NCBI GenBank assembly: GCA_009692045.1 | Contig: SIAA01000008.1 | Span: 1 to 61,257, forward strand | DNA: 61,257 nt | Source: Phycisphaerales bacterium | GTDB taxonomy: Bacteria; Planctomycetota; Phycisphaerae; Phycisphaerales; SM1A02 | Direction of reading: 5' to 3' | In this document: piece after piece, positions 1 through 61,257 of the stretch | Layout of the letters: every line of letters starts with the position of its first letter | Position numbering within the stretch: the first letter of the stretch is position 1 | The notes under the pieces: model-generated | Databases searched by the model: none | What the model was told of the DNA's origin: nothing | What the model saw: the letters and a program-made list of their open reading frames with translations, nothing else | Made by a program: the position numbers and the translations under genes

Positions 1-402
1 TTGAATATTTTGAGATTAATTTGACTTAAATGTTTCGAGCATTTCAGAGTCAAAAATACTCCCCGGGGAAATAACCGTTTCGTCAAGCGGAATATTCTCT
101 CCGTACCTTTCTTTCATTTTCTGTTATTGATAGGAACTCGCTTTTCCAGCGTCGCGGGCGAGCGCCCGACAAGTCCACTGCGAAGCGGCGGTTCCGTGAG
201 ATAAGTGTACGTGAGCGGTGCGCAGCTCGTGGTGACGCTGGCGCCGGCATCGGATCGTCAATCCACGGCATACGCGAGTTGACTTCATAGACTCTTACTC
301 TGGGCGACTGGTCTTGCCTCACTCCACCGTCACCGGCAACACTCATCGACACCCCTGCTGGATGTCCGAGTGTCCGACGAGCGCTGGTGTAGGCGGGGGT
401 GG
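1..402. other. Leading intergenic region without a convincing gene
   Basis: I find no convincing gene here. The first 75 bases are AT-rich, unlike the rest of the window, and contain a stretch at 29-61 that resembles 58257-58289 (see findings). A short GC hairpin (CGGGCG, AG, CGCCCG) lies at 155-168. The minus-strand reading frame at 83-352 has no recognisable domain and is best read as chance. Any gene to the left would lie outside the window. Confidence 0.5.
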
Positions 403-437
403 TTGATTAGAAGGGTCATAACCCCTATAACTAGGGG
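403..437 (+). promoter_or_regulatory. Sigma-70-like promoter of the pdh operon with a palindrome over the -10 box
   Basis: TTGATT at 403-408, a 17-base spacer and TATAAC at 426-431 form a good housekeeping-type promoter. The perfect inverted repeat CCCCTATAACTAGGGG (422-437) covers the -10 hexamer and reaches the expected transcription start near 438. That is where a repressor operator would lie. Both motifs are seen directly; the promoter and operator functions are inferred. Confidence 0.6.
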
Positions 438-474
438 CTTCCCACTCTGCGCTCCGATTGCAGGTGGGGACCTC

Positions 475-1647
475 ATGACCAGCCTCACTGATCCTTCCCG
501 TTCCTCGCATGCCGACATTCACGGGGCGTCCGCGGGTTCTTCCCGTCACGCTTCGGGTAAGCCCGAGCTACCCGCGCCGGTTCTTCTGGGCTGGCTGCGG
601 GACATGTACCGCATTCGCGAGTTTGAAACTCGTTGCATGCAGGCCTATCAGGAGAAAAAGATCGGCGGTTTTTGCCATGTCTACATCGGGCAGGAGGCCG
701 TGGCGGTCGGCTGCACGGCGGCGGTAGAACCGACCGATCCCATCGTGACGGCCTATCGCGACCACGGGCACGCACTGGCGCGGGGTATGACCAGCCGCGC
801 CTGCATGGCTGAAATGTATGGCCGCATCGATGGATGTGCCAAGGGCAAGGGTGGCTCAATGCACATGTTTGACCGCAACAACAATCTGTTTGGCGGCCAC
901 GGAATCGTGGGAGCGCAGACGCCCCTGGGAGCGGGCCTTGCCTTCGGTACCAAGTACATGGATGAGGTGATCGATGGCGGCACCAACAGGCGGGTGACAC
1001 TCTGCTTTCTCGGTGACGGCGCTCTCAATCAGGGTGCCTTCCACGAGGCCTGCAATCTCGCGGGTCTGTTCGACCTGCCCGTGGTGTATGTGTGCGAGAA
1101 CAATGGCTACTCCATGGGGACTTCCATCCACCGCGGAACCACCATGGGTCACAATCTGCGCGTGAAGGCCGAGGCATACGGCCTCGACTCGATGGTGATA
1201 GATGGCATGGACATACTCGAGGTCTATCACGGCATGAAGGTCGTGTGCGACCGCGCTCGAGCCAACAGTCGACCTGCCTTTGTTGACATGCGCACCTATC
1301 GATACAAGGGTCATTCCATGAGTGATCCGCGCAAATACCGCTCCCGTGAAGAGGAGGAGGTGTGGGAGGCCAGCGATCCCGTGCAAAGATTGCGCAACCG
1401 GCTGGAAACAAGCGGCCTTCTGACGGATGAAGCATGGAAGCAGTTGACCTCTCAAGCCAAGGCTGAGGCCCGCGATTCGCTGGAGTTTGCCGATGCGAGT
1501 CCCGTGCCACCACTCTCCGATCTCTACCGTGATGTTTACGCGGAGCGATGGGGACCCTATACCGGTTCGAGCCAGCCGCTCATGAACGGCGGCTCGGAAA
1601 ACACTCCGTCATTTACCGCAACTGAGGGCAAAGAGGGAATCTCATGA
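475..1647 (+). CDS. pdhA: Pyruvate dehydrogenase E1 component, alpha subunit
   Basis: This is the thiamine-diphosphate-dependent alpha subunit of the E1 heterotetramer, which decarboxylates pyruvate and passes the acetyl group to E2. The 390-residue protein shows the ThDP motif from GDG (about residue 180) to NN (about 209) and the loop YKGHSMSDPRKYR typical of E1 alpha. The start at 475 follows AGGTGGGGA. An in-frame start at 370 would lie upstream of the predicted promoter and adds 35 residues unlike the family. The gene overlaps pdhB by ATGA. A branched-chain 2-oxoacid substrate cannot be excluded, but length and context favour pyruvate. Confidence 0.93.
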   Translation: MTSLTDPSRSSHADIHGASAGSSRHASGKPELPAPVLLGWLRDMYRIREFETRCMQAYQEKKIGGFCHVYIGQEAVAVGCTAAVEPTDPIVTAYRDHGHALARGMTSRACMAEMYGRIDGCAKGKGGSMHMFDRNNNLFGGHGIVGAQTPLGAGLAFGTKYMDEVIDGGTNRRVTLCFLGDGALNQGAFHEACNLAGLFDLPVVYVCENNGYSMGTSIHRGTTMGHNLRVKAEAYGLDSMVIDGMDILEVYHGMKVVCDRARANSRPAFVDMRTYRYKGHSMSDPRKYRSREEEEVWEASDPVQRLRNRLETSGLLTDEAWKQLTSQAKAEARDSLEFADASPVPPLSDLYRDVYAERWGPYTGSSQPLMNGGSENTPSFTATEGKEGIS

Positions 1648-2630
1648 GCGTGAGGATGATCGAGTATCGGGAGGCACTGCGTGAAGCCATGAGCGAGGAG
1701 ATGCGCCGCGACAAGCGGGTCATGCTCCTAGGTGAGGAGGTGGCCCAGTACAACGGCGCCTACAAGGTGAGCCGCGGCATGCTCGACGAGTTCGGCGCGC
1801 GGCGCGTGATCGACACCCCCATCAGCGAGTCAGGATTCGCGGGCATGGCCATCGGCGCCGCGATGCTGGGTCTGCGGCCCATCGTCGAGTTCATGTCCTG
1901 GTCATTCAGCCTTGTCGCCGCTGATCCGATTCTGAACAACGCGCCCAAGATGCTGTACATGTCAGGTGGACAGTTCGGGTGTCCCATTGTGTTTCGCGGC
2001 AATGACGGAGCAGGTGGACAACTCGGATCAACCCACAGTTGGTGCGTCGAAGGACTGTTCTCCAATGTGCCGGGCTTGAAGATGGCCATCCCCAGCAATC
2101 CCTACGACGCCAAGGGCCTGCTCAAGACAGCCATCCGCGACGACGATCCGGTGTTCTTTCTCGAGAGTGAACGCATGCTGGCTGCCAAGGGTGAGGTTCC
2201 GGAGGCGGAGTACCTGATTCCCTTTGGCCAAGCGCGCGTGTGTCGCGTTGGCACCGATTGCACCATTGCATCCTGGGGCAGGCCGGTCCACTTTGCCGTC
2301 GATGCCGCGGAGCAGTTGGCCAAGGAGGGAATCTCCTGCGAAGTCATTGACATGCGCACCGTGCGTCCTCTCGATATCGGCTCGGTAGTGCGTAGCGTCA
2401 AGAAAACCGGCTGTCTTGTGGTGGCCGATCAGAGTTGGAGTTTCGGAAGTCCAGGATCGGAACTGGCGGCGCAGGTGCATCAGCACTGCTTCGATGACCT
2501 AGACCACTATGTGGTTCGAGTCCACTCCGCTGATGTCCCCACCCCCTATGCGCAGAATCTGGAAGCGGAGTACCTTCCTAATGCACGCCGCATTTGTGAA
2601 GCGGTGCGGGTCGTTACCTATAACACCTAG
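1644..2630 (+). CDS. pdhB: Pyruvate dehydrogenase E1 component, beta subunit
   Basis: This is the partner of the alpha subunit and completes the E1 active site at the subunit interface. The 328-residue length is normal. Typical stretches are visible: LLGEEVAQYNGAYKVSRGM near the N-terminus, DTPISESGFAGMAIGAA, and the C-terminal transketolase segment with DMRTVRPLD. The start ATG overlaps the pdhA stop, so translation is probably coupled. The E2 gene follows 21-48 bases later, depending on its start. Confidence 0.94.
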   Translation: MSVRMIEYREALREAMSEEMRRDKRVMLLGEEVAQYNGAYKVSRGMLDEFGARRVIDTPISESGFAGMAIGAAMLGLRPIVEFMSWSFSLVAADPILNNAPKMLYMSGGQFGCPIVFRGNDGAGGQLGSTHSWCVEGLFSNVPGLKMAIPSNPYDAKGLLKTAIRDDDPVFFLESERMLAAKGEVPEAEYLIPFGQARVCRVGTDCTIASWGRPVHFAVDAAEQLAKEGISCEVIDMRTVRPLDIGSVVRSVKKTGCLVVADQSWSFGSPGSELAAQVHQHCFDDLDHYVVRVHSADVPTPYAQNLEAEYLPNARRICEAVRVVTYNT

Positions 2631-2678
2631 CGAAGTTCAGGGACGGGCTCGGTGAATCAGGCTCAGGCGGACCAAATC

Positions 2679-4028
2679 ATGTCAATCAAACTCACCATGC
2701 CGCGCCTCTCGGACACGATGGAGGCAGGCACGATTGTCCGTTGGAATGTCAAAGTGGGCGACCGCGTTCAGAGCGGCAGCGCAGTTGCGGATGTCGAGAC
2801 TGACAAGGCCACAATGGAGATGCAGGTCTTCGATGATGGAGTAGTCGCGTGCTTGGTGGTGCCCGAGGGCAGGCAGGTTCCCATCGGAACCCTGATCGCC
2901 ATCATTGCCGAGGAGGGCGAGGATCCTCAGCAGGTAGCGGCCTCTAACGCAGCTGCGGGAGTGAGTTCTGCTGGTGGCGGCGCTAGCCTAAGAAGCCCCG
3001 CTCCCGAAGCGACCCGCGCCCCAACCGCCGAGGAGTCCTCAGCGCGTTGCTCGCCATTGGCGCGCAAGTTGGCCGATCACTACCGTATTGACATCGCCAC
3101 ACTGAAGGGTTCCGGCCCGGGTGGTCGCGTCATCAAGAGAGACATACTTGCCGCCGCTGGTGTTGAGTCAACTGAGGACATGCCCCTCGGTGATACGGGC
3201 TCTGCGGCGGTGCTTGGCAGCGCCGCCGGAACCGAGGGCATTACCGAAATCCCCAGTCGATCCCTCGCCGCAATCACCCCGGGAGCGATCGTTCCTATCG
3301 TGGCACTACCCCAGCCCACTATTGTCGTACCTGGAAGGGAGATTGCTCTCTCAGGAATGCGGCAAACCATCGCGCGTCGCTTGGTCGAGAGCAAGACAAC
3401 GATTCCGCACTATCAGGTGTCGATGCGATTCGCCATGGACGCGGTGCTCGAACTGCGCGTGATGCTGAATGGACAGCTGGAACCACAGGGTGTGAAACTG
3501 AGCGTCAATGACTTCATCGTTCGAGCATGTGCCATCGCCATGCAGACTCATCCCTACTTCAACGCAAGTTGGGCAGGCGATCGCATTGTGATTCACGGCG
3601 CGGTAAACATCGGTGTTGCCATCTCGCTCCCTGCCCAGCGGGGCGGGGGACTAGTGGTCGCCACCATTCACAGCGCCGATCAAAAGGGGCTGCGCCAGAT
3701 CAGCTTGGACACCAAGGCATTGGCGGAGAAGGCCCGCACCAAGGGTCTAGGAATCGAGGACATGTCCGATGCCACCTTCACCATCAGCAATCTGGGAATG
3801 TTTGGCGTAGACAACTTTACGGCGATCATCAATCCACCCAACAGCGCCATCCTCGCCTGCGGAGCCGCGGTCGAGCAGCCCGTAGTGCGCAATCATCAGC
3901 TGGTGGTCGGTCACGAAATGCTGGCGACCCTGAGTCTGGATCACCGCGTCATTGATGGTGCCATGGCTGCCGAGTTCCTGCAGACGGTCCGGCACAACAT
4001 CGAGAATCCCGCCACGCTCTTGGTGTGA
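2679..4028 (+). CDS. pdhC: Dihydrolipoamide acetyltransferase (E2) of pyruvate dehydrogenase
   Basis: This is the core enzyme that moves the acetyl group from lipoyl-lysine to CoA. Order of domains: one lipoyl domain (residues 1-80) with the lipoylated Lys at about 46 in VETDKATMEM; a linker; a peripheral-subunit-binding domain (about 125-160, ending GPGGRVIKRD); an Ala/Pro-rich linker; and the catalytic domain (about 215-449) with His422 and Asp426 in DHRVIDG. I chose ATG 2679 because it begins exactly with the lipoyl domain. A GTG at 2652 is possible. No E3 gene (lpd) follows. Confidence 0.93.
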   Translation: MSIKLTMPRLSDTMEAGTIVRWNVKVGDRVQSGSAVADVETDKATMEMQVFDDGVVACLVVPEGRQVPIGTLIAIIAEEGEDPQQVAASNAAAGVSSAGGGASLRSPAPEATRAPTAEESSARCSPLARKLADHYRIDIATLKGSGPGGRVIKRDILAAAGVESTEDMPLGDTGSAAVLGSAAGTEGITEIPSRSLAAITPGAIVPIVALPQPTIVVPGREIALSGMRQTIARRLVESKTTIPHYQVSMRFAMDAVLELRVMLNGQLEPQGVKLSVNDFIVRACAIAMQTHPYFNASWAGDRIVIHGAVNIGVAISLPAQRGGGLVVATIHSADQKGLRQISLDTKALAEKARTKGLGIEDMSDATFTISNLGMFGVDNFTAIINPPNSAILACGAAVEQPVVRNHQLVVGHEMLATLSLDHRVIDGAMAAEFLQTVRHNIENPATLLV

Positions 4029-4391
4029 TCACGCGGTGGGAGTCGGTGCCGCATTCTGCAAGTGCTCTAGGGCCGCGACAACCAAGGGCGCGTAAACGTA
4101 GCTTGGACCGCCCCCCATCACCACCGCCACGCCTGCGGCTTCCATGATCTGCTCGGAAGTGGCTCCGCACTTGAGCGCCTTCTCAACATGGGAGTAGATG
4201 CACGGCTCACAGCGGTCCTTGACGGCAATGGCAACGGCGATGAGTTCCTTCTCTCTCACCGAGAGCGCGCCCTCCTTCATCAGTCCTTGAAACATGGCGG
4301 CGAAACTGTTGCCAATCTGCGGCGCCTGCGCCTTCATCGACTTCATCTTGTTCGGCCAACTTGCGTAATGAGTCGCGGGATCACTTGCCAT
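4029..4391 (-). CDS. AhpD / carboxymuconolactone decarboxylase-family protein
   Basis: This small 120-residue helical protein belongs to the AhpD-like family, whose members act as alkylhydroperoxidases or thiol-disulfide reductases. The motif C61-E-P-C64 followed by H68 (CEPCIYSH) matches the AhpD-type active site. Its stop codon directly abuts the stop of pdhC on the other strand, so no room is left for a terminator between them. AhpD in mycobacteria works with E2 of the dehydrogenase complex, which makes the neighbourhood suggestive, but a link here is only inference. It is probably co-transcribed with the rhodanese gene upstream. Confidence 0.8.
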   Translation of the reverse strand: MASDPATHYASWPNKMKSMKAQAPQIGNSFAAMFQGLMKEGALSVREKELIAVAIAVKDRCEPCIYSHVEKALKCGATSEQIMEAAGVAVVMGGGPSYVYAPLVVAALEHLQNAAPTPTA

Positions 4392-4394
4392 TGT

Positions 4395-4805
4395 TCATTC
4401 TCCTAGTGGTGCGGCGGGGGCGGAAGAGGTGGGAAGTCCGGCAGCTGTCCAGGCGAGGATGCCGCCCTTCAGATTGATAAAGATGCAGTCGGACGCGCCG
4501 GCCGCTGTCAGTTGCGCGCACGCCGTGGCACTGCGAACACCGCTTCGGCAGTGGACGACTACCCGCGTGGGTGATTCGCTCGCTGAAGAGTCACCGACCC
4601 CCCGGCCCTTGCGAGCGAGGGCGAACACTGCGCGAGCCTCGAGGGAGGGCAGCGGCATAAGTAGTGAGCCCGAGATGCGGCTGGCAGCATGCTCATCAGG
4701 ATTGCGGACATCTATGAGGATCGCGCCTCCAGAGGAAAGCAGCAGCGCGGCATCGGAGCACTCGAGTTCGCTGAAGGAGGTAGTGCTCTTGGCTGGCTCT
4801 GGCAT
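4395..4805 (-). CDS. Rhodanese-like domain protein
   Basis: This single-domain rhodanese has 136 residues from the ATG at 4805. IDVRNPDEHAASRISGS is the typical first motif, and the active-site loop HCRSGVR carries the persulfide-forming Cys at about residue 86. A longer frame starting at 4850 would overlap the upstream gene and adds a tail unlike the family. Three bases separate it from the AhpD-like gene, so both likely belong to one transcript. A thiosulfate or polysulfide sulfurtransferase role is the family default; the real substrate is unknown. Confidence 0.85.
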   Translation of the reverse strand: MPEPAKSTTSFSELECSDAALLLSSGGAILIDVRNPDEHAASRISGSLLMPLPSLEARAVFALARKGRGVGDSSASESPTRVVVHCRSGVRSATACAQLTAAGASDCIFINLKGGILAWTAAGLPTSSAPAAPLGE

Positions 4806-4815
4806 TTGACCAAGT

Positions 4816-6060
4816 CTAGGGTGTGGCTTGTCTGGCGACCGCCACGGCACGCTGAGGCTGGGTCACTCTCCCGCACTCGGGGCAGGGCGCGCCTTGTGCG
4901 GTAGTTCGCAGGTCGTACTGGCAGGAGAGGCAGCTACTGTCTTTGAATCCAAGTATCACGACTAGTTTGCAAGTTGGGCAGGTGCTTTCGCCAGCCGTGG
5001 CGGAGAACGCCGCGGAGCAGCGGGGGCAGCGCATGCGAGCTCCGCCGAGTGCCTCGGAGTGGGACAGCCTTTCGATCTCCGCGGCGTGGAGTTTGTGCAG
5101 AATCAAGCAGCCCAATAGAACGCAGACATCGACCACTATGCAGGCGCCGGTGATTCGCCACAAAAAACTGTTCATGTTGGGATTGAATGCAACCAGGTAG
5201 GTGGCAGTCGTGCCGGCAGTGGCGGTCATGAGCACCGCGAGTGCGGGCAGATGGCGGGAGAGGCCTCGAAGTATGGAGCGGCTGGCGAAGATACCGACGC
5301 CGATGGAAACGGCGATGGTTGTCAACCCCAGGGAAATGGTGCGAATGTCATCCACGTGATTCCATCCGCCCAGCGCGGTGGCGGCGGCGCCAACAACCAT
5401 TCCCCTGTCCACGAAAAGCATAAGCCAGAGATTGCTCCAGCCCGCCAGTGCCAGAGCGCAGGTGATGAGACCGGCGCAGACGGCGGCGCGTCTGATGCGG
5501 CTTACGGATCCGAGACCGGTCAGACAGGCAGCAACAACCACAGCGGCTGCAAGGCAGGTGAGCCACTCTGACACTAGCAACCCGGTTTGCGCTCCCGTGC
5601 TGAAGGGGGCGAGTAGACCGATGGCGGCGGCGATGCCGGAGCCGATCATCAGCGACTTCTCTGCAACTCTGGTGCTGGTGTCCGCGCCATCCATACGGCG
5701 GATCCCTGTCGCCGCAACCACAAGCGACAAGAGCAGGACCCCGGCGCATCCCATTGATTGCTCGGCGTAGTTGCCATTGCTCCAGATGGCGATGAGGAAG
5801 CAGGATTCCGCCACCACAAGGTAACTGCACCAAGCGATGCTGATCCATGAGAGTTGGGCACCGGGAATCGATGGGGCTACGGGCAAGATCAGGGCGCACA
5901 TGAAGGCGAGGCTGACGGCGCTGCCGAGAGTCTCACCGGAGTATTCCCAGTCGGCGAGGAGGGCGGCGATCCCCAGAACTGCGGCAATGCCCAGTATCCA
6001 CAACAGGAATCTAAGAACCACATTTCGCATGGCCATGGTTGAGTCTGTTAGTGGATTCAC
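4816..6060 (-). CDS. Multi-pass membrane protein with C-terminal zinc ribbons
   Basis: The roughly 300 N-terminal residues contain about eight to ten hydrophobic segments. The C-terminal part is soluble and carries two Cys-pair sets: CPRC...CPTC (about residues 343-366) and SCQYDLR...CPECG (about 378-400). The second resembles the 'C-GYDLRG...CPECG' ribbon common in planctomycete proteins of unknown function. The likely start is the GTG at 6060, overlapping the upstream stop, with ATGs at 6036 and 6030 as alternatives. No specific function is recognised. Confidence 0.7.
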   Translation of the reverse strand: MNPLTDSTMAMRNVVLRFLLWILGIAAVLGIAALLADWEYSGETLGSAVSLAFMCALILPVAPSIPGAQLSWISIAWCSYLVVAESCFLIAIWSNGNYAEQSMGCAGVLLLSLVVAATGIRRMDGADTSTRVAEKSLMIGSGIAAAIGLLAPFSTGAQTGLLVSEWLTCLAAAVVVAACLTGLGSVSRIRRAAVCAGLITCALALAGWSNLWLMLFVDRGMVVGAAATALGGWNHVDDIRTISLGLTTIAVSIGVGIFASRSILRGLSRHLPALAVLMTATAGTTATYLVAFNPNMNSFLWRITGACIVVDVCVLLGCLILHKLHAAEIERLSHSEALGGARMRCPRCSAAFSATAGESTCPTCKLVVILGFKDSSCLSCQYDLRTTAQGAPCPECGRVTQPQRAVAVARQATP

Positions 6061-7067
6061 CAGATGAGTATCCGTCTATCTCTGCTGAGCAGCAGAAGTT
6101 CGTGATCGTTCAGGGGCCACGCCCGCTCAACGGGGAAATCCGGGTGCAATAGGAGCCGAAGCTCCTGTAGTGCGTCGACATCGTAGACGCGGAGTGCGCC
6201 ATCCAGTGAGCAGGAGAAAATGCCTCTGCCTCGCCCGAAGGAGAGTTGCTTCACACTTGATAAGGTCGGAGTCGATGCTGCCAGGAGTTCCAGTGTTGGT
6301 AGAAGCCGGATCTCAATCAGCCCATTCTGGTATCCGATGGCAACTCGGCGGTGATCGGGGGACCTCACGATTACCGTGGGGATGCTGGTTGTCTGGGAGA
6401 GGGAGGCCGCTGCACCAGTAACTGAGTCCCGAGAGCGCAGCAACCGATCCGAGCCGCCGGAGATGAGCCAGGGACCGGCGAAGCAGAGCGAGACTTGGAC
6501 AGACTCGGTGGGGTTTGGGCTGGCAGGGGAGGCGTGGGAAATGTCGGTGTAGAGGGGCGTTCCATCCTCCCGCAATACATGGATGTGGGCGTCCACGGTA
6601 GCAAGCGCAACCAACGAGTGGTCACGAGAGCAGGCGGCGCTCATCACACGAGCGGCATCGGGCTCGAGAGATTCGTCACCACCTCGGAGGGTGTGAACTA
6701 GATCGCCGCTCTCCACTGCACGCAGCTCCACTGAGCCATCATTGAGACGCACAACAACACCACGACCGTCGGAGGAGGGCTCGCAGAGGAGGGTCGCGTG
6801 CTCGATGATCCAGCGCGGTGCGCATTCGGATATCAGTATGGTTTGTCCCGCGCGGCAGACTGAGGTGTCAATCGCCATGACACTCGAGTCAGCCTCGGCC
6901 CCGTCACCATTGCAGGGAACGATCAGCGTCTCCGTAGATTCGCGGTCGAGAGCGGGGTCGCCAGGTTGGGAGTCCGTGCTTGTCAGCAACAGTATGAGCG
7001 GCAGCATGAGCAGGAGAACGCCCGCACTCGCTGCCACGGCTCGTCGAGTTCTGGGAGCCAGTTGCAA
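6057..7067 (-). CDS. Membrane-anchored WD40-like beta-propeller protein
   Basis: An N-terminal Arg-rich stretch and one hydrophobic segment (residues 13-29) suggest a signal anchor with the rest outside the cytoplasm. The remaining 300 residues contain degenerate WD-type blades, such as VVVRLNDGSVELRAVESGDL and GIFSCSLDGALRVYDVDAL. The start is TTG 7067, preceded by GAGGG. It overlaps the zinc-ribbon membrane protein by GTGA, so the two are probably made together and may interact. The function is unknown. Confidence 0.65.
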   Translation of the reverse strand: MQLAPRTRRAVAASAGVLLLMLPLILLLTSTDSQPGDPALDRESTETLIVPCNGDGAEADSSVMAIDTSVCRAGQTILISECAPRWIIEHATLLCEPSSDGRGVVVRLNDGSVELRAVESGDLVHTLRGGDESLEPDAARVMSAACSRDHSLVALATVDAHIHVLREDGTPLYTDISHASPASPNPTESVQVSLCFAGPWLISGGSDRLLRSRDSVTGAAASLSQTTSIPTVIVRSPDHRRVAIGYQNGLIEIRLLPTLELLAASTPTLSSVKQLSFGRGRGIFSCSLDGALRVYDVDALQELRLLLHPDFPVERAWPLNDHELLLLSRDRRILIW

Positions 7068-7077
7068 CGCCCTCAGA

Positions 7078-8163
7078 TTACGCCGAACCAGTCACAGGGT
7101 CGGTTGCTCCAGTTGTGGCAGCAATGAACTTGCGAGCTCGAATGTTCTGATTCCCCAGCTGCCCGCAAGCCGCCATGGCACTTCTACCCTTGGTCTGGCG
7201 GCGTTTGGTGAACTGTCCGTTGCCGATGGCGCGGGCAACGAATGCATCGACATCGGCCTCAGCTGGCGCACCCCAGGGGGAGTTCCGCCTGGGGTTATAG
7301 GGAATGACATTGAGCGAGCAGCGGATGTCGCGGAGGTACGCGCACACCTCATCGCAATGTTCGGGCGCATCGTTCACGCCGGGAATCAGCACATATTCAA
7401 CACAAATGGCAGCGGTGGGGCGCTTGGGGAACTGCAGCATGGCCTCATGAAGCAACGCCATAGGTTCAGCGCGATTGATGGGCATGATCGAACTCCGCAC
7501 CTCGTCATTGGGAGCATTGAGACTCACAGCGAGCCCGATGCGGCGGAACCCGGGTTTTTGCATGAACTCGCCGAGGCGACGCATGCCATCGGTGCGACCG
7601 ACCGTGGATACCGAGATGCACGAGCTGGCAATCCCCGGCCCGTTTCCATCACACATCACGGCAATGGCACCCAGCACTGCTTCTAGGTTGTCCATGGGCT
7701 CGCCCATTCCCATGAAGACGATGTTCTTGATGGCGAATCCCTCATTGCCCTCAAAGGGGTTGGGCACAAGGAAACGCGCGGCGTGGAGCTGCTGCACTAT
7801 TTCCGCGGTAGTGAGCTGACGCATGAGCCCCATCTGTCCGGTTTCACAGAAGTGGCAGCCCATGGCGCAACCCACCTGACTGCTCAAACACAGAGTGCGG
7901 CTGAACGCGCCACCTCGGTGCAGCATGGGAATGACCACACTCTCGGTCTCCAGTCCGCCGTGAAGGGGCAGAGTGAACTTCACAGTCTCGTCATCAACGA
8001 GCGGGGTCGCCGGCAAGGCGGGCAACGCCGCAATCCACTCAGCTCGCTGACCCTGCCGATGAAAGGCCCGATAGGCCAGCTTTGCTTGGTGGGTGGCGAT
8101 GCCGTGGACGCGTGCCGCTTCGATGAACTCAGGGGCACACTGAGATAGTGGATCGGGAGGCAT
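7078..8163 (-). CDS. rlmN: RlmN-family radical SAM 23S rRNA (A2503-C2) methyltransferase
   Basis: RlmN methylates C2 of A2503 in 23S rRNA and A37 of some tRNAs through a radical SAM mechanism. The cluster motif is C99-x3-C103-x2-C106, inside SQVGCAMGCHFCETGQMG. Other family marks are FMGMGEPMDN, the SAM-binding SVSTVGRTDGMRRL, and the second catalytic Cys near residue 333 in MAACGQLGN. The 361-residue length is usual. The motif after the cluster (CETGQMGLMRQLT) departs from the common CxTAxQGxxRxL, so this may be a divergent subfamily. Cfr cannot be excluded from sequence alone but is less likely. Confidence 0.88.
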   Translation of the reverse strand: MPPDPLSQCAPEFIEAARVHGIATHQAKLAYRAFHRQGQRAEWIAALPALPATPLVDDETVKFTLPLHGGLETESVVIPMLHRGGAFSRTLCLSSQVGCAMGCHFCETGQMGLMRQLTTAEIVQQLHAARFLVPNPFEGNEGFAIKNIVFMGMGEPMDNLEAVLGAIAVMCDGNGPGIASSCISVSTVGRTDGMRRLGEFMQKPGFRRIGLAVSLNAPNDEVRSSIMPINRAEPMALLHEAMLQFPKRPTAAICVEYVLIPGVNDAPEHCDEVCAYLRDIRCSLNVIPYNPRRNSPWGAPAEADVDAFVARAIGNGQFTKRRQTKGRSAMAACGQLGNQNIRARKFIAATTGATDPVTGSA

Positions 8164-9540
8164 CTACGAGACCCGCTTGATGACAATGGCGGTTCTGTCA
8201 TCGGGCGTCGCGGCGGCGGCGGCATGTTGCAGAGTCTGCTCATCGATCCGAGTCAGCATGGCGGAGGGATGCTCGGCGCGCATCTCTCGCACAAGACTGC
8301 AGATGGGTTCCTCACCTAACAACTGCCCCGATGAGTCCGGCGCTTCGTAGTAGCCATCAGTTAGCACCAGAAGAATGTCGCCCACGGAGAGGTGGATCCG
8401 CTGGGTAGTGCCCGAGCAAAAGTCCTCGGCAATGATCCCCAGAGGCGGGGCATCAGAGTCAATGGGATCAAACAATCCGGTCGCGGCGCGGAAGACGAAG
8501 ATTGGCCCTTGTCCGGCGCTGAAGCACTCGATCTCATCTCGCGCGGTATCGAGGATTCCCAGCCAAGCGGTTACGAATCGACCACGTGGTAGATCATCGA
8601 ACAACTGACTGTTGACTTCGTTCACCAGCCGTCCCAGCGGTTGCTGGAACCGTACCGCTGCCCGCACCATGCTGCGCGCCTGCATCGAGCTCAGAGCAGG
8701 GCCGACTCCGTGCCCGGTAGCGTCCGCCAGCATGAAGAGCACAGTTGTGGCTGGTTCATTGGGGTTTCCGATGCCGGCCACGCCGATGGGGATGGCGTCG
8801 AAGGTGTCGCCGCCGCACTCTTCCGCGGGGATGCTGCGAGCGGCGACCTGATAGCGCTCTATCTGAGGAAGGGTGGTAGGGAACGAACCCTGCTGGATTG
8901 ATCTTGCCACCTCGAGCTCTTCCTGTAGTCGAATGCTGGTGATTCGATCCTCAAGCAGCCGTGCTCGGCGCACCGCGACCGCCGCCTGCGAGGCGAGACC
9001 CTGCGCTAGCAAGAGATCGCGAGCGGGTGACTCGCTCGGCATTCGATTGAGCACCTGAGCCACTCCGATCAACTCGCCCTCATCATCTAGCAGAGGAACT
9101 GCCAGAATGTTACGAGTCTTGAAACCAGTCTTGAGATCAACGGAGCGATCGAAGCGTTCGTCCGCGTAGGCATCGGGCACCTCGACGATTGCTCTGCTCT
9201 GTGCCGCGGCTCCCACGACGCCTCGATTCAGTGGGATGCGGATTTCGTTGGTGCCAGTTCCTAGGCCGTGCGCCACGCGGGTGAAGAGTTCGCCGCCCGC
9301 CTGGTCGTGCACCCAGACCGTGGCACGCTCGGCAGCTAGCAGATCGCGCATGGCGTCGATCACCGTGGACAGCACGGAGTCAAGGTCATTTGACTCCCCT
9401 AGGTGCTTGGCGACATCAAGAAGTGCGAGCAGCGCCGCATCACTAGGCCCCGTTGCAGCGCCATGGCCTGCCGCCTCGCCCAAGAGGGGATTCGCCGCCG
9501 TTTGATCACTCCCCATCGGCGCGCGGTGGGGCTCTGTCAA
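8164..9540 (-). CDS. GAF-domain PP2C (SpoIIE/RsbU-type) serine phosphatase
   Basis: A GAF sensor domain (about residues 25-185) is followed by a PP2C phosphatase of the SpoIIE/RsbU type (about 215-456). The metal-binding motifs are recognisable: GGDTFDA, DATGHGVGPALSS and VLTDGYYEA. Such enzymes dephosphorylate anti-sigma antagonists in partner-switching pathways, but no antagonist or anti-sigma gene lies nearby. The start is probably TTG 9540, with AAGAAGG upstream and overlap with the preceding stop. ATG 9516 is the alternative. The stop is directly next to the rlmN start. Confidence 0.85.
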   Translation of the reverse strand: MTEPHRAPMGSDQTAANPLLGEAAGHGAATGPSDAALLALLDVAKHLGESNDLDSVLSTVIDAMRDLLAAERATVWVHDQAGGELFTRVAHGLGTGTNEIRIPLNRGVVGAAAQSRAIVEVPDAYADERFDRSVDLKTGFKTRNILAVPLLDDEGELIGVAQVLNRMPSESPARDLLLAQGLASQAAVAVRRARLLEDRITSIRLQEELEVARSIQQGSFPTTLPQIERYQVAARSIPAEECGGDTFDAIPIGVAGIGNPNEPATTVLFMLADATGHGVGPALSSMQARSMVRAAVRFQQPLGRLVNEVNSQLFDDLPRGRFVTAWLGILDTARDEIECFSAGQGPIFVFRAATGLFDPIDSDAPPLGIIAEDFCSGTTQRIHLSVGDILLVLTDGYYEAPDSSGQLLGEEPICSLVREMRAEHPSAMLTRIDEQTLQHAAAAATPDDRTAIVIKRVS

Positions 9541-11870
9541 TTTCCCGCGGCCTTCTTAGCCACCCCACGGGCAGTCGCCTGCGGATACAGCAATATGCGA
9601 TCGTGGCACAGAAGCAGTAGGTCATTAGCGCCGTCTCCAGTGACATCCGCAACTTCACCTTGGCTTGGCTCAAACTGTCGAGGTTCGCCGCCACTGAACA
9701 TCTTGCTTTCAAACACCTCAAACCCGAGGGCGTAGAGAAGGCGGTTGGTCTCGGACACGGTGAGCACTTCACACATCTGCTCGCCGGCATCAAGCGCGAT
9801 GACTTCTATCAGTCCATCGCCGTTCAGGTCTCCGGTCGTCACTTCGTGAGAGACCCGGGCCGGGACATCGGAGCGGTAGGAACCAATCTCCTCCAACTTG
9901 ACGCGGCTGCCACCCAGAGTCAATACGCCGAATGAATCGTCACCGACCATGAGAACTGCATCGGTGCTATCGCCGGAGAAGTGCCCTGCCGCAATGGAGT
10001 TGAACTTGAATCCGCCAGCATCAATGGACTCAGTCTGCGACCAAACTCCATCGGTGCCCTTGGCAAACACCAGCAGTTTGCCATTCTCTCGATCCCCAGC
10101 GATCAGTTTGTCTCCCATGAGACTGATCGAGACCAACTTGGTGTCACCGCGGGGTGCATTGATCTGATTCACAACTTGCCAGCCACTCGCGGAGGTGTAG
10201 CGCAGCGCGCGGATGAAGTTCTTGTCGGCAACCAACAATTCAGCCTTACCGTCACCATCGATGTCAGCCACGGCAGTGTTGGCGGCATTGGCAGCCTGTG
10301 CCAGACCGAACTGCCCCATGTCCTTGCTCTCCAAAAGCTTGAACGCGGGCGGTTTACCTTCGACCTTTGGCTCCTGGCGCAGCATCGTCATGGGCTTGTC
10401 CGGCGTGAAGAGCAGCAGGTCAACGAGTCCGTCCTGATCGGCATCCACATCTAGAACGGTGTCGGGAGAACGACTGAGTGAACCAAGAGGAATGCTCACC
10501 TTCTCACCGTCACCAGTGGGAACTAGTTCCAGGGTGTAGGTGCGATTGTCTTTGGCAACAATGGCTGCCCACACGCGCCCGTCCACCTGCACCAGCCCCA
10601 GTGCCGTAGGAACGCTGCCTCCTGCGAGGGGGACGGTCGTGGGGAATGGCAACGATCCACCATCGGACTTGGTGCGACCAACGGCGCCCTCTTTCTCGCT
10701 GGAAAGGAAGACCTCACTCTTGCCATCGCCATCAATGTCACGCGCGGCAATGAAGTCGAGATCGCTGTAGGCCGGGAAACTCTTACCCGCCGTGAATCCG
10801 CGACCGACCGACTGTGTATAGGCAACCACGGAGTTGGATTCGGTGTTGGTGGCAAGAAGATCAGGAAGCTTGTCGCCGTTGATGTCGGCGATAGTCGTGT
10901 CGCGCTTGCGATTAGATGGATCATCGAATGACCAAGTTTGCAGGCTGCCCTCGCCACCTGTGGCTTGGGTTACCTGTTCGTTGACAAATCTGCTGATGAC
11001 AAGGCGCTTGCTGGGCCGCTCGATCACTACCAATGCCGCGCCCTTCTCGCTGGGAAGCCGAGTGGAGCTGGCTTCGCGCAGGGGCGGCATTTCAAATCGG
11101 TGCTGTGACCCAAGCGACTTTCCATCGCCGGCGTTGGCGCCGAACCAAACCCGAATCGGCGCGGCGTCATCGGGAACAACCGCGCCAATGTCCTGGGTAC
11201 CGTCGCCGTCGAAGTCCTCATGAAGCATGGCCACGAGATTGGCGGTTCCTGCACTCAGTTCGGTGGGAGCACCAAGATTCGTGCCGTCCAGCGGCCAGAC
11301 TTGCACCCGTCCACCGGCGAGCCCGATCAACTCCGGCTTCGAATCACCGATGACATCTTGGATAGCCAGCGAATCGCGGGTTGCCAGCAGATTTTTCACC
11401 GTGTGATTGCGAGCCACTTCCCACTCTCCCGGGGCCTTCTGGCGCAAGAACACTATGCGACCCGGACTGCTGGAGCCGAGGATCAGATCGAGGATTCCAT
11501 CTCCGTCAAAGTCGTAAGGCACGACTGCCCCGACCTGCACCGAGACGGGAATCTCAGACTTGCGATAACGCCAGTGCTCAGGCAACTCGTTAGGGCGGCG
11601 GGGGGCGGGGACGGCATCAGTTGGAAGCGCACCGAGCTTCTGATAGTGAACATCGAGGCGGCTGTTGCGATTGTTTACGGCGATCAGGTCCTGCAGTCCG
11701 TCACCATTGAGATCAACCACGCTGAACGGTCCAGCAGCCTGATCAACCTTTATCACTTCGAGTCCGTCAAAGCCGAAGTGATCGGCCAGGGTGTCAGTTT
11801 GGGCTCCGGCAGGGCTGACGGCACTGAGCAAGAGGAGAAGTACGGTGGTATGGGAAGGTGCGTTACGCAT
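9537..11870 (-). CDS. Large secreted FG-GAP/VCBS-repeat protein
   Basis: The 777-residue protein has a signal peptide (HTTVLLLLLSAVSPAGA). It is built from at least seven FG-GAP/VCBS-like repeats with calcium-type loops such as DLNGDGLQDLI, DFDGDGILDLI, DINGDKLPDLL, DIDGDGKSEVF, DIDGDGKAELL and DLNGDGLIEVI. It probably folds as one or two integrin-like beta-propellers outside the cytoplasm. ATG 11870 puts the signal peptide at the N-terminus. A longer frame to 11933 would run into the divergent gene. The 3' end overlaps the GAF-PP2C gene by four bases, so the two may be co-transcribed. Confidence 0.85.
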   Translation of the reverse strand: MRNAPSHTTVLLLLLSAVSPAGAQTDTLADHFGFDGLEVIKVDQAAGPFSVVDLNGDGLQDLIAVNNRNSRLDVHYQKLGALPTDAVPAPRRPNELPEHWRYRKSEIPVSVQVGAVVPYDFDGDGILDLILGSSSPGRIVFLRQKAPGEWEVARNHTVKNLLATRDSLAIQDVIGDSKPELIGLAGGRVQVWPLDGTNLGAPTELSAGTANLVAMLHEDFDGDGTQDIGAVVPDDAAPIRVWFGANAGDGKSLGSQHRFEMPPLREASSTRLPSEKGAALVVIERPSKRLVISRFVNEQVTQATGGEGSLQTWSFDDPSNRKRDTTIADINGDKLPDLLATNTESNSVVAYTQSVGRGFTAGKSFPAYSDLDFIAARDIDGDGKSEVFLSSEKEGAVGRTKSDGGSLPFPTTVPLAGGSVPTALGLVQVDGRVWAAIVAKDNRTYTLELVPTGDGEKVSIPLGSLSRSPDTVLDVDADQDGLVDLLLFTPDKPMTMLRQEPKVEGKPPAFKLLESKDMGQFGLAQAANAANTAVADIDGDGKAELLVADKNFIRALRYTSASGWQVVNQINAPRGDTKLVSISLMGDKLIAGDRENGKLLVFAKGTDGVWSQTESIDAGGFKFNSIAAGHFSGDSTDAVLMVGDDSFGVLTLGGSRVKLEEIGSYRSDVPARVSHEVTTGDLNGDGLIEVIALDAGEQMCEVLTVSETNRLLYALGFEVFESKMFSGGEPRQFEPSQGEVADVTGDGANDLLLLCHDRILLYPQATARGVAKKAAGN

Positions 11871-11921
11871 GGATTTGTTAGCGAATGGGGTGTTATAGTA
11901 GCCAGATTGAAAGGGTTCTTG
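11871..11921. promoter_or_regulatory. Short divergent promoter region
   Basis: Only 51 bases separate the FG-GAP gene (minus) from the protease gene (plus), so promoters and leaders of both must overlap here. TATAGT at 11894-11899 is a possible plus-strand -10 element, but I see no well-spaced -35. GAAAGGG just before the protease start is a plausible ribosome-binding site. Confidence 0.35.
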
Positions 11922-12917
11922 ATGATACGCCACTGCACATTACTTGCATCCATTCTGTCGGTGTTCGCCCTGGCTGCGGCTGATGACTCGACACCGCCAA
12001 CTGCGGCGAGCGAGGACTTGAGCGATGTGGTTGTCCTCCGTAGCGGCAGCCGCCTTTATGGCAAAGTGATCAAGCGCACCGACAGCCGAGTGTGGCTGGA
12101 TGTAGGGCCCTCAGTACTCAACTTTGAGATGAGCGATGTATCCGCCGTCGAGTCTGCCGATGCCGGCATCAATACCCGCAAAGTGGAGGAGAGTGTCTTC
12201 TCGACTGCGGTCAACGCGGTAACGCTCTCTCCCAAAGAGCACGCCAAGCTGATCGGTTCCGCCGTGATCAAGGTCTCGACTCCGGCCGGTCTCGGCTCAG
12301 GCGTCATCATCAACCGCGACGGTTACGCCATCACCAATGCCCATGTCGTGCAGGGTGAAACCAATCTGCGCGCCACGGTGTGGATTCCCCAGAGTGACGG
12401 CACTCTCAAGCGCATTGAGATCGAAGATGTGGAGATCGTCGCGGTAAACAATCACCTCGATCTCGCTCTCATCAAGATGAAGCATCCCCAGGGAGCCGCA
12501 TTCGACATTGCCCCGGTTGTGGTGGAGGACAAGCTCGAGATCGGCCAGCCGGTGTTTGCCATCGGTAATCCCATGGGCCTCGAGCGATCTCTGACTCAGG
12601 GTGTCGTTAGCACTACCCAGCGCAACTTCGACGGTCTCACATACATTCAAACAGACACCCCCATAAATCCGGGGAACTCGGGCGGACCTCTCTTCAACAC
12701 CAAGGGAGAGGTCGTAGGGATCACCAACATGGGCATTCTGGGAGGCGAGGCGCTGGGCTTTGCGATTCCCGCCCGCTATGTCAAAGACTTTGTTCGCAAT
12801 CGTGAAGCTTTCGCTTACGACAAAAACAATCCCAACTCAGGTCACAATTATCATCAGCCGCCACCGAGGCGAAACTTTGATGCTCCGCCTCAACTGAAAG
12901 ACAAAAGCGGTTCCTAA
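11922..12917 (+). CDS. Secreted trypsin-like serine protease (HtrA-related, no PDZ domain)
   Basis: After a signal peptide (residues 1-21) comes a short beta-rich domain (about 33-75: VVVLRSGSRLYGKVIKRTDS) common in planctomycete secreted proteins, then an S1C protease domain. The triad is His141 (TNAHVVQG), Asp180 (HLDLALIKM) and Ser253 (PGNSGGPLF). The protein ends about 55 residues after the protease fold in a Pro/Asn-rich tail, so the PDZ domains of DegP/DegQ are missing. ATG 11922 is chosen because it starts the signal peptide. The next gene begins 18 bases later. Confidence 0.88.
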   Translation: MIRHCTLLASILSVFALAAADDSTPPTAASEDLSDVVVLRSGSRLYGKVIKRTDSRVWLDVGPSVLNFEMSDVSAVESADAGINTRKVEESVFSTAVNAVTLSPKEHAKLIGSAVIKVSTPAGLGSGVIINRDGYAITNAHVVQGETNLRATVWIPQSDGTLKRIEIEDVEIVAVNNHLDLALIKMKHPQGAAFDIAPVVVEDKLEIGQPVFAIGNPMGLERSLTQGVVSTTQRNFDGLTYIQTDTPINPGNSGGPLFNTKGEVVGITNMGILGGEALGFAIPARYVKDFVRNREAFAYDKNNPNSGHNYHQPPPRRNFDAPPQLKDKSGS

Positions 12918-12935
12918 ACTCCCCAAGGAAATCCC

Positions 12936-14750
12936 ATGAAACTATCCCATATCGCCAGCGTTGCTCTGGTTCTCTCCTTCGCTTCGCAATCAACTCGTGC
13001 TGAGGAGTCGATCTCCATAGAGCGGTTGGCTCCGGCCAACTCCTTCGCAGTCATCGCCTTCAAGGATCTCGCGGCAATCCCCGCCCGGTTCAAGGCGACT
13101 CCGCTGGGGCAGTTGCTGGAATCAGATGCCGGCAAGAAGGCACTCGAGAGTTACAACGAGGCGAGCAAGGAGGCGAAGGAGGCGCGCGCCAAAGAGTTGA
13201 GTCTTGAGCCATCCGACTTGAATGTGCTGCCGAAAGCTTGCGGCGCTGCCATGTTCTTTGAACACAGTCAAGAGCTTGATGCCGACCTTCCGGCCGTCAT
13301 TGCTGTGATGGACTTTGGCGACCAGGCTGACACCGCCCAGAAGTTCATCGACGCTCTCTGCGACGAGATTGCCCGCGACACCGGCAGTTCGATCGAGGAA
13401 GAGACAATCGGTACTCGCACTGCCAAAGTCATTCCCGTTCCCAGTGGAGAGGGCGACGGAGATGACTCGTTCAGTCCGCTTCCGGGCGGGCCGCCGCGTC
13501 AGCGTCCCCAGATGGAGCCGGATTTCGGTTCGATGATTCCTAGTTTTGATTCGGTTTGCTACACGCGTGAAGGAACAACGTTCATATTCACTTCCAGCCT
13601 GGGAGCACTTCAGGATGCCCTCGATGTAATCGATGGCAAGGCTGCCGAATCAGTGGCCGACGAGAAACAGTTTCAGGCTGCCATAGATCAGATCGGTCCG
13701 CAGGACGCCTACGCGGTGCTGCTCTTCAACAACCTTGAACCGCTCTTGGCACCGATGTTTTCAGGTCCGATGGCCATGGCCAAGGATATATTCAAGACCT
13801 TCATTGGCCATGCGGACGGCTTCTCCCTTGGTTTGAAACTGGATGGCGCCGTGGGAATGATTGAGGTGGTGTCGGGGATCTCCATGTCGAGTCCTCCAAC
13901 CGGACTGATCGCGCTGGCCAGCAAGGCTTCGCCTCTCTCCGTGCCTCCGGTACTGGGCGGAGATGACTGCAGTTCCTACTACCAGATGAACTTCAACTTT
14001 GCCGGCGTGCCCCAGTTGTTTGAAGACGCGCTGGCGGCGCTTCCAGATGGTGACGCAGCTCAGCTCGAGCCGATGCTCGCCATGTACATGCCAGCGCTCA
14101 AGAAGGCGTTCTCCTCACTGGGGCCAACCATCTGGTCTTTCAGTCAGGTGAGCGCGCAGCTGCCCGAGGGATCCCGGTCCGTGACAGCGATTCAGTGCAG
14201 CGAAGAGAAGAGCGTCGTACCGCTCATCAACATGATCGCTCCTCAGGCGGGAATGATGCCCCAGGATTTTCAGGGGCAGACGATTTACCGCGGCGATGCG
14301 GAGCAGATGAGTATGGCTCTGGGATTCGCCGGTACGGCACTGGTGTTTGGCGAGTCTGCTTCAGTCGAGCAGGCCATGCGAACGGCAGCCGAGAAATCGG
14401 CTCGGCCTCTTTCGGATAGTGAGAACTACCGGCTTGCTATTGCTGCCACCCCCTCCGGTGAACTCATCGGCTGGGGCTATCTAGACCTGCTCAGCACCGT
14501 GGAGCAGTTGAAGAATCAGTATCTAGAAGCCTCCAATGCCAATGCGGACGCCGATGGATTCCTGGATCCTTCCGGCAACCCCATCGGAGCACTCCTCCCC
14601 GCGATTCCTGATGGAATTCAATCGGCCATCACCGAACTGTCAAGCACCATCTTGCGCGACCACTTGGGTCTGATGGTCTATGAGATACGACCTGCACCAG
14701 GAGGCATGGTGTATCGCATGTCAGTTCTGGCACCCTCCGCCCGGAAGTAG
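12936..14750 (+). CDS. Secreted protein of unknown function
   Basis: A 604-residue protein with a clear signal peptide (residues 1-22, ending STRAEE) and no other obvious membrane segment. It begins IERLAPANSFAVIAFKDLAAIPARFKATPLG and contains alternating stretches about 'ALDVIDGKAAE' and 'SVEQAMRTAAEK', somewhat like DUF3352-type proteins. That resemblance is from memory and weak. A Pro-rich linker (PPRQRPQMEPD) sits near residue 190. AAGGAAA precedes the ATG. Its closeness to the protease gene suggests one transcript and possibly a substrate or partner relation, which is inference. Confidence 0.65.
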   Translation: MKLSHIASVALVLSFASQSTRAEESISIERLAPANSFAVIAFKDLAAIPARFKATPLGQLLESDAGKKALESYNEASKEAKEARAKELSLEPSDLNVLPKACGAAMFFEHSQELDADLPAVIAVMDFGDQADTAQKFIDALCDEIARDTGSSIEEETIGTRTAKVIPVPSGEGDGDDSFSPLPGGPPRQRPQMEPDFGSMIPSFDSVCYTREGTTFIFTSSLGALQDALDVIDGKAAESVADEKQFQAAIDQIGPQDAYAVLLFNNLEPLLAPMFSGPMAMAKDIFKTFIGHADGFSLGLKLDGAVGMIEVVSGISMSSPPTGLIALASKASPLSVPPVLGGDDCSSYYQMNFNFAGVPQLFEDALAALPDGDAAQLEPMLAMYMPALKKAFSSLGPTIWSFSQVSAQLPEGSRSVTAIQCSEEKSVVPLINMIAPQAGMMPQDFQGQTIYRGDAEQMSMALGFAGTALVFGESASVEQAMRTAAEKSARPLSDSENYRLAIAATPSGELIGWGYLDLLSTVEQLKNQYLEASNANADADGFLDPSGNPIGALLPAIPDGIQSAITELSSTILRDHLGLMVYEIRPAPGGMVYRMSVLAPSARK

Positions 14751-14753
14751 GTT

Positions 14754-15617
14754 CTAGCGCCGGAGCATGAGTTCGAGCGCCGCCTCTACCGAGGCGTTTG
14801 CTTGGACCCCAACTTCGCCGTGAACTGCGGATTCGCGACTGAACACTCCTCTGCCAGCATCGGCGATCGCTAGGCAGATTTTCTCACTCACGATTTGATC
14901 TTGCTCGCCGTGGACCACCAGCAGGGGGCAGGACAACCGCGCCGCCGCAAGCTCAGTAGGTGTTTCCCGGCCGCCCCAACAGTGCAGCACTAGTTGGGCG
15001 CAGTAGGCGAGAGCAGCACTGGGCAGTCGATGTTGACTCAGTCTGCCCGCGAGTGGCTGCCTGATGGTGGAGTAGGGCGAGTAAGCAACTACACCGCTGA
15101 CGGCCGATTCACTCAAAGCTGCGGCGCGAATCGCCAGAGCCGCGCCTAATGAGTGCCCAACCAGGATGAGCGGCTCTCCCGGCTTGGCTTGGCTCAGGGA
15201 TTTCACGATTGCCACAATGTCTCGCACCTCGTTGCCGCACATGCTCGCTCGCGCGACGGCCGAATCACCGTGGCCGCGCAAATCCATCAGCACAAGTTGT
15301 CGGACTCGATCTTGGTAGGGAGCGATTCGCCGGAGAGAGTCGATGCGCGATCGCGACCATCCGTGCAGCATCAACACCGTTCCCCTTGCTCCGCCGCCAT
15401 CGATGAGCCATGCCGGTGCGCGGGCTCCGCCGGGCAGCGCAAACTCATGCTCGCGCCATGAGGAGTTGAGTCCGTCGGGGTGAAATCGCCAGCCTCTTGC
15501 CAGAGCCCAGCCCGCTGTGGCGCGCCGCGGTCGGCGGGCCTCGATTACCACACAGGACACGAGGGCAAAGCATGCGCCGAGAAGTCCCAAAGACAGAAGT
15601 GGTAGCAGGCGTAGCAC
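14754..15617 (-). CDS. Alpha/beta hydrolase with N-terminal membrane anchor
   Basis: One hydrophobic segment (residues 3-25) is followed by an alpha/beta-hydrolase fold of about 230 residues. LMLHGWSRSR gives the oxyanion region and GHSLG the nucleophile elbow with Ser156. VVHGEQDQI likely gives the acid residue, and SAVHGEVG the catalytic His near the C-terminus. The start is GTG 15617. It lies 5 bases downstream of the cyclodeaminase-like gene. The substrate cannot be told; the fold is close to serine aminopeptidase/BEM46-like lipid hydrolases. Confidence 0.78.
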   Translation of the reverse strand: MLRLLPLLSLGLLGACFALVSCVVIEARRPRRATAGWALARGWRFHPDGLNSSWREHEFALPGGARAPAWLIDGGGARGTVLMLHGWSRSRIDSLRRIAPYQDRVRQLVLMDLRGHGDSAVARASMCGNEVRDIVAIVKSLSQAKPGEPLILVGHSLGAALAIRAAALSESAVSGVVAYSPYSTIRQPLAGRLSQHRLPSAALAYCAQLVLHCWGGRETPTELAAARLSCPLLVVHGEQDQIVSEKICLAIADAGRGVFSRESAVHGEVGVQANASVEAALELMLRR

Positions 15618-15622
15618 TTGAT

Positions 15623-16243
15623 CTACAGACAGGCCTTGGCCACGCGCTGGCAGGCGCTACTGGCCTCCCCTTCGCGCGCCTGAATCCACGCCAGAAGCGA
15701 GGCTCGCAGGGTTTCATCTGCCACTAACGGCAGATTTGCTCGCACATTCCAGCCAGCGCAAATGGTGGCGGCTCGAGCCAGTTCACACGCGCAAGCAAGG
15801 TCGCTGCGAAGCATGCGACTGGTGGTGGCGGTTAGGGAGTTGGTGGCGTCGGCGACGGCGGCAGCGAGATCACCGATGGCCTGCGGCGCGGCGATTGCCT
15901 CGGCGAGTGCCGGGGCGAACTGCGGCGCTGCTGCCCGCGACGGTGCGTCCAGTCGCAGAAAAACCTCAAGGTTGGCGTAGGCCGCGGCATCTCGGTCAGC
16001 GAGTTCAAGCGATTCGAAGGCGCAACCTCGCAAGAAAGCCAGAGCAGCCCGGTTGCGTGATTCGTGCTGGGAAAACTTCGGCTTCCCAATGGTGTACTCC
16101 AGCACCATTGCTCCCAGTGCTGCGGCCTGCGCCAGCGTGACCGCAGCGGCGGCGCCGCCGCCGGGAACCGGCTGTCTGGATGCGAGCGCTGTGAGATATG
16201 GAGTTAGTTGTGCCGACAGTGTTAGAGCGCTTTCGCTGGTCAT
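15623..16243 (-). CDS. Formiminotransferase-cyclodeaminase-like protein (FTCD_C family)
   Basis: The 206-residue protein is a stand-alone cyclodeaminase/cyclohydrolase domain of folate metabolism. The signature is PVPGGGAAAAVTLAQAAALGAMVL at residues about 24-47, which binds the folate. The rest is a helical bundle of the usual length. Family members act on 5-formimino- or 5,10-methenyl-tetrahydrofolate. Without the transferase domain or other folate genes nearby, the reaction is uncertain. ATG 16243 is preferred to the GTG just before it. It lies downstream of pheT on the same strand, 31 bases away. Confidence 0.78.
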   Translation of the reverse strand: MTSESALTLSAQLTPYLTALASRQPVPGGGAAAAVTLAQAAALGAMVLEYTIGKPKFSQHESRNRAALAFLRGCAFESLELADRDAAAYANLEVFLRLDAPSRAAAPQFAPALAEAIAAPQAIGDLAAAVADATNSLTATTSRMLRSDLACACELARAATICAGWNVRANLPLVADETLRASLLAWIQAREGEASSACQRVAKACL

Positions 16244-16274
16244 CACAGTTGTACCTCGCAGAGCGGGCGCAGTT

Positions 16275-18305
16275 TCATGATCGCACCTCAGCCTTCAGTG
16301 TTTCTTTGAGCGCAGTCACGATGGCAGCGATCTGGGGATCGACCTCCTCGCGGCGCAGAGTTCGCTCGCGGGCGCGAAAGTGCAGGCGAAGCGAAAGTGC
16401 TTTACGACCCGAACCGATGTTCTGTCCCCGGAACGCAGTTATGAATGCCACCGACTCAAAGTGTGCGAGCGATGCGCGAGTAACTAGCGACTCAACTTCT
16501 GCCCAAGTGGTCGAGTCGCTGACGATGGCCGTGATGTCACGGTCGATCGCGGGAAACACCGGTGGCTCACCGGCAACTGGTACCGGTGGGAAGGCGCAAA
16601 GCAAATGAGTGCTGTCAAATTCGAAGGCAGCGACCGTCCGTTCCAGGCCGAACGCTGCTCGAGCGGAGGCGCCGATCAATCCGGCCACCCCGAGCGCATG
16701 GCCGCGCGCGCTGAAGCGGGCGCAGTGATCGAACCCGGGAGCGCTCGAGGGCGAGACTGTCAACGCGGAATCTGGTCCCATCAATCGTGACACCAGTCGC
16801 TCCACCACGCCGCGCACCGATCGGTATGCCTCCTCCTGATCCTTGCCTGCGCAGGAGATGCCCGTGACCATTCGCCTTTCAGCGTGAGTGTTGCCGCACA
16901 GGGCAAACACCGAGGCGCACTCGAAGAGCCGTACCTCAGTCTCACCCCGATCGAGATTGCCGCGGGCAACCCGCAGCAGACTTGGCAGCAGACTGGTTCG
17001 CAGCGCCGTCGCGGCATCAGCGCGCTCATCATCCACCCGGAGTGTGGCGGACCCTTCCGACAGAAACGCTGCTGCGGCTGCCGGTGAAACCAGCGTGTCG
17101 GTGACGCACTCGCAGTACCCGATGCCGGCTAGAAGATTGCGCAGAGCCCGCGGCCCATCGACCAATGGTTGAGGGGCAGTAGTGCGCACCCCGATCCGAT
17201 CTGCCACGGGCAGTCGAGCGTAGCCAACTACGCGAGCAATCTCTTCGATGAGATCAATCTCGCGGCTGATGTCGCCGCGCTGCGGCGGAACGGTGCACTC
17301 GAGTGTGCCCTCCCCTTGACGAACGATGAATCCCAGCGCGGTCAGCGCCCCAGTTGCTTCCAGCGCAGTCACCTCTATCCCCAGCACGCGGCGAATCTGC
17401 GCCAGACGGAGGGAGACTTGGAGGAGACTTGGCAATGGGGCACCGGTGCGGGCAGCCCCGCGGATGCGTTCTCCACCGGCCACACTCACAATCAGTTGCA
17501 CTAATCGTTCGGCTGAAGCGTCCACCTGCAGGGGTGTGACTCCGCGCTCAAAACGAAAGGAGGAGTCACTAGCAAGCTGGTGACTGCGGCTGGTGGCTCG
17601 TACCGTGAGTGGATCAAATGTGGCCGCTTCGATCAGGATGTCTACTGTGGAGTCGCGTACTGCCGTGAGAGCACCGCCCTTCACTCCCGCGAGGGCAACG
17701 GTCCGCTCGGCATCGGCTATCACTAGGTCGGTGCTTCGCAGCAGAATCTCTTTGGCGCCATCACCTAGGGGCAGGAATGACTCGCCAGCACGGGCGAGGC
17801 GAACTTCGAGGCGATTCCCCTTGAGAGTTGCCAGATCGAAGACATGCGATGGCTGCCCCGTCTCAAAGAGAAGGAAGTTGGTGGCGTCAACGATGTTGTT
17901 GCGAGGCACTTGCCCGATGGCGCGAAGTTTGTCCCGCAGCCAAGTGGGACTAGGGCCGACCTTCACGCCGCGAATGACCCGCGCCGTGTAGTAGGGGCAG
18001 AGGGCTGGTTCAGCGTTGTGCAGTGTGAAGCCCGCGAGGTCGAGCGGCGCATCATCCAGGGGGAGATCGGCGCAGGGGTCCACCAGAGTCCGCCCGGTTC
18101 GCGCCGCGATTTCTCTAGCGAGTCCGATGTGACACAGGCAGTCGCCGCGGTTGCTGGTTGTTTCTATTTCTTGGGCGACATCTCCGCCTTCCAGCTCCTC
18201 ACGGCCGTCCAAGGGCAACCCCAGATCGGTAAGGACATCGGCCTGCTCTTCGGCGCTGGCAGCGGGAGTTAGGTAGTCATTCAGCCATCGGACGCTGGTT
18301 CTCAT
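16275..18305 (-). CDS. pheT: Phenylalanyl-tRNA synthetase beta subunit lacking the tRNA-binding domain
   Basis: Beta subunit of the (alpha-beta)2 enzyme that charges tRNA-Phe; it carries the editing site and tRNA contacts. The B1 part (MRTSVRWLNDYL) runs straight into IETTSNRGDCLCHIGLAREIA, so the EMAPII/Myf-type tRNA-binding insert at residues 40-150 of the roughly 800-residue standard protein is absent here (676 residues). B3/B4 editing domain, B5 and the catalytic-like domain follow, and the FDX-ACB anticodon domain is at about 585-676. The pheS gene is not in the window. Confidence 0.92.
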   Translation of the reverse strand: MRTSVRWLNDYLTPAASAEEQADVLTDLGLPLDGREELEGGDVAQEIETTSNRGDCLCHIGLAREIAARTGRTLVDPCADLPLDDAPLDLAGFTLHNAEPALCPYYTARVIRGVKVGPSPTWLRDKLRAIGQVPRNNIVDATNFLLFETGQPSHVFDLATLKGNRLEVRLARAGESFLPLGDGAKEILLRSTDLVIADAERTVALAGVKGGALTAVRDSTVDILIEAATFDPLTVRATSRSHQLASDSSFRFERGVTPLQVDASAERLVQLIVSVAGGERIRGAARTGAPLPSLLQVSLRLAQIRRVLGIEVTALEATGALTALGFIVRQGEGTLECTVPPQRGDISREIDLIEEIARVVGYARLPVADRIGVRTTAPQPLVDGPRALRNLLAGIGYCECVTDTLVSPAAAAAFLSEGSATLRVDDERADAATALRTSLLPSLLRVARGNLDRGETEVRLFECASVFALCGNTHAERRMVTGISCAGKDQEEAYRSVRGVVERLVSRLMGPDSALTVSPSSAPGFDHCARFSARGHALGVAGLIGASARAAFGLERTVAAFEFDSTHLLCAFPPVPVAGEPPVFPAIDRDITAIVSDSTTWAEVESLVTRASLAHFESVAFITAFRGQNIGSGRKALSLRLHFRARERTLRREEVDPQIAAIVTALKETLKAEVRS

Positions 18306-18352
18306 CGGGCGTGAAGCCTACCCAAGCGATTGCTTTGGAGTAGGCTCGCGCC

Positions 18353-19057
18353 ATGGGTTCGGTGTCCCAGAAATGCCAATCGTTCCGGCGCAGCCGCAGC
18401 TGCCGCCTTGATGTATCAGGGAGAGACTGCGGCGGATTGCTCTCGTGCCTCCTGGTGCTGCTGCTCGCATCTCTCGGCGGTTGTGCCCCAGAACGCGCAG
18501 CGAGGCTCAGCGGAGCCAGCGACGATTTCATCATCGACGCCACCATACTTACAGGAGCATCAGCTCGCGAAGGCCTGCGTGTTGAAGCCAGGCAAAGCAA
18601 GTTCGTACTGATGCCAGATGGCATGTTGCTCGCCGGTGAAGGGCCCTCGATCCAGTTCAATCGCCGTCCCGCCCGTGTCCGCGTGCTAGGTGAGTCGCAG
18701 GTGGCGGACATGAGGGCGCTAGCGTCCAATCTGGGTTTTTTGGCAGTGGAAAGCGCCGATGGTCGGGGGAATCCCAGTTCACTGCAGCCGGCTGAGGATG
18801 AGGTTCTCCACATTCTCTGGTTCCGGGATGATCAGAAGGAGTGGTGGTTTGCGCGCCGGTGGAAGTTGACCGACTCCCCAGATCCAGCGGCCACCCGCCT
18901 AGTGCGAACTTTGGGAATGATGGCATGGGCCCACGACCTCACCGCCCAAGAGTTTGATGCGCATAGGTATGACTTTGGATCGGATCCATATGCGGCCTAT
19001 CGTGCGGGTGGCGTGCCGAGCATCAACCAGCAGACGATTCCTGCTGTCTCGCCGTGA
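18353..19057 (+). CDS. Predicted lipoprotein of unknown function
   Basis: The N-terminus is Arg-rich and is followed by a hydrophobic stretch ending in the lipobox LGGC (Cys at about 44), so a lipid-anchored envelope protein is likely. The mature part of about 190 residues has no fold I recognise. Only 47 bases separate it from the divergent pheT start. It overlaps the next lipoprotein gene by GTGA, so the two are translationally coupled. Confidence 0.6.
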   Translation: MGSVSQKCQSFRRSRSCRLDVSGRDCGGLLSCLLVLLLASLGGCAPERAARLSGASDDFIIDATILTGASAREGLRVEARQSKFVLMPDGMLLAGEGPSIQFNRRPARVRVLGESQVADMRALASNLGFLAVESADGRGNPSSLQPAEDEVLHILWFRDDQKEWWFARRWKLTDSPDPAATRLVRTLGMMAWAHDLTAQEFDAHRYDFGSDPYAAYRAGGVPSINQQTIPAVSP

Positions 19058-19608
19058 GCGCGATGGCATCGCGAATGTTGCCAGTGCTGATGGCGCGGCG
19101 TGCATTGCTGCGATGCTTCTCGTTGCGGTTCACACTCATGATGGTCGTGGTAACGGGGCTTGGTTCCTGCACCACAGTTGTCCCACCAACGGGGAAGTTT
19201 GCGCCCGGTGAATGCGGTGTTGCCCTGTGGATGTGGTCACTCGAACCATCGCGATCCAAGTATGAGTTGTATGAGGTTGTGGACGGCACGCTCGCATACG
19301 GAGGGGGAGCTACCGCACTGAATCGCATTACGAACTGGACTACTCCCCTCACGCCCGCGCAGTGCGCCGACCTGTGCGCGGCCGTGGCGAGCACGGGGTG
19401 GTTCGCAACTCCACCAGAGGAAACCACGAGTGCGGACCGAGTCGAAGTGGTGGCGCTAACCGCTGAGGGCACATTGACCTTGCGACTTCCCCATTGGGAG
19501 CCGGGGCTGGCGCGCTTGCGGTCAGTTCTTGCCGCAGCGTCGCAAGGCAGGTTTCAGAATGCCCTGCAACGACTGCCCGAAGCCAGCACTCCCGCAAGTT
19601 CGCGCTGA
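19054..19608 (+). CDS. Predicted lipoprotein of unknown function
   Basis: After an Arg-containing n-region comes a hydrophobic segment (LMMVVVTGLG) and a lipobox GLGSC near residue 39. The mature part (about 145 residues) includes WSLEPSRSKYELYEVVDGTLAYGGG and has no recognised domain. The start is GTG 19054 (GTGA overlap with the previous stop) or ATG 19063. About 200 bases without a gene follow before the sigma factor. Confidence 0.6.
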   Translation: MSAMASRMLPVLMARRALLRCFSLRFTLMMVVVTGLGSCTTVVPPTGKFAPGECGVALWMWSLEPSRSKYELYEVVDGTLAYGGGATALNRITNWTTPLTPAQCADLCAAVASTGWFATPPEETTSADRVEVVALTAEGTLTLRLPHWEPGLARLRSVLAAASQGRFQNALQRLPEASTPASSR

Positions 19609-19808
19609 CGCCGAAGCAGCCTCGCTCCCTTTTCAAGTTGCTGCTATCCGTCCTGACAGCGAGTTCGCTTGGCGAACGCCATAGATCGTGCGTGGAAGTA
19701 CGAAGTCACTCCGCCCCATTTTTCACAGAGTGCGTGAGTGGTGGACAAGCCGCTCCCCAGTGCTGGCGCGGTTTTGTAGTCGCTATAACGCGCACTGCTG
19801 GTGCAACG

Positions 19809-20399
19809 TTGGGACAAAAGAAACCGGAAGTGGAAACTCAGTTCCGTGCGACCGTCAGTTCGAGTTCGCCGCAGCGAGCAGCCCGCATTGAGCGACTCTA
19901 CTGCGAGCATCGAGAGGCACTTCTCCGGCTCACGGGCGCACGCAATCGCGCCCTTGCCGAAGATGCGGTGCAGGACCTGTTTGCTTACCTGCTCACCTGG
20001 CGCGGAACAGATGAGTGCACCATCTCCCGCGCCTATCTGGCAGAGTCGATGCGGCATCTGATTGGTCGTACCAGTGAGCGGGAGGCCCAGCGGCGTCGAA
20101 GGGAGCAAGAGGTGACTCTGCGGGACCGAAGATCGCAAAGCGGACGAACCGCAGCCGCCGCCATCGACAGCAATGAACTGGCAGAGGTGCTCGCGAGTAT
20201 GCCCAGCCATCTGGCCGAGGTGATTCGTCTGGCCGTTTGTCAGGGAATTAGCTATCAAGAAGTCGCCAGTGCTCTCGGGGTTGAAGTGGGCGTGGTCAAC
20301 AACTGGCGGCACCGAGGCGTGGAATCGCTGCGGCGGGGGCTGTGCCGAGCGGAGGTGGACGCACCATCTAGACTCTCAGGAGATGTCCGATCACGCTGA
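19809..20399 (+). CDS. ECF-type RNA polymerase sigma factor
   Basis: Sigma region 2 is visible as LYCEHREALLRL...RALAEDAVQDLFAYLL. Region 4 is ASMPSHLAEVIRLAVCQGISYQEVASALGV followed by a recognition helix NNWRHRGVESLRRGL. The frame is open much further upstream (to 19494), but that part overlaps the lipoprotein gene and is not sigma-like. The true start is probably TTG 19809 or GTG 19830, giving about 190 residues. Its last 17 bases overlap the HscA-like gene. No anti-sigma gene is evident, so the controlling signal is unknown. Confidence 0.75.
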   Translation: MGQKKPEVETQFRATVSSSSPQRAARIERLYCEHREALLRLTGARNRALAEDAVQDLFAYLLTWRGTDECTISRAYLAESMRHLIGRTSEREAQRRRREQEVTLRDRRSQSGRTAAAAIDSNELAEVLASMPSHLAEVIRLAVCQGISYQEVASALGVEVGVVNNWRHRGVESLRRGLCRAEVDAPSRLSGDVRSR

Positions 20400-22269
20400 C
20401 CCCATAGTTGGTATCGATCTTGGTACCACGAACTCGCTTGTCGCCTTCTGCGATGCGAGTGGTCCTCGGATACTGGCCGCCCCTGGGGAAGAGCGTATGG
20501 TCCCCTCGGTGGTGCGATTTGCCGATCCAAACTCCAGAGGCTCGGTGGGAGATCAGAGCACTCGAAATGTAGTTGGTTCAGCGGCGAGAGCTGAAGCCGG
20601 CAGGTACCCACTTTCGACCATCGCCAGCGGCAAACGCCTCATGGGCCGCGGCTTTGCCGAGAGCGTTAGCGAGTCGGCTCCCCTTCTGAAAGTGGTGGAG
20701 GGCAAAAGAGGAGGAGCGGCCATCGAAGTTCTAGGCGCCACCGTACTGCCCGAAGAAGTTGCCGCAGAGATTTTGCGCGCGCTGGCAGCACGAGCTCAAG
20801 CAGCGCTTGGTACTAGCGTCAAGCGCGCGGTGGTAACCGTCCCCGCATGGTTTGACGACGCACAGCGCACGGCGACCAGAAATGCGGCGCGACTTGCGGG
20901 CTTGGAACCGGTGCGCATCCTCAATGAGCCGACGGCGGCGGCGCTGGCTTACGGCATCGGTCGTGAGGCGCGCTCGGCAGAGACCATCGCGGTGTACGAC
21001 TTTGGCGGCGGCACTTTCGACATCAGCATCCTGCGCATCGAGGCCGACGAAACGCTGGGATTTTCCGGTGACCTCTTTCAGGTTCTTGCTGTCTCCGGTG
21101 ACACGCGGCTGGGTGGAGATGACATCGACTCGATGGTCGCCGATTGGTTTGCGCGAGAGGTGGGAGTTGAGGCGAGCGGCCCAAGTGAGGCGGCCATGCT
21201 GCGCCTGGAGTCGGAAAGAGCAAAGGTTGCGTTGAGCGATGTCGAAGTCGTGCGCATGCGAGCAACGCTCGCCGGCCGCGAGCGGGAGGCCTCTCTGACG
21301 CGAACCCAGCTGGAGTTGTTTATGGCGCCGCTTCTTGGCCGCACTCTCGTCTGTTGTCAGCGGGCGCTCAAAGATGCCGGACTCGGCGCCGCCGTCGATC
21401 GGGTAGTGCTCGTAGGCGGATCGACTCGAATTCCTGCGGTGCGCGCCCTCGTGCGCCACGCATTCGGCATCGAGCCCTACTGTGCACTCAATCCCGATGA
21501 GGTAGTGGCCATGGGAGCAGCGATTCAGGCTTCGGTGCTGGAGGGGCGGCGCCACGACATGCTGCTTCTCGATGTGGTGCCCCTCTCTCTAGGGATAGAG
21601 ACAGTCGGCGGCGCGGTCGCCAAGATGATCATGCGTAACAGCATGGTGCCGCTGCGCACCACCGAAATGTTTTCCACCAGCGTCGATGGTCAAACAAGAG
21701 TGAGCATCCATGTCTTGCAAGGGGAACGCGAGCTGGTGGCAGATTGCCGCAGCGTTGCTCGCTTCGAACTGGTGGGAGTACCACCCATGCCGGCGGGTAT
21801 CCCCCAGATCGAGGTGGAGTTCCTTATCGACGCCAACGGCGTGCTCAATGTGAATGCTCATGAGTTGCGCTCGGGGCGGCGTGCCCAGGTGCAGACGATT
21901 CCAAGTTTCGGCCTGACATCGGAGGAGTCTGACCGCATGGAGCGCGATGCCAATGAGCATGCCCGCGAAGACATGTCGGCACACCGTGTCATTGATCTGG
22001 CGGTTCACTCCCGACTCGACATCAAGTGGACGGGGGAGGCGCTGCAGCGGGTACGGAGCGAGCTTCCAAACTCGCTGGTCGCTCAGGTGGAAGCGGCAAT
22101 GGCGCAAGTGGCTGCCTTCATAGAGAAGGTGCAGCAGTCGGGCCCGCTCTCCGTGAGTGGCGATGAGTTTCTCGCCGCCAAGAACGCACTCGACACTGCG
22201 GCGGTTCCTGTCCATGAAGCAGCTGTTCTCAGTAGCCTGAGGGCGCAGATGGCCAAGGAGACCTCATGA
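20383..22269 (+). CDS. hscA: Hsp70 chaperone, HscA-like
   Basis: ATP-driven chaperone of 628 residues. The nucleotide-binding motifs VGIDLGTTNSLVAF, VYDFGGGTFDISIL and VVLVGGSTRIPAV are intact, as is LNEPTAAALAYG. The substrate-binding half reads LLLDVVPLSLGIETVGG and then GERELVADCRSVARFEL and PSFGLTSEE. These are closer to HscA, the Fe-S cluster chaperone, than to DnaK as I recall the families. The C-terminus lacks DnaK's acidic tail. No iscU, hscB, grpE or dnaJ is near, so the HscA assignment is tentative. It overlaps the sigma gene (17 bases) and ispD (ATGA). Confidence 0.85.
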   Translation: MSDHADPIVGIDLGTTNSLVAFCDASGPRILAAPGEERMVPSVVRFADPNSRGSVGDQSTRNVVGSAARAEAGRYPLSTIASGKRLMGRGFAESVSESAPLLKVVEGKRGGAAIEVLGATVLPEEVAAEILRALAARAQAALGTSVKRAVVTVPAWFDDAQRTATRNAARLAGLEPVRILNEPTAAALAYGIGREARSAETIAVYDFGGGTFDISILRIEADETLGFSGDLFQVLAVSGDTRLGGDDIDSMVADWFAREVGVEASGPSEAAMLRLESERAKVALSDVEVVRMRATLAGREREASLTRTQLELFMAPLLGRTLVCCQRALKDAGLGAAVDRVVLVGGSTRIPAVRALVRHAFGIEPYCALNPDEVVAMGAAIQASVLEGRRHDMLLLDVVPLSLGIETVGGAVAKMIMRNSMVPLRTTEMFSTSVDGQTRVSIHVLQGERELVADCRSVARFELVGVPPMPAGIPQIEVEFLIDANGVLNVNAHELRSGRRAQVQTIPSFGLTSEESDRMERDANEHAREDMSAHRVIDLAVHSRLDIKWTGEALQRVRSELPNSLVAQVEAAMAQVAAFIEKVQQSGPLSVSGDEFLAAKNALDTAAVPVHEAAVLSSLRAQMAKETS

Positions 22270-23060
22270 GCGATTTCAGCGTGTGCGTGATCATTGCAGC
22301 TGCGGGCAAGAGCGCCCGATTTGGCAGTGGCGACAAACTCTCGCAGGACTTGGGTGGCAGACCTCTGCTGCTGCGGACAGTGGAGCCATTTACCAAGCAT
22401 GATGATGTCAAGTCGATCATCGTGGCTGCCCCACCAGAAAGCATGGAGGAGTTCCGCCAGCGTTTCGGAGCGCAACTGGGATTTCACGGTGTGACTATCG
22501 TCGCGGGCGGAGTTCTGGAAAGATGGGAATCCATCCGCAACGCGCTGGTGCATGTTCCGGAGAGTTGCACCCACGTGGCGATTCATGACGCGGCGCGCCC
22601 CTGTCTCTCGGAGTCTCTGCTGAAGCGGGTGATTGATGCGGCGCGAGTGGCCGATGCGGTTGTGCCCGCGGTTCCGGCGGTAAATACCCTGCGGCGAGTG
22701 GGAGAGGAACGGTTCCGAGCGGCGCCCGATGATGAAATTGCCGAGGCGATTCTCGGCGGTGCGGGCCGGACTGCTACCGAGGGGCATCGGGTCGAGGCCA
22801 CGATTCCTCGGGCGCGAGTTGTCGAGTGTCAGACACCGCAGATTTTCTCGATTGCCCTGCTGCGCCGCGCCTATGCCCAGGAGCAACTCTCGGGTGCCAC
22901 CGATGATGCGATGCTGGTGGAGAGGCTGGGCGAGCCGGTACTGATCATCGAGGGCGATCGCAGCAATATGAAGGTGACTGATCCCGAAGATCTTGTCATG
23001 ATCAGACTGCTCATGGGAATGCGCCCACCTCAGGATCGTGCCGCGCACAAGAGATTCTGA
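22266..23060 (+). CDS. ispD: 2-C-methyl-D-erythritol 4-phosphate cytidylyltransferase
   Basis: Third enzyme of the MEP isoprenoid pathway; it joins CTP and MEP to form CDP-ME. The N-terminal nucleotide loop is IIAAAGKSARFGSGDKL, followed by HDAARPCLS, VVECQTPQIF, TDDAMLVE and GDRSNMKVTDPEDL, all in family order. At 264 residues it is somewhat longer than the E. coli enzyme, with an extra polar C-terminus. ATG overlaps the Hsp70 stop. The link to sigma and chaperone genes is probably transcriptional convenience. Confidence 0.9.
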   Translation: MSDFSVCVIIAAAGKSARFGSGDKLSQDLGGRPLLLRTVEPFTKHDDVKSIIVAAPPESMEEFRQRFGAQLGFHGVTIVAGGVLERWESIRNALVHVPESCTHVAIHDAARPCLSESLLKRVIDAARVADAVVPAVPAVNTLRRVGEERFRAAPDDEIAEAILGGAGRTATEGHRVEATIPRARVVECQTPQIFSIALLRRAYAQEQLSGATDDAMLVERLGEPVLIIEGDRSNMKVTDPEDLVMIRLLMGMRPPQDRAAHKRF

Positions 23061-23061
23061 T

Positions 23062-23244
23062 CTATTCCGGTCGCTTGCCTTCGATGGTGATCGAGGTCGC
23101 CTTGGGGCGAGCATCGGTCGCGGGGCAGGAAGGGCAGCGTGTGCTGCGCGGTTTGCGACTCGGCAGAAATGGTTTTATCACGATCACCAATGCCGTGACA
23201 AACACCAGACTCACCAGCCAAAACTGCCAGTCATCCAGCGGCAT
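23062..23244 (-). CDS. Small Cys-containing membrane protein linked to FeoB
   Basis: A 60-residue protein starting at ATG 23244, which shares its A with the feoB stop (TAATG). One transmembrane helix (WLVSLVFVTALVIVIKPFL) is followed by a basic stretch and a CPSC pair. Size, helix and Cys pair resemble the FeoB-associated Cys-rich membrane proteins and FeoC-like partners found at the ends of feo operons. The frame runs further upstream inside feoB, but that part is out of context. Its stop lies one base from the ispD stop on the other strand. Confidence 0.6.
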   Translation of the reverse strand: MPLDDWQFWLVSLVFVTALVIVIKPFLPSRKPRSTRCPSCPATDARPKATSITIEGKRPE

Positions 23245-25286
23245 TACGGAGCTCCCACCGCAGCCACTACCAGTTGATGGGTTACGAAGGCGGCGCAGTA
23301 GGCAATCGCGGTCATCCATCCCAGTTGAAGCAGGGCCCACTTCCACGAGCCAGTCTCACGCCGGGTGACTGCCAGAGTGGGAAGGCACTGCATCGCAAGA
23401 ACATAAAACACCAACAGACTGGCCGAGGTAGCCGTGGTGAATACCGGAGAACCATCATCGCGCTTGGCTTCTCTCATCGCGGCAACTGTGCCCTCATCCA
23501 TCTCCGCGTCATTCTCTCCGGCAGCCACCAGCACCTTCATCGAGCCCACGAATACCTCGCGGGCAAGGAAGCTGGCCAGCACTGAGACTGTCACCTGCCT
23601 GTCAAAGCCGAGCGGAGCGAATATTGGCTCGGCCGTTCGCCCCAGCATGCCCGCGAAACTTGCGGAGCGCTGGGCGCGCGCTGCCTCCGCCTCTGTCGGT
23701 GCGGGCAAGGTCTCTGCTGCATTTGCGGCGACGGGTGTCTCTGGAGACTCGCTGGCGCGGGGGAATGCTTGCAACCACCACATGAGGACGCAGATCGCCA
23801 GAATCACGCCGCCGGCGCTGCGCAGGAACATCAGCGATCTATCGCCAGCCGCAATCAAGGCGCTGCGGATGCTGGGGATTCGGTAGGGCGGCAACTCCAG
23901 CATCATCGGTCGCGATGCACCGCGCAGGATCGTCTTGCGGGCAATGAAGGCACTGGCAAATGCCGCAGTTGCGCCCAGCAGATAACACCCCACGAATGCC
24001 GCGCCCGCCATGAACGGTCGCCCTTGAAATAGCAGACTCGTAAGAAGCACATACACGGGAACGCGAGCGCTGCAGGAGAGAAACGGGGCAACAAGTATGG
24101 TGGCCAGTCGGTCGCGGCGGTCTGGAATCAAGCGCGCCGACATGATCCCGGGTAGGGCGCAAGCGTGGCTGGAGAGCAGGGGGATGAACGCCTGTCCGGG
24201 AAGCCCAACCCGGCGCATGTTGCGATCAACCGCGAAGGCAGCTCGCGCGAGGTAACCGCTGTCCTCCAGAAGCGACAACAGGAAGAACAGAAGTGCGATC
24301 TGAGGAATGAACACCACCGTGCCCGCGATTCCTCCGACTATTCCATCTCGGAGCAACTCCTGAATCAGTCCCGGAGGAATGATTCTCTCGACGAGTCCGC
24401 CTAGGGAGGTGAACAACGCGTCAATCGCATCCATGGGAAAGCCAGCGAGCCAGAAAATGGTTCCGAAAAGAGCGGTCATCACCGCAGCGAAGGTGACAAG
24501 ACCCAAAAGCGGATGGGTGAAGGCATGATCCAGACGATCCGTCATCAGGTCATGGGCATCATTAGCTGCGCTGGAACTGCCCGCGACCTCAGCCAGAACT
24601 CCCGCAGCCCAATCCGCACTCTCTCGCGAACCGGGCTCACTGCTGGGAACACCAGCGGCACTCCGCGCTGCAGCAAGACTGGTTCGCTGCAGGCTTTCTC
24701 CACCCGCAGATTGCTGTCCCAACCTGAATTCTCGCGCCGACTCGGCCAAAGCGTGAAGGAGTTGACCGATTCCCTCACCACTGCGCCCGCTGGCGGCCAC
24801 GGCGGGGCACCCCAGTCGAGCCGACAGGCGCTTCATATCAAGTGAGAGCCCACCTCGTGACGCGACATCGGTCATCGTCACCGCAGCCACACATTGTCTT
24901 CCGCGGCGAAGCACACTCGCCCCCAGCGCGAGTCCGCGCGCGAGATTTGTAGCGTCGAGAACCAGAAGGACGGCATCGGGATCGCAGCCAGTTACCCGAC
25001 CCTCCAAACAGTCGAGGCAAAGTTTCGACTCGGGAAGCTCGAGGCGCAATCCGTAGATGCCAGGGAGGTCGATCAACTCCAGCGGGGTTGCACCATCGAG
25101 GGCGCTACCCACATGCGACTCCACCGTGCTGCCCGGAAAGTTTGCCGTCTTGGATCGCAGCCCGCAGATGCGATTGAACAGAGTTGTCTTGCCCGTGTTG
25201 GGATTCCCCAGAAGAGCGACGCGCAGGGGCCGCGACTCGTCACCTTCGGCAGCCGAAGCCGCGCCCTCTGAGGCTTCAGCCACCAA
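23244..25286 (-). CDS. feoB: Ferrous iron transporter FeoB
   Basis: Fe(II) permease of the inner membrane with an N-terminal G domain. G1 is GNPNTGKT (27-34), G3 is DLPG. The G4 position reads TMTD (137-140), where FeoB normally has NxxD. The membrane half keeps both Gate motifs (CALPGIMSARLIPDRRDR and PFLSCSARVPVYVLL). A short Ala/Glu-rich linker with no helix spacer precedes the membrane domain. The start is TTG 25286 or GTG 25283, one or four bases after the feoA stop. 680 residues is within the family range. Confidence 0.93.
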   Translation of the reverse strand: MVAEASEGAASAAEGDESRPLRVALLGNPNTGKTTLFNRICGLRSKTANFPGSTVESHVGSALDGATPLELIDLPGIYGLRLELPESKLCLDCLEGRVTGCDPDAVLLVLDATNLARGLALGASVLRRGRQCVAAVTMTDVASRGGLSLDMKRLSARLGCPAVAASGRSGEGIGQLLHALAESAREFRLGQQSAGGESLQRTSLAAARSAAGVPSSEPGSRESADWAAGVLAEVAGSSSAANDAHDLMTDRLDHAFTHPLLGLVTFAAVMTALFGTIFWLAGFPMDAIDALFTSLGGLVERIIPPGLIQELLRDGIVGGIAGTVVFIPQIALLFFLLSLLEDSGYLARAAFAVDRNMRRVGLPGQAFIPLLSSHACALPGIMSARLIPDRRDRLATILVAPFLSCSARVPVYVLLTSLLFQGRPFMAGAAFVGCYLLGATAAFASAFIARKTILRGASRPMMLELPPYRIPSIRSALIAAGDRSLMFLRSAGGVILAICVLMWWLQAFPRASESPETPVAANAAETLPAPTEAEAARAQRSASFAGMLGRTAEPIFAPLGFDRQVTVSVLASFLAREVFVGSMKVLVAAGENDAEMDEGTVAAMREAKRDDGSPVFTTATSASLLVFYVLAMQCLPTLAVTRRETGSWKWALLQLGWMTAIAYCAAFVTHQLVVAAVGAP

Positions 25287-25287
25287 T

Positions 25288-25557
25288 CTATTCCCTGTCG
25301 CAGAGCGTCACGGTGATTCGTGATGCCAGTTCGCGTGAGAGCCCGATCCGTGTGGTGTCCACCTGAATGATGCAGGGCGATCCGCTGCGGCAGACGCGCA
25401 CCTTGCAGGCATCGGCCATCCCCATGGCGGCCAGAAGGCAGCGTTCGCGCTCAGGTAGTTCGGTCAGCGCCGAACAGTCCACCGTTGCCCGCTGTCCCCG
25501 CTTCAATTGGTTGAGAGGGATGCGAGCATTGGACTGAGTTGTGGCTGGCTGCACCAT
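25288..25557 (-). CDS. feoA: FeoA domain protein
   Basis: An 89-residue SH3-like FeoA protein, the cytoplasmic partner of FeoB. Family marks: IPLNQLKRGQRATV near residue 13, LAAMGMADACKVRVCRSGSPCIIQV in the middle, and RIGLSRELASRI near the end. It sits directly upstream of feoB and 9 bases after the ferredoxin-like gene. The role of FeoA in gating or assembly is known from other bacteria. Confidence 0.9.
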   Translation of the reverse strand: MVQPATTQSNARIPLNQLKRGQRATVDCSALTELPERERCLLAAMGMADACKVRVCRSGSPCIIQVDTTRIGLSRELASRITVTLCDRE

Positions 25558-25566
25558 CGGGTGAGT

Positions 25567-25863
25567 CTATTCGGGATCGGCATTCGGTTCAACTTTCGCG
25601 GGAGTGGCAGCCCGCTTGGCCTCCTTGTAAACCGCGCGATTTGCAGCATAAATCGAGGGCAACTCCACGCACTCAACGGGGCGCCCCTCGCGGAAACACT
25701 CATGAAGCTTCTCGAGGGTTGGAACGCACCATCCGCAGCCGGTTCCCGCTCCGAGGCAGTCGGAGAGTTGGCTGGCGCGTTCTGGTCGTACACGCTCGAG
25801 GTAGCTGGTTAACTTGCGCAGCGATACATGGCGGCACAAACACACTTCGTCATCGGGCTGCAT
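25567..25863 (-). CDS. Bfd-like [2Fe-2S] ferredoxin
   Basis: The 98-residue protein has the Bfd/BFD-like arrangement Cys8-x-Cys10 ... Cys43-x2-Cys46 (CLCRHVS, then GTGCGWC). In bacterioferritin-associated ferredoxin this binds a [2Fe-2S] cluster and helps release iron. A C-terminal tail of about 40 residues is longer than in E. coli Bfd. ATG 25863 is chosen; GTG 25884 overlapping the upstream stop is possible. No bacterioferritin gene is in the window. Position upstream of feoA supports an iron role. Confidence 0.8.
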   Translation of the reverse strand: MQPDDEVCLCRHVSLRKLTSYLERVRPERASQLSDCLGAGTGCGWCVPTLEKLHECFREGRPVECVELPSIYAANRAVYKEAKRAATPAKVEPNADPE

Positions 25864-25880
25864 GGCTGAATCTGCTTCTC

Positions 25881-26774
25881 TCACACGCCGCCCGTAGCGG
25901 GTGCAGCGGGTGGGGCAGTCGCGGGGGCGTCGCCTGAGTTCTGGAGCGCAGTCTCGTGGGGAATCAAGTTTCGAACATTGAGGGTGAACTTGAACTCAAG
26001 GTATGGCCCTATGAAGGGCGAACCCTCAAACGCGGTGGGCTTGTCCAGTGACGGAACCACAATCGCCGTCGGCTGCAGCATCCCATCGAGGATGAACAGT
26101 TCGCCCCTCTCGGCAGTGGCGATCTTGCGCGTCAGCGTCGCATCTAGCCGAAGGTCGAAGGGGAATCCAATGGTCTCTCCGGTACTTGCGTTGACGACGA
26201 CGGCCTGCACGCTGGAGGTTTTTCGGGGACCGCTGCTGCCGTTCATCACTCGAACCGTCCACCTCACATGCTGGAACAACTCATTGTTGTTGTGATTGGC
26301 GAAGCGTCGCAGGTCGTTGATAGCCAGAGTGTGTGCCTTGCCTGCAGCGACGGGGGGAATCGGCTGATTGGAGTACTGTTGCTGATACAGAGCGCGGTAC
26401 TCGGCTACGACATCATCGCTTGATCTAGAGGCGCTCTCCAACGAATCAATGCCACTTCTCTGACCCGAGCCCGCGGCATCGGTGGGCTGCGCCCGGTCAG
26501 ATTCCGAGTCCTGCCCATCCCGAAATGCAGGTATCGGCTGCTTGGCACTACGAAGCGCCCCCTCCAATGCGGCGATGCGGCGCTCGAGGTAATCGATTTG
26601 TAGGTAGGCCGCCTCGAGGTCAGCCTCGAGCATGGCCTTTTCATCACTGGCTGCTGGAGTCGGCGCTGCGGGGGTGGCGTTGGCAGATGATTGCGCCGCG
26701 GCGAACGGGGATGAGCCCAGGCCCGTAGCAATCACAACGATCAGCAGTGGAATCAGTCGGCATAGGTCTTGCAT
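25881..26774 (-). CDS. Secreted coiled-coil protein of unknown function
   Basis: A signal peptide (to about residue 27, SPFAAAQ) is followed by an Ala/Pro linker and a coiled coil (about 45-78: MLEADLEAAYLQIDYLERR). After a Ser-rich spacer, a beta-rich C-terminal domain (about 145-280) contains RWTVRVMNGSSGPRKTSSVQ. No family is recognised. It is the first gene of the feo operon, overlapping or close to the Bfd-like gene, so an envelope role in iron acquisition is a guess. Confidence 0.6.
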   Translation of the reverse strand: MQDLCRLIPLLIVVIATGLGSSPFAAAQSSANATPAAPTPAASDEKAMLEADLEAAYLQIDYLERRIAALEGALRSAKQPIPAFRDGQDSESDRAQPTDAAGSGQRSGIDSLESASRSSDDVVAEYRALYQQQYSNQPIPPVAAGKAHTLAINDLRRFANHNNNELFQHVRWTVRVMNGSSGPRKTSSVQAVVVNASTGETIGFPFDLRLDATLTRKIATAERGELFILDGMLQPTAIVVPSLDKPTAFEGSPFIGPYLEFKFTLNVRNLIPHETALQNSGDAPATAPPAAPATGGV

Positions 26775-26856
26775 TGGGATATCCTAAGGTTGTCGATGAT
26801 ATCGTTTTGCAGGCTCTGACCATGCCAGCGCATCAGTCCCCCGGAGAACTAGAGTC

Positions 26857-28608
26857 ATGGAACCAGTCAGAACACTAGTGAGTGCCGCCCAGTCGCGCTT
26901 GGCGCGTCAGGCGTTTTGCTCGGAGTGGATTCGAGCACTGGTCCCGCTGGCAATCCTCATTGCGGTTCTAGCGTTGATTTCAAGAGTAGTTGGTTCGTGG
27001 TGGCCATCAATGGCGGACTCGGGCAAGGGACTGCCGATCGCCTTGGCAGCCGCGCTCGGACTTGCCGCGGTCTGGGCCTTGATCGCCGCCCGGGGCGGAC
27101 GATTGGGGGCCTTGGCCGCCGCGTCAATTCTGGATCAGCGCTTGGAGTTGCGCGACCGGCTCTCCACAGCCGTTGCCTTGCAGGCGCGTACTGATGTATT
27201 CGCCAAGGCTGCAGTGGAGGATGGCGTGCGGTGCGCCCGAGACCCCAAGGTGCGCGAGCGAATGTCTCGAGCGTTGCCCTATTGTGCCCCACGGCGCTGG
27301 TGGATTGGCCCTTCAGTACTAGGGCTGGCGGTGGTGGTGTGGGCATTTGTTCCCGTCGCATCGTTCTCCAAAGAGGCGGCCGCCGAGTCAGTGGCACTCG
27401 CTGCGGCCAAGGCGGTTTCTAACGATGTGGTGACTGAAGTCGTCAAACGGATTGAGCAGTCGCCCGAACTGTCGGGCACAGTGGCGCCCACTCCCACCTC
27501 GGGTGATGCCAAGATTGATCCTGCTGACGAAAAATCACTGACCCCCGATGACATTCGCCGCGATGCCATGCGCAAAGTCGCGCAGATGGAGCGCAAACTG
27601 GACGAGGTGCTCGTGGGCGAGCAGGCGCAGGAGCTCTCAGCACTCAAGGATGCACTCTCGCGGATGGATGCCCCCAAGGAGGGACCCGGCTCGGAACTCG
27701 CGCAATCCCTGAAGCGGGGCGACATGGTCGCCGCCAAGAAAGCGCTAGACCAACTGAAGCAGGACATCGAGACTGGCCAGTTGGACGAGAGCACAAAAAA
27801 GAAGTTGGAGGAGCAGTTGCAGGATTTGGCCAAGCAGCTCTCCGAGGCCGCCAACTCCAAGGATGCTCTGGAGCGAGCGCTAGCGGAGAGCGGGCTGGAC
27901 AAGAATCTGGCTAACAATCCTGAAGCTCTGAAGCGAGCAGCTGAGGCAGCAAAGCATTTGAATGCGGAGCAGCGTGAGGCGCTGATGCAGGCGCTGAAGG
28001 CACAGCAGGGCGCAGCGGGGAAGTGTCAGAAGTTGGGTGAAGCTTGCGGGGGAATGGGGAAGTCTGCCGGAGGATCGGGCTCCAGTGAGGACTTGAAGGC
28101 TGGTGCCAAGGGCGGCGACATGCTCTCGGAGCTGGAGTCGATGGAGCAAATGCTGCAGAGCGCCAGTGAGTGCAAGGGCAGTTGCACCAAAGCCAACAAG
28201 GCACTTGGGGATGGAATGTCGGGCAGTTGCAATGGCCCCGGCGGAACAAATCGAGGCCGAGCATCTGGAGAGCGGGCGGCCCCCGAGGCGACTGCTACCG
28301 GAACCAAACTGCGCAAGGAAAAAGTGGAACTGCAAGATGGAGAGGTCATCGCTCGGCAGTTGATCGAAGGGCCACCAGTAGTTGGCGAGAGCAAGCGCAC
28401 GCTGGAACGGGTAGCAGGCGATATCGGTACAGGCAGCGAGGAAGCAACCGACGATGATCCTGTGCCTCCGCGACTTCAGGAGGCTCATCAGCACTACTTT
28501 GGGGAGTTGAAAAAGCGTCTCGAGGCGCGCATGAGGGAAGCAGCTCCAGCCAAAGACGCAGATTCGGCTGCACCCAAACCCCCCAGTCCTGCTGGCGGTG
28601 GAGCGTGA
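26857..28608 (+). CDS. Membrane coiled-coil protein (DUF4175-like)
   Basis: Two N-terminal membrane helices (about 27-47 and 58-78) and a third (about 151-172) are followed by roughly 400 soluble residues. Long charged helices rich in Glu, Lys and Ala (about 225-380) point to a coiled coil, then comes a Gly/Cys-rich stretch with several Cys (GKCQKLGEACGGMG, ECKGSCTKANK). Similar proteins accompany MoxR/DUF58/VWA operons; the DUF4175 likeness is from memory. It starts the long operon, with GGAGAA before the ATG. Its stop overlaps the solute-binding protein start. Confidence 0.65.
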   Translation: MEPVRTLVSAAQSRLARQAFCSEWIRALVPLAILIAVLALISRVVGSWWPSMADSGKGLPIALAAALGLAAVWALIAARGGRLGALAAASILDQRLELRDRLSTAVALQARTDVFAKAAVEDGVRCARDPKVRERMSRALPYCAPRRWWIGPSVLGLAVVVWAFVPVASFSKEAAAESVALAAAKAVSNDVVTEVVKRIEQSPELSGTVAPTPTSGDAKIDPADEKSLTPDDIRRDAMRKVAQMERKLDEVLVGEQAQELSALKDALSRMDAPKEGPGSELAQSLKRGDMVAAKKALDQLKQDIETGQLDESTKKKLEEQLQDLAKQLSEAANSKDALERALAESGLDKNLANNPEALKRAAEAAKHLNAEQREALMQALKAQQGAAGKCQKLGEACGGMGKSAGGSGSSEDLKAGAKGGDMLSELESMEQMLQSASECKGSCTKANKALGDGMSGSCNGPGGTNRGRASGERAAPEATATGTKLRKEKVELQDGEVIARQLIEGPPVVGESKRTLERVAGDIGTGSEEATDDDPVPPRLQEAHQHYFGELKKRLEARMREAAPAKDADSAAPKPPSPAGGGA

Positions 28609-29621
28609 TGCCGCGGCTGGGGGTAGTACTTTCCACACTCCTCGCGCTATGTGCTTGTGAAGATCGATCACCCAGTATTGCGGTAGCAGTCGCGGTAGAT
28701 CAACGAGTCGCCAGTCAGGTACTGGATAACTTCGAACGCCAGTCCGGGGTACGGGTAGACGCTCTGTATGACACGGAGGGCGCCAAGACCAGCGGATTGC
28801 TGGCAACCGTGCGCGCGAGGAACGAGGGCGCACCACTTGGTGTCTGGTGGTCCGGGGAGTGCTACGCGACAGCACTGCTTGCTGACGATGGGCTCCTAGC
28901 CCCCATGCCGTCGGATCTGAGAGCCGAGTTGGATCCTCGGAATGTGGGGAGTACCCACCCGTGGCTGTCCTCAGTCGCGCGTCACCGTGTTGTGGCATGG
29001 AGGCCCGAGACCGATGATCCGCCTGCTGACTGGCTCGATCTCACCGATCCGCGCTTCAAGGGCCGGATTGCTATGGCCGATCCGAGATTCGGCACAACTC
29101 GCGGGCACTTCGGTGCCATCAAGACCTGGTTGGATTCGTCGCAGGGCAAGGAGGCTTTCGCCGAGTGGGCGCGCAAGTTGGCTGCGAATCAACCACTGAT
29201 TGTCACCAACGGCAACGCCGGAGCACTGGAGGCCGTGCTTCGAGGCGAGGCGGATTTCTGTGCGACTGACAGCGATGATGTCGCGTGCGCCGAGGTTCGA
29301 GGCGAGTTGCTCATGTCAACGCCGCTTCGACACGGAGCCCAACCCGGCGAAGGCCCGCTCCTGATTCCCAGCACCATCGCCGTGATCGCCAGCGGCGACT
29401 GCCCCGAAGCATGGGACTTGGTGCGGCATCTTGCCAGCGCTCATTCCCAATCTGTGATCGGCAGCGAGTGCGGCGATCGCATACCGCCAGGACAGTCGGG
29501 CGACTCGCTGGATGTGTCACCGACAGACGCAGCAAGAGCGATGAACGAGGCCGTGGCGGAGTTCATGCGCGCCGTGGCGGCACAGCGGGCGGCAGCGTCC
29601 TCGGCCGGAGCGGGGATGTGA
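28605..29621 (+). CDS. ABC transporter solute-binding lipoprotein, Fe(III)/FbpA type
   Basis: A short signal peptide ends in the lipobox LCAC (Cys at about 18-19). The mature protein follows the FbpA/FutA pattern: IAVAVAVDQRVASQVLDNFERQSGVRVDALYDTEG, GVWWSGECYATALLADDGLLAP, and WLDLTDPRFKGRIAMADPRFG. Family members bind ferric iron in the periplasm, but I cannot identify the metal ligands with certainty. The start is GTG 28605 or the adjacent ATG 28608. It overlaps the permease gene by GTGA. Confidence 0.83.
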   Translation: MMPRLGVVLSTLLALCACEDRSPSIAVAVAVDQRVASQVLDNFERQSGVRVDALYDTEGAKTSGLLATVRARNEGAPLGVWWSGECYATALLADDGLLAPMPSDLRAELDPRNVGSTHPWLSSVARHRVVAWRPETDDPPADWLDLTDPRFKGRIAMADPRFGTTRGHFGAIKTWLDSSQGKEAFAEWARKLAANQPLIVTNGNAGALEAVLRGEADFCATDSDDVACAEVRGELLMSTPLRHGAQPGEGPLLIPSTIAVIASGDCPEAWDLVRHLASAHSQSVIGSECGDRIPPGQSGDSLDVSPTDAARAMNEAVAEFMRAVAAQRAAASSAGAGM

Positions 29622-32206
29622 GACAGAATCGTGGCGGTGCCGGATGGCCATTCGCCGCCGCGGGATTGCTGCTCTTCGCCCTGGCTGTGGTTTGTCCTCT
29701 GACCATGGCGCTGCTGCGCTCGGCTGCTGAAACAAATGTCGAGACCGGCTCCGCCGTCTGGCAAACTGTCGAACCCATCAACTTGCTGATGGCACGCACA
29801 CTTTGGTGGGCCGCCTCATGTGCCACCGCGGCCGCGCTCATCGGCTGGTTGACGGGCCGAGCGATGCGGCAATCGTGCATTTTCACTCGAGTCGCATCTC
29901 TGGTAGTTCCACTCTTGCCGCCCTATGCAGTGTTCTACGCACTGTGGCGACTGTTTCCGCCGGGCTGTTGGCTAGAGCGAGTCGCAGCCGAGTGGGGCAA
30001 TGCGGGTCTGCTTAGGCAGTCGTTACTCGGCGCGACTCTGATCCTCTGGGGCTGGGCCGTTGTGGCATGGATCGTCTGCTGTCTCGGTGGCAGTGGCGCC
30101 CGTTCCCAGCGCGAGTTGCTTGCGGTCGATGGAGCGCGGTGGTCGGCGCGTTTCGCTTCGGCTTGGCGGGAGGACAGATGGGCGCTGCTCATGGGATGGA
30201 TCGCACTCACTCTCTTCTTCGTTGGCGATACCACTGCCTTTGATGTTGCCCAGGTGCGCACCATCGGATTCGAACTGCGCACACTTGATTCACTAGGTAT
30301 GGCGGCTGGGCAACTGACCCAACTTGGCGCTCCCGCGATCTTCTTGGTGGTGCTGGGTGTGGGTGCGATCGTGCTTCTCGCCCGCCGGGGAGAAGCGCGC
30401 GGCTCTGGGGTCGTCTCAACCTGCGCGGTTGAACCATCAGGCTTCCTCCGCGGCGCCTCTACCAATCGAGGCGCCAGTCGCATGGTGCGCATCGCCAACT
30501 TGCTCGTTTGGATTCTTGCGGGGATCGTGGTGGGAGCTCTGTTCCTCCTCGCAAGTTCCCTCAGTGGAGCCTCGATCAGATCGGAGTTTGTGCTGTTCGA
30601 TCTGCGTGCCGCGGCCAACTCTCTGCAGTTGGCATGTATGGCAGGAGTCTTGGGAGCAGTGATTGCAGTGGCACACTTCGCGCTCGCCGCCGGTAATCGA
30701 CTTTGGCGAACTACAGGGTTCACCCTCTTCGCACTCTGGCTGGCGGTGGGGTGTGTGCCGGGGACCCTGATTGCGCTGGTGCAACTTCATGCTTGGCACT
30801 CGAGCGGAATGAGTTGGGTGGTCGATCAGGCCTCGATAGGAACCCTGCTGGGAGAGCTATGCAGGTTTGCTTTTGCAGCTGCTCTCATCGGGACTGTGGC
30901 GGGTACCTACTTCAGGCGAGATCGCGAACTGCAGGATCAGATCGCCCTCGAGCCACTTACCTTCCGGGGCTACTGCCGCCTAGCGCGGGGCACACTTCTC
31001 ATACTGGCGGCGGTTGCCTTTGCAGTTACGGCCACTCTTGCCGCCGGTGAGGTCGTTATCGCCGGCAGATTGCAGGCGCCCGGAGCAGAGCTTCTTGCCT
31101 CCAGCCTTTTGAATGCCATCCACTATCAGGATGCCGCTGGTGTACTGCTGGCGCTGCCCATGCTCGCTGGCATGGCAGTGCTGTCTGCTCTCGTGCTGGC
31201 GTTGCTCCTTCGCCGCGCAGTAATCATCTGCGCCGTCGCCGGGGCGCTGTGCCTGAGTGCATCAGCCTGTGATGAACAGGTTGATCAGGGTGGCACCAGC
31301 TCGGCGATCGTTGCGGTTTCAGAGTCGATCACTCCCGAGCGGCTCGTTCCCACCATCTGTTTCGGCGCCGCGGGGCGAGTCCCTGGACGATTTGAGTATC
31401 CGCGAGCGATTGACATCAGCCCGCTCACGGGTGAGATGGTCGTGATCGACAAGGCGGCGCAGGTGCAGGTATTCGATGCTGCGGGCAAACTCTCCAGATT
31501 CTGGCGCATGCCCGAGTGGGAAATGGGGAAGCCCACCGGCGTCACCGTGGATGCCGAGGGGTTCATCTGGGTGGCAGACACGCATTACCACCGGGTGATT
31601 CGTTTTCGACCAAGTGGCGAGGAGAGCCTGCGAATCGGCGAGTATGGCCAGGGCCCCGGGCAGTTCATCTATCCCACCGACATCGCCATTCTTCCCCAAG
31701 GGGAGGTCATGATTTCGGAGTACGGCGGTAACGATCGCGTTCAGGTGTTTACCAAGGATGGTCAGTTCATCCGTGAGTTTGGCTCTCATGGTTCCGGTTC
31801 TGCGGAGTTCATTCGCCCGCAGGCACTGGCACTTTCTCTCGACAGCTCAGAGGTGTTCATCGCCGATGCCTGCAATCACCGCATCCAAGTATTCGGGGTC
31901 GATGGCGCATGGCGGCGAACGATCTCCCACATCGGTCGAGAGCCGGGCGCGCTTGCCTATCCCTACTCGCTGTTGGTTCTGGACGACGGTTCGTTGCTCG
32001 TAAGCGAGTTCGGCAACAATCGCATTCAACGCCTTGATGCGCGCACCGGCGAGTCTCGGGGAATGTGGGGCGGAGCAGGGCATGAGGAGGGGAGGCTGCT
32101 CATTCCCTGGGCCGTGGCTCGTCTGGGGACCCGCTACGCCGTCCTCGACTCGGGGAACTCACGCGTCGTCGTCATCGACTTTCCCCCTTGGGACTTACGG
32201 CGCTAG
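29618..32206 (+). CDS. ABC transporter permease fused to an NHL-repeat propeller
   Basis: From GTG 29618 (GTGA overlap with the binding-protein gene) the frame encodes 862 residues without a stop. Residues 1-530 form a two-halved FbpB-like permease with about twelve hydrophobic segments and a recognisable EAA-type loop in the first half (ELLAVDGARW). At about 531-551 follows a segment that looks exactly like a lipoprotein signal (RRAVIICAVAGALCLSASAC). Residues 552-862 form an NHL six-bladed propeller (GFIWVADTHYHRVIRF, EVMISEYGGNDRVQVF, EVFIADACNHRIQVF). No ABC ATPase gene is adjacent. It is either a real fusion or two genes that lost a stop. Confidence 0.75.
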   Translation: MRQNRGGAGWPFAAAGLLLFALAVVCPLTMALLRSAAETNVETGSAVWQTVEPINLLMARTLWWAASCATAAALIGWLTGRAMRQSCIFTRVASLVVPLLPPYAVFYALWRLFPPGCWLERVAAEWGNAGLLRQSLLGATLILWGWAVVAWIVCCLGGSGARSQRELLAVDGARWSARFASAWREDRWALLMGWIALTLFFVGDTTAFDVAQVRTIGFELRTLDSLGMAAGQLTQLGAPAIFLVVLGVGAIVLLARRGEARGSGVVSTCAVEPSGFLRGASTNRGASRMVRIANLLVWILAGIVVGALFLLASSLSGASIRSEFVLFDLRAAANSLQLACMAGVLGAVIAVAHFALAAGNRLWRTTGFTLFALWLAVGCVPGTLIALVQLHAWHSSGMSWVVDQASIGTLLGELCRFAFAAALIGTVAGTYFRRDRELQDQIALEPLTFRGYCRLARGTLLILAAVAFAVTATLAAGEVVIAGRLQAPGAELLASSLLNAIHYQDAAGVLLALPMLAGMAVLSALVLALLLRRAVIICAVAGALCLSASACDEQVDQGGTSSAIVAVSESITPERLVPTICFGAAGRVPGRFEYPRAIDISPLTGEMVVIDKAAQVQVFDAAGKLSRFWRMPEWEMGKPTGVTVDAEGFIWVADTHYHRVIRFRPSGEESLRIGEYGQGPGQFIYPTDIAILPQGEVMISEYGGNDRVQVFTKDGQFIREFGSHGSGSAEFIRPQALALSLDSSEVFIADACNHRIQVFGVDGAWRRTISHIGREPGALAYPYSLLVLDDGSLLVSEFGNNRIQRLDARTGESRGMWGGAGHEEGRLLIPWAVARLGTRYAVLDSGNSRVVVIDFPPWDLRR

Positions 32207-32227
32207 TCGCAGAGTAATCTTCCTTCA

Positions 32228-35188
32228 ATGCTGCTGGCGAGTTCGATAGTGCTGGAGAGACCGGAGGCGCTGTTCATTCTCGTGCTGCTGCCTCTCTTCT
32301 GGTTTGTTGGCTATCGCCGCTGGCAGGTCACCGGTCCGGTCAAGGCTTGGAGTAGTGCGATTGCTCGAACCCTGCTGGTTCTACTGCTCGTTGCGAGCAT
32401 CGCTCAACCCCGAATCGTTGATACCAGCGGCGGGCTGACCCTGATGGTCGTCGCCGATGTCAGTCGCAGCATCCCTCAGGCGCAGCGGATCGAAGCCGAT
32501 GAATTTCTGCAGAAGGTGGCGAAGTCGCGCCTGCTGGAGGAGGATCGCCTCGGGCTGGTAGCGGTGGCGCGGCACGCCGACACGCTGGCGATGCCGGCGC
32601 AGGATGCCGTCCTATCGACCGCGGTCGCTGCCGGTGACTTCGATGGCACCGACATCTCTGCCGGAATCAAACGAGCGTTGGCGTTGCTCCCACCCGATAC
32701 GGCTAGTCGGATCCTTCTGGTGTCGGATGGCAATGAAACGATGGGCAATGCCATGGAGGCAGCGGATCTCGCCCGCGCTAATGGCATTCCCATCGATGTG
32801 CTGCCCCTGCAATACACCCACGAGCGCGAGGTGGTGTTCGAAGGGCTCCGCGCACCTGCGCGCGCGCGTGTGGGGCAGTCAGTTGATCTGAAACTATTTC
32901 TTAGAAGTCAGGGAGCGGCTAGCGGGGTGATTCTTCTTTGGCGCAACGACAAGCCCGTGGATCTTGATCCCGATGGAGCGGGAGTGGGCCTGAGGGTCGA
33001 ACTTCCCCCGGGTGCCAGCACACTCACTATTCCGGTGAGCGTTGAAGCAGCCGGTGCCCATCGATTCCGCGCCATCTTCGAGCCGACCGATGGGGACTCG
33101 ATGCTGGAGAACAATGTCGCGGCGGGAACGATATTCGCCTCTGGAGAGGGACGCATTCTGGTGATCGATGACACCGGAGACGAGTCAAGCTCATTCGTCC
33201 AGGCGTTGCAGCAGGGCCACATTGCAGTTGATGTGGTTACCAGCGAGCAGCTCTCGGCCGGAGCCGACTTCCTGGCCTCTTATGACGCCATCGTGCTGGC
33301 AAACATCCCGCGTTTCGCCATCGACAATGAAACCGATCGAATCCTGCACTCTTTCGTGCACGATTTGGGTGGCGGCCTGCTCATGCTCGGCGGAGATCAT
33401 TCTTTCGGTGCCGGTGGTTGGATCGACTCTCAGACCGCCAAGGCCCTTCCGGTGAAACTTGATCCGCCGCAGACTCGCGAGTTGCCACGGGGATCGCTGA
33501 TCCTGGTGGTGCATTCCTGCGAAATGGCCCAGGGAAACTACTGGGGGCAGGAGGTTGCCGTTAGCGCCATTGATGCTCTGAGCCGTCTTGACTATGTGGG
33601 AATCATCACCTTCGGGTTTGGCCGGGGGGATGGAAACTTTGGTGCCAGTTGGGCGTTCCCTCTGCAACTCGCCGGTGACAAGTCCGCGGCGAAGTCGGCT
33701 GCCAAGGGCATGCAGGTGGGTGATATGCCCGACTTTCAACCGACTCTGGAGCTGTCGCTCAAGGGTCTGGACTCAGTTCGCGCCGGACAGAAGCATGTCA
33801 TCATCATCAGCGATGGCGATCCCGCGCCGCCCTCGCAAAAACTGCTCGATGAGTTCAAGTCGCGCAAGGTGACGGTGACCACTGTGATGGTCGCCGGTCA
33901 CGGCACGGCGGAAGACAACAACAACATGCGCGCCGTCGCCGAGCAAACCGGGGGCAACTTTTATAATGTGGTGAACCCCAAGCACCTGCCCAAGATATTT
34001 GTGAAGGAGGCGACCTTGGTGTCGCGCTCCCTGATTATCGAGGGAGAGTTTGTCCCGCGCTTCACCAGCGGATTGCCTGGGCCGGTCGATGGGTTTTCTG
34101 GCGTGCCACCTGTTTCGGGCTATGTTCTTACCGTTCCGCGCGAGGGATTGGCGCAGATTCCCATTTCTATTCCCAACGCCGATGGGGTCGATCCACTGTT
34201 CGCCTACTGGAACTATGGACTGGGAAAGTCGGCTGCCTTCACCAGCGACCTCTCCGGGCGGTGGGGCGGTGCCTGGGTCAAGTGGGCTTCGTTTCAGTCA
34301 TTTTGGGAGCGGGTGATCCGATGGCTGGCTCGACCCGCGACTCCGCGCGATGTGATCATGTCCACCCGCCTAGATGGTGATCGCGGCATTGTTGAACTTG
34401 AGGCAGTGAGCGGCGAGGGAGGGTTTTCTAACTTCCTCAGGACCAATGCTGTCGTACTCGGCCCCGACGGTTACCCTGTCCCACTTCAACTCGAGCAGAT
34501 TGGTCCCGGTCGGTATCGGGGAGAGTTTGCCGCTTCCGAAGCCGGGGCATATCTGGTCAATGTGGGGTTCACCGGCACCGACGGCGCGGCTGCCGGCAGC
34601 GTTCAGTCGTCGTTGAATGTTGCCTACCAACGGGAGTTCCGCGCAACTCGCGACAACGCTGCGCTCATGCACGCCATCGCTGAGAGAACGGGGGGAAGAG
34701 TTCTTAGGGTCGCGGATGCGGGAACCTACGATGCCTTCGATCGCCGCGGACTGGTCATGCCTGAGAGTGCTCGGCGCATCTGGGATCTGCTGGCAATCAT
34801 CGCCGCGGCGCTCCTCGTGATAGATGTGGCAATCCGGCGGCTCGCCTTTGACACTGCTGCCGCGCGCGAGATGGCTGAGCGAGCGCTAGGGGCGAGCGCT
34901 CCGGGAACGGCCGGTGGAATCGAAGCCTGGAAACGAGCGCGCAGTGCTGCCCCTAGTGGTGATGAGAGCCGCGCCAAGAGCCAGGGGGCAAGGAGCTCTG
35001 CTGCGGCCGTCGAGTCATCCATCAAACCCGTCTCTGGTCGCATCGTTGCAGAGCCGCCCTCGGTGGTCAAGAGCGAGAGTGAGGGAGAGCCCACTTCGGC
35101 TATCGATCGATTGCGCGCCGCCAAGGAGCGAGCGCGGCGAGAGGCAGAGGAACGGGGCAATCCTGATGCCGATGGTGGCGGGAACTGA
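32228..35188 (+). CDS. Membrane protein with two VWA domains and a glutamine-amidotransferase-like domain
   Basis: Two N-terminal helices (about 10-27 and 43-60) are followed by a VWA domain with a MIDAS-type DVSRS motif (about 78-250) and a beta-sandwich. Next is a class I glutamine-amidotransferase-like domain (LGGGLLMLGGDHSFGAGGW) without visible catalytic Cys. A second VWA domain follows (VDILVVHS-type start, IIISDGDPAPP). A C-terminal helix near residue 865 precedes a charged cytoplasmic tail. Such proteins sit with MoxR ATPases in many planctomycetes. The stop TGA directly touches the moxR start. Confidence 0.8.
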   Translation: MLLASSIVLERPEALFILVLLPLFWFVGYRRWQVTGPVKAWSSAIARTLLVLLLVASIAQPRIVDTSGGLTLMVVADVSRSIPQAQRIEADEFLQKVAKSRLLEEDRLGLVAVARHADTLAMPAQDAVLSTAVAAGDFDGTDISAGIKRALALLPPDTASRILLVSDGNETMGNAMEAADLARANGIPIDVLPLQYTHEREVVFEGLRAPARARVGQSVDLKLFLRSQGAASGVILLWRNDKPVDLDPDGAGVGLRVELPPGASTLTIPVSVEAAGAHRFRAIFEPTDGDSMLENNVAAGTIFASGEGRILVIDDTGDESSSFVQALQQGHIAVDVVTSEQLSAGADFLASYDAIVLANIPRFAIDNETDRILHSFVHDLGGGLLMLGGDHSFGAGGWIDSQTAKALPVKLDPPQTRELPRGSLILVVHSCEMAQGNYWGQEVAVSAIDALSRLDYVGIITFGFGRGDGNFGASWAFPLQLAGDKSAAKSAAKGMQVGDMPDFQPTLELSLKGLDSVRAGQKHVIIISDGDPAPPSQKLLDEFKSRKVTVTTVMVAGHGTAEDNNNMRAVAEQTGGNFYNVVNPKHLPKIFVKEATLVSRSLIIEGEFVPRFTSGLPGPVDGFSGVPPVSGYVLTVPREGLAQIPISIPNADGVDPLFAYWNYGLGKSAAFTSDLSGRWGGAWVKWASFQSFWERVIRWLARPATPRDVIMSTRLDGDRGIVELEAVSGEGGFSNFLRTNAVVLGPDGYPVPLQLEQIGPGRYRGEFAASEAGAYLVNVGFTGTDGAAAGSVQSSLNVAYQREFRATRDNAALMHAIAERTGGRVLRVADAGTYDAFDRRGLVMPESARRIWDLLAIIAAALLVIDVAIRRLAFDTAAAREMAERALGASAPGTAGGIEAWKRARSAAPSGDESRAKSQGARSSAAAVESSIKPVSGRIVAEPPSVVKSESEGEPTSAIDRLRAAKERARREAEERGNPDADGGGN

Positions 35189-36217
35189 ATGGGGCCTGCT
35201 GAACTCATCCTTGATTCTGTCGAGTCCGTGCGCGCAGCGTGCCAGGAGTTTCGCGGGAGTTTCGCGGCGCTGCGGAGCGAGGTGGCGAAGTCAATGGTCG
35301 GACAGAAAGAGGTCGTTGAACTCACCTTGATTGCCCTCGTTGCCGATGGGCATGTACTGCTCGAGGGGGTGCCGGGTCTGGGCAAGACTCTGCTAGTGCG
35401 AAGCATCGCCCAATCACTGGGGCTCTCTTTCTCACGCATTCAGTTCACGCCTGATCTGATGCCTGCAGATATCACGGGGACAACAGTGATCGCCGAGAAC
35501 GAAGGCCACGGCGGGCGGCGCATGGTTTTCCGGCGGGGGCCGGTCTTTGCCCAGATACTTCTGGCCGACGAGATAAATAGAGCGACTCCCAAGAGTCAGA
35601 GTGCGCTGCTCGAGGCGATGCAGGAGCGCACCGTGACGGTCGGGGGCGAAACTATGGCGCTCGATCGACCGTTCCTGGTGCTGGCAACGCAGAATCCCAT
35701 CGAGCAGGAGGGAACCTATGCGCTGCCGGAGGCGCAGCTGGATCGCTTTTTGCTGAAGGTTGCGGTGGGAGATGTGGATCGCGGCGAGTTGACCGAGATT
35801 CTCAATCGCACCACAGGGCCGCGAGAACAGACCCCGCAGTGCGTGCTCTCCACTGACCAGATTGCCAAGGCGCAACAGCTAGCGCGGCGCATCATCATTG
35901 CGCCCCATGTGCAGGACTACGCCGTCCGCCTCGTTCTAGCGACCCATCCTCAGGGCGAGTTCGCGCCCGAGGGCGTGAGCAGGCTGATCAGCGCCGGCTC
36001 GAGCCCACGCGGTGCGCAGGCCCTCGTCGCCGCAGCCAAAGTTCGCGCTCTTCTCGATGGCCGACACGCGGTCAGCACTGTGGACGTTGCCTCACTCGTC
36101 CCCGCGGCACTCCGGCACCGCGTTGTTCGAAGTTTCGAGGCGGAAGCCGAGGGAATCACGGTCGACGCTCTGCTCTCGCGCATCCTGGAGATGACCCCCA
36201 AGGAATCACAACTGTGA
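35189..36217 (+). CDS. MoxR-family AAA+ ATPase
   Basis: A 342-residue AAA+ ATPase with Walker A GVPGLGKT (60-67), Walker B LLADEINRA, the MoxR-typical FTPDLMPADITGT, and sensor region VLATQNPIEQEGTYALPEAQLDRF. MoxR proteins act as chaperones that load metal or fold partners with VWA domains. The neighbouring DUF58 and VWA proteins are the usual partners. It starts right after the previous stop and overlaps the DUF58 gene by GTGA. Confidence 0.93.
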   Translation: MGPAELILDSVESVRAACQEFRGSFAALRSEVAKSMVGQKEVVELTLIALVADGHVLLEGVPGLGKTLLVRSIAQSLGLSFSRIQFTPDLMPADITGTTVIAENEGHGGRRMVFRRGPVFAQILLADEINRATPKSQSALLEAMQERTVTVGGETMALDRPFLVLATQNPIEQEGTYALPEAQLDRFLLKVAVGDVDRGELTEILNRTTGPREQTPQCVLSTDQIAKAQQLARRIIIAPHVQDYAVRLVLATHPQGEFAPEGVSRLISAGSSPRGAQALVAAAKVRALLDGRHAVSTVDVASLVPAALRHRVVRSFEAEAEGITVDALLSRILEMTPKESQL

Positions 36218-37173
36218 CCAGGGCGATCACTGATGTCGCTGGGGTAGAGGCCAATGCCAGTAGACCGCGCGTTCGCTTGGAGCGAGTTGACGACCTCATA
36301 GATGGGGCGCTCATGGCCCGCTTGGACACACTCGATGTTGTCAGTCGCAAGATCTTCGCTGGGAAAGTCCGGGGCGAGAGAAAGAGTCGCCGCCGCGGTC
36401 AGAGCGTGGAGTTCGCCGACTATCGCCCCTATGTCGCAGGTGATGATCTGCGTTTCGTCGATTGGAATATCTTTGGTCGGCTTGATCGGCTCTTCCTCAA
36501 ACTGTTTCTTGAAGAGGAGGATCTCACTCTGGCGATCGCCATCGACACCAGCGCCTCTATGGACCTGGGAACTCCCAACAAGTTCGATTTCGCGCGGCGG
36601 CTAGCGATGGCACTGGGGTACATCGGACTGGTGAATCACAATCGAGTGGCGCTCTATGCCTTCGGCGGCGAGGGCCTGCGACCACTCACCGGGATGCGGG
36701 GCCGCCGCCGCACGAGCGAAATGGGCAGGTGGCTGCTGCAACAAACATGCGAAGGCGACGCCCAGTTCGAGTCGGCGATGCGCACGATCGCTTTGGGGCG
36801 CCACGGCAAGGGCGTCTTGGTTGTGCTCTCCGACTTCCTTTTCCCGACGGGGTTCGAGAAGGGGCTTAGGTCGCTGGTCGGTCGCGGATACGACCTGCAC
36901 GCCATGCAGCTTCTGAGTTCTGATGAAATCGATCCGGCGCGCTATGGACTCTCCGGTGATCTGCGACTTGTCGATAGCGAGTCACGGGCAGAGACGGAAG
37001 TTACGGCGGGAACGAGTGCTATCGAGAAGTATCGGGAACGGCTGGCGCAGCACTGCGCCGAGCTACGCGATTTCAGCATCCGTCGCGGCATTACTCACTC
37101 GGTGGTTGACACAGCGGCCGACATGGACGCTCTGGTGATCGAGTACCTGAGACGGCGAGGCATGTTGCGATGA
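36214..37173 (+). CDS. DUF58 domain protein
   Basis: The 319-residue protein shows the DUF58 core GERKSRRRGQSVEFADYRPYVAGDDLRFVDWNIF (about 52-86) and then a VWA-like part with IDTSASMDLG. No membrane segment is seen. DUF58 proteins are typical companions of MoxR ATPases. GTG start at 36214 overlaps the MoxR stop; the stop overlaps the next start by ATGA. Confidence 0.9.
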   Translation: MTRAITDVAGVEANASRPRVRLERVDDLIDGALMARLDTLDVVSRKIFAGKVRGERKSRRRGQSVEFADYRPYVAGDDLRFVDWNIFGRLDRLFLKLFLEEEDLTLAIAIDTSASMDLGTPNKFDFARRLAMALGYIGLVNHNRVALYAFGGEGLRPLTGMRGRRRTSEMGRWLLQQTCEGDAQFESAMRTIALGRHGKGVLVVLSDFLFPTGFEKGLRSLVGRGYDLHAMQLLSSDEIDPARYGLSGDLRLVDSESRAETEVTAGTSAIEKYRERLAQHCAELRDFSIRRGITHSVVDTAADMDALVIEYLRRRGMLR

Positions 37174-39158
37174 CTTGGCTGACCCCGTGGACAGGCTTGA
37201 TAGTCGCGGCCAGCGTAGTGCCGCCGCTTCTCGCTCTCTATTTTCTTCGACTCCGCCGCGCGCGCCGCATTGTTTCCAGCACCATGATGTGGCGCCGTGC
37301 GGTACAGGACTTGCGCGCCAATGCCCCGTTTCAGCGATTGCGTTATTCATTGCTGCTTCTGCTGCAGTTGTTGGCAGTGGCATTGATCGTGTTGGCGATC
37401 ATGCAGCCACAGGCGGACATCGGCGAGACGCGGGGGGGGCGAACAGTCATCCTCATCGATAACTCGGCCTCGATGAACACGCTTGATGTTGAGGGCAAGT
37501 CCCGACTTGACGCTGCCAAGGCGAGAGCGCTGGAGCGGCTGGACGGATTGTTTTCCGGCGGTTGGCTCTCGGGTCCGACGGCGCAGGTGATGGTCGCATC
37601 ATTCGCTTCAGGTGCGCAGGTGATCGCGCCCTACACCGACTCGCATGCGCAGGCCCGAGAAGCGGTCGAGTCTATTGAACCCACGGATGAGGCGAGCAAC
37701 ATTGGGGAGGCGTTCGAACTGGCGCGGGCGTTTTCTCAGGCGGGCGATGCTTCGAGCGGCCGCCGCCAGGATCAGAAGTTGCAGCCGACGCCGCCAATCT
37801 TCGAGGTGTACAGCGATGGCCGAATCGCCGATTCTTCCTCGCAGGTGTTGCAGCCGGGCGAGCGATTGATCTTCCACAGCATCGGCGCGACAGCAACTCC
37901 AAATCTGGGCATCGTTGTCATCGGTGCCGAGCGGGATCCCAAGAATCCCGAGCAGATTCAGGTGTTTGCGCGAATAGCAAACTTTGCGCCGCAGGCCACG
38001 GCCGTCGATGTGCAACTTTCGCTTGACGGCGCCGTTCGAGCCGTATCGCCTCAGCCGGTTCCTTTGGAGGCAGCCCATGAGGATCCGCAAACCAAGAACT
38101 GGATTCCTGGTGAAGCGCAGGTGGTGTTTCCGGCGATCGCGCTTCCCGCGGGTGGAATCGCCTCAGTTTCTCTCGCAACACGGGACATGTTCACTACTGA
38201 CGATGAGGCGCGCCTAGTTGCGCCGGCATCGAAGGCGATGCGAATCCTTCTGGTCTCTGACGGTGGCTTCCTCTTGAAGTCATTGTTGGAGGGGATGCCG
38301 ATTGCATCGCTTGAAGTGGTGAACGCCTCGGAGTTCGAGAAACTTGCCGAGGAGTCAGGCGCTCTAGATCAGTTCGATGTGACCGTGCTCGACTCGGTGG
38401 TGCTGCGGGCACTGCCCCCGGGGCGGTATCTCAGTCTCGGTCCACCTCCGCCGCTCGAGGGTCTCAATCCCTATGGCGAAACAGTGGGAGCGCGCCTGCG
38501 AGGATCAAATGATGAGCACCCTCTCCTGCGCTTTGCTCGCATGGATGATGTGGCCGTGGGGAAACTGCACTCACTGGCTCCCAGCGGCCAGTTCGAAGTG
38601 GTGGCCGAGTCAGGTAGCGGCCCCTTGGTGGTGGCACTGTCCAAGGGTTCGACCCGCGCCGTGATAGTCCCCTTCGATCCTCTTGACAGCAACTGGCCCT
38701 TTCTCCGCGGGTTCGTGAACTTCATGGCCAACGCCATCGATTGGTTGGGTGCCAGTGGAGCCGCTTCGTCGGGAGAGGCAGCGCGACCAGGAGCGGTGCT
38801 CTCCACAAGATTGCCCAGCGAAGCCAGCGGCCTGGTGATGAGGCTGCCCAATGGAAAGGAGTCCGGGCTCTCTGTCGCCGATCCATCATTGATTACCTAT
38901 GGGCCGGTGCGGCACTCGGGCGTGTACCGACTTTCATGGCGCGAGGGACAGCGCCGTGACGATCGCGCGTTTGCCGTCAATGTTGACACCCGTAGCGAGG
39001 GGAGAGTCGCCGCGCTCACCGACTTGGTGATGCAGCAGACCACGGTGCGCGGGGTCGGGGCAGCGGCTGCCCTGCGTACGAATCTGTGGCCGTGGGCGCT
39101 GGCGGCAGCGCTGCTGGTGCTGCTTGCGGAGTGGGTGGTGTACTACCGTCGAATCTGA
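37170..39158 (+). CDS. BatA-like membrane protein with VWA domain
   Basis: Two N-terminal helices (about 8-26 and 57-77, LLLLLQLLAVALIVLAIM) frame the 'LRLRRARRI' BatA motif. A VWA domain follows with MIDAS DNSAS (about 91-95). Then come beta-rich domains and a final helix near the C-terminus (LWPWALAAALLVLLAEWVVYYRR). This is the Bat/aerotolerance-type layout. It is the last gene of the seven-gene operon. The 23 bases before the minus-strand gene contain no clear terminator. Confidence 0.85.
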   Translation: MTWLTPWTGLIVAASVVPPLLALYFLRLRRARRIVSSTMMWRRAVQDLRANAPFQRLRYSLLLLLQLLAVALIVLAIMQPQADIGETRGGRTVILIDNSASMNTLDVEGKSRLDAAKARALERLDGLFSGGWLSGPTAQVMVASFASGAQVIAPYTDSHAQAREAVESIEPTDEASNIGEAFELARAFSQAGDASSGRRQDQKLQPTPPIFEVYSDGRIADSSSQVLQPGERLIFHSIGATATPNLGIVVIGAERDPKNPEQIQVFARIANFAPQATAVDVQLSLDGAVRAVSPQPVPLEAAHEDPQTKNWIPGEAQVVFPAIALPAGGIASVSLATRDMFTTDDEARLVAPASKAMRILLVSDGGFLLKSLLEGMPIASLEVVNASEFEKLAEESGALDQFDVTVLDSVVLRALPPGRYLSLGPPPPLEGLNPYGETVGARLRGSNDEHPLLRFARMDDVAVGKLHSLAPSGQFEVVAESGSGPLVVALSKGSTRAVIVPFDPLDSNWPFLRGFVNFMANAIDWLGASGAASSGEAARPGAVLSTRLPSEASGLVMRLPNGKESGLSVADPSLITYGPVRHSGVYRLSWREGQRRDDRAFAVNVDTRSEGRVAALTDLVMQQTTVRGVGAAAALRTNLWPWALAAALLVLLAEWVVYYRRI

Positions 39159-39181
39159 CACTCGGGCAGACTTGTGAGGGT

Positions 39182-39814
39182 CTAGCTCTTCGTGATTTTC
39201 TGAAAGGTCTCGGCATCCAGCCCTAGATACTCGCGCATGTGTTGATCGTAAATCTCTTGGTCGCGCTCGCGAGAGAAGTCAAGGCGAAGTTCATTGATCA
39301 CCTTGGTGCCTTGACCGATCCACTGCTTCCAGGTCTCTTCGCAGATGTTGTCGTGGATCCAGACCCCGACCGATCCTCGAAATGGAGCACTCGGCAGTTG
39401 GGATCCAGCGCGGCCGCTGCGCCGGCAGATAAATGTGCCCAAGGTGCGGACACTTTCGGCTTCAGCAACCTCAGCGGCCGTCGCCACTGGAGGCGCGCGC
39501 CCTAGCGAAGTGAGCAATCCCTCCATCGCAGTCTTGGGCATCAAATCGCCGCGCGTGTTGGCGATACGCCAGCCCTGTTCCAGAACGACAACAGCCTTGT
39601 CTACCCAGCCCGATCCGATCATCGCTTGCCCGGCGAGCTGATAGGCCTTGCTCATCTGGGGATTGAGTTGAATGCACCTCTCGAATCCTGCCGCGGCTTC
39701 GGCAAATCGCTCGGCCTGCAGGTAAGCGTTTCCCAGAGAGAAATGCGCCATCTCGTTTGTCGGGTCGGCGCTGGCCATTTTCTCGAACTGAGCAATTCGT
39801 TCTGGAGTGGACAT
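39182..39814 (-). CDS. TPR protein fused to a YggX-like Fe(II)-trafficking domain
   Basis: The 210-residue protein has an N-terminal TPR region (about 1-85: NEMAHFSLGNAYLQAERFAEAAAGFERCIQLNP) and a C-terminal domain (about 118-205) like YggX: TFICRRSGRAGSQLP, VWIHDNICEETWKQWIGQGTKVINELRLD. YggX protects Fe-S enzymes from oxidative damage and its conserved N-terminal Cys is present here (FIC). ATG 39814 is chosen; the longer frame to 40153 enters the divergent pyrD. I know YggX mainly as a stand-alone 90-residue protein. Confidence 0.75.
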   Translation of the reverse strand: MSTPERIAQFEKMASADPTNEMAHFSLGNAYLQAERFAEAAAGFERCIQLNPQMSKAYQLAGQAMIGSGWVDKAVVVLEQGWRIANTRGDLMPKTAMEGLLTSLGRAPPVATAAEVAEAESVRTLGTFICRRSGRAGSQLPSAPFRGSVGVWIHDNICEETWKQWIGQGTKVINELRLDFSRERDQEIYDQHMREYLGLDAETFQKITKS

Positions 39815-39881
39815 GGGGTGGACATGGTAGGGCGGCACCGAGACCGCCGCCGCCGAAGCTTTCCTGATAAAACGCTGCGCT

Positions 39882-40829
39882 ATGACGGTGCTGGAACCTC
39901 CACCCGAAGTGAGTCTCTCCGTCCACATCGGTTCGATTCGTTTGCGCAACTGTGTCATACTCGCCTCAGGTACCTGCGGGGTCGTGGATGAGATGGCGGA
40001 GGTGATCGACCTTTCGCAGGTAGGCGCGCTCACCGGAAAGAGCATCACCAGAGAGCCTCGCGATGGCAATGCACCGTGCCGCATAGTGGGAGTGCCTTCG
40101 GGAATGATGAATGCCATCGGACTGGCTAATCCCGGGCTTGTCGGATTCACCACGATTCATGCACCTCGGATCGGCAGTCTGGGCTGTCCCTACATCGCGA
40201 GTGTGGCGGGCCACTCCATCGATGACTATGTCTTTGTCGCCTCTGCTTTGGGATGCCGCTCCGACATTGGGCTGATCGAGTTGAATGTGAGCTGCCCCAA
40301 CACTTCTACGGGTAGAAACTTTGGGGATGATCCGGCCGCGCTGCGGTCGCTGCTGCGGGCAGTCCGTTCGACCCTCACCAACGCCTCGATGATCGTCAAG
40401 CTTGCGCCCAACGCCCCGGATGTATCGGCACTGGCCGCAGTTGCCGTCGAAGAGGGAGCGTGCGCTCTGACTCTTTGCAACACTCTCCCCTCACCCGCGA
40501 TTCATCCCGCCTCGGGCTTGCCCATTCTGGCTCAGGGCAGCGGCGGGCTGAGCGGGCCCGTAGTTCATGAGCTCGCCGTTCGAGTGGTGGGCGAGGTCTA
40601 CCGGACCGTCGCCAAGTCGTCGGGTACTCCCATCATCGGACTCGGTGGCGTCATGCGAGCCAGCGATGCCGCGGAGTTCATCCTTGCCGGTGCCACGGCC
40701 GTGGGAATGGGCACAGCACTCTTCGCCGATCCCCGTTCACCGCTGCGCGTGATCGAGGGATTGCGTAAGTGGGTCGCCTCGCAAGGCTGCAGCCATGTGA
40801 GTGAACTGACAGGAGCGATGCACACTTGA
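39882..40829 (+). CDS. pyrD: Dihydroorotate dehydrogenase, class 1B-like
   Basis: FMN enzyme of pyrimidine synthesis that oxidises dihydroorotate to orotate. VILASGTCGVVDE near the N-terminus, GKSITREPRDGN, and NVSCPNT with the catalytic Cys (class 1) are seen, plus GLSGPVVHELAVRVVGEVYR and GLGGVMRASDAAEFILAGATAVGMGTALF at the FMN phosphate site. 315 residues fits class 1. The electron-transfer subunit PyrK is not adjacent. A zinc-peptidase fragment begins 3 bases after the stop in the same frame. Confidence 0.92.
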   Translation: MTVLEPPPEVSLSVHIGSIRLRNCVILASGTCGVVDEMAEVIDLSQVGALTGKSITREPRDGNAPCRIVGVPSGMMNAIGLANPGLVGFTTIHAPRIGSLGCPYIASVAGHSIDDYVFVASALGCRSDIGLIELNVSCPNTSTGRNFGDDPAALRSLLRAVRSTLTNASMIVKLAPNAPDVSALAAVAVEEGACALTLCNTLPSPAIHPASGLPILAQGSGGLSGPVVHELAVRVVGEVYRTVAKSSGTPIIGLGGVMRASDAAEFILAGATAVGMGTALFADPRSPLRVIEGLRKWVASQGCSHVSELTGAMHT

Positions 40830-40832
40830 ACG

Positions 40833-40997
40833 ATGGGGCCTCCTCGGCGAGTCACCAACTGGGAGCGCGACAGGTTTGACGACGCTCCCAGTCCCAAACT
40901 TCTCGCGGAGCTGGAGATTCGCATCACACTGCGGCACGAAATCGGCCACCACTTTGGACTCAGCGAAGAGGACCTCGATCGTCTCGGCTATGGCTGA
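40833..40997 (+). pseudogene. C-terminal remnant of a zincin-type metallopeptidase
   Basis: This 54-residue frame follows pyrD after only one sense codon. It contains LRHEIGHHFGLSEEDLDRLGYG, the zinc motif HEIGH at residues 35-39 and the usual C-terminal end of the small zincin family (Pfam Zincin_1/DUF1025). Intact members are about 115-130 residues, so roughly the first 70 residues are missing. Either a truncated gene or an unusual short form; no upstream part exists because pyrD occupies the space. Confidence 0.5.
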
Positions 40998-41013
40998 TAG
41001 CGGGTGATCCGCC

Positions 41014-41751
41014 TCACTCTTCTACGGGCGGAATGAAGAGGAGAATGCGCTTGCAACTCGGGCAGAGCACTATTGAATCCTCATTGGCGGCGGCCTTGGC
41101 AGCGTAGGCCTGAGGCACAAGCATGTTGCACTCGCTGCAGGCATACTCGCGGTGCCGCTTGCTCACCACGATGATTTCGCTGAGGGCATCGCCATCGTGC
41201 TCCATGGCCACTGCTTCGAACAGTTTCAGGTTGTCTGAGGAGAGGTGCCGCGCTGCCTTGGTTCGCTCGATTTCCAGTTCAGCTAGTCGTTCCCCAACAT
41301 CAGTCTGCCGCTCCTTCAGATCGGCATCGCTTTGGTCACGGACCGCCTGTGCTGCGGTTACTGCCTCTTCTGATCGGTTCGCCTCGGCACTCAGGGTCTC
41401 GAGCTTCTGCATATGGGCGAGAATGACATCATCGATCTTGTCCCGACCATCCTGCAAGGACTTCATCTCGGTCAGGAGCGCGGTGTACTGTTTGGTGTTA
41501 GTCGAAGTGTTCAGGTCGGCGCGTAGGCGCTCGATCCGCTCCAGAATCACCTTCGACTCCTGTTCCTGATTGTCGAGAGTCGCCTGCAACTGTCGGGACT
41601 GAGATTGGAGCTCGTTGCGTCGGTTGTCAGCGATGTCCAACCTGCTCTGTGCCGACTCGGAGTTGCTGCGGGCGGAATCAACGCGGCTGCGCAGAGCCCG
41701 AACCTGGGCATCAGCTCGGTTGAGGTTTTTCAAGTCAGAGATGGTGGACAT
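41014..41751 (-). CDS. Coiled-coil protein with C4 zinc ribbon (DUF164-type)
   Basis: The 245-residue protein has a long antiparallel-type coiled coil (about 5-180) with the conserved TSTNTKQYTALLTEMKSL turn region. It ends in a zinc ribbon: YACSECNMLVP and, 20 residues on, LCPSCKRIL. This is the layout of the CdsZ/DUF164 family, whose members have been linked to nucleic-acid or secretion functions. The role here is not known. Sixteen bases separate it from cdsA upstream. Confidence 0.85.
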   Translation of the reverse strand: MSTISDLKNLNRADAQVRALRSRVDSARSNSESAQSRLDIADNRRNELQSQSRQLQATLDNQEQESKVILERIERLRADLNTSTNTKQYTALLTEMKSLQDGRDKIDDVILAHMQKLETLSAEANRSEEAVTAAQAVRDQSDADLKERQTDVGERLAELEIERTKAARHLSSDNLKLFEAVAMEHDGDALSEIIVVSKRHREYACSECNMLVPQAYAAKAAANEDSIVLCPSCKRILLFIPPVEE

Positions 41752-41766
41752 GGATCGGCAAGCGTA

Positions 41767-42633
41767 TCACGGCACTAGCTGCTGCATCAACCACCAAGCT
41801 AGGGGGCCACTCAGCAGGAGGGAGTCAAAAACATCGAGCAATCCGCCCATTCCCGGGAGAATCGTGCCCGTGTCTTTGACCCCGGCTTCGCGTTTGAACA
41901 GGCTCTCGACCAAATCACCAACGGGGCCGGCGACGCCAAGCAACGCTCCCGTCATGATTATGGGGATCAGAGGTGGATGGGGTTCCAACAACATGGACAG
42001 TCCACCAGCGGCAGCCGCGCTGGCAGCGACACCGCCCACCAATCCCTCCCAGGTCTTGCCGGGGCTGAGAGAGGGGATCAACTTGTTGCGGCCGATGGTC
42101 ATGCCGACGAAGTAGGCGCCGATGTCCGATGCTTTGACGGTAAGAACAACTCCCGCGAGGATCCATGCTCCGTGTTCTCTGCCGATGGCGATCCAGGATC
42201 CGACGCCGATACCGATCCAGATGAAGCTCATCAGCGAGGCGCCACCCGCCGCAGCAGCTCCGGCGAAGCCGCCCTGGCGATCTTGGCGCCCGCGGCACAC
42301 GAACTCCGAAGCGGTCAGAGCGAACACGAGGGTCCCTGCAAGTGGGATCAATCCACTGGCGCCGCAGCGGCCGCATAATCCCGCGAACGAAACAACTCCG
42401 CTGACTGCCGAAACCACCAGCACCCAGGCCGAAGCAGGGATGCCGATCTTTCTGAGCAACCCATGCAACTCGAGGCTGAGCACTGGTGCCAGCACCAGCA
42501 CGCCAACCAACATGAGCAACGAGGGGCTGGCGTTGCTTGGGGGAATCCACTCTACCCAGTGCGAGTCCAGCCATGCCAGCAGCACCAGCATCCCGATGAG
42601 CACTGCGCCGGTGACCAATCTTGTTGGCAGCAT
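41767..42633 (-). CDS. cdsA: Phosphatidate cytidylyltransferase
   Basis: Integral membrane enzyme that makes CDP-diacylglycerol from phosphatidate and CTP, the branch point of phospholipid synthesis. About eight hydrophobic segments are visible. The signature SDIGAYFVGMTIGRNKLIP...SPGKTWEGLVGG lies in the C-terminal half, and a following GPVGDLVESLFKREAGVKD matches the catalytic cytoplasmic motif. 288 residues is the normal length. The ATG is at 42633; the divergent gene begins 46 bases away. Confidence 0.93.
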   Translation of the reverse strand: MLPTRLVTGAVLIGMLVLLAWLDSHWVEWIPPSNASPSLLMLVGVLVLAPVLSLELHGLLRKIGIPASAWVLVVSAVSGVVSFAGLCGRCGASGLIPLAGTLVFALTASEFVCRGRQDRQGGFAGAAAAGGASLMSFIWIGIGVGSWIAIGREHGAWILAGVVLTVKASDIGAYFVGMTIGRNKLIPSLSPGKTWEGLVGGVAASAAAAGGLSMLLEPHPPLIPIIMTGALLGVAGPVGDLVESLFKREAGVKDTGTILPGMGGLLDVFDSLLLSGPLAWWLMQQLVP

Positions 42634-42679
42634 GGAACAAGTCTACAAGTTCTCTGCTCCATGGCTCTAAGATCAGCGC

Positions 42680-43219
42680 ATGTTGAGCTTGGGATCACCA
42701 CATGAAGCACGCGAACTGATCCGCTCGTGGCTGGTTCTGGCAGGGGATGTTCGTGTCGATGTAGCACTCCGCAGCATGCACGAGTCGATTGCCCGCGAGG
42801 TCTCCACCCATCGCCCCATTTGCTTGGCGAGCGGGCGGTGCTGCGCCTTTCGAGAGCACGGTCACGATCTTCTTGTGACTGGCCTCGAGGCAGCTTGGTC
42901 GTGGTTGCACCTCGTCCAGCGGCCCTCAAGCAGAAGCACACGGGTGGGCGTCAGCATCGGCAAGTGCCCGCTACTCGATGGATCAGCATGCGGGGAACAC
43001 GCGGCGCGACCTGGGCCTTGCCGAGTCTATTTCTGTGATCGGTCTGCAGAGGAGTGGTCGACACATCTGGGGGAGCGGTCCCATCAGGCGGTTCGCAAAC
43101 TGCATGATGAAGTTGGTGCCGCCTATCGATACTGCCGGTTCACCGAGCTGCTCGATGCGCTTGCGGCTTCCGAGAGCGAGTTGCCCGGTGCGCTTGCCCG
43201 ATCCGAAGACGCCTCGTGA
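42680..43219 (+). CDS. YkgJ-like Cys-cluster protein
   Basis: The 179-residue protein contains a CLASGRCCAF motif and later KCPLLDGSACGEHAARPGPCRVYFCD, giving the CxxxxxCC...C...C arrangement of the YkgJ/CxxCxxCC zinc- or iron-chelating family. The N- and C-terminal parts are helical. The metal and function are unknown. It lies between cdsA and aguA with no clear partner. Confidence 0.7.
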   Translation: MLSLGSPHEARELIRSWLVLAGDVRVDVALRSMHESIAREVSTHRPICLASGRCCAFREHGHDLLVTGLEAAWSWLHLVQRPSSRSTRVGVSIGKCPLLDGSACGEHAARPGPCRVYFCDRSAEEWSTHLGERSHQAVRKLHDEVGAAYRYCRFTELLDALAASESELPGALARSEDAS

Positions 43220-43265
43220 AACGAAGCCGACCACGCGCGCGGATTTCGCTCTAAGCTTTGACTCC

Positions 43266-44273
43266 CTAGGCTTCGCTCCCGGAGGGTTGCTGGCATGAGA
43301 GGCAGTGCAGGCTCCCCAGCCCCACCACGAGATGTCGAGCCAACACTGGTACCACTGTAAATGCGGGCAGTGCCACCTCGAGGGCGCGGCAGGCCACATC
43401 ATCAGACTCGCCGCCAAAGACAGGAACAAAGACCGATCCGTTGGCGATCAGGAAGTTGGCGTGACTTGCCGGGAGCATCATCCTTCCTCCGGGGCCAAAC
43501 CTATCGGCAGGGAAGTCCCAGTAGATAGGTTCGGGAACGGGCAGAGGTACCAGTTGCAGGGGCAAGCCATCCTGATCGAGCGCCGAAGCGAGGACTAGCC
43601 AGTTGTTTTCCAGCACCTCATGGTCGGGATGACCGAGGGGAGCGCGGATGGCGGCAACCGTGTCGGCGGCGATGAACCGAGCGAGATCATCGATGTGGCC
43701 ATCGGTGTCATCTCCCTTGATGCCGCCGGGAAGCCAGATGATGTTGTCAACACCCAGAGACTCGCGCAGCACGCTCTCTATGGTGTCATCACGAGCGGAG
43801 GGATTGCGGTTGTCATTGGCCAAGCACTGGGTGGTAGTGAGCAGAGTCCCTTGTCCGTTAGTTTCGATCGATCCACCTTCAAGGACAAAGTTGTGGTCCC
43901 ACAGCGGCAATCCCGTGCGCTTAGAAATCGCCTCCGGCACGGAATCGTCGAGGCTGCGAAGTTCGTACTTATTGCCCCAACCGTTGAACTTGAAGGAGTG
44001 CCCCGCCACGCGTCGGCTGCGATCGCGCACAAATATCGGGCCGAAGTCGCGAATCCAAGAGTCGTTGGTGGGGATTCCGACCTCTCCTGTTTCGCGCACG
44101 GTTACTACCTTGGCCAGTTCGCTGCGCCAGATGTCCCACTCATCCTGAGCCAGTTCTAGGCAAAGCGGCCAGGTTTCCGGATTGTGCGGTCGCACTAGCC
44201 ATACACATTCGAGCGCCTCCCACTCGGCTGGCATGCGAAATCCCTGCGTTCGTGCCGTGCCTGTGTTCATCAC
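43266..44273 (-). CDS. aguA: Agmatine deiminase
   Basis: Converts agmatine to N-carbamoylputrescine (guanidino-modifying fold). Key stretches: NDSWIRDFGPIFV, NFVLEGGSIETNGQGTLLTTTQCLAN, DDTDGHIDDLARF (catalytic His and Asp), and the nucleophile Cys324 in GSLHCLSCQQP. 335 residues is usual for the family. The start overlaps aguB by ATGA, so both steps of the pathway are co-translated. Together with AguB it gives putrescine from agmatine. Confidence 0.92.
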   Translation of the reverse strand: MMNTGTARTQGFRMPAEWEALECVWLVRPHNPETWPLCLELAQDEWDIWRSELAKVVTVRETGEVGIPTNDSWIRDFGPIFVRDRSRRVAGHSFKFNGWGNKYELRSLDDSVPEAISKRTGLPLWDHNFVLEGGSIETNGQGTLLTTTQCLANDNRNPSARDDTIESVLRESLGVDNIIWLPGGIKGDDTDGHIDDLARFIAADTVAAIRAPLGHPDHEVLENNWLVLASALDQDGLPLQLVPLPVPEPIYWDFPADRFGPGGRMMLPASHANFLIANGSVFVPVFGGESDDVACRALEVALPAFTVVPVLARHLVVGLGSLHCLSCQQPSGSEA

Positions 44274-45151
44274 CGATTCGCCACGGGAGCATCGAGCATG
44301 CGGCAGGCGAGCCCGCCGAAGGCGTCAATGCGGCGGTCGCGCAAGAAGGGCCAACCGCGCCGCGTCTCTTCTATTAGGGCGAGATTGCAATCGACGACGA
44401 GGACGCATGGTTCATCCGTGGAGGCCTCAGCCACCACCTCCCCGCTGGGAGAGATCACCATGCTCGATCCCCAAAACTTGAGGTCGCCCTCGGTACCGAC
44501 GCGATTGATGGCAGCGACCCACACGCCGTTGGCGATGGCGTGCGCTCGGTGCATGGTGATCCATGCCTCGCGCTGTTGACGCTTGTCCGACTCGGTCTCA
44601 CCATGCCACCAACCTATGGCAGTGGGATAGAAAATGATTTCGGCGCCCAGCAGGGTGGTCAGCCGCGCCGCTTCTGGATACCACTGATCCCAGCAGATCA
44701 GCAGGCCCGCCTTGGCGCAGCCGTCAACAACCTGCCAGCCCAAGTCTCCAGGAGTGAAATAGAACTTCTCGTAGAAGCGCGGATCATCGGGGATATGCAT
44801 CTTGCGATACTTGCCGATGATCTCTCCGCCGCGGTTCATATAGATGCTGGTGTTGTGATAGATCCCAGCCGTGCGTCTCTCAAACAGGCTGGCCGTGATC
44901 TCAACATCGAGTTCCCGGGCCAGATTGCTCAAGAATGTGCTGGTTGGCCCGGGGATTGATTCAGCGAGGTCCATCCGCGCCGAGTCCTCGATTTGGCAGA
45001 AGTAATGGCTTGCGAACAACTCCTGAGTGGCGATGATCTGCGCACCCTTTGACTTCGCCTCGCGTGCCATGGCAGCGAATGTCTGAAGAATCTGAGCGCG
45101 GTCAGAGCCCGCTGGGCTCGCGTGCTGAAGCAGCGCCACTCGAACTGTCAT
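44270..45151 (-). CDS. aguB: N-carbamoylputrescine amidase
   Basis: Nitrilase-superfamily enzyme that hydrolyses N-carbamoylputrescine to putrescine, CO2 and ammonia. The triad is Glu44 (TQELFASHY), Lys117 (KYRKMHIPD) and Cys153 (LICWDQWYPE). SHYFCQIED and DPRFYEKFYFTPGD are typical of AguB. ATG 45151 is chosen; a TTG five codons upstream is less likely. The start codon and its upstream sequence are part of a 41-base tandem duplication (45140-45221). Confidence 0.92.
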   Translation of the reverse strand: MTVRVALLQHASPAGSDRAQILQTFAAMAREAKSKGAQIIATQELFASHYFCQIEDSARMDLAESIPGPTSTFLSNLARELDVEITASLFERRTAGIYHNTSIYMNRGGEIIGKYRKMHIPDDPRFYEKFYFTPGDLGWQVVDGCAKAGLLICWDQWYPEAARLTTLLGAEIIFYPTAIGWWHGETESDKRQQREAWITMHRAHAIANGVWVAAINRVGTEGDLKFWGSSMVISPSGEVVAEASTDEPCVLVVDCNLALIEETRRGWPFLRDRRIDAFGGLACRMLDAPVANR

Positions 45152-45221
45152 GGCGGTGCTGCTCAAATGCTCTCTTGCGATCGAACTGTCATGGCGGTGC
45201 TGCTCAAATGCTCTCTTCCGA
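45140..45221. repeat. 41-base tandem duplication over the aguB start
   Basis: 45140-45180 and 45181-45221 are nearly identical, with one clear mismatch (45177 against 45218) inside the copies. Each copy holds an ATG on the minus strand (45151 and 45192). The outer copy can encode a nine-codon open frame, MTVRSQESI, ending at 45163, just before the real aguB start. The period (41) is not a multiple of three, so the two copies cannot be read in one frame. Confidence 0.85.
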
Positions 45222-45239
45222 GTGACGGCGCCCCCTGTG

Positions 45240-45926
45240 TCACTTGCCTAGTTCCACTGGCACCGCTGGCTTGGGTGCGGGAAGCTTGGTTGGAACGTTC
45301 GTTGCTGGAATCGCGGGTGTCGAGCGCGAGTAGACGATTTCCATCACCTTCAACTCGGTGCCACCCGCCTGCGGCACGAACAGGGTGTCAACGAATCGAT
45401 CAGAGTCGATCCACTCGGTTGTCTGACGGCAGGCGATATCGGCATTGGCTACGGGATCGAACATGGTTGTGGTCCAGTTCAGCGTGTCGGTTGCGCTCTC
45501 GAGCGTTCCCTGTCCCGTGATGATCGCGGTTCCCATTGTGTCCATCCATGTGTACTGGAATCTGCGGTGGCCATTGTCGAATGCGGTGCTTCCCATGCCC
45601 TCGTAGGGCATTCCCATGAACTGACCGGTGACTCGGGTCGTCAGGAACCGTCCGCCTAGTTCCATGGCGCATACCGCCATGCCGCTTGACTCCATGGGTG
45701 GGGCGCTGGGATTGTCCCAGTGCCTAACCAAGGTGGTCCACTCTCCGGTGAACTTCGCCAGCCATGCCTGCTCGGCCCCTGGAGTGGAATAGGCGGCCAT
45801 CGCCTTCATCGCCGCCAGATCATCGATGTCCGGTCCACCATCATCGGCTATCCGGGCACCGGCTAGCGTGGCTGCAGTGATCAGAGCAAGTGCGGCGAAT
45901 GTCGTTGTGTATAGACGATTGAGCAT
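45240..45926 (-). CDS. Secreted DUF1579 protein
   Basis: A signal peptide (to about residue 24, LAGA) is followed by a DUF1579-like domain: AWLAKFTGEWTTLVRHWDNPSAPPMESSGMAVCAMELGGRFLTTRVTG... and YEGMGSTAFDNGHRRFQYTWMDTMGTAI. A Pro/Lys-rich tail closes the protein. The function of DUF1579 proteins is unknown. A GGAG-type site precedes the ATG. It is separated from aguB by the duplicated stretch. Confidence 0.8.
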   Translation of the reverse strand: MLNRLYTTTFAALALITAATLAGARIADDGGPDIDDLAAMKAMAAYSTPGAEQAWLAKFTGEWTTLVRHWDNPSAPPMESSGMAVCAMELGGRFLTTRVTGQFMGMPYEGMGSTAFDNGHRRFQYTWMDTMGTAIITGQGTLESATDTLNWTTTMFDPVANADIACRQTTEWIDSDRFVDTLFVPQAGGTELKVMEIVYSRSTPAIPATNVPTKLPAPKPAVPVELGK

Positions 45927-45960
45927 GGCGATCCTCCTTTAGGGGGAGTTGATCGTACAT

Positions 45961-46389
45961 CTATCCAGATGAACTGCGCCAAGACTTGGTTGCCGATGGG
46001 TCTGGCGGAGCGTCATGCAGTCGACCTGCCGATCGTGGTGGAGGTGGCCCGAGATGATTGCGCCCTTTCGGTCCGCGTGGTTCAGGTCGCCCGTTGCCCC
46101 GTGGTTGCCAGCGCAAGTCCATCCGTCGGATTTCCCACATCTCGTCACCGTCACGGCCGAGGACCAGGCAAGCGCCATCTCTCAGTCTCATGGAGCACAC
46201 CATTCGCGCGGTGCCATCAATGTCTAGGGTTCCCAGCAATGACTCCTGTTCGGAATCGGGGCCAAGAGTTGCTGGAGCAAGAGTCACGCTGAACCGCCGC
46301 ATTCCCCCAGCCGTCTCAGTGGCCCGGGTACGCGCCACCGAGTCGATCGCCGACCCTTTGCTGGGCGTTGAGATGAACAGGATGACCAT
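45961..46389 (-). pseudogene. Possible remnant of the gene downstream of the decayed sigma factor
   Basis: Residues about 30-92 of this frame look coding (RRFSVTLAPATLGPD, GTLDIDGTARMVCSMRLRDGACLVLGRDGDEMWEI). They recall small envelope proteins that follow ECF sigma genes in planctomycetes. After that the frame turns into Pro/Arg-rich text without structure, while the neighbouring frame continues, as expected after a frameshift. No named family can be given. Confidence 0.3.
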
Positions 46390-46727
46390 GACAGTCGCTT
46401 CTTGACAGTTTCTTCCGCGAGTCCGACCAACGACGAGACGGCCTTCAGGCGTAGTCGCTCTCTGTAAGCCAGAGTCAGCAGGTTGCTCTGCTCTGGGCTC
46501 AGCTCGCCTAGGCAGTCATTGAGATGCTTGGATCTCTCTTCGAACCAGAGCCCCGCCGTGCCATCGAAGTGGGCAGACATCCGCTCCATCGACTCGACAA
46601 TCGCAGGATCGATCACCTACAACCGCCTAGCGGACCTGAACTTTTCCATGGCTATGCGGACGGCGATCCCCCGGAGCCAGTACCTCGAAGACGCTCTGGG
46701 CGCTCGGCTCATTCGGTTGGGGAACTT
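46284..46727 (-). pseudogene. Decayed ECF sigma factor gene
   Basis: Two pieces lie in one frame, split by a TAG at 46617-46619. The upstream piece (46620-46727) reads RASSRYWLRGIAVRIAMEKFRSARR, like the end of sigma region 2. The downstream piece (46284-46616) reads LNDCLGELSPEQSNLLTLAYRERLRLKAVSSLVGLAEETVKKRLS, a clear sigma region 4 of the planctomycete ECF kind. A TGA closes the frame further upstream and regions 2.1-2.2 are not found. The 3' end has lost the expected final helix. Confidence 0.6.
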
Positions 46728-46889
46728 TCATGAACGGCATGACGAGTTATTGTCACCTAGCGACCTTTGGGGACATGCCTACCCGATTCCGACAACTCCT
46801 CCACATAACTCTTTGCCCGGTGGAGCCCGACCGTAAACTCGCCATTCTGACACGGAGGTTACGGTGCCCGTTGTGGCGCCCATTTGCGC

Positions 46890-49799
46890 ATGGCCAAGCC
46901 ACTAACACTACAAGAGAGTCTCGAGTTCTGGGAAACACAGCGCCTCACCAATGGCACCGCGCTATCGGATTCCGATCACAAACTGATCACCTCGATCGGC
47001 GAGTTGGTGTCAAGTGTGAAGTCGGGACCAGCGTTCAACGACGAGCAGATGGAAGTGCTTCGCAAGTCACAGAACGATTGGGTGGGAGGGTTACACCGGC
47101 TGGCGGAGATGTTCGGAACAGGAGCATTCGAGATTGAGTTTTATAGACGAGCGTGGCTCGAGGTTCGCGACGCAGCATTTCAGGCGCTAGTCAAAGAGCG
47201 CGAGGATGCGATGCGATCGCGTGGCAGTACGCCCGAGCAGATAGCAGCTGCAGCGACCCAACTGTCCGCGTGGCGTGACCACCTCGCGCGAACTGGGCGC
47301 GCGCGGGCACAGGCGCGCACCGACCGCGCGCTGCAGATGGTGCAAGCCGACGAACAGGCACGCATCGCGGCTGAGCGTGCGGAGGCGGACCGCGGGCACC
47401 GCGAGGAAACAGAACGGGCATCGCTCGCGGCCGAGGTCGATCGGCTCGCCGCGGAAGAACTGGCGATGCAAGGGCGGCTGGCGGCTAGGCGGGATGCTCT
47501 GCTCGAGTCTCACAAGGCGTCGTTGGTGCGGCTGCGTGAGCAGGCGGAACTTGCTGTCCGCGATCGAGCTGATGCGGAGGATCGCCTCACGCGCCTCGAA
47601 AAGTCTCGAGATGAGCAGATGCAGTTGGAAGATGCGGTCATCAGCGCCAGACAGACCGCGCAGGCATCGCGTCTGGTGGCCTCTGAGGCAAGGGTGAACT
47701 GGGAGCGACTCAAGGCTGCTGGGATAAACGCTTCGGTGTCAGCGGCCAAGGCGCAGGAGACGGCCGACCAAGCCGAGAGCCAGCGCGTGCATGAGTTTGG
47801 GCTTGCGGACGAGGCGGCCGAGCGGTCGGCGCGGTCGCGCGAACTAGTCAAGGAGGCGGAGCAGCGCTGCTGGCGCGAGGAGCATGTGGCCAAAGAGGCG
47901 CAGACTCAGGCTGATCTCGCCCGCGAGATCGCGGCCGAGAGTCAGCGCCGATCGCGCCGGGAAGAAGAGCTGGTTACCCAGGCGGAAAAAACTGTCCTCG
48001 ATCTCATCGGGGCAGCGGAGCAGGCCTGGCAGTCGGCACTTCAGGAGCGCCACTCAACTGCGAGTGCTCAGTTGCGCGTAGACGCCGAGGCGCAGAGTGC
48101 GCAAGCGGCGGCGAGTGTTCTGCAGACCGATCGAGAGTCACTGGCTGAGGCCGTACTGCGGGTCAAAGAGGCAACCGACGCGGCGGCATTCGCGGCCGAG
48201 CGCCGATCGATTGCCACTGAAGCGGTGGTGGCCTCGGCGGCAGGTGTCGAGTTGGTCAGAGCATCAGTAGTTGATGCTGAGTCGCGGCGAAATCACGAGG
48301 CCGAACTGGCCTATCAGGTGGATGCCGGCGTTCAGGCTGAGATTGTCTCATTGGCTGAGTGCAGTGCTTCGCTCGAGCGTGAGCAAAAGGCTGAGTTCGA
48401 TGCCAGTTCAGTAGTCCAAGTTCTCAGAGGCGGTGTCCTTGAAGCTCAGGCTTCTGTGGAGCATGCGCAAGCAGCAGTGGCGCAAGCCCATGCGATGGCC
48501 GAAATTGCCCAGTCCCGCCTAGTTGAGTCGCAGGCGCGAGTGACCTCTCAGCACGGCTTGGTAACTCAGGCGAGTGTGCGGGTGACAGAGGCACGCAGCC
48601 GGATCGATCAGGCGCACTCCAGGCTGGCGGTTCAGCGTTCTGTGGTGGAGCAGGCTGCTGCTCGAGCAGAGGCCATGCGCTCTGATGTGCTGGCACAGCT
48701 CGCTCGGCTTGATGCAGCGCGAGAGTTGGAGACACAGGCTCGGGTAATCGTTGAAACTGCGATTGCCCGCGAAGTCGAGCTCGCTTCCCGAGTGAGTTCC
48801 GCGAATGCAGCCTTTGATTCTTCAGCAGTCCGAGTCGATCAATCAAGGCATGCCCAGGAAGCGGCGCTGGCTCGCGTCGATGTCGAGCGCGCCCGAGTCG
48901 CCCAAGCCCAGCAGCGGGTTGACGAGCTTAGAGCTGCAGCTGTACAGGCCGAAGGTCGGGCAGAGTCGGCGAGAACAGGATTGGAAGCAGCATCAGCGCG
49001 GTGCGAGCGCGAGCGAGTGATCGAGATCGAGATGCAGGCTCGTGCCGATCGGGATCGGATCGCGGCGGTTGACAGCATCCGCGCCTGCGACCGGGAACGG
49101 GCTGCTGCCTTGCAGGCTGATGAACGGGCGGAGGCACTGCGAATCGCGGCGCTAGCAGCCCAGTCACGGGCAGATTCATTGGGCGGTACTGCTGCCGCCA
49201 GTCGAACCGCGCTGGGGGATGCGGTAGCGGCGCGCAACGATTTGGAGGCGCGTCTAGGAGAGCTTGATCGGGCGGCAACCGCGGCTGACGCGCAGGCAAT
49301 GCTGCTGTCGGAACGCGGCGATGCTCTGGCTGAGAGACTGGCGCAGCGAAGGCAGGAGGTCGAGGATGCTCGCGCCTCGCTCACCTCGCGATTGGAAGAT
49401 TCGCGGCGCACGCTTCAAGTTCTGCAAATGACCGAGGAGTCGCTGCGCGTTGAGTCGCAAGCGATCGTCGCGGAGCAAGAGGCCGTTGAAGATAAGTCGC
49501 GCCACGAGCAACTGGCGAAGCAACATGGCCGCGAGGCTGACGAGGCCCGCGACCGCGTCGCCGAGGTGAGCCGACGCTTTGCCCAGTTGGAGGCCGCACA
49601 TCAAGCGGCTGCGCAACTGGTGGAGGATGAGCGCCGTCGCCGTGATCAGGCAGAGGGAGCCGCGGACACCGCTGCAGCAGAGGCGAGACGTCGAGCCGAT
49701 GAAGCTCGGGCGCGGGTCGAGGCACTCCGGGCTCAAGCGGAGCAGTTGGAGAGCGAGCGCCAGAGCCTTGAGTCCGTGCGTCGTTCGGCAGTTGCCTAG
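46890..49799 (+). CDS. Giant Ala-rich cytoplasmic coiled-coil protein
   Basis: The 969-residue protein has no signal peptide or membrane helix. Residues 1-115 look globular (LTLQESLEFWETQRL, HRLAEMFGTGAFEIEFYRRAWLEVRDAAFQALV). From about 120 to the end it is one nearly uninterrupted helix-former, rich in Ala, Glu, Arg, Gln and Ser, with almost no Pro and few aromatics. This suggests a long rod of SMC/intermediate-filament type, but no ATPase head exists. ATG 46890 is preferred to TTG 46884. No family is recognised; a cytoskeletal or scaffold role is inference. Confidence 0.75.
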   Translation: MAKPLTLQESLEFWETQRLTNGTALSDSDHKLITSIGELVSSVKSGPAFNDEQMEVLRKSQNDWVGGLHRLAEMFGTGAFEIEFYRRAWLEVRDAAFQALVKEREDAMRSRGSTPEQIAAAATQLSAWRDHLARTGRARAQARTDRALQMVQADEQARIAAERAEADRGHREETERASLAAEVDRLAAEELAMQGRLAARRDALLESHKASLVRLREQAELAVRDRADAEDRLTRLEKSRDEQMQLEDAVISARQTAQASRLVASEARVNWERLKAAGINASVSAAKAQETADQAESQRVHEFGLADEAAERSARSRELVKEAEQRCWREEHVAKEAQTQADLAREIAAESQRRSRREEELVTQAEKTVLDLIGAAEQAWQSALQERHSTASAQLRVDAEAQSAQAAASVLQTDRESLAEAVLRVKEATDAAAFAAERRSIATEAVVASAAGVELVRASVVDAESRRNHEAELAYQVDAGVQAEIVSLAECSASLEREQKAEFDASSVVQVLRGGVLEAQASVEHAQAAVAQAHAMAEIAQSRLVESQARVTSQHGLVTQASVRVTEARSRIDQAHSRLAVQRSVVEQAAARAEAMRSDVLAQLARLDAARELETQARVIVETAIAREVELASRVSSANAAFDSSAVRVDQSRHAQEAALARVDVERARVAQAQQRVDELRAAAVQAEGRAESARTGLEAASARCERERVIEIEMQARADRDRIAAVDSIRACDRERAAALQADERAEALRIAALAAQSRADSLGGTAAASRTALGDAVAARNDLEARLGELDRAATAADAQAMLLSERGDALAERLAQRRQEVEDARASLTSRLEDSRRTLQVLQMTEESLRVESQAIVAEQEAVEDKSRHEQLAKQHGREADEARDRVAEVSRRFAQLEAAHQAAAQLVEDERRRRDQAEGAADTAAAEARRRADEARARVEALRAQAEQLESERQSLESVRRSAVA

Positions 49800-49846
49800 C
49801 AACTGTCAATGCCCTGAGTCCGTGCGCCGCTGGGCAGTTGCCTAGC
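49765..49846. repeat. Tandem duplication of the 3' end of the coiled-coil gene
   Basis: The last 36 bases around the stop codon (49765-49800) recur at 49811-49846 with about four mismatches; the period is 46. Each copy contains the TAG stop context GCAGTTGCCTAGC. The second copy lies between the coiled-coil gene and copA and encodes nothing now. Confidence 0.8.
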
Positions 49847-49868
49847 GAGCGCGGTACAGTTGTCCTAA

Positions 49869-52070
49869 ATGACCATTACCGCCGAGTTCGAGGTGCGGGG
49901 AATGCACTGCGCTGGTTGCGCGGCACGACTCGAATCGGCGCTTGGGAAACTGGAGGGCGTGTCGGAAGCGCGGGTGAGTTTTCTCTCGTCCACAGCCCAA
50001 GTGTCTGGAACGGGTGACCTATCGGCATCGGTTGGGGCAGCCGCCGCAGCATGCGGATACTCAGCGGCACCTCGCGACCGATCCCTCAGTTTCACCGCGC
50101 TGCAGGCGAAGCGGGATGCTGCGGCGCTCTCGCGAGTTCGAAACTGGAGACTTCGCGCCGGTCTGGGAATCTGCCTGTGGATTCCGCTGGAGACCCTTCA
50201 TCACTTCGGCCACTCCTGGCTCTCTCACGGGGAACTGATGTGGCTGCTGGGAATCGGGGCGACGGTTGCCATGGCTGCGGTCGGCTGGGGCATCTTTGTT
50301 TCGGCGTGGACGGCGGCGAAGCACCGCGGAGTCAACATGGACACTCTCGTGGCGCTTGGTGCTCTGAGCGGCTGGGGGCTGAGTGTCTGGCTCGCGAGCA
50401 CTGGGGCAGGCGCGGGGTACTTCGCGGAGGTAGTTGCCCTGTTGGCGATCATTTCCCTCGGTCACTGGCTGGAAGCACGCGGCGTGCGCGAGGCTGGTGA
50501 TGCGGTCCGCGCCCTTATGGACCTCAAGCCTGAGAGCGCGGAACTCGTGGCACCCGATCGAGTGATCCCGGCGGCGCTAGTTCGTATCGGTGATCTGGTG
50601 CGCGTGCGCCCGGGCGGGCGGGTCGCCGTCGATGGCATCGTTCACGAAGGATCGGCCGGCGTTGACCTTTCTGCCATCACGGGCGAGTCTCTGCCCCAGC
50701 GAGTGACTCCCGGATCATCCGTTGCAGCGGGCGTGGTCGCTATTGATGGCGGTCTCATAGTGCGCGCCACGGTCTCCGGTGACGAAACAACGATCGAGCG
50801 AATCGCAACCCTTGTGCATGAGGCGCAATCGTCCCGCGCACCGATAGCGAAACTTGCCGATCGCATCTGCAGCATATTTGTGCCTGCCGTGCTCGCCATC
50901 GCGTTGGCAACCCTTGTGGGATGGTGGATAGCGGGAGATTGGCAGCGGGGCTTGCTGGCAGCAACAACCGTTCTGGTGATCTCCTGTCCGTGCGCGTTGG
51001 GTATTGCCACGCCACTGGCTGTGATGGTCGGTACCGGCGAGTGCGCTCGGCGGGGGATTCTGCTGCGAAATGCCGAAGCGATCGAGCGCATGTCTCAAGC
51101 GCGCACAGTGTTCCTCGATAAGACCGGGACGCTCACGCAGGGGCAACCAACAGTTCGCGCCTATGCGCAGGAGCCCGGTGCCCCGGAGGACACGCTGGCA
51201 CTCGCCGCTGCGCTCGAATCGCGCAGCGAGCATCCCGTCGCCCGAGCAGTTGTTGCCTACGCCCGGTCACAGGACTCCTCGTTGTCTGCATCAACGACGA
51301 GAGGCTCCGCGAAGTCATTCAGCCAGATGCATCTGTGGTCGCAGCCAGCCACCTTCGAAGTGCGGGAGTTCCGCGCCGATCCTGGGGTGGGTGTCAGCGG
51401 CATCGTTCAAGGCCGCGCCGTACGCGTAGTGCGCGATCCCGACGCCACTGCTCGCATAGAGATCGATGGCAAACTGGCGGCGCGCATCACCTGCGTGGAT
51501 AAGGTCCGAGATGGCTCCGCCGAGGCTGTGTCCCAGTTGCGGGCGCATGGTCTGCGGATTGTTGTTCTTACCGGCGATCGTCGCGCCCAAGCTCTGGAAG
51601 CCGCCCGCGAGCTTGGTATTCGCGATGACGAAGTGCTAGCTGACCTCACCCCGCAAGCGAAACTGCAACGGGTCTCGGCAGCGGGAGTTGGCAGTGTCAT
51701 GGTCGGCGATGGAATCAACGATGCCGCCGCTCTAGCCGCAGCTGATGTTGGCATTGCCATGGGAAGCGGCACGGATGTGGCCAGCGCCAGTGCCTCGAGC
51801 GCTCTTCTCAATAACGATCTGCGCTCTCTGGGCTGGATGCTGTGGGCCTGCAAGGGAACCATGGCAACCATTCGCCAGAATCTGGGCCTGGCGTTTGTCT
51901 ATAACACGGTGGCGATTCCTCTGGCAGCGCTGGGATTGCTAGGCGAACATGGCCCGGTCGTTGCGGCATCTGCGATGGGCCTAAGCGATGTATGCGTGGT
52001 AGGTAACACCCTGCGACTCCGCTGGAAACTGCGTGAATCCGCTCCGGCAGAGCAGTCTGCCCCACCATAG
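49869..52070 (+). CDS. copA: Copper-type heavy-metal P1B ATPase
   Basis: Pump for monovalent copper or a related metal. One N-terminal HMA domain has GMHCAGC (Cys14, Cys17). Membrane helices, the actuator TGES, the CPC motif in SCPCALGIATPLAVM, DKTGTLTQG with the phosphorylated Asp, the SEHPVARA motif and MVGDGINDAAALAAADVGIAMGSGTDVA follow in order. The helix after the hinge has YNTVAIPLAALG. The last helix reads AMGLSDVCVV, where CopA usually has MxxSS. 733 residues is normal. No copper regulator or chaperone gene is next to it. Confidence 0.9.
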   Translation: MTITAEFEVRGMHCAGCAARLESALGKLEGVSEARVSFLSSTAQVSGTGDLSASVGAAAAACGYSAAPRDRSLSFTALQAKRDAAALSRVRNWRLRAGLGICLWIPLETLHHFGHSWLSHGELMWLLGIGATVAMAAVGWGIFVSAWTAAKHRGVNMDTLVALGALSGWGLSVWLASTGAGAGYFAEVVALLAIISLGHWLEARGVREAGDAVRALMDLKPESAELVAPDRVIPAALVRIGDLVRVRPGGRVAVDGIVHEGSAGVDLSAITGESLPQRVTPGSSVAAGVVAIDGGLIVRATVSGDETTIERIATLVHEAQSSRAPIAKLADRICSIFVPAVLAIALATLVGWWIAGDWQRGLLAATTVLVISCPCALGIATPLAVMVGTGECARRGILLRNAEAIERMSQARTVFLDKTGTLTQGQPTVRAYAQEPGAPEDTLALAAALESRSEHPVARAVVAYARSQDSSLSASTTRGSAKSFSQMHLWSQPATFEVREFRADPGVGVSGIVQGRAVRVVRDPDATARIEIDGKLAARITCVDKVRDGSAEAVSQLRAHGLRIVVLTGDRRAQALEAARELGIRDDEVLADLTPQAKLQRVSAAGVGSVMVGDGINDAAALAAADVGIAMGSGTDVASASASSALLNNDLRSLGWMLWACKGTMATIRQNLGLAFVYNTVAIPLAALGLLGEHGPVVAASAMGLSDVCVVGNTLRLRWKLRESAPAEQSAPP

Positions 52071-52082
52071 TCTTTGCGCCCC

Positions 52083-52838
52083 ATGCCTAGAGTAACTGTG
52101 CAGGTGTATGAGTTGCAGAGCGTGGCTGAAGCAGCCATCTGCATTGAAGCCGGTGTTGACAACATCGGCAGTGTTCTTCTTGATGAGGCGCACGCCTTTG
52201 ATGCGGATGTTCGCGCCGCCCAGAGAGAGATTCGCGCCGCAGGACGAACTGCCTGCTTGATTCCATTGTTCTCTGATGTCGAACTCATCTGCCGCGCCAT
52301 CGACTTTCATGATCCCCACATCGTCCACTTCTGTGAGTCGCTCGCCGATGAGAACGGATTGCGTTCAAACTTGGCGGTGTGTCTGCGCTTGCAGGCAGAG
52401 ATTCGCAGGAGATGTCCGCAGATAAAACTCATGCGCGCCATCCCGGTGGCGCAGGTTGGTTCCGGACATCTGGTGCCGAGTGTGCAGGTCGCCGCGCACT
52501 TTGCACCCATCAGCGATTTCTTCATCGCCGACACCTACCTCGTAAAGCAGGGCGGAGACGCAGCGCAACCAGTGGGAGGCTTTGTGGGAATCACCGGCAA
52601 GCAGTGCTGCTGGGATACCGTGAGAGAGGTCGTGCAGGCGCACGCCGTGCCGCTGGTTCTGGCGGGAGGGCTCGATGCCGAGAATGTTGCTGCTGGAATG
52701 CGGGCAACGGGGGCGTGGGGCGCTGACACCTGCACTCGCACCAACAAACTCGCAGCAGACGGCACGCGAGTTCGATTCGCCAAGGATCGTGCCCTTGTGA
52801 GGCAGTTTGTTCAGAGTTGCCGCGCCATCGGCGGATGA
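52083..52838 (+). CDS. TrpF-like (phosphoribosylanthranilate isomerase-like) TIM-barrel protein
   Basis: The 251-residue protein follows the TrpF pattern in the second half: FFIADT (position of the catalytic Asp), GGFVGITGKQCCWDTV, PLVLAGGLDAENV and the phosphate-binding end GADTCTRTNK. The first strand, however, is VTVQVYELQS, where TrpF has KICGIT with the catalytic Cys. It is therefore unlikely to perform the TrpF reaction unchanged. ATG 52083 is chosen; TTG 52074 is possible. It lies 12 bases after copA, in what may be one transcript. Confidence 0.65.
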   Translation: MPRVTVQVYELQSVAEAAICIEAGVDNIGSVLLDEAHAFDADVRAAQREIRAAGRTACLIPLFSDVELICRAIDFHDPHIVHFCESLADENGLRSNLAVCLRLQAEIRRRCPQIKLMRAIPVAQVGSGHLVPSVQVAAHFAPISDFFIADTYLVKQGGDAAQPVGGFVGITGKQCCWDTVREVVQAHAVPLVLAGGLDAENVAAGMRATGAWGADTCTRTNKLAADGTRVRFAKDRALVRQFVQSCRAIGG

Positions 52839-53006
52839 GAAACAAGGCTGCGGGGCATCACTTGCTAGCCCATAACTTGGGATTCTGCCGACATTTATGG
52901 CGACAACTACCAAGGTGATTATATATTCAAAGACGGATCGGGTTTTTGTCCCTTGCTGTGTGGCGGGGCTCATGTCCGTCTTGTCATCTTCTTGGGAGTT
53001 TCCATC
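52839..53006 (+). promoter_or_regulatory. AT-rich leader of the dockerin-tailed gene
   Basis: The 168 bases between the two genes are AT-rich around 52915-52930. TATATT there is a possible -10 element, but no good -35 lies at the right distance. GGGAG at 52994-52998 is a strong ribosome-binding site for the ATG at 53007 and decides that start. Confidence 0.35.
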
Positions 53007-54131
53007 ATGCTCGTTCGAAACCTTCTTATCTGTGCTGTCACTTCCATCGCTACGGCAACGGCTGTCGCTGGTCCAGAATGGACTGAGGGCTCCAACGATG
53101 GTGGCTCCACGGCAGCGACCGCTCGCAAGGTCTCGAGTGCGGGGGCGCCGCTCATGCCGGTGACTTCAACCTCAGGCACAACTTCTGCAGCGCTGATTGG
53201 TGGCGACCAAGTTGACATGCTTGAGATCTACATCAGCGACCCGGGAACATTTAGGTTTACTCCTTCCTTCACCACCCAATGGAATGCGTGTCTGTACTTG
53301 TTCCGTAAGAGTGTGTCTGCCTCTGGTGGCGTATGGGCGAGCCCGCTCTTGGCGATTGACAATCAATCAAGTTCGCAGGTTGTACCCTCATTCAACAACA
53401 GTAATGGTGCTATGAGTATTATGATGGCTAATTTTAACGAGCAGTTCACGCCCGGTGCTTACTACATAGCAATCTGCGGGTCTGGTGACGAGTGCCTCTC
53501 GGGGAAGTTGAAACTGTTCGATGCGATACCGGGCAGCATCGGATTGCAGTCCCGACGGTACAACTTGCCGCTCACAAGCTGGTTTGGCGATGGACAAACT
53601 GGTGGTTGGAAGTTCAACCCCACCGGCATGGCGTTTATCTACGCGAATGCGTGTGGCGATGCCGAGCACGTGACTTTGGATTCAGTGCGTCAAATCAACA
53701 CTGTGAACGCCACCTCCGCTGGTGAACCCATGCCCACTGGATGCGGCAACTACATCATAGGGAAAGATGTCTGGTACAAGATTGTTTCGCCCTGCGCTGG
53801 TGCGATCACCATTTCAACCTGCGGGACAGTCACCTTTGATTCCATGATTGCGGTGTATTCGGGTGACTGTGGAGCACTCGTGCCGATCGCGTGCAATGAC
53901 GACGCAGTTGGCTGCTCGGCCCACTCCAGTTCGCTAACCTTTACTCCCGATCCATGCGGGGCGACCGAGTTCCTGGTGCGCATCGGTTCGTGGGGGTCCA
54001 GCGTTGGTGGAACGGGAACGGTCTCATTTACTTGCGTAGCACTCGCGTCTAGCGCTGATCTGAACGGCGACGGCCTTATCAACGGTGAGGACCTCGGGAT
54101 GCTGCTTGGTCAGTGGGGCACGGCGCCGTAA
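53007..54131 (+). CDS. Secreted protein with dockerin-like C-terminus
   Basis: A signal peptide (to about residue 22, ATAVAG) precedes a Ser/Thr-rich extracellular protein. Two beta-rich parts follow, the second (about 215-345) with AEHVTLDSVRQINTVNATSAGEP and DVWYKIVSPCAGAITISTCGTVTFDSMIAVYSG, a pattern common in planctomycete secreted proteins. The last 25 residues, DLNGDGLINGEDLGMLLGQW, form a single dockerin-like EF loop used for surface attachment. The longer frame from 52953 is out of context. The 3' end overlaps the opposite gene by 22 bases. Confidence 0.78.
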   Translation: MLVRNLLICAVTSIATATAVAGPEWTEGSNDGGSTAATARKVSSAGAPLMPVTSTSGTTSAALIGGDQVDMLEIYISDPGTFRFTPSFTTQWNACLYLFRKSVSASGGVWASPLLAIDNQSSSQVVPSFNNSNGAMSIMMANFNEQFTPGAYYIAICGSGDECLSGKLKLFDAIPGSIGLQSRRYNLPLTSWFGDGQTGGWKFNPTGMAFIYANACGDAEHVTLDSVRQINTVNATSAGEPMPTGCGNYIIGKDVWYKIVSPCAGAITISTCGTVTFDSMIAVYSGDCGALVPIACNDDAVGCSAHSSSLTFTPDPCGATEFLVRIGSWGSSVGGTGTVSFTCVALASSADLNGDGLINGEDLGMLLGQWGTAP

Positions 54132-54973
54132 ATCCCTTGCATGGGATCGGCATCCTCGCTGTCATCTGTGCCATCTGATGAGATGTGGCCGCGGGATGCC
54201 AGTACGATCGCTATTGCCACGAGTGCCGCCGCTAGAGTTATCCGAGCGCCGGTAGCCGCCGAACCTCGCAGCCATCCCATCGCAGGCAGTTGTCCCAGCC
54301 AGAGCGAGTGGGGCGCGAGCAGCAGCAGCAGCCAGCTGGCACGCGGCACATTCTCCTGGTCGTAGGCATCGCCGCAGAGGGCGATGCCCAGTAGAAGGGC
54401 AGCGAGAGCCGCACCTGTTCCACGAAGCGACCGCGCGCCGAGTGAGCCGATTGCGGCTGCGATGGCCGAGGCAACGCAGGGCAGAACCAGGGTGGCAAAG
54501 CCACTGAAGAAGAAGACGGTGCCGAGACCGAGCAATGCAAGCGAAACGCTTGCTGGCAGTGAGATGCAGGCGCACCGGCGGAATAGCGACTCGAGCGAGG
54601 CGCAAAGTATTGCCGCTGCCAGCACCGCAAGGGCGCGGTCTACGGGGCTCCAGACAGGCATAGTGAATAGGAGACCGAATGCCAAGCCGAATGCGGTGGA
54701 AAGGCAGGGGATCGAGCCAAATCGGCGCGAGGCCGCGCCTAACACCGAGATGATTGCGATCGCGATGGCCAGGGTGGGCAGGGCCTTCCACTTCTCGCTC
54801 GGCGGGATTGATGGCATTCCCGTCTCCGCTACGAACGAGACGGCAAACACCACCGCCGCCAGCGCACCGATCGCGTTCAACCTCCAGCGGCGCAAGATGA
54901 GAGTCACGGCGACACCGACAGCGACCGGTAGTCCCAACACCAGCCCTAGGTAGGCGGCAAGTTCACCCGTCAA
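54110..54973 (-). CDS. Multi-pass membrane protein of unknown function
   Basis: The 287-residue protein contains about eight to nine hydrophobic segments and a short charged tail (ISSDGTDDSEDAD). No family is recognised. The TTG at 54973 overlaps the stop of the upstream YceI-like gene by four bases (TTGA), so translation is probably coupled. The gene ends inside the tail of the dockerin-like gene on the other strand. Confidence 0.6.
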   Translation of the reverse strand: MTGELAAYLGLVLGLPVAVGVAVTLILRRWRLNAIGALAAVVFAVSFVAETGMPSIPPSEKWKALPTLAIAIAIISVLGAASRRFGSIPCLSTAFGLAFGLLFTMPVWSPVDRALAVLAAAILCASLESLFRRCACISLPASVSLALLGLGTVFFFSGFATLVLPCVASAIAAAIGSLGARSLRGTGAALAALLLGIALCGDAYDQENVPRASWLLLLLAPHSLWLGQLPAMGWLRGSAATGARITLAAALVAIAIVLASRGHISSDGTDDSEDADPMQGIYGAVPH

Positions 54974-55650
54974 GGAGCGACCTTCGCTTCATCTCCCTCA
55001 AGCGAAATGATGAGGCGCACTGAATCTCCCAGCATCCGAGGGGGCTTCTCGATTCCCCAGTTCATCCCGAAGGCCGATCGTTGAATCTCGGCAGTCGCCT
55101 CAAATCCGGCCTTACGACCGGTTGGGCCCAAGCCAATCCCTGTGACTTCAACCTCTACCTCGATTATCTGTGTCACCCCATGAATGGTCATTTCGCCGGT
55201 CACTCGCCACCTGCTCGTTCCCGCGCGGGTTCCGCCCGTACTTCTAAAGCGAAGTTCGGGGAACTCCAACGCGTTGAAGAAGTTGGGGCCTTGCAGATTC
55301 TTGTCCAGCTTGTCGCTCCCAGTATCGATGTTGGCGAGACTGGCTGTCACATCAAACTGGGGTGCGGCGGAGTCATCATCGGCGTATGCCACCGTGCCGG
55401 AGAGGGCGTTGATCCTCCCCCAGAACTGACCGGCTTGTAGGTGCTGAATGCGAAACAGAGCGGCCGAGTGCACGGGATCAAGTCCGAATGACGGTAGGGC
55501 AGGCTCACTTGCTGGGGCGCGCGCTGCCGATGATGCCCGCGCTTCGGTTGCCGCCGCGGTCGCAAGTTTAGCCTCGTTCGATCCATCGCTGAGCGCCAGA
55601 ACAACCCGCATGAGAGCCGCGGCTGCAAGCATGATGAGGTATGGATTCAT
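54970..55650 (-). CDS. YceI-family protein with N-terminal anchor
   Basis: A signal or anchor segment (YLIMLAAAALMRVVLAL) is followed by an Ala-rich linker and a YceI lipocalin-like domain (about 55-225): FGLDPVHSAALFRIQHL, FWGRINALSGTVAY, DKLDKNLQGPNFFNALEFPELRFRS, EMTIHGVTQIIEVEV and RSAFGMNWG. YceI proteins bind isoprenoid-like lipids. ATG 55650 follows GGAGAA; the longer frame to 55761 runs over the divergent start. Confidence 0.85.
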   Translation of the reverse strand: MNPYLIMLAAAALMRVVLALSDGSNEAKLATAAATEARASSAARAPASEPALPSFGLDPVHSAALFRIQHLQAGQFWGRINALSGTVAYADDDSAAPQFDVTASLANIDTGSDKLDKNLQGPNFFNALEFPELRFRSTGGTRAGTSRWRVTGEMTIHGVTQIIEVEVEVTGIGLGPTGRKAGFEATAEIQRSAFGMNWGIEKPPRMLGDSVRLIISLEGDEAKVAP

Positions 55651-55759
55651 TGGTTCTCCAGATGGCAATGATAGAGGTGGTGGTGCTAAGCAGCTGCCCC
55701 AGGAGGTGGGGTGGTTGGGCATCTTCCGAGTTGCGCTGCTAGGCAGATAGGATGCCTGC

Positions 55760-56722
55760 ATGAAATGCTGCGCCGAACCATCGGCAATCTCCTCACTGCG
55801 GACGGTGCGGCCTACGCCGACAGTTCAGGTCGAGTGCGATGGTCACCCTCCGGTCTGGTGCAAACTGGAGTTCGTCCACGAGTCAGGCTCCACCAAAGAT
55901 CGCATCGCGCGGCACATTCTGCTCGATGCCTGGGACCGAGGCTTGCTTTGTGCAGGAGGAACAGTAGCGGAGGCGAGCAGCGGCTCAACTTCTATAGCCA
56001 TGGCTGGAGTGTGCGCGCGTCTCGGAGTCCGCTTCATTGCCGTGATGCCCGAGGGTGTCAGCAAGGAGCGACTTCTTATGATCCGAGGGTTTGGCGCCAC
56101 TGTGCTTCTCACGCCTTGCGACGAGGGTATCAAGGGGGCACTTCGAGCTACGGAACTTCTGGGAAGCACGGAGGGCGCGTTTCTACCGCGCCAGTTTCAG
56201 AATGAACTGAATGTGCAGGCGCATCGTCTGGGTACAGCCAGGGAACTCGCGGAACAGGTTCCCGGCGGGCGCATCGATGCGTTTTCGTCGGGGGTCGGTA
56301 CAGGCGGAACATTGGTCGGGCTTTACTACGGCCTGCGCGATGCCGGCATCGCCGCCCAGCCATTTGCCGCGCGGCCTGTCGAGGGTCTTACGGGGGCACT
56401 GTGCAGTTGTTTCCGCTCGGCCGAGTGCTCCTGTTTCAGCGCCCGCATCCCCGGCGTGCTCGACAATATGAGCCAGCTATATAAGCCGGCCGAACTGGAG
56501 GGCCTGGTTGAGATTGATGTCTCCGATGATGAGGCAATCGCTGCGACGCGTGCCATCATCCGCACGGGCTATCCGGTGGGCCCGAGCAGCGGGCTCAACA
56601 TCGTGGCGGCATGGCGCGCGGCCGAGCTGTTGGGGGATGGCGCAAGTGTCGCTACGGTGCTATGCGACCGCGCCGAGCGCTACTTTTCCACGGAGCTGTT
56701 CGCGCCTTTCGCGGAGGGTTGA
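55760..56722 (+). CDS. Cysteine synthase-like PLP enzyme with a four-Cys insertion
   Basis: Fold type II PLP enzyme of the cysteine synthase/cystathionine beta-synthase group. The PLP Lys46 sits in GSTKDRIARH, the substrate loop reads EASSGSTSIA (usually SGNTG), and GVGTGGTLVG holds the phosphate. At residues 215-225 a stretch CSCFRSAECSC gives four Cys, which standard CysK lacks. 320 residues is normal. No partner such as cysE is next to it, so the amino acid made is uncertain. Confidence 0.75.
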   Translation: MKCCAEPSAISSLRTVRPTPTVQVECDGHPPVWCKLEFVHESGSTKDRIARHILLDAWDRGLLCAGGTVAEASSGSTSIAMAGVCARLGVRFIAVMPEGVSKERLLMIRGFGATVLLTPCDEGIKGALRATELLGSTEGAFLPRQFQNELNVQAHRLGTARELAEQVPGGRIDAFSSGVGTGGTLVGLYYGLRDAGIAAQPFAARPVEGLTGALCSCFRSAECSCFSARIPGVLDNMSQLYKPAELEGLVEIDVSDDEAIAATRAIIRTGYPVGPSSGLNIVAAWRAAELLGDGASVATVLCDRAERYFSTELFAPFAEG

Positions 56723-56776
56723 GGAATCAATGGAGACGGCGCCTCACTATCGAACACAGGGTGATCGGCACTCGAG

Positions 56777-57358
56777 ATGACTGCGCAGCGTCAGCCAATA
56801 ATCGTCGTATCGGGTCTGCCGCGCTCGGGTACGAGCATGGCAATGCAGATGTTGCAGGCGGGGGGCATCCCGATCCTCAGCGATGGGGTGCGCGGTGCTG
56901 ATGCCGACAACCCCCGTGGGTATCTCGAACTCGAGCGCGTGAAGCAGATCAAGTCCGACAAGGCTTGGCTCGATGACGCCGAGGGCAAGGCAGTAAAGAT
57001 CATTCACATGCTGCTAATGGATCTGCCCTGTGACCGTGAGTACCGAGTGATCTTCATGCGCCGCGACATCGATCAGGTGATCCGTTCTCAGGCGGTGATG
57101 CTCGACCGCGGCGGTAAGCAGGGAGGCACACTCCGGTCTGATCGATTGCAAGCAATCTTTCAAGCGCAACTGTCGCAGGTAGATGCGTGGTTGGCAGGGC
57201 ATACCCGCTTCCGCGTACTCAACCTCGAGCATGCGCTGGCTTTGAAGAGTCCCCGCCAGTGCGCCCGAGAAGTGGCGGCCTTCCTGCAACTGCCTCTCGA
57301 TGAAGAGGCGATGGCGGCAGCGGTTGACCCAGCACTTCACCGCCATCGCTCGGCCTAG
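56777..57358 (+). CDS. Small sulfotransferase-family protein
   Basis: The 193-residue protein has the PAPS 5'-phosphosulfate loop VVSGLPRSGTSMAMQML near the N-terminus and a 3'-phosphate region YRVIFMRRDIDQVIRSQ. It ends with a helical segment (PRQCAREVAAFLQLPLDEEAM) as in short bacterial sulfotransferases. The substrate is unknown. It follows the PLP-enzyme gene by 54 bases; a sulfur-metabolism link is possible but not shown. Confidence 0.78.
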   Translation: MTAQRQPIIVVSGLPRSGTSMAMQMLQAGGIPILSDGVRGADADNPRGYLELERVKQIKSDKAWLDDAEGKAVKIIHMLLMDLPCDREYRVIFMRRDIDQVIRSQAVMLDRGGKQGGTLRSDRLQAIFQAQLSQVDAWLAGHTRFRVLNLEHALALKSPRQCAREVAAFLQLPLDEEAMAAAVDPALHRHRSA

Positions 57359-57401
57359 GCAGCTCGGGATTGTTCGAGTCAAAGTGGGGCGATAAAAAGA
57401 C

Positions 57402-57431
57402 ATCGGGACGATCTTGCGATCGTCCCGATGG
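57402..57431 (-). terminator. Rho-independent terminator of the PEP-CTERM gene
   Basis: A perfect 13-bp stem with a TTGC loop (57402-57414, 57419-57431). On the minus strand it is followed by CTTTTTATCG, a short U run. This suits termination of the minus-strand gene ending at 57494. The hairpin could also stop the sulfotransferase transcript, but no T run follows on the plus strand. Confidence 0.8.
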
Positions 57432-57493
57432 TGAGTGAACTTGCCTTCGCTCGATTGGTGTTGAGTACACCCGAGCCGATTCAGAGAGCGCTA

Positions 57494-58099
57494 TCAGGAG
57501 CGACGACGGCTGCCAACGAGGCCAGCAAGCCCGAGAAGGGCAAGCGCGCCAGGAGCAGGGACGCCAGCGCCGATGGCGGCGCCTGAGTCCTCAAAAGCCA
57601 TGTCGACAATGGTGCGCGCCGCAGTGTTGGCACCAAGAGTCATGCGTGCCCAACCGTAGTTGACAGTAGCGCCGTTAAGGAACTTGAATCCGAAGATACC
57701 GGTGCTGTTGAGAGCCCACTGTCCGACAAGCGTTCCGAGCGTAGCGTTCGAACTGCCGTAGAAGAACGAGGCCGATCCGATGGCGGTGCCTCCAGCGAGG
57801 TTCGTGCGGCTCGTCGATGTCCCAGCGCCAGGATTGCGCATGTAACCGGTACCGGTTGCGGCATAGAGAGAAATCCCCGTGGTGCTCGTGCCGTAGGGAT
57901 TGATGTCCCAGCCGGGAACATCCGCCGCGGCGGAACTGTACGCGCCTGTAACCACATTGATGTAGCTACCGTCGACGTTGAAGGGGACTAGAAGATTCAT
58001 CACGCGGTATTGAATGGCAGCGCTAGCGCTACCAGCAACAACCACGGCTGCGGAGGCAGCAACGGCGAAGTGCCGATTGAGTCGATTGCTCACGTTCAT
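57494..58099 (-). CDS. PEP-CTERM-like secreted protein
   Basis: A signal peptide (to about residue 28, GSASAA) is followed by a beta-rich domain rich in Gly, Ser and Thr (about 29-175). The C-terminal tail GVPAPGALALLGLAGLVGS then RRRS is the PEP-CTERM-like sorting signal: a Pro-Ala-Pro motif, a hydrophobic helix and a basic end. Such proteins are cut and attached at the surface by an exosortase, which is not in this window. A ribosome site (GGAG) precedes the ATG. Confidence 0.82.
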   Translation of the reverse strand: MNVSNRLNRHFAVAASAAVVVAGSASAAIQYRVMNLLVPFNVDGSYINVVTGAYSSAAADVPGWDINPYGTSTTGISLYAATGTGYMRNPGAGTSTSRTNLAGGTAIGSASFFYGSSNATLGTLVGQWALNSTGIFGFKFLNGATVNYGWARMTLGANTAARTIVDMAFEDSGAAIGAGVPAPGALALLGLAGLVGSRRRS

Positions 58100-58205
58100 T
58101 TCAATTCTCCAAAATAAGTACTAGACCGAGTGAAGGCGATCGATTGGCACCAAGGATCTAAAGGGTGGAGCCGCACGAGATTCGAGTACACACCCGAACA
58201 TCTTG

Positions 58206-58233
58206 AAGATAACTCAACAATGAACTATTCCAA
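58206..58233 (-). promoter_or_regulatory. Candidate promoter of the PEP-CTERM gene
   Basis: On the minus strand TTGGAA (58228-58233), a 16-base spacer and TATCTT (58206-58211) form a moderate sigma-70-like promoter about 105 bases before the ATG. The region around it is AT-rich, unlike the coding DNA. It is a sequence match only. Confidence 0.35.
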
Positions 58234-58291
58234 ATGTTTATCAGCCAAAAAGTGGAAGTGTTTCACCCACATTTCGAGGTCAAATACTCAG

Positions 58292-60034
58292 CTAGGTTAT
58301 TGGGTCGTCAAACGCCCCTTTGGTGTGCTTTAAAGCCATTTGAATGGCAGCTGCAACACTAGGAGCAAAGACAGCCCCTTCTTCCTCCCACGGGAACCTT
58401 GCCCCCCCCAGTGCCTTGCGAACGGCGGGGGTGGCGGCTGCCAGTACGACTGGTACTCCAGCCCGCCAGAGGCGATCAACTGCGCTCTCTAGATTCACCA
58501 ACCCGGTTGCATCAATCATGGGAACTTGGGAGAGGTCGATGATGGCACACCTCGCCGCGCCATCTGTCCGGAGGAGTTGCATGGCGCGCTGTGCTGCACC
58601 GAAGAACAGTGGCCCACGGACGCGGTAGAGGAGCACACCCTCCGGCGCGGCCACTCCTGTCTCTCCATCTGCCGCGACGAGGTCCACACCGGACAACTCG
58701 GCCATCCGACGCATGAAGATAAAAGCCGCCAGAACCACTCCCACGAAGACGGCGATGACCATATCGAATCCCACCGTCAATGCCGCAGAGGCAACCAGTA
58801 CGACCGCATCTCCACGCGGGCCGGTGCGTACTACGAAGGCGCAGTATCGGAAGTCCGCCATGTTCTTGGCTATCACGAGCAGAAGCGCAGCCATAGATGC
58901 CATGGGCAACCAACCCAGCGCGGGCGCAAGAAACACAATGGCGATGAGAACAAAGACGGCGTGAGTCATGGCCGCTATTGGGCTCGACGCGCCCGCTCGA
59001 ATGTTGGCAGCAGTGCGGGCCAGCGCCCCGGTCGCGGCAAAGCCCCCAAACCAGGGTGCAATCATGTTGGCGATGCCTTGGCCGACAAGTTCGCCATCGG
59101 GATTGTGGCGCCCGCCCGTCACGCCATCAGCGATCACCGCGCTCAAGAGGCTCTCGATTGCACCGAGCAGGGCGATGGCGATCGCAAGTGTGACAAGAGT
59201 TTTCAGATGCTCGAAGTCGAGGCGAGGCATTTCAGCCCCAGTTCCCCAAAGCCAGTGAAATCCGGGAAGTTCGCGGGGGATTCCCCCCTCAAGTTGTCCA
59301 TCGATGAGCGTACCGAACCGGCTGTCGATGGTGGCGCAGGTCCAATCAGCTCCCATCGAGCTCATCCATGCCGCAAGCAAAGTCACCGCCGGAAGCACCA
59401 CCAGAGCCGCGGGGATTCGTCGTCCCACGGCGGATCTTCCCCAGGCTATGAGTGCGCCCAGAGTCACGACACCGATGAGGGTGTCCCCGCGCTGCCAGGT
59501 TCGCCATGATGACGCGAGCGCACTGACCCGCTCCCAGTTTGATTCGGGTGCCTGGTCAATCGTCAGACCGAAGAAGTCTTTCAGCTGGATCAGCGCGATG
59601 GTCACGGCGATGCCGATTGTGAATCCCGCAGTCACTGGGTAGGGGATGAATTCGACCAACTTCCCCATGCGGGCCAGCCCAATTGCCAGCAGGATTAGTC
59701 CGGCAAGGAACGAGGCTAGCAAGAGCGTTTCTGGTCCGTGCTCGCTCACGATTGGCGCCAGGATCACGACAAACGCTGCGGTAGGCCCTGTCACTTGAAC
59801 CCTTGAGCCGCCGCACAGCGCCGCAATGAATCCAGCGATCATGGCCGTATACAACCCAGTTTGTGGCGGCATCCCCGTGGCAATCGCCAGCGCCATGGAA
59901 AGGGGCAGGGCGATTATGCCAACCACGAGTCCGGAGAGCATGTCGCGCGCGATGTTTCGCCGGGTAAGACCTTCGTGAATTGCCTCGCGAAGCGCGCTGG
60001 CAAACAGTGGCTTACGGAGTCCTTTTACCGCCAT
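58292..60034 (-). CDS. SulP/SLC26-family anion transporter with STAS domain
   Basis: The 580-residue protein has about 12-14 membrane segments and then a STAS domain (about 455-575). The SulP signature is visible near the N-terminus (RDMLSGLVVGIIALPLSMALAIATG, QTGLYTAMIAGFIAALCGGSRVQVTGPTAAFV). The STAS part contains GVLLYRVRGPLFFGAAQ and CAIIDLSQVPMIDATGL. Members carry sulfate, bicarbonate or dicarboxylates; the substrate cannot be told here. It follows the DNRLRE-type gene by 31 bases. Confidence 0.9.
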   Translation of the reverse strand: MAVKGLRKPLFASALREAIHEGLTRRNIARDMLSGLVVGIIALPLSMALAIATGMPPQTGLYTAMIAGFIAALCGGSRVQVTGPTAAFVVILAPIVSEHGPETLLLASFLAGLILLAIGLARMGKLVEFIPYPVTAGFTIGIAVTIALIQLKDFFGLTIDQAPESNWERVSALASSWRTWQRGDTLIGVVTLGALIAWGRSAVGRRIPAALVVLPAVTLLAAWMSSMGADWTCATIDSRFGTLIDGQLEGGIPRELPGFHWLWGTGAEMPRLDFEHLKTLVTLAIAIALLGAIESLLSAVIADGVTGGRHNPDGELVGQGIANMIAPWFGGFAATGALARTAANIRAGASSPIAAMTHAVFVLIAIVFLAPALGWLPMASMAALLLVIAKNMADFRYCAFVVRTGPRGDAVVLVASAALTVGFDMVIAVFVGVVLAAFIFMRRMAELSGVDLVAADGETGVAAPEGVLLYRVRGPLFFGAAQRAMQLLRTDGAARCAIIDLSQVPMIDATGLVNLESAVDRLWRAGVPVVLAAATPAVRKALGGARFPWEEEGAVFAPSVAAAIQMALKHTKGAFDDPIT

Positions 60035-60065
60035 AGGTGGGGGATTCTATCGAGCCTTGATCACA

Positions 60066-60830
60066 TCAGCGCAGTCTGCGGCGCGGCCGAAGTAGCAGTG
60101 CCGCGATGAGTGGGAGAGCCCCGGGCGCGGGGACTGGAGTGAACTCGATAGTGAGCGCGGGCGACCAGAGTTGATTTGAGCCTTCGCTCGAGTCAAACCT
60201 ATGGGCAGATCCCACTGAAGTCTCGACTCCCAGCAGGGCCCAGCCGAAGTTGTGCGAGGGAGTAGCAAGCCAACTCTCAACATCATTGGCCAACTGTGAA
60301 GATGACCATGTGTAGAAACCCATGTCACCGACCAGTGCTGTGGCGCTGGCACTGTTGGCGAAATCCCCGCCCGGCATCGTCCACAGAGAGCTGGTGTAGT
60401 TCGAGTGAATCCAAGTCGCATCACCGGCAGTTGCGGGCGCGCCACCGCCTTCGTTTCCTGAAGCGTCGCTGAGGCCCTCACCCCAGGCGGCTGTGCTTCG
60501 AAACAGAGACATTTCATGGGTCAGTGCGCTTGTGGATGAAGCATGCAAAGTTAGAGAAACCGACTCGATCAGAGCGCCTTGCAAAAGAGCATCGGACACA
60601 TCAAAGCGGAGCAGGGCTCGGCGGCGCAGGGGCTGATTGGTGAGCCCAGCAAACAGGTACTGCCCCGCACCGTTCCCCAGAGCTCCGGTAGTGCTTTCGT
60701 ACAGGGTCGTGTCCGCGGCTGCCATGATGGTTACGGAGTCAGCATGGACAGCGGGCGTGCTGAGAACTGACGCCGCGCCCAGCAAGCAGATCCCGAGGCC
60801 GGAGCCGGCAATACGCCAATCAGCGGGCAT
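60066..60830 (-). CDS. Secreted DNRLRE-type protein with PEP-CTERM-like tail
   Basis: A signal peptide (to about residue 31) is followed by a DNRLRE-like beta domain: ADTTLYESTTGALGNGAGQYLFAGL, RALLRFDVSD, SVSLTLHAS, then WLATPSHNFGWALLG. The tail VPAPGALPLIAALLLRPRRRLR is a shortened PEP-CTERM-like signal. It is the second surface-sorted protein in this part. The SulP gene follows on the same strand. Confidence 0.8.
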   Translation of the reverse strand: MPADWRIAGSGLGICLLGAASVLSTPAVHADSVTIMAAADTTLYESTTGALGNGAGQYLFAGLTNQPLRRRALLRFDVSDALLQGALIESVSLTLHASSTSALTHEMSLFRSTAAWGEGLSDASGNEGGGAPATAGDATWIHSNYTSSLWTMPGGDFANSASATALVGDMGFYTWSSSQLANDVESWLATPSHNFGWALLGVETSVGSAHRFDSSEGSNQLWSPALTIEFTPVPAPGALPLIAALLLRPRRRLR

Positions 60831-61213
60831 CCGATGATTGTGCGCGGTGATTGGCGAAACGCCAGTGCTTGCCTGCCGAAATGGGGTTTTTGTTGGTTAT
60901 CTCACTGGTAGATTTGCGGCATGGACACCAAGTTCCTTCGTTGAGCATTGCCAAACTTGCAACTGCGATTCTTTTAGTTTGCTTGCAGTTCGCCAAGGCC
61001 ACCTCATCCGCGGAGTCCATGCGTGAAGGCGCCGCGGTATTTCAGCAAGATGGGGCTGCGGCGAATCAGCAAGATGGCACCGCCATCTCCCCTCCAGCGC
61101 CGTGGTCGAGCGATGACGCTGGTCTGAAGGTGCTAGGGGAGTCACTCATGAATGACTGGTTCAAGCTGGTAGTTGGGCGAGATGAGATCGGTGCGTGGCG
61201 TGGTGGCCACCAA
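60831..61213. other. End region, mostly without a clear gene
   Basis: Contains the upstream DNA of the DNRLRE-type gene. A plus-strand frame from TTG 60941 is open to the window edge and begins with a signal-peptide-like stretch (IAKLATAILLVCLQFAKA). However, it runs antisense through the tRNA gene, which argues against it. No other gene is convincing. Confidence 0.35.
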
Positions 61214-61257
61214 AGCGGGCAAAGGGACTCGAACCCTCGACATTCAGCTTGGGAAGC
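61214..61257 (-). tRNA. tRNA-Gly (anticodon CCC), 3' part only
   Basis: On the minus strand the last 44 bases give the 3' half of a tRNA: anticodon loop TTCCCAA (anticodon CCC), the 3' side of the anticodon stem, a variable region, the T arm GAGGG-TTCGAGT-CCCTT, acceptor strand TGCCCGC and discriminator T. A U73 discriminator and an acceptor of the GCGGGCA kind are typical of bacterial tRNA-Gly. No CCA is encoded. The 5' half is beyond the window. Confidence 0.85.

Follow-up and report, generated by a model that had tools for sequence, protein, structure and literature searches.

Within the window (the whole stretch of DNA analysed here, 61,257 nucleotides in length), a single open reading frame joins an ABC-type permease to an NHL β-propeller through a short segment resembling a bacterial lipoprotein signal. 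The frame contains 862 codons without a stop and is open upstream as far as 29285. Because its GTG codon at 29618 overlaps the TGA of the binding-protein gene, this position is taken as the natural start. The binding-protein gene in turn begins within the end of the preceding 583-residue gene, and the VWA/GATase gene begins 21 bases after the fusion frame, placing the fusion inside a tightly packed gene run. The block extending from the 583-residue protein through the binding protein, the permease-NHL fusion and the VWA/GATase, MoxR and DUF58 proteins to the BatA-like protein (26857-39158) is kept in most genomes examined (loci L041-L056). Close upstream, on the other strand, lie FeoB and a small FeoA-like gene (23244-25557, -); FeoB is also found near the block in L043 and L051.

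Table. Positions of the fusion, its parts and the neighbouring genes in the window
Feature	Position	Strand	Remarks
Conserved upstream protein, 583 aa	26857..28608	+	no Pfam or NCBIfam match
FbpA-like solute-binding lipoprotein (signal ...LCAC)	28605..29621	+	overlaps permease start; Tyr-Tyr absent
Permease-NHL fusion ORF, 862 aa	29618..32206	+	GTG start; homologs elsewhere
FbpB-type ABC permease part, 12 TM region, residues 1-530	29618..31207	+	9j4r by profile and fold; model
Candidate internal lipoprotein-type signal: RR loop, hydrophobic helix 535-549, ASAC with Cys551 (codon 31268-31270)	31208..31270	+	
Flexible unconserved linker, residues ~552-570, pLDDT <50	31271..31327	+	alignment and model
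Six-bladed NHL β-propeller, residues 573-862	31334..32203	+	PF01436 8e-23; 6xg7 Z 40.5
VWA/GATase1-like membrane protein	32228..35188	+	conserved downstream neighbour
MoxR AAA+ ATPase	35189..36217	+	conserved neighbour
DUF58 protein	36214..37173	+	conserved neighbour
BatA-like VWA protein	37170..39158	+	conserved neighbour

The N-terminal half of the fusion (residues ~10-530) matches the permease FbpB of the Thermus thermophilus ferric importer FbpBC (9j4r, model residues 21-533). A profile built from 26 homologs aligns collinearly with 9j4r (E 3.4e-8), and the AlphaFold model superimposes on the same structure with a VIA-align Z score of 28.8 over 474 residues (rmsd 3.9), retaining the two-times-six transmembrane (TM) fold of FbpB. 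The relationship surfaced only through the profile: Pfam searches with the fusion protein reported the NHL half and not BPD_transp_1, and phmmer matches of the permease alone were chance hits to a viral polyprotein, with nothing meaningful among them. Opposite each of the two EAARTLG loops of 9j4r, the alignment places an LDGA segment, in which the canonical EAA letters are replaced. A conserved LDGA/R178 segment occupies the position of an EAA loop, and the model places short helices (162-170 and 436-444) near the coupling positions. The likeness to FbpBC consists of a full-length collinear profile match, a fold match and an FbpA-like partner; unlike FbpBC, the present system has no adjacent FbpC ATPase and no Tyr-Tyr pair in its binding protein, and its chain additionally contains an internal signal and an NHL propeller.

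The C-terminal half is an NHL domain by its Pfam match, and the model displays 24 strands arranged as six blades of four, with residues 573-853 matching NHL propellers in the fold comparison. The sole curated NCBIfam match of this half is the ScyF family (NF035926, E 5e-32); membership was rejected, the score being 111 bits against a cut-off of 350. Thin/TRIM71 (6xg7) and the sensor domain of PknD (1rwl) share the six-bladed fold, but both occur without a permease and without a lipoprotein signal, and their functions are not transferable to this protein.

The preliminary description of this DNA had proposed an in-frame fusion of an FbpB-like permease and a six-bladed NHL domain over 862 codons, and each of these elements is borne out by the matches above and by the recurrence of the fusion. 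The uninterrupted frame recurs in the genus's other genome (42% identity) and more widely across Phycisphaerales, with homologous fusions down to ~30% identity in dozens of independently assembled genomes, among them single-contig assemblies such as G009 and G032. In-frame stops returned by the first genome search mark the C-terminal end, and none lies at the joint. The whole-chain AlphaFold model (pTM 0.84) runs from TM12 through a break and the signal helix to a disordered linker and the propeller. A technical error in assembly or sequencing, or a chance merger through the recent loss of a stop, might be suspected given that the source genome is a draft of 74 contigs and that one family of the order (f2) has separate genes. 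However, the fusion is intact in dozens of independent assemblies and its joint is conserved, leaving this explanation with a negligible probability. Since the same fusion and conserved joint recur across the order, an indel or lost stop confined to the source contig, which the preliminary description had offered as its alternative, is excluded. Relatives do not all have a stop codon between the two parts, and the fusion is genuine rather than an assembly error.

The joint itself consists of TM12 (helix 506-529), a basic RR turn (531-532), a second hydrophobic helix (535-549) and the sequence LSASAC, which ends at Cys551 and had been described at the outset as lipobox-like, a view that wider sampling strengthens. 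In an unsupervised alignment of 26 homologs, Cys551 is invariant in all 26 and is the sole fully invariant residue between H502 and G586. Position 550 holds one residue in 88% of these sequences and R532 is conserved in more than 90%, while the rest of the region from ~510 to 582 is poorly conserved. A count in 65 non-redundant fused homologs, which chose the cysteine by a scoring rule, found the preceding residue to be glycine in 53, alanine in 6 and serine in 6, with a lysine or arginine ahead of the hydrophobic stretch in 65 of 65. The count was repeated with independent loci added, giving a non-redundant set of 100 fused homologs; every one places [GAS]C at the joint, following a hydrophobic stretch and a basic loop. 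The cysteine occupies the aligned column in 97 of the 100, and the other three (SGC, PAC and IAC) fall within a short alignment slip. As a control, only 58 of 184 cysteines elsewhere in the permease part are preceded by glycine, alanine or serine. A strict PROSITE-style lipobox pattern matches 43 of the 65 fused homologs, where 0.17 matches per stretch of that size are expected, and 12 of 15 stand-alone NHL genes. Failures of the strict pattern mostly involve proline at -2, which occurs in stand-alone forms as well; the box of the source sequence (ASAC) has alanine rather than leucine at -3. All elements of a bacterial lipoprotein signal, namely a basic region, a hydrophobic stretch, a lipobox and an invariant cysteine, are thus present at the joint.

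A permease-only profile detects the permease in 263 of 400 Phycisphaerales genomes. Open frames of ~800-1000 codons, the length of fused genes, dominate families f1, f3 and f4, while frames of ~530-640 codons, the length of separate genes, dominate family f2. In whole-genome searches, the uninterrupted fusion turns up in most genomes of the source's own family and also in further families of the order. Named matches come from metagenome-assembled genomes of Phycisphaerales and other Planctomycetota. Outside the order, the FbpB-like matches in a phylum-wide sample are all weak, and their frames have the unfused length in nearly every case, two (G676 and G545) being longer.

In family f2, the NHL domain is usually encoded by its own gene just downstream of the permease. 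The split state also occurs in two genomes that branch from inside the fused clade of family f1. In one (G003, L042), the stop codon of the permease gene and the start codon of the NHL gene overlap in the sequence ATGA, so that the separate, overlapping genes for which the preliminary description had suggested looking do exist in this relative. In the second (G023, L041), ~4 kb separate the permease from the NHL gene, which keeps the signal ending ...VVIAGC. Each of the 15 stand-alone NHL genes examined opens with a lipoprotein-type signal whose last two residues are [GAS]C. Since fused and split genomes both bear such signals, the same kind of signal is internal (residues 531-551) in one and N-terminal in the other. 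The maximum-likelihood tree of the permease implies at least four changes between the fused and split states, two of them separations inside a fused clade, and the fused genomes of family f2 (L053, L102 and L104) form one subclade.

Several individual loci depart from the common arrangements. At L105 (G085:C46), the VWA/GATase gene comes immediately after the permease, an adjacent NHL gene being absent, and the related L007 is fused; a deletion of the NHL gene is possible, and because this genome lacks an NHL domain beside its permease, the pair is not inseparable. A frame of 1687 codons at L071 (G284:C51) apparently runs from the permease through a truncated NHL domain into the VWA/GATase protein. 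As the near-identical L067 and L068 are normal in length, this long frame is attributed to a deletion or an assembly error. Between the permease and NHL genes of G023 lies, on the opposite strand, a gene for an 814-residue repeat protein with dockerin-like repeats at its end (L041, 6260-8704). At L045, two long proteins without a known family are encoded between the fusion and the VWA gene (11336-15004), and both end in dockerin-like repeats (DLTGDGVVNGADL..., DIDGDGSIDGADL...).

These features suggest that the fusion frame encodes a precursor of two proteins, a permease and an NHL lipoprotein, which are probably separated by cleavage at the internal lipobox. The N-terminal half would be an ABC importer permease of the FbpB fold. 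In type I importers, the loops bearing the EAA motif face the cytoplasm. Loops 157-174 and 436-448, which bear the first and second EAA-like segments, are therefore expected to be cytoplasmic, so that TM helix 449-477 would lead out and the last TM helix (506-529) would lead back in and end in the cytoplasm. With helix 506-529 leading in, the RR loop would be cytoplasmic, helix 535-549 would run outward and the propeller would lie outside the membrane, a location predicted from the modelled helices and from topology rules. The RR loop, the hydrophobic helix and ASA-Cys551 may be the signal peptide of an NHL lipoprotein that was formerly encoded on its own, retained after the fusion; this signal would cross outward during insertion of the chain. 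We infer that Lgt would then lipidate Cys551 and that the lipoprotein signal peptidase, LspA, would most likely cleave the chain immediately ahead of this residue. Genes for LspA occur in 21 of 21 genomes and genes for Lgt in 18 of 21, the source genome having both. The predicted products are a 12-TM permease carrying a spent signal helix and an NHL lipoprotein, produced 1:1 and in the same place.

A permanent tether would involve the same topology. Helix 535-549 would then serve as a thirteenth TM helix and, whether or not Cys551 is lipidated, the NHL domain would stay attached outside. A comparable arrangement is known from OpuABC of Lactococcus lactis, in which a short linker plus a hydrophobic anchor joins the external substrate-binding domain covalently to the TM domain; the anchor and linker of OpuA are, however, reported not to be conserved (PMC11065425). 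A tether needs neither an invariant cysteine nor a small residue before it, yet both are kept in 100 of 100 fused homologs along a linker that otherwise drifts, and processing is favoured over a plain tether for this reason. Attachment also appears unnecessary for function, given that split genomes have an independent NHL gene with a lipoprotein-type signal. We therefore regard lasting attachment as unlikely, though with an appreciable residual probability, and of the original proposal that the propeller is tethered directly to the transporter, the fusion stands while the permanence of the link is doubtful. An internal translation start near codons 510-530 would give a separate NHL lipoprotein by another route, with or without a full-length product. 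The source sequence does offer in-frame ATG codons (31160 and 31172), as well as GTG and TTG, upstream of the signal, most homologs have at least one such codon, and the ATGA overlap of the split pair in G003 fits such a start. Against this, in six fused homologs (L022, L029, L050, L076, L102 and L116) the 27 codons that precede the signal core contain no in-frame ATG, GTG or TTG, and the positions of candidate starts vary among the remaining homologs. In these six, the ribosome would have to read straight through the joint, barring the use of a rarer start codon, so internal initiation at ATG, GTG or TTG is not the general rule, and we consider it quite improbable as the source of the NHL protein.

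Cleavage of an exported protein from a membrane protein has a precedent in FbcH, the cytochrome b/c1 precursor of Bradyrhizobium, whose internal signal peptide is cut after insertion. As proposed here for the permease-NHL precursor, FbcH combines a polytopic membrane protein with a second, exported one in a single chain, and the signal of the latter is kept inside. FbcH differs in having a signal of the signal peptidase I type and in yielding respiratory subunits, whereas the fusion described here has a lipobox of the kind recognized by Lgt and LspA and pairs an ABC permease with an NHL lipoprotein. We know of no FbcH-like precedent that involves either a lipoprotein signal or an ABC permease, and a literature search for internal lipoprotein signals and for NHL-permease fusions returned nothing directly relevant in the collection searched. 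OpuA resembles the present protein in that an external domain is joined to an ABC permease via an extra hydrophobic anchor. In OpuA, however, that domain binds substrate and stays attached, whereas here it is a propeller, the binding protein has its own gene and the lipobox cysteine is invariant. The strictly conserved lipobox, the pairing of an ABC permease with an NHL domain and the repeated switching between fused and separate genes thus set this system apart from both FbcH and OpuA.

The partners of the permease offer some indication of function. The binding protein is FbpA-like (7w3w, E 4e-21), but the NNYYL segment of FbpA aligns with TDSDDV in the source protein, and the adjacent tyrosine pair that binds Fe3+ is absent; relatives have TD[ST]DDVW at the iron-ligand position (L041, L042 and L045). 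This sequence difference suggests a ligand other than ferric iron. No ABC ATPase gene is present in the window or in 15 of the 16 neighbourhoods examined. Elsewhere in the source genome (L126, 8773-9945; G000:C24), an orphan PotA/FbpC-like ABC ATPase is encoded between mnmE-like and GDSL-type genes, with no transporter neighbours. Close relatives of this ATPase (~46-63% identity) occur in most of the order. It was rejected as a dedicated partner, being found in genomes without the permease and having no close match in several genomes with it.

The most economical reading is an importer powered by an ATPase encoded elsewhere, with the NHL lipoprotein probably serving as an external accessory subunit of the transporter. 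Some bacteria are known to share one ATPase between importers. Another view of function, compatible with the precursor reading, is that the permease no longer transports and that the binding protein, permease and NHL domain form a membrane sensing or assembly complex for the VWA, MoxR, DUF58 and BatA proteins. The missing ATPase genes, the failure of the orphan ATPase to co-occur with the permease, the TDSDD segment in place of the tyrosine ligands and the conserved gene block would all be consistent with such a complex. Retention of the full FbpB fold, of the short helices near the coupling positions and of the LDGA/R178 segment argues for transport, as does the existence of shared ATPases, and we judge a non-transporting complex to be rather unlikely.

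It is moderately likely, on balance, that the fusion represents a bacterial polyprotein in which a polytopic ABC permease and a lipoprotein share a single chain until lipoprotein signal peptidase splits it at an internal lipobox, an arrangement that is conserved across much of the order and has alternated several times with the split state. Should cleavage take place, LspA would be able to cut at an internal signal after twelve membrane helices and the definition of a lipoprotein would widen accordingly; N-terminal predictors are not expected to report such signals. Fusion followed by cleavage would also be a natural way to fix the 1:1 stoichiometry of a transporter and its outside partner. 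The repeated transitions between the two gene arrangements, with the lipobox kept in both, amount to a natural experiment that makes processing directly testable. The fusion flags a widespread, uncharacterised importer-like operon of the Phycisphaerales.
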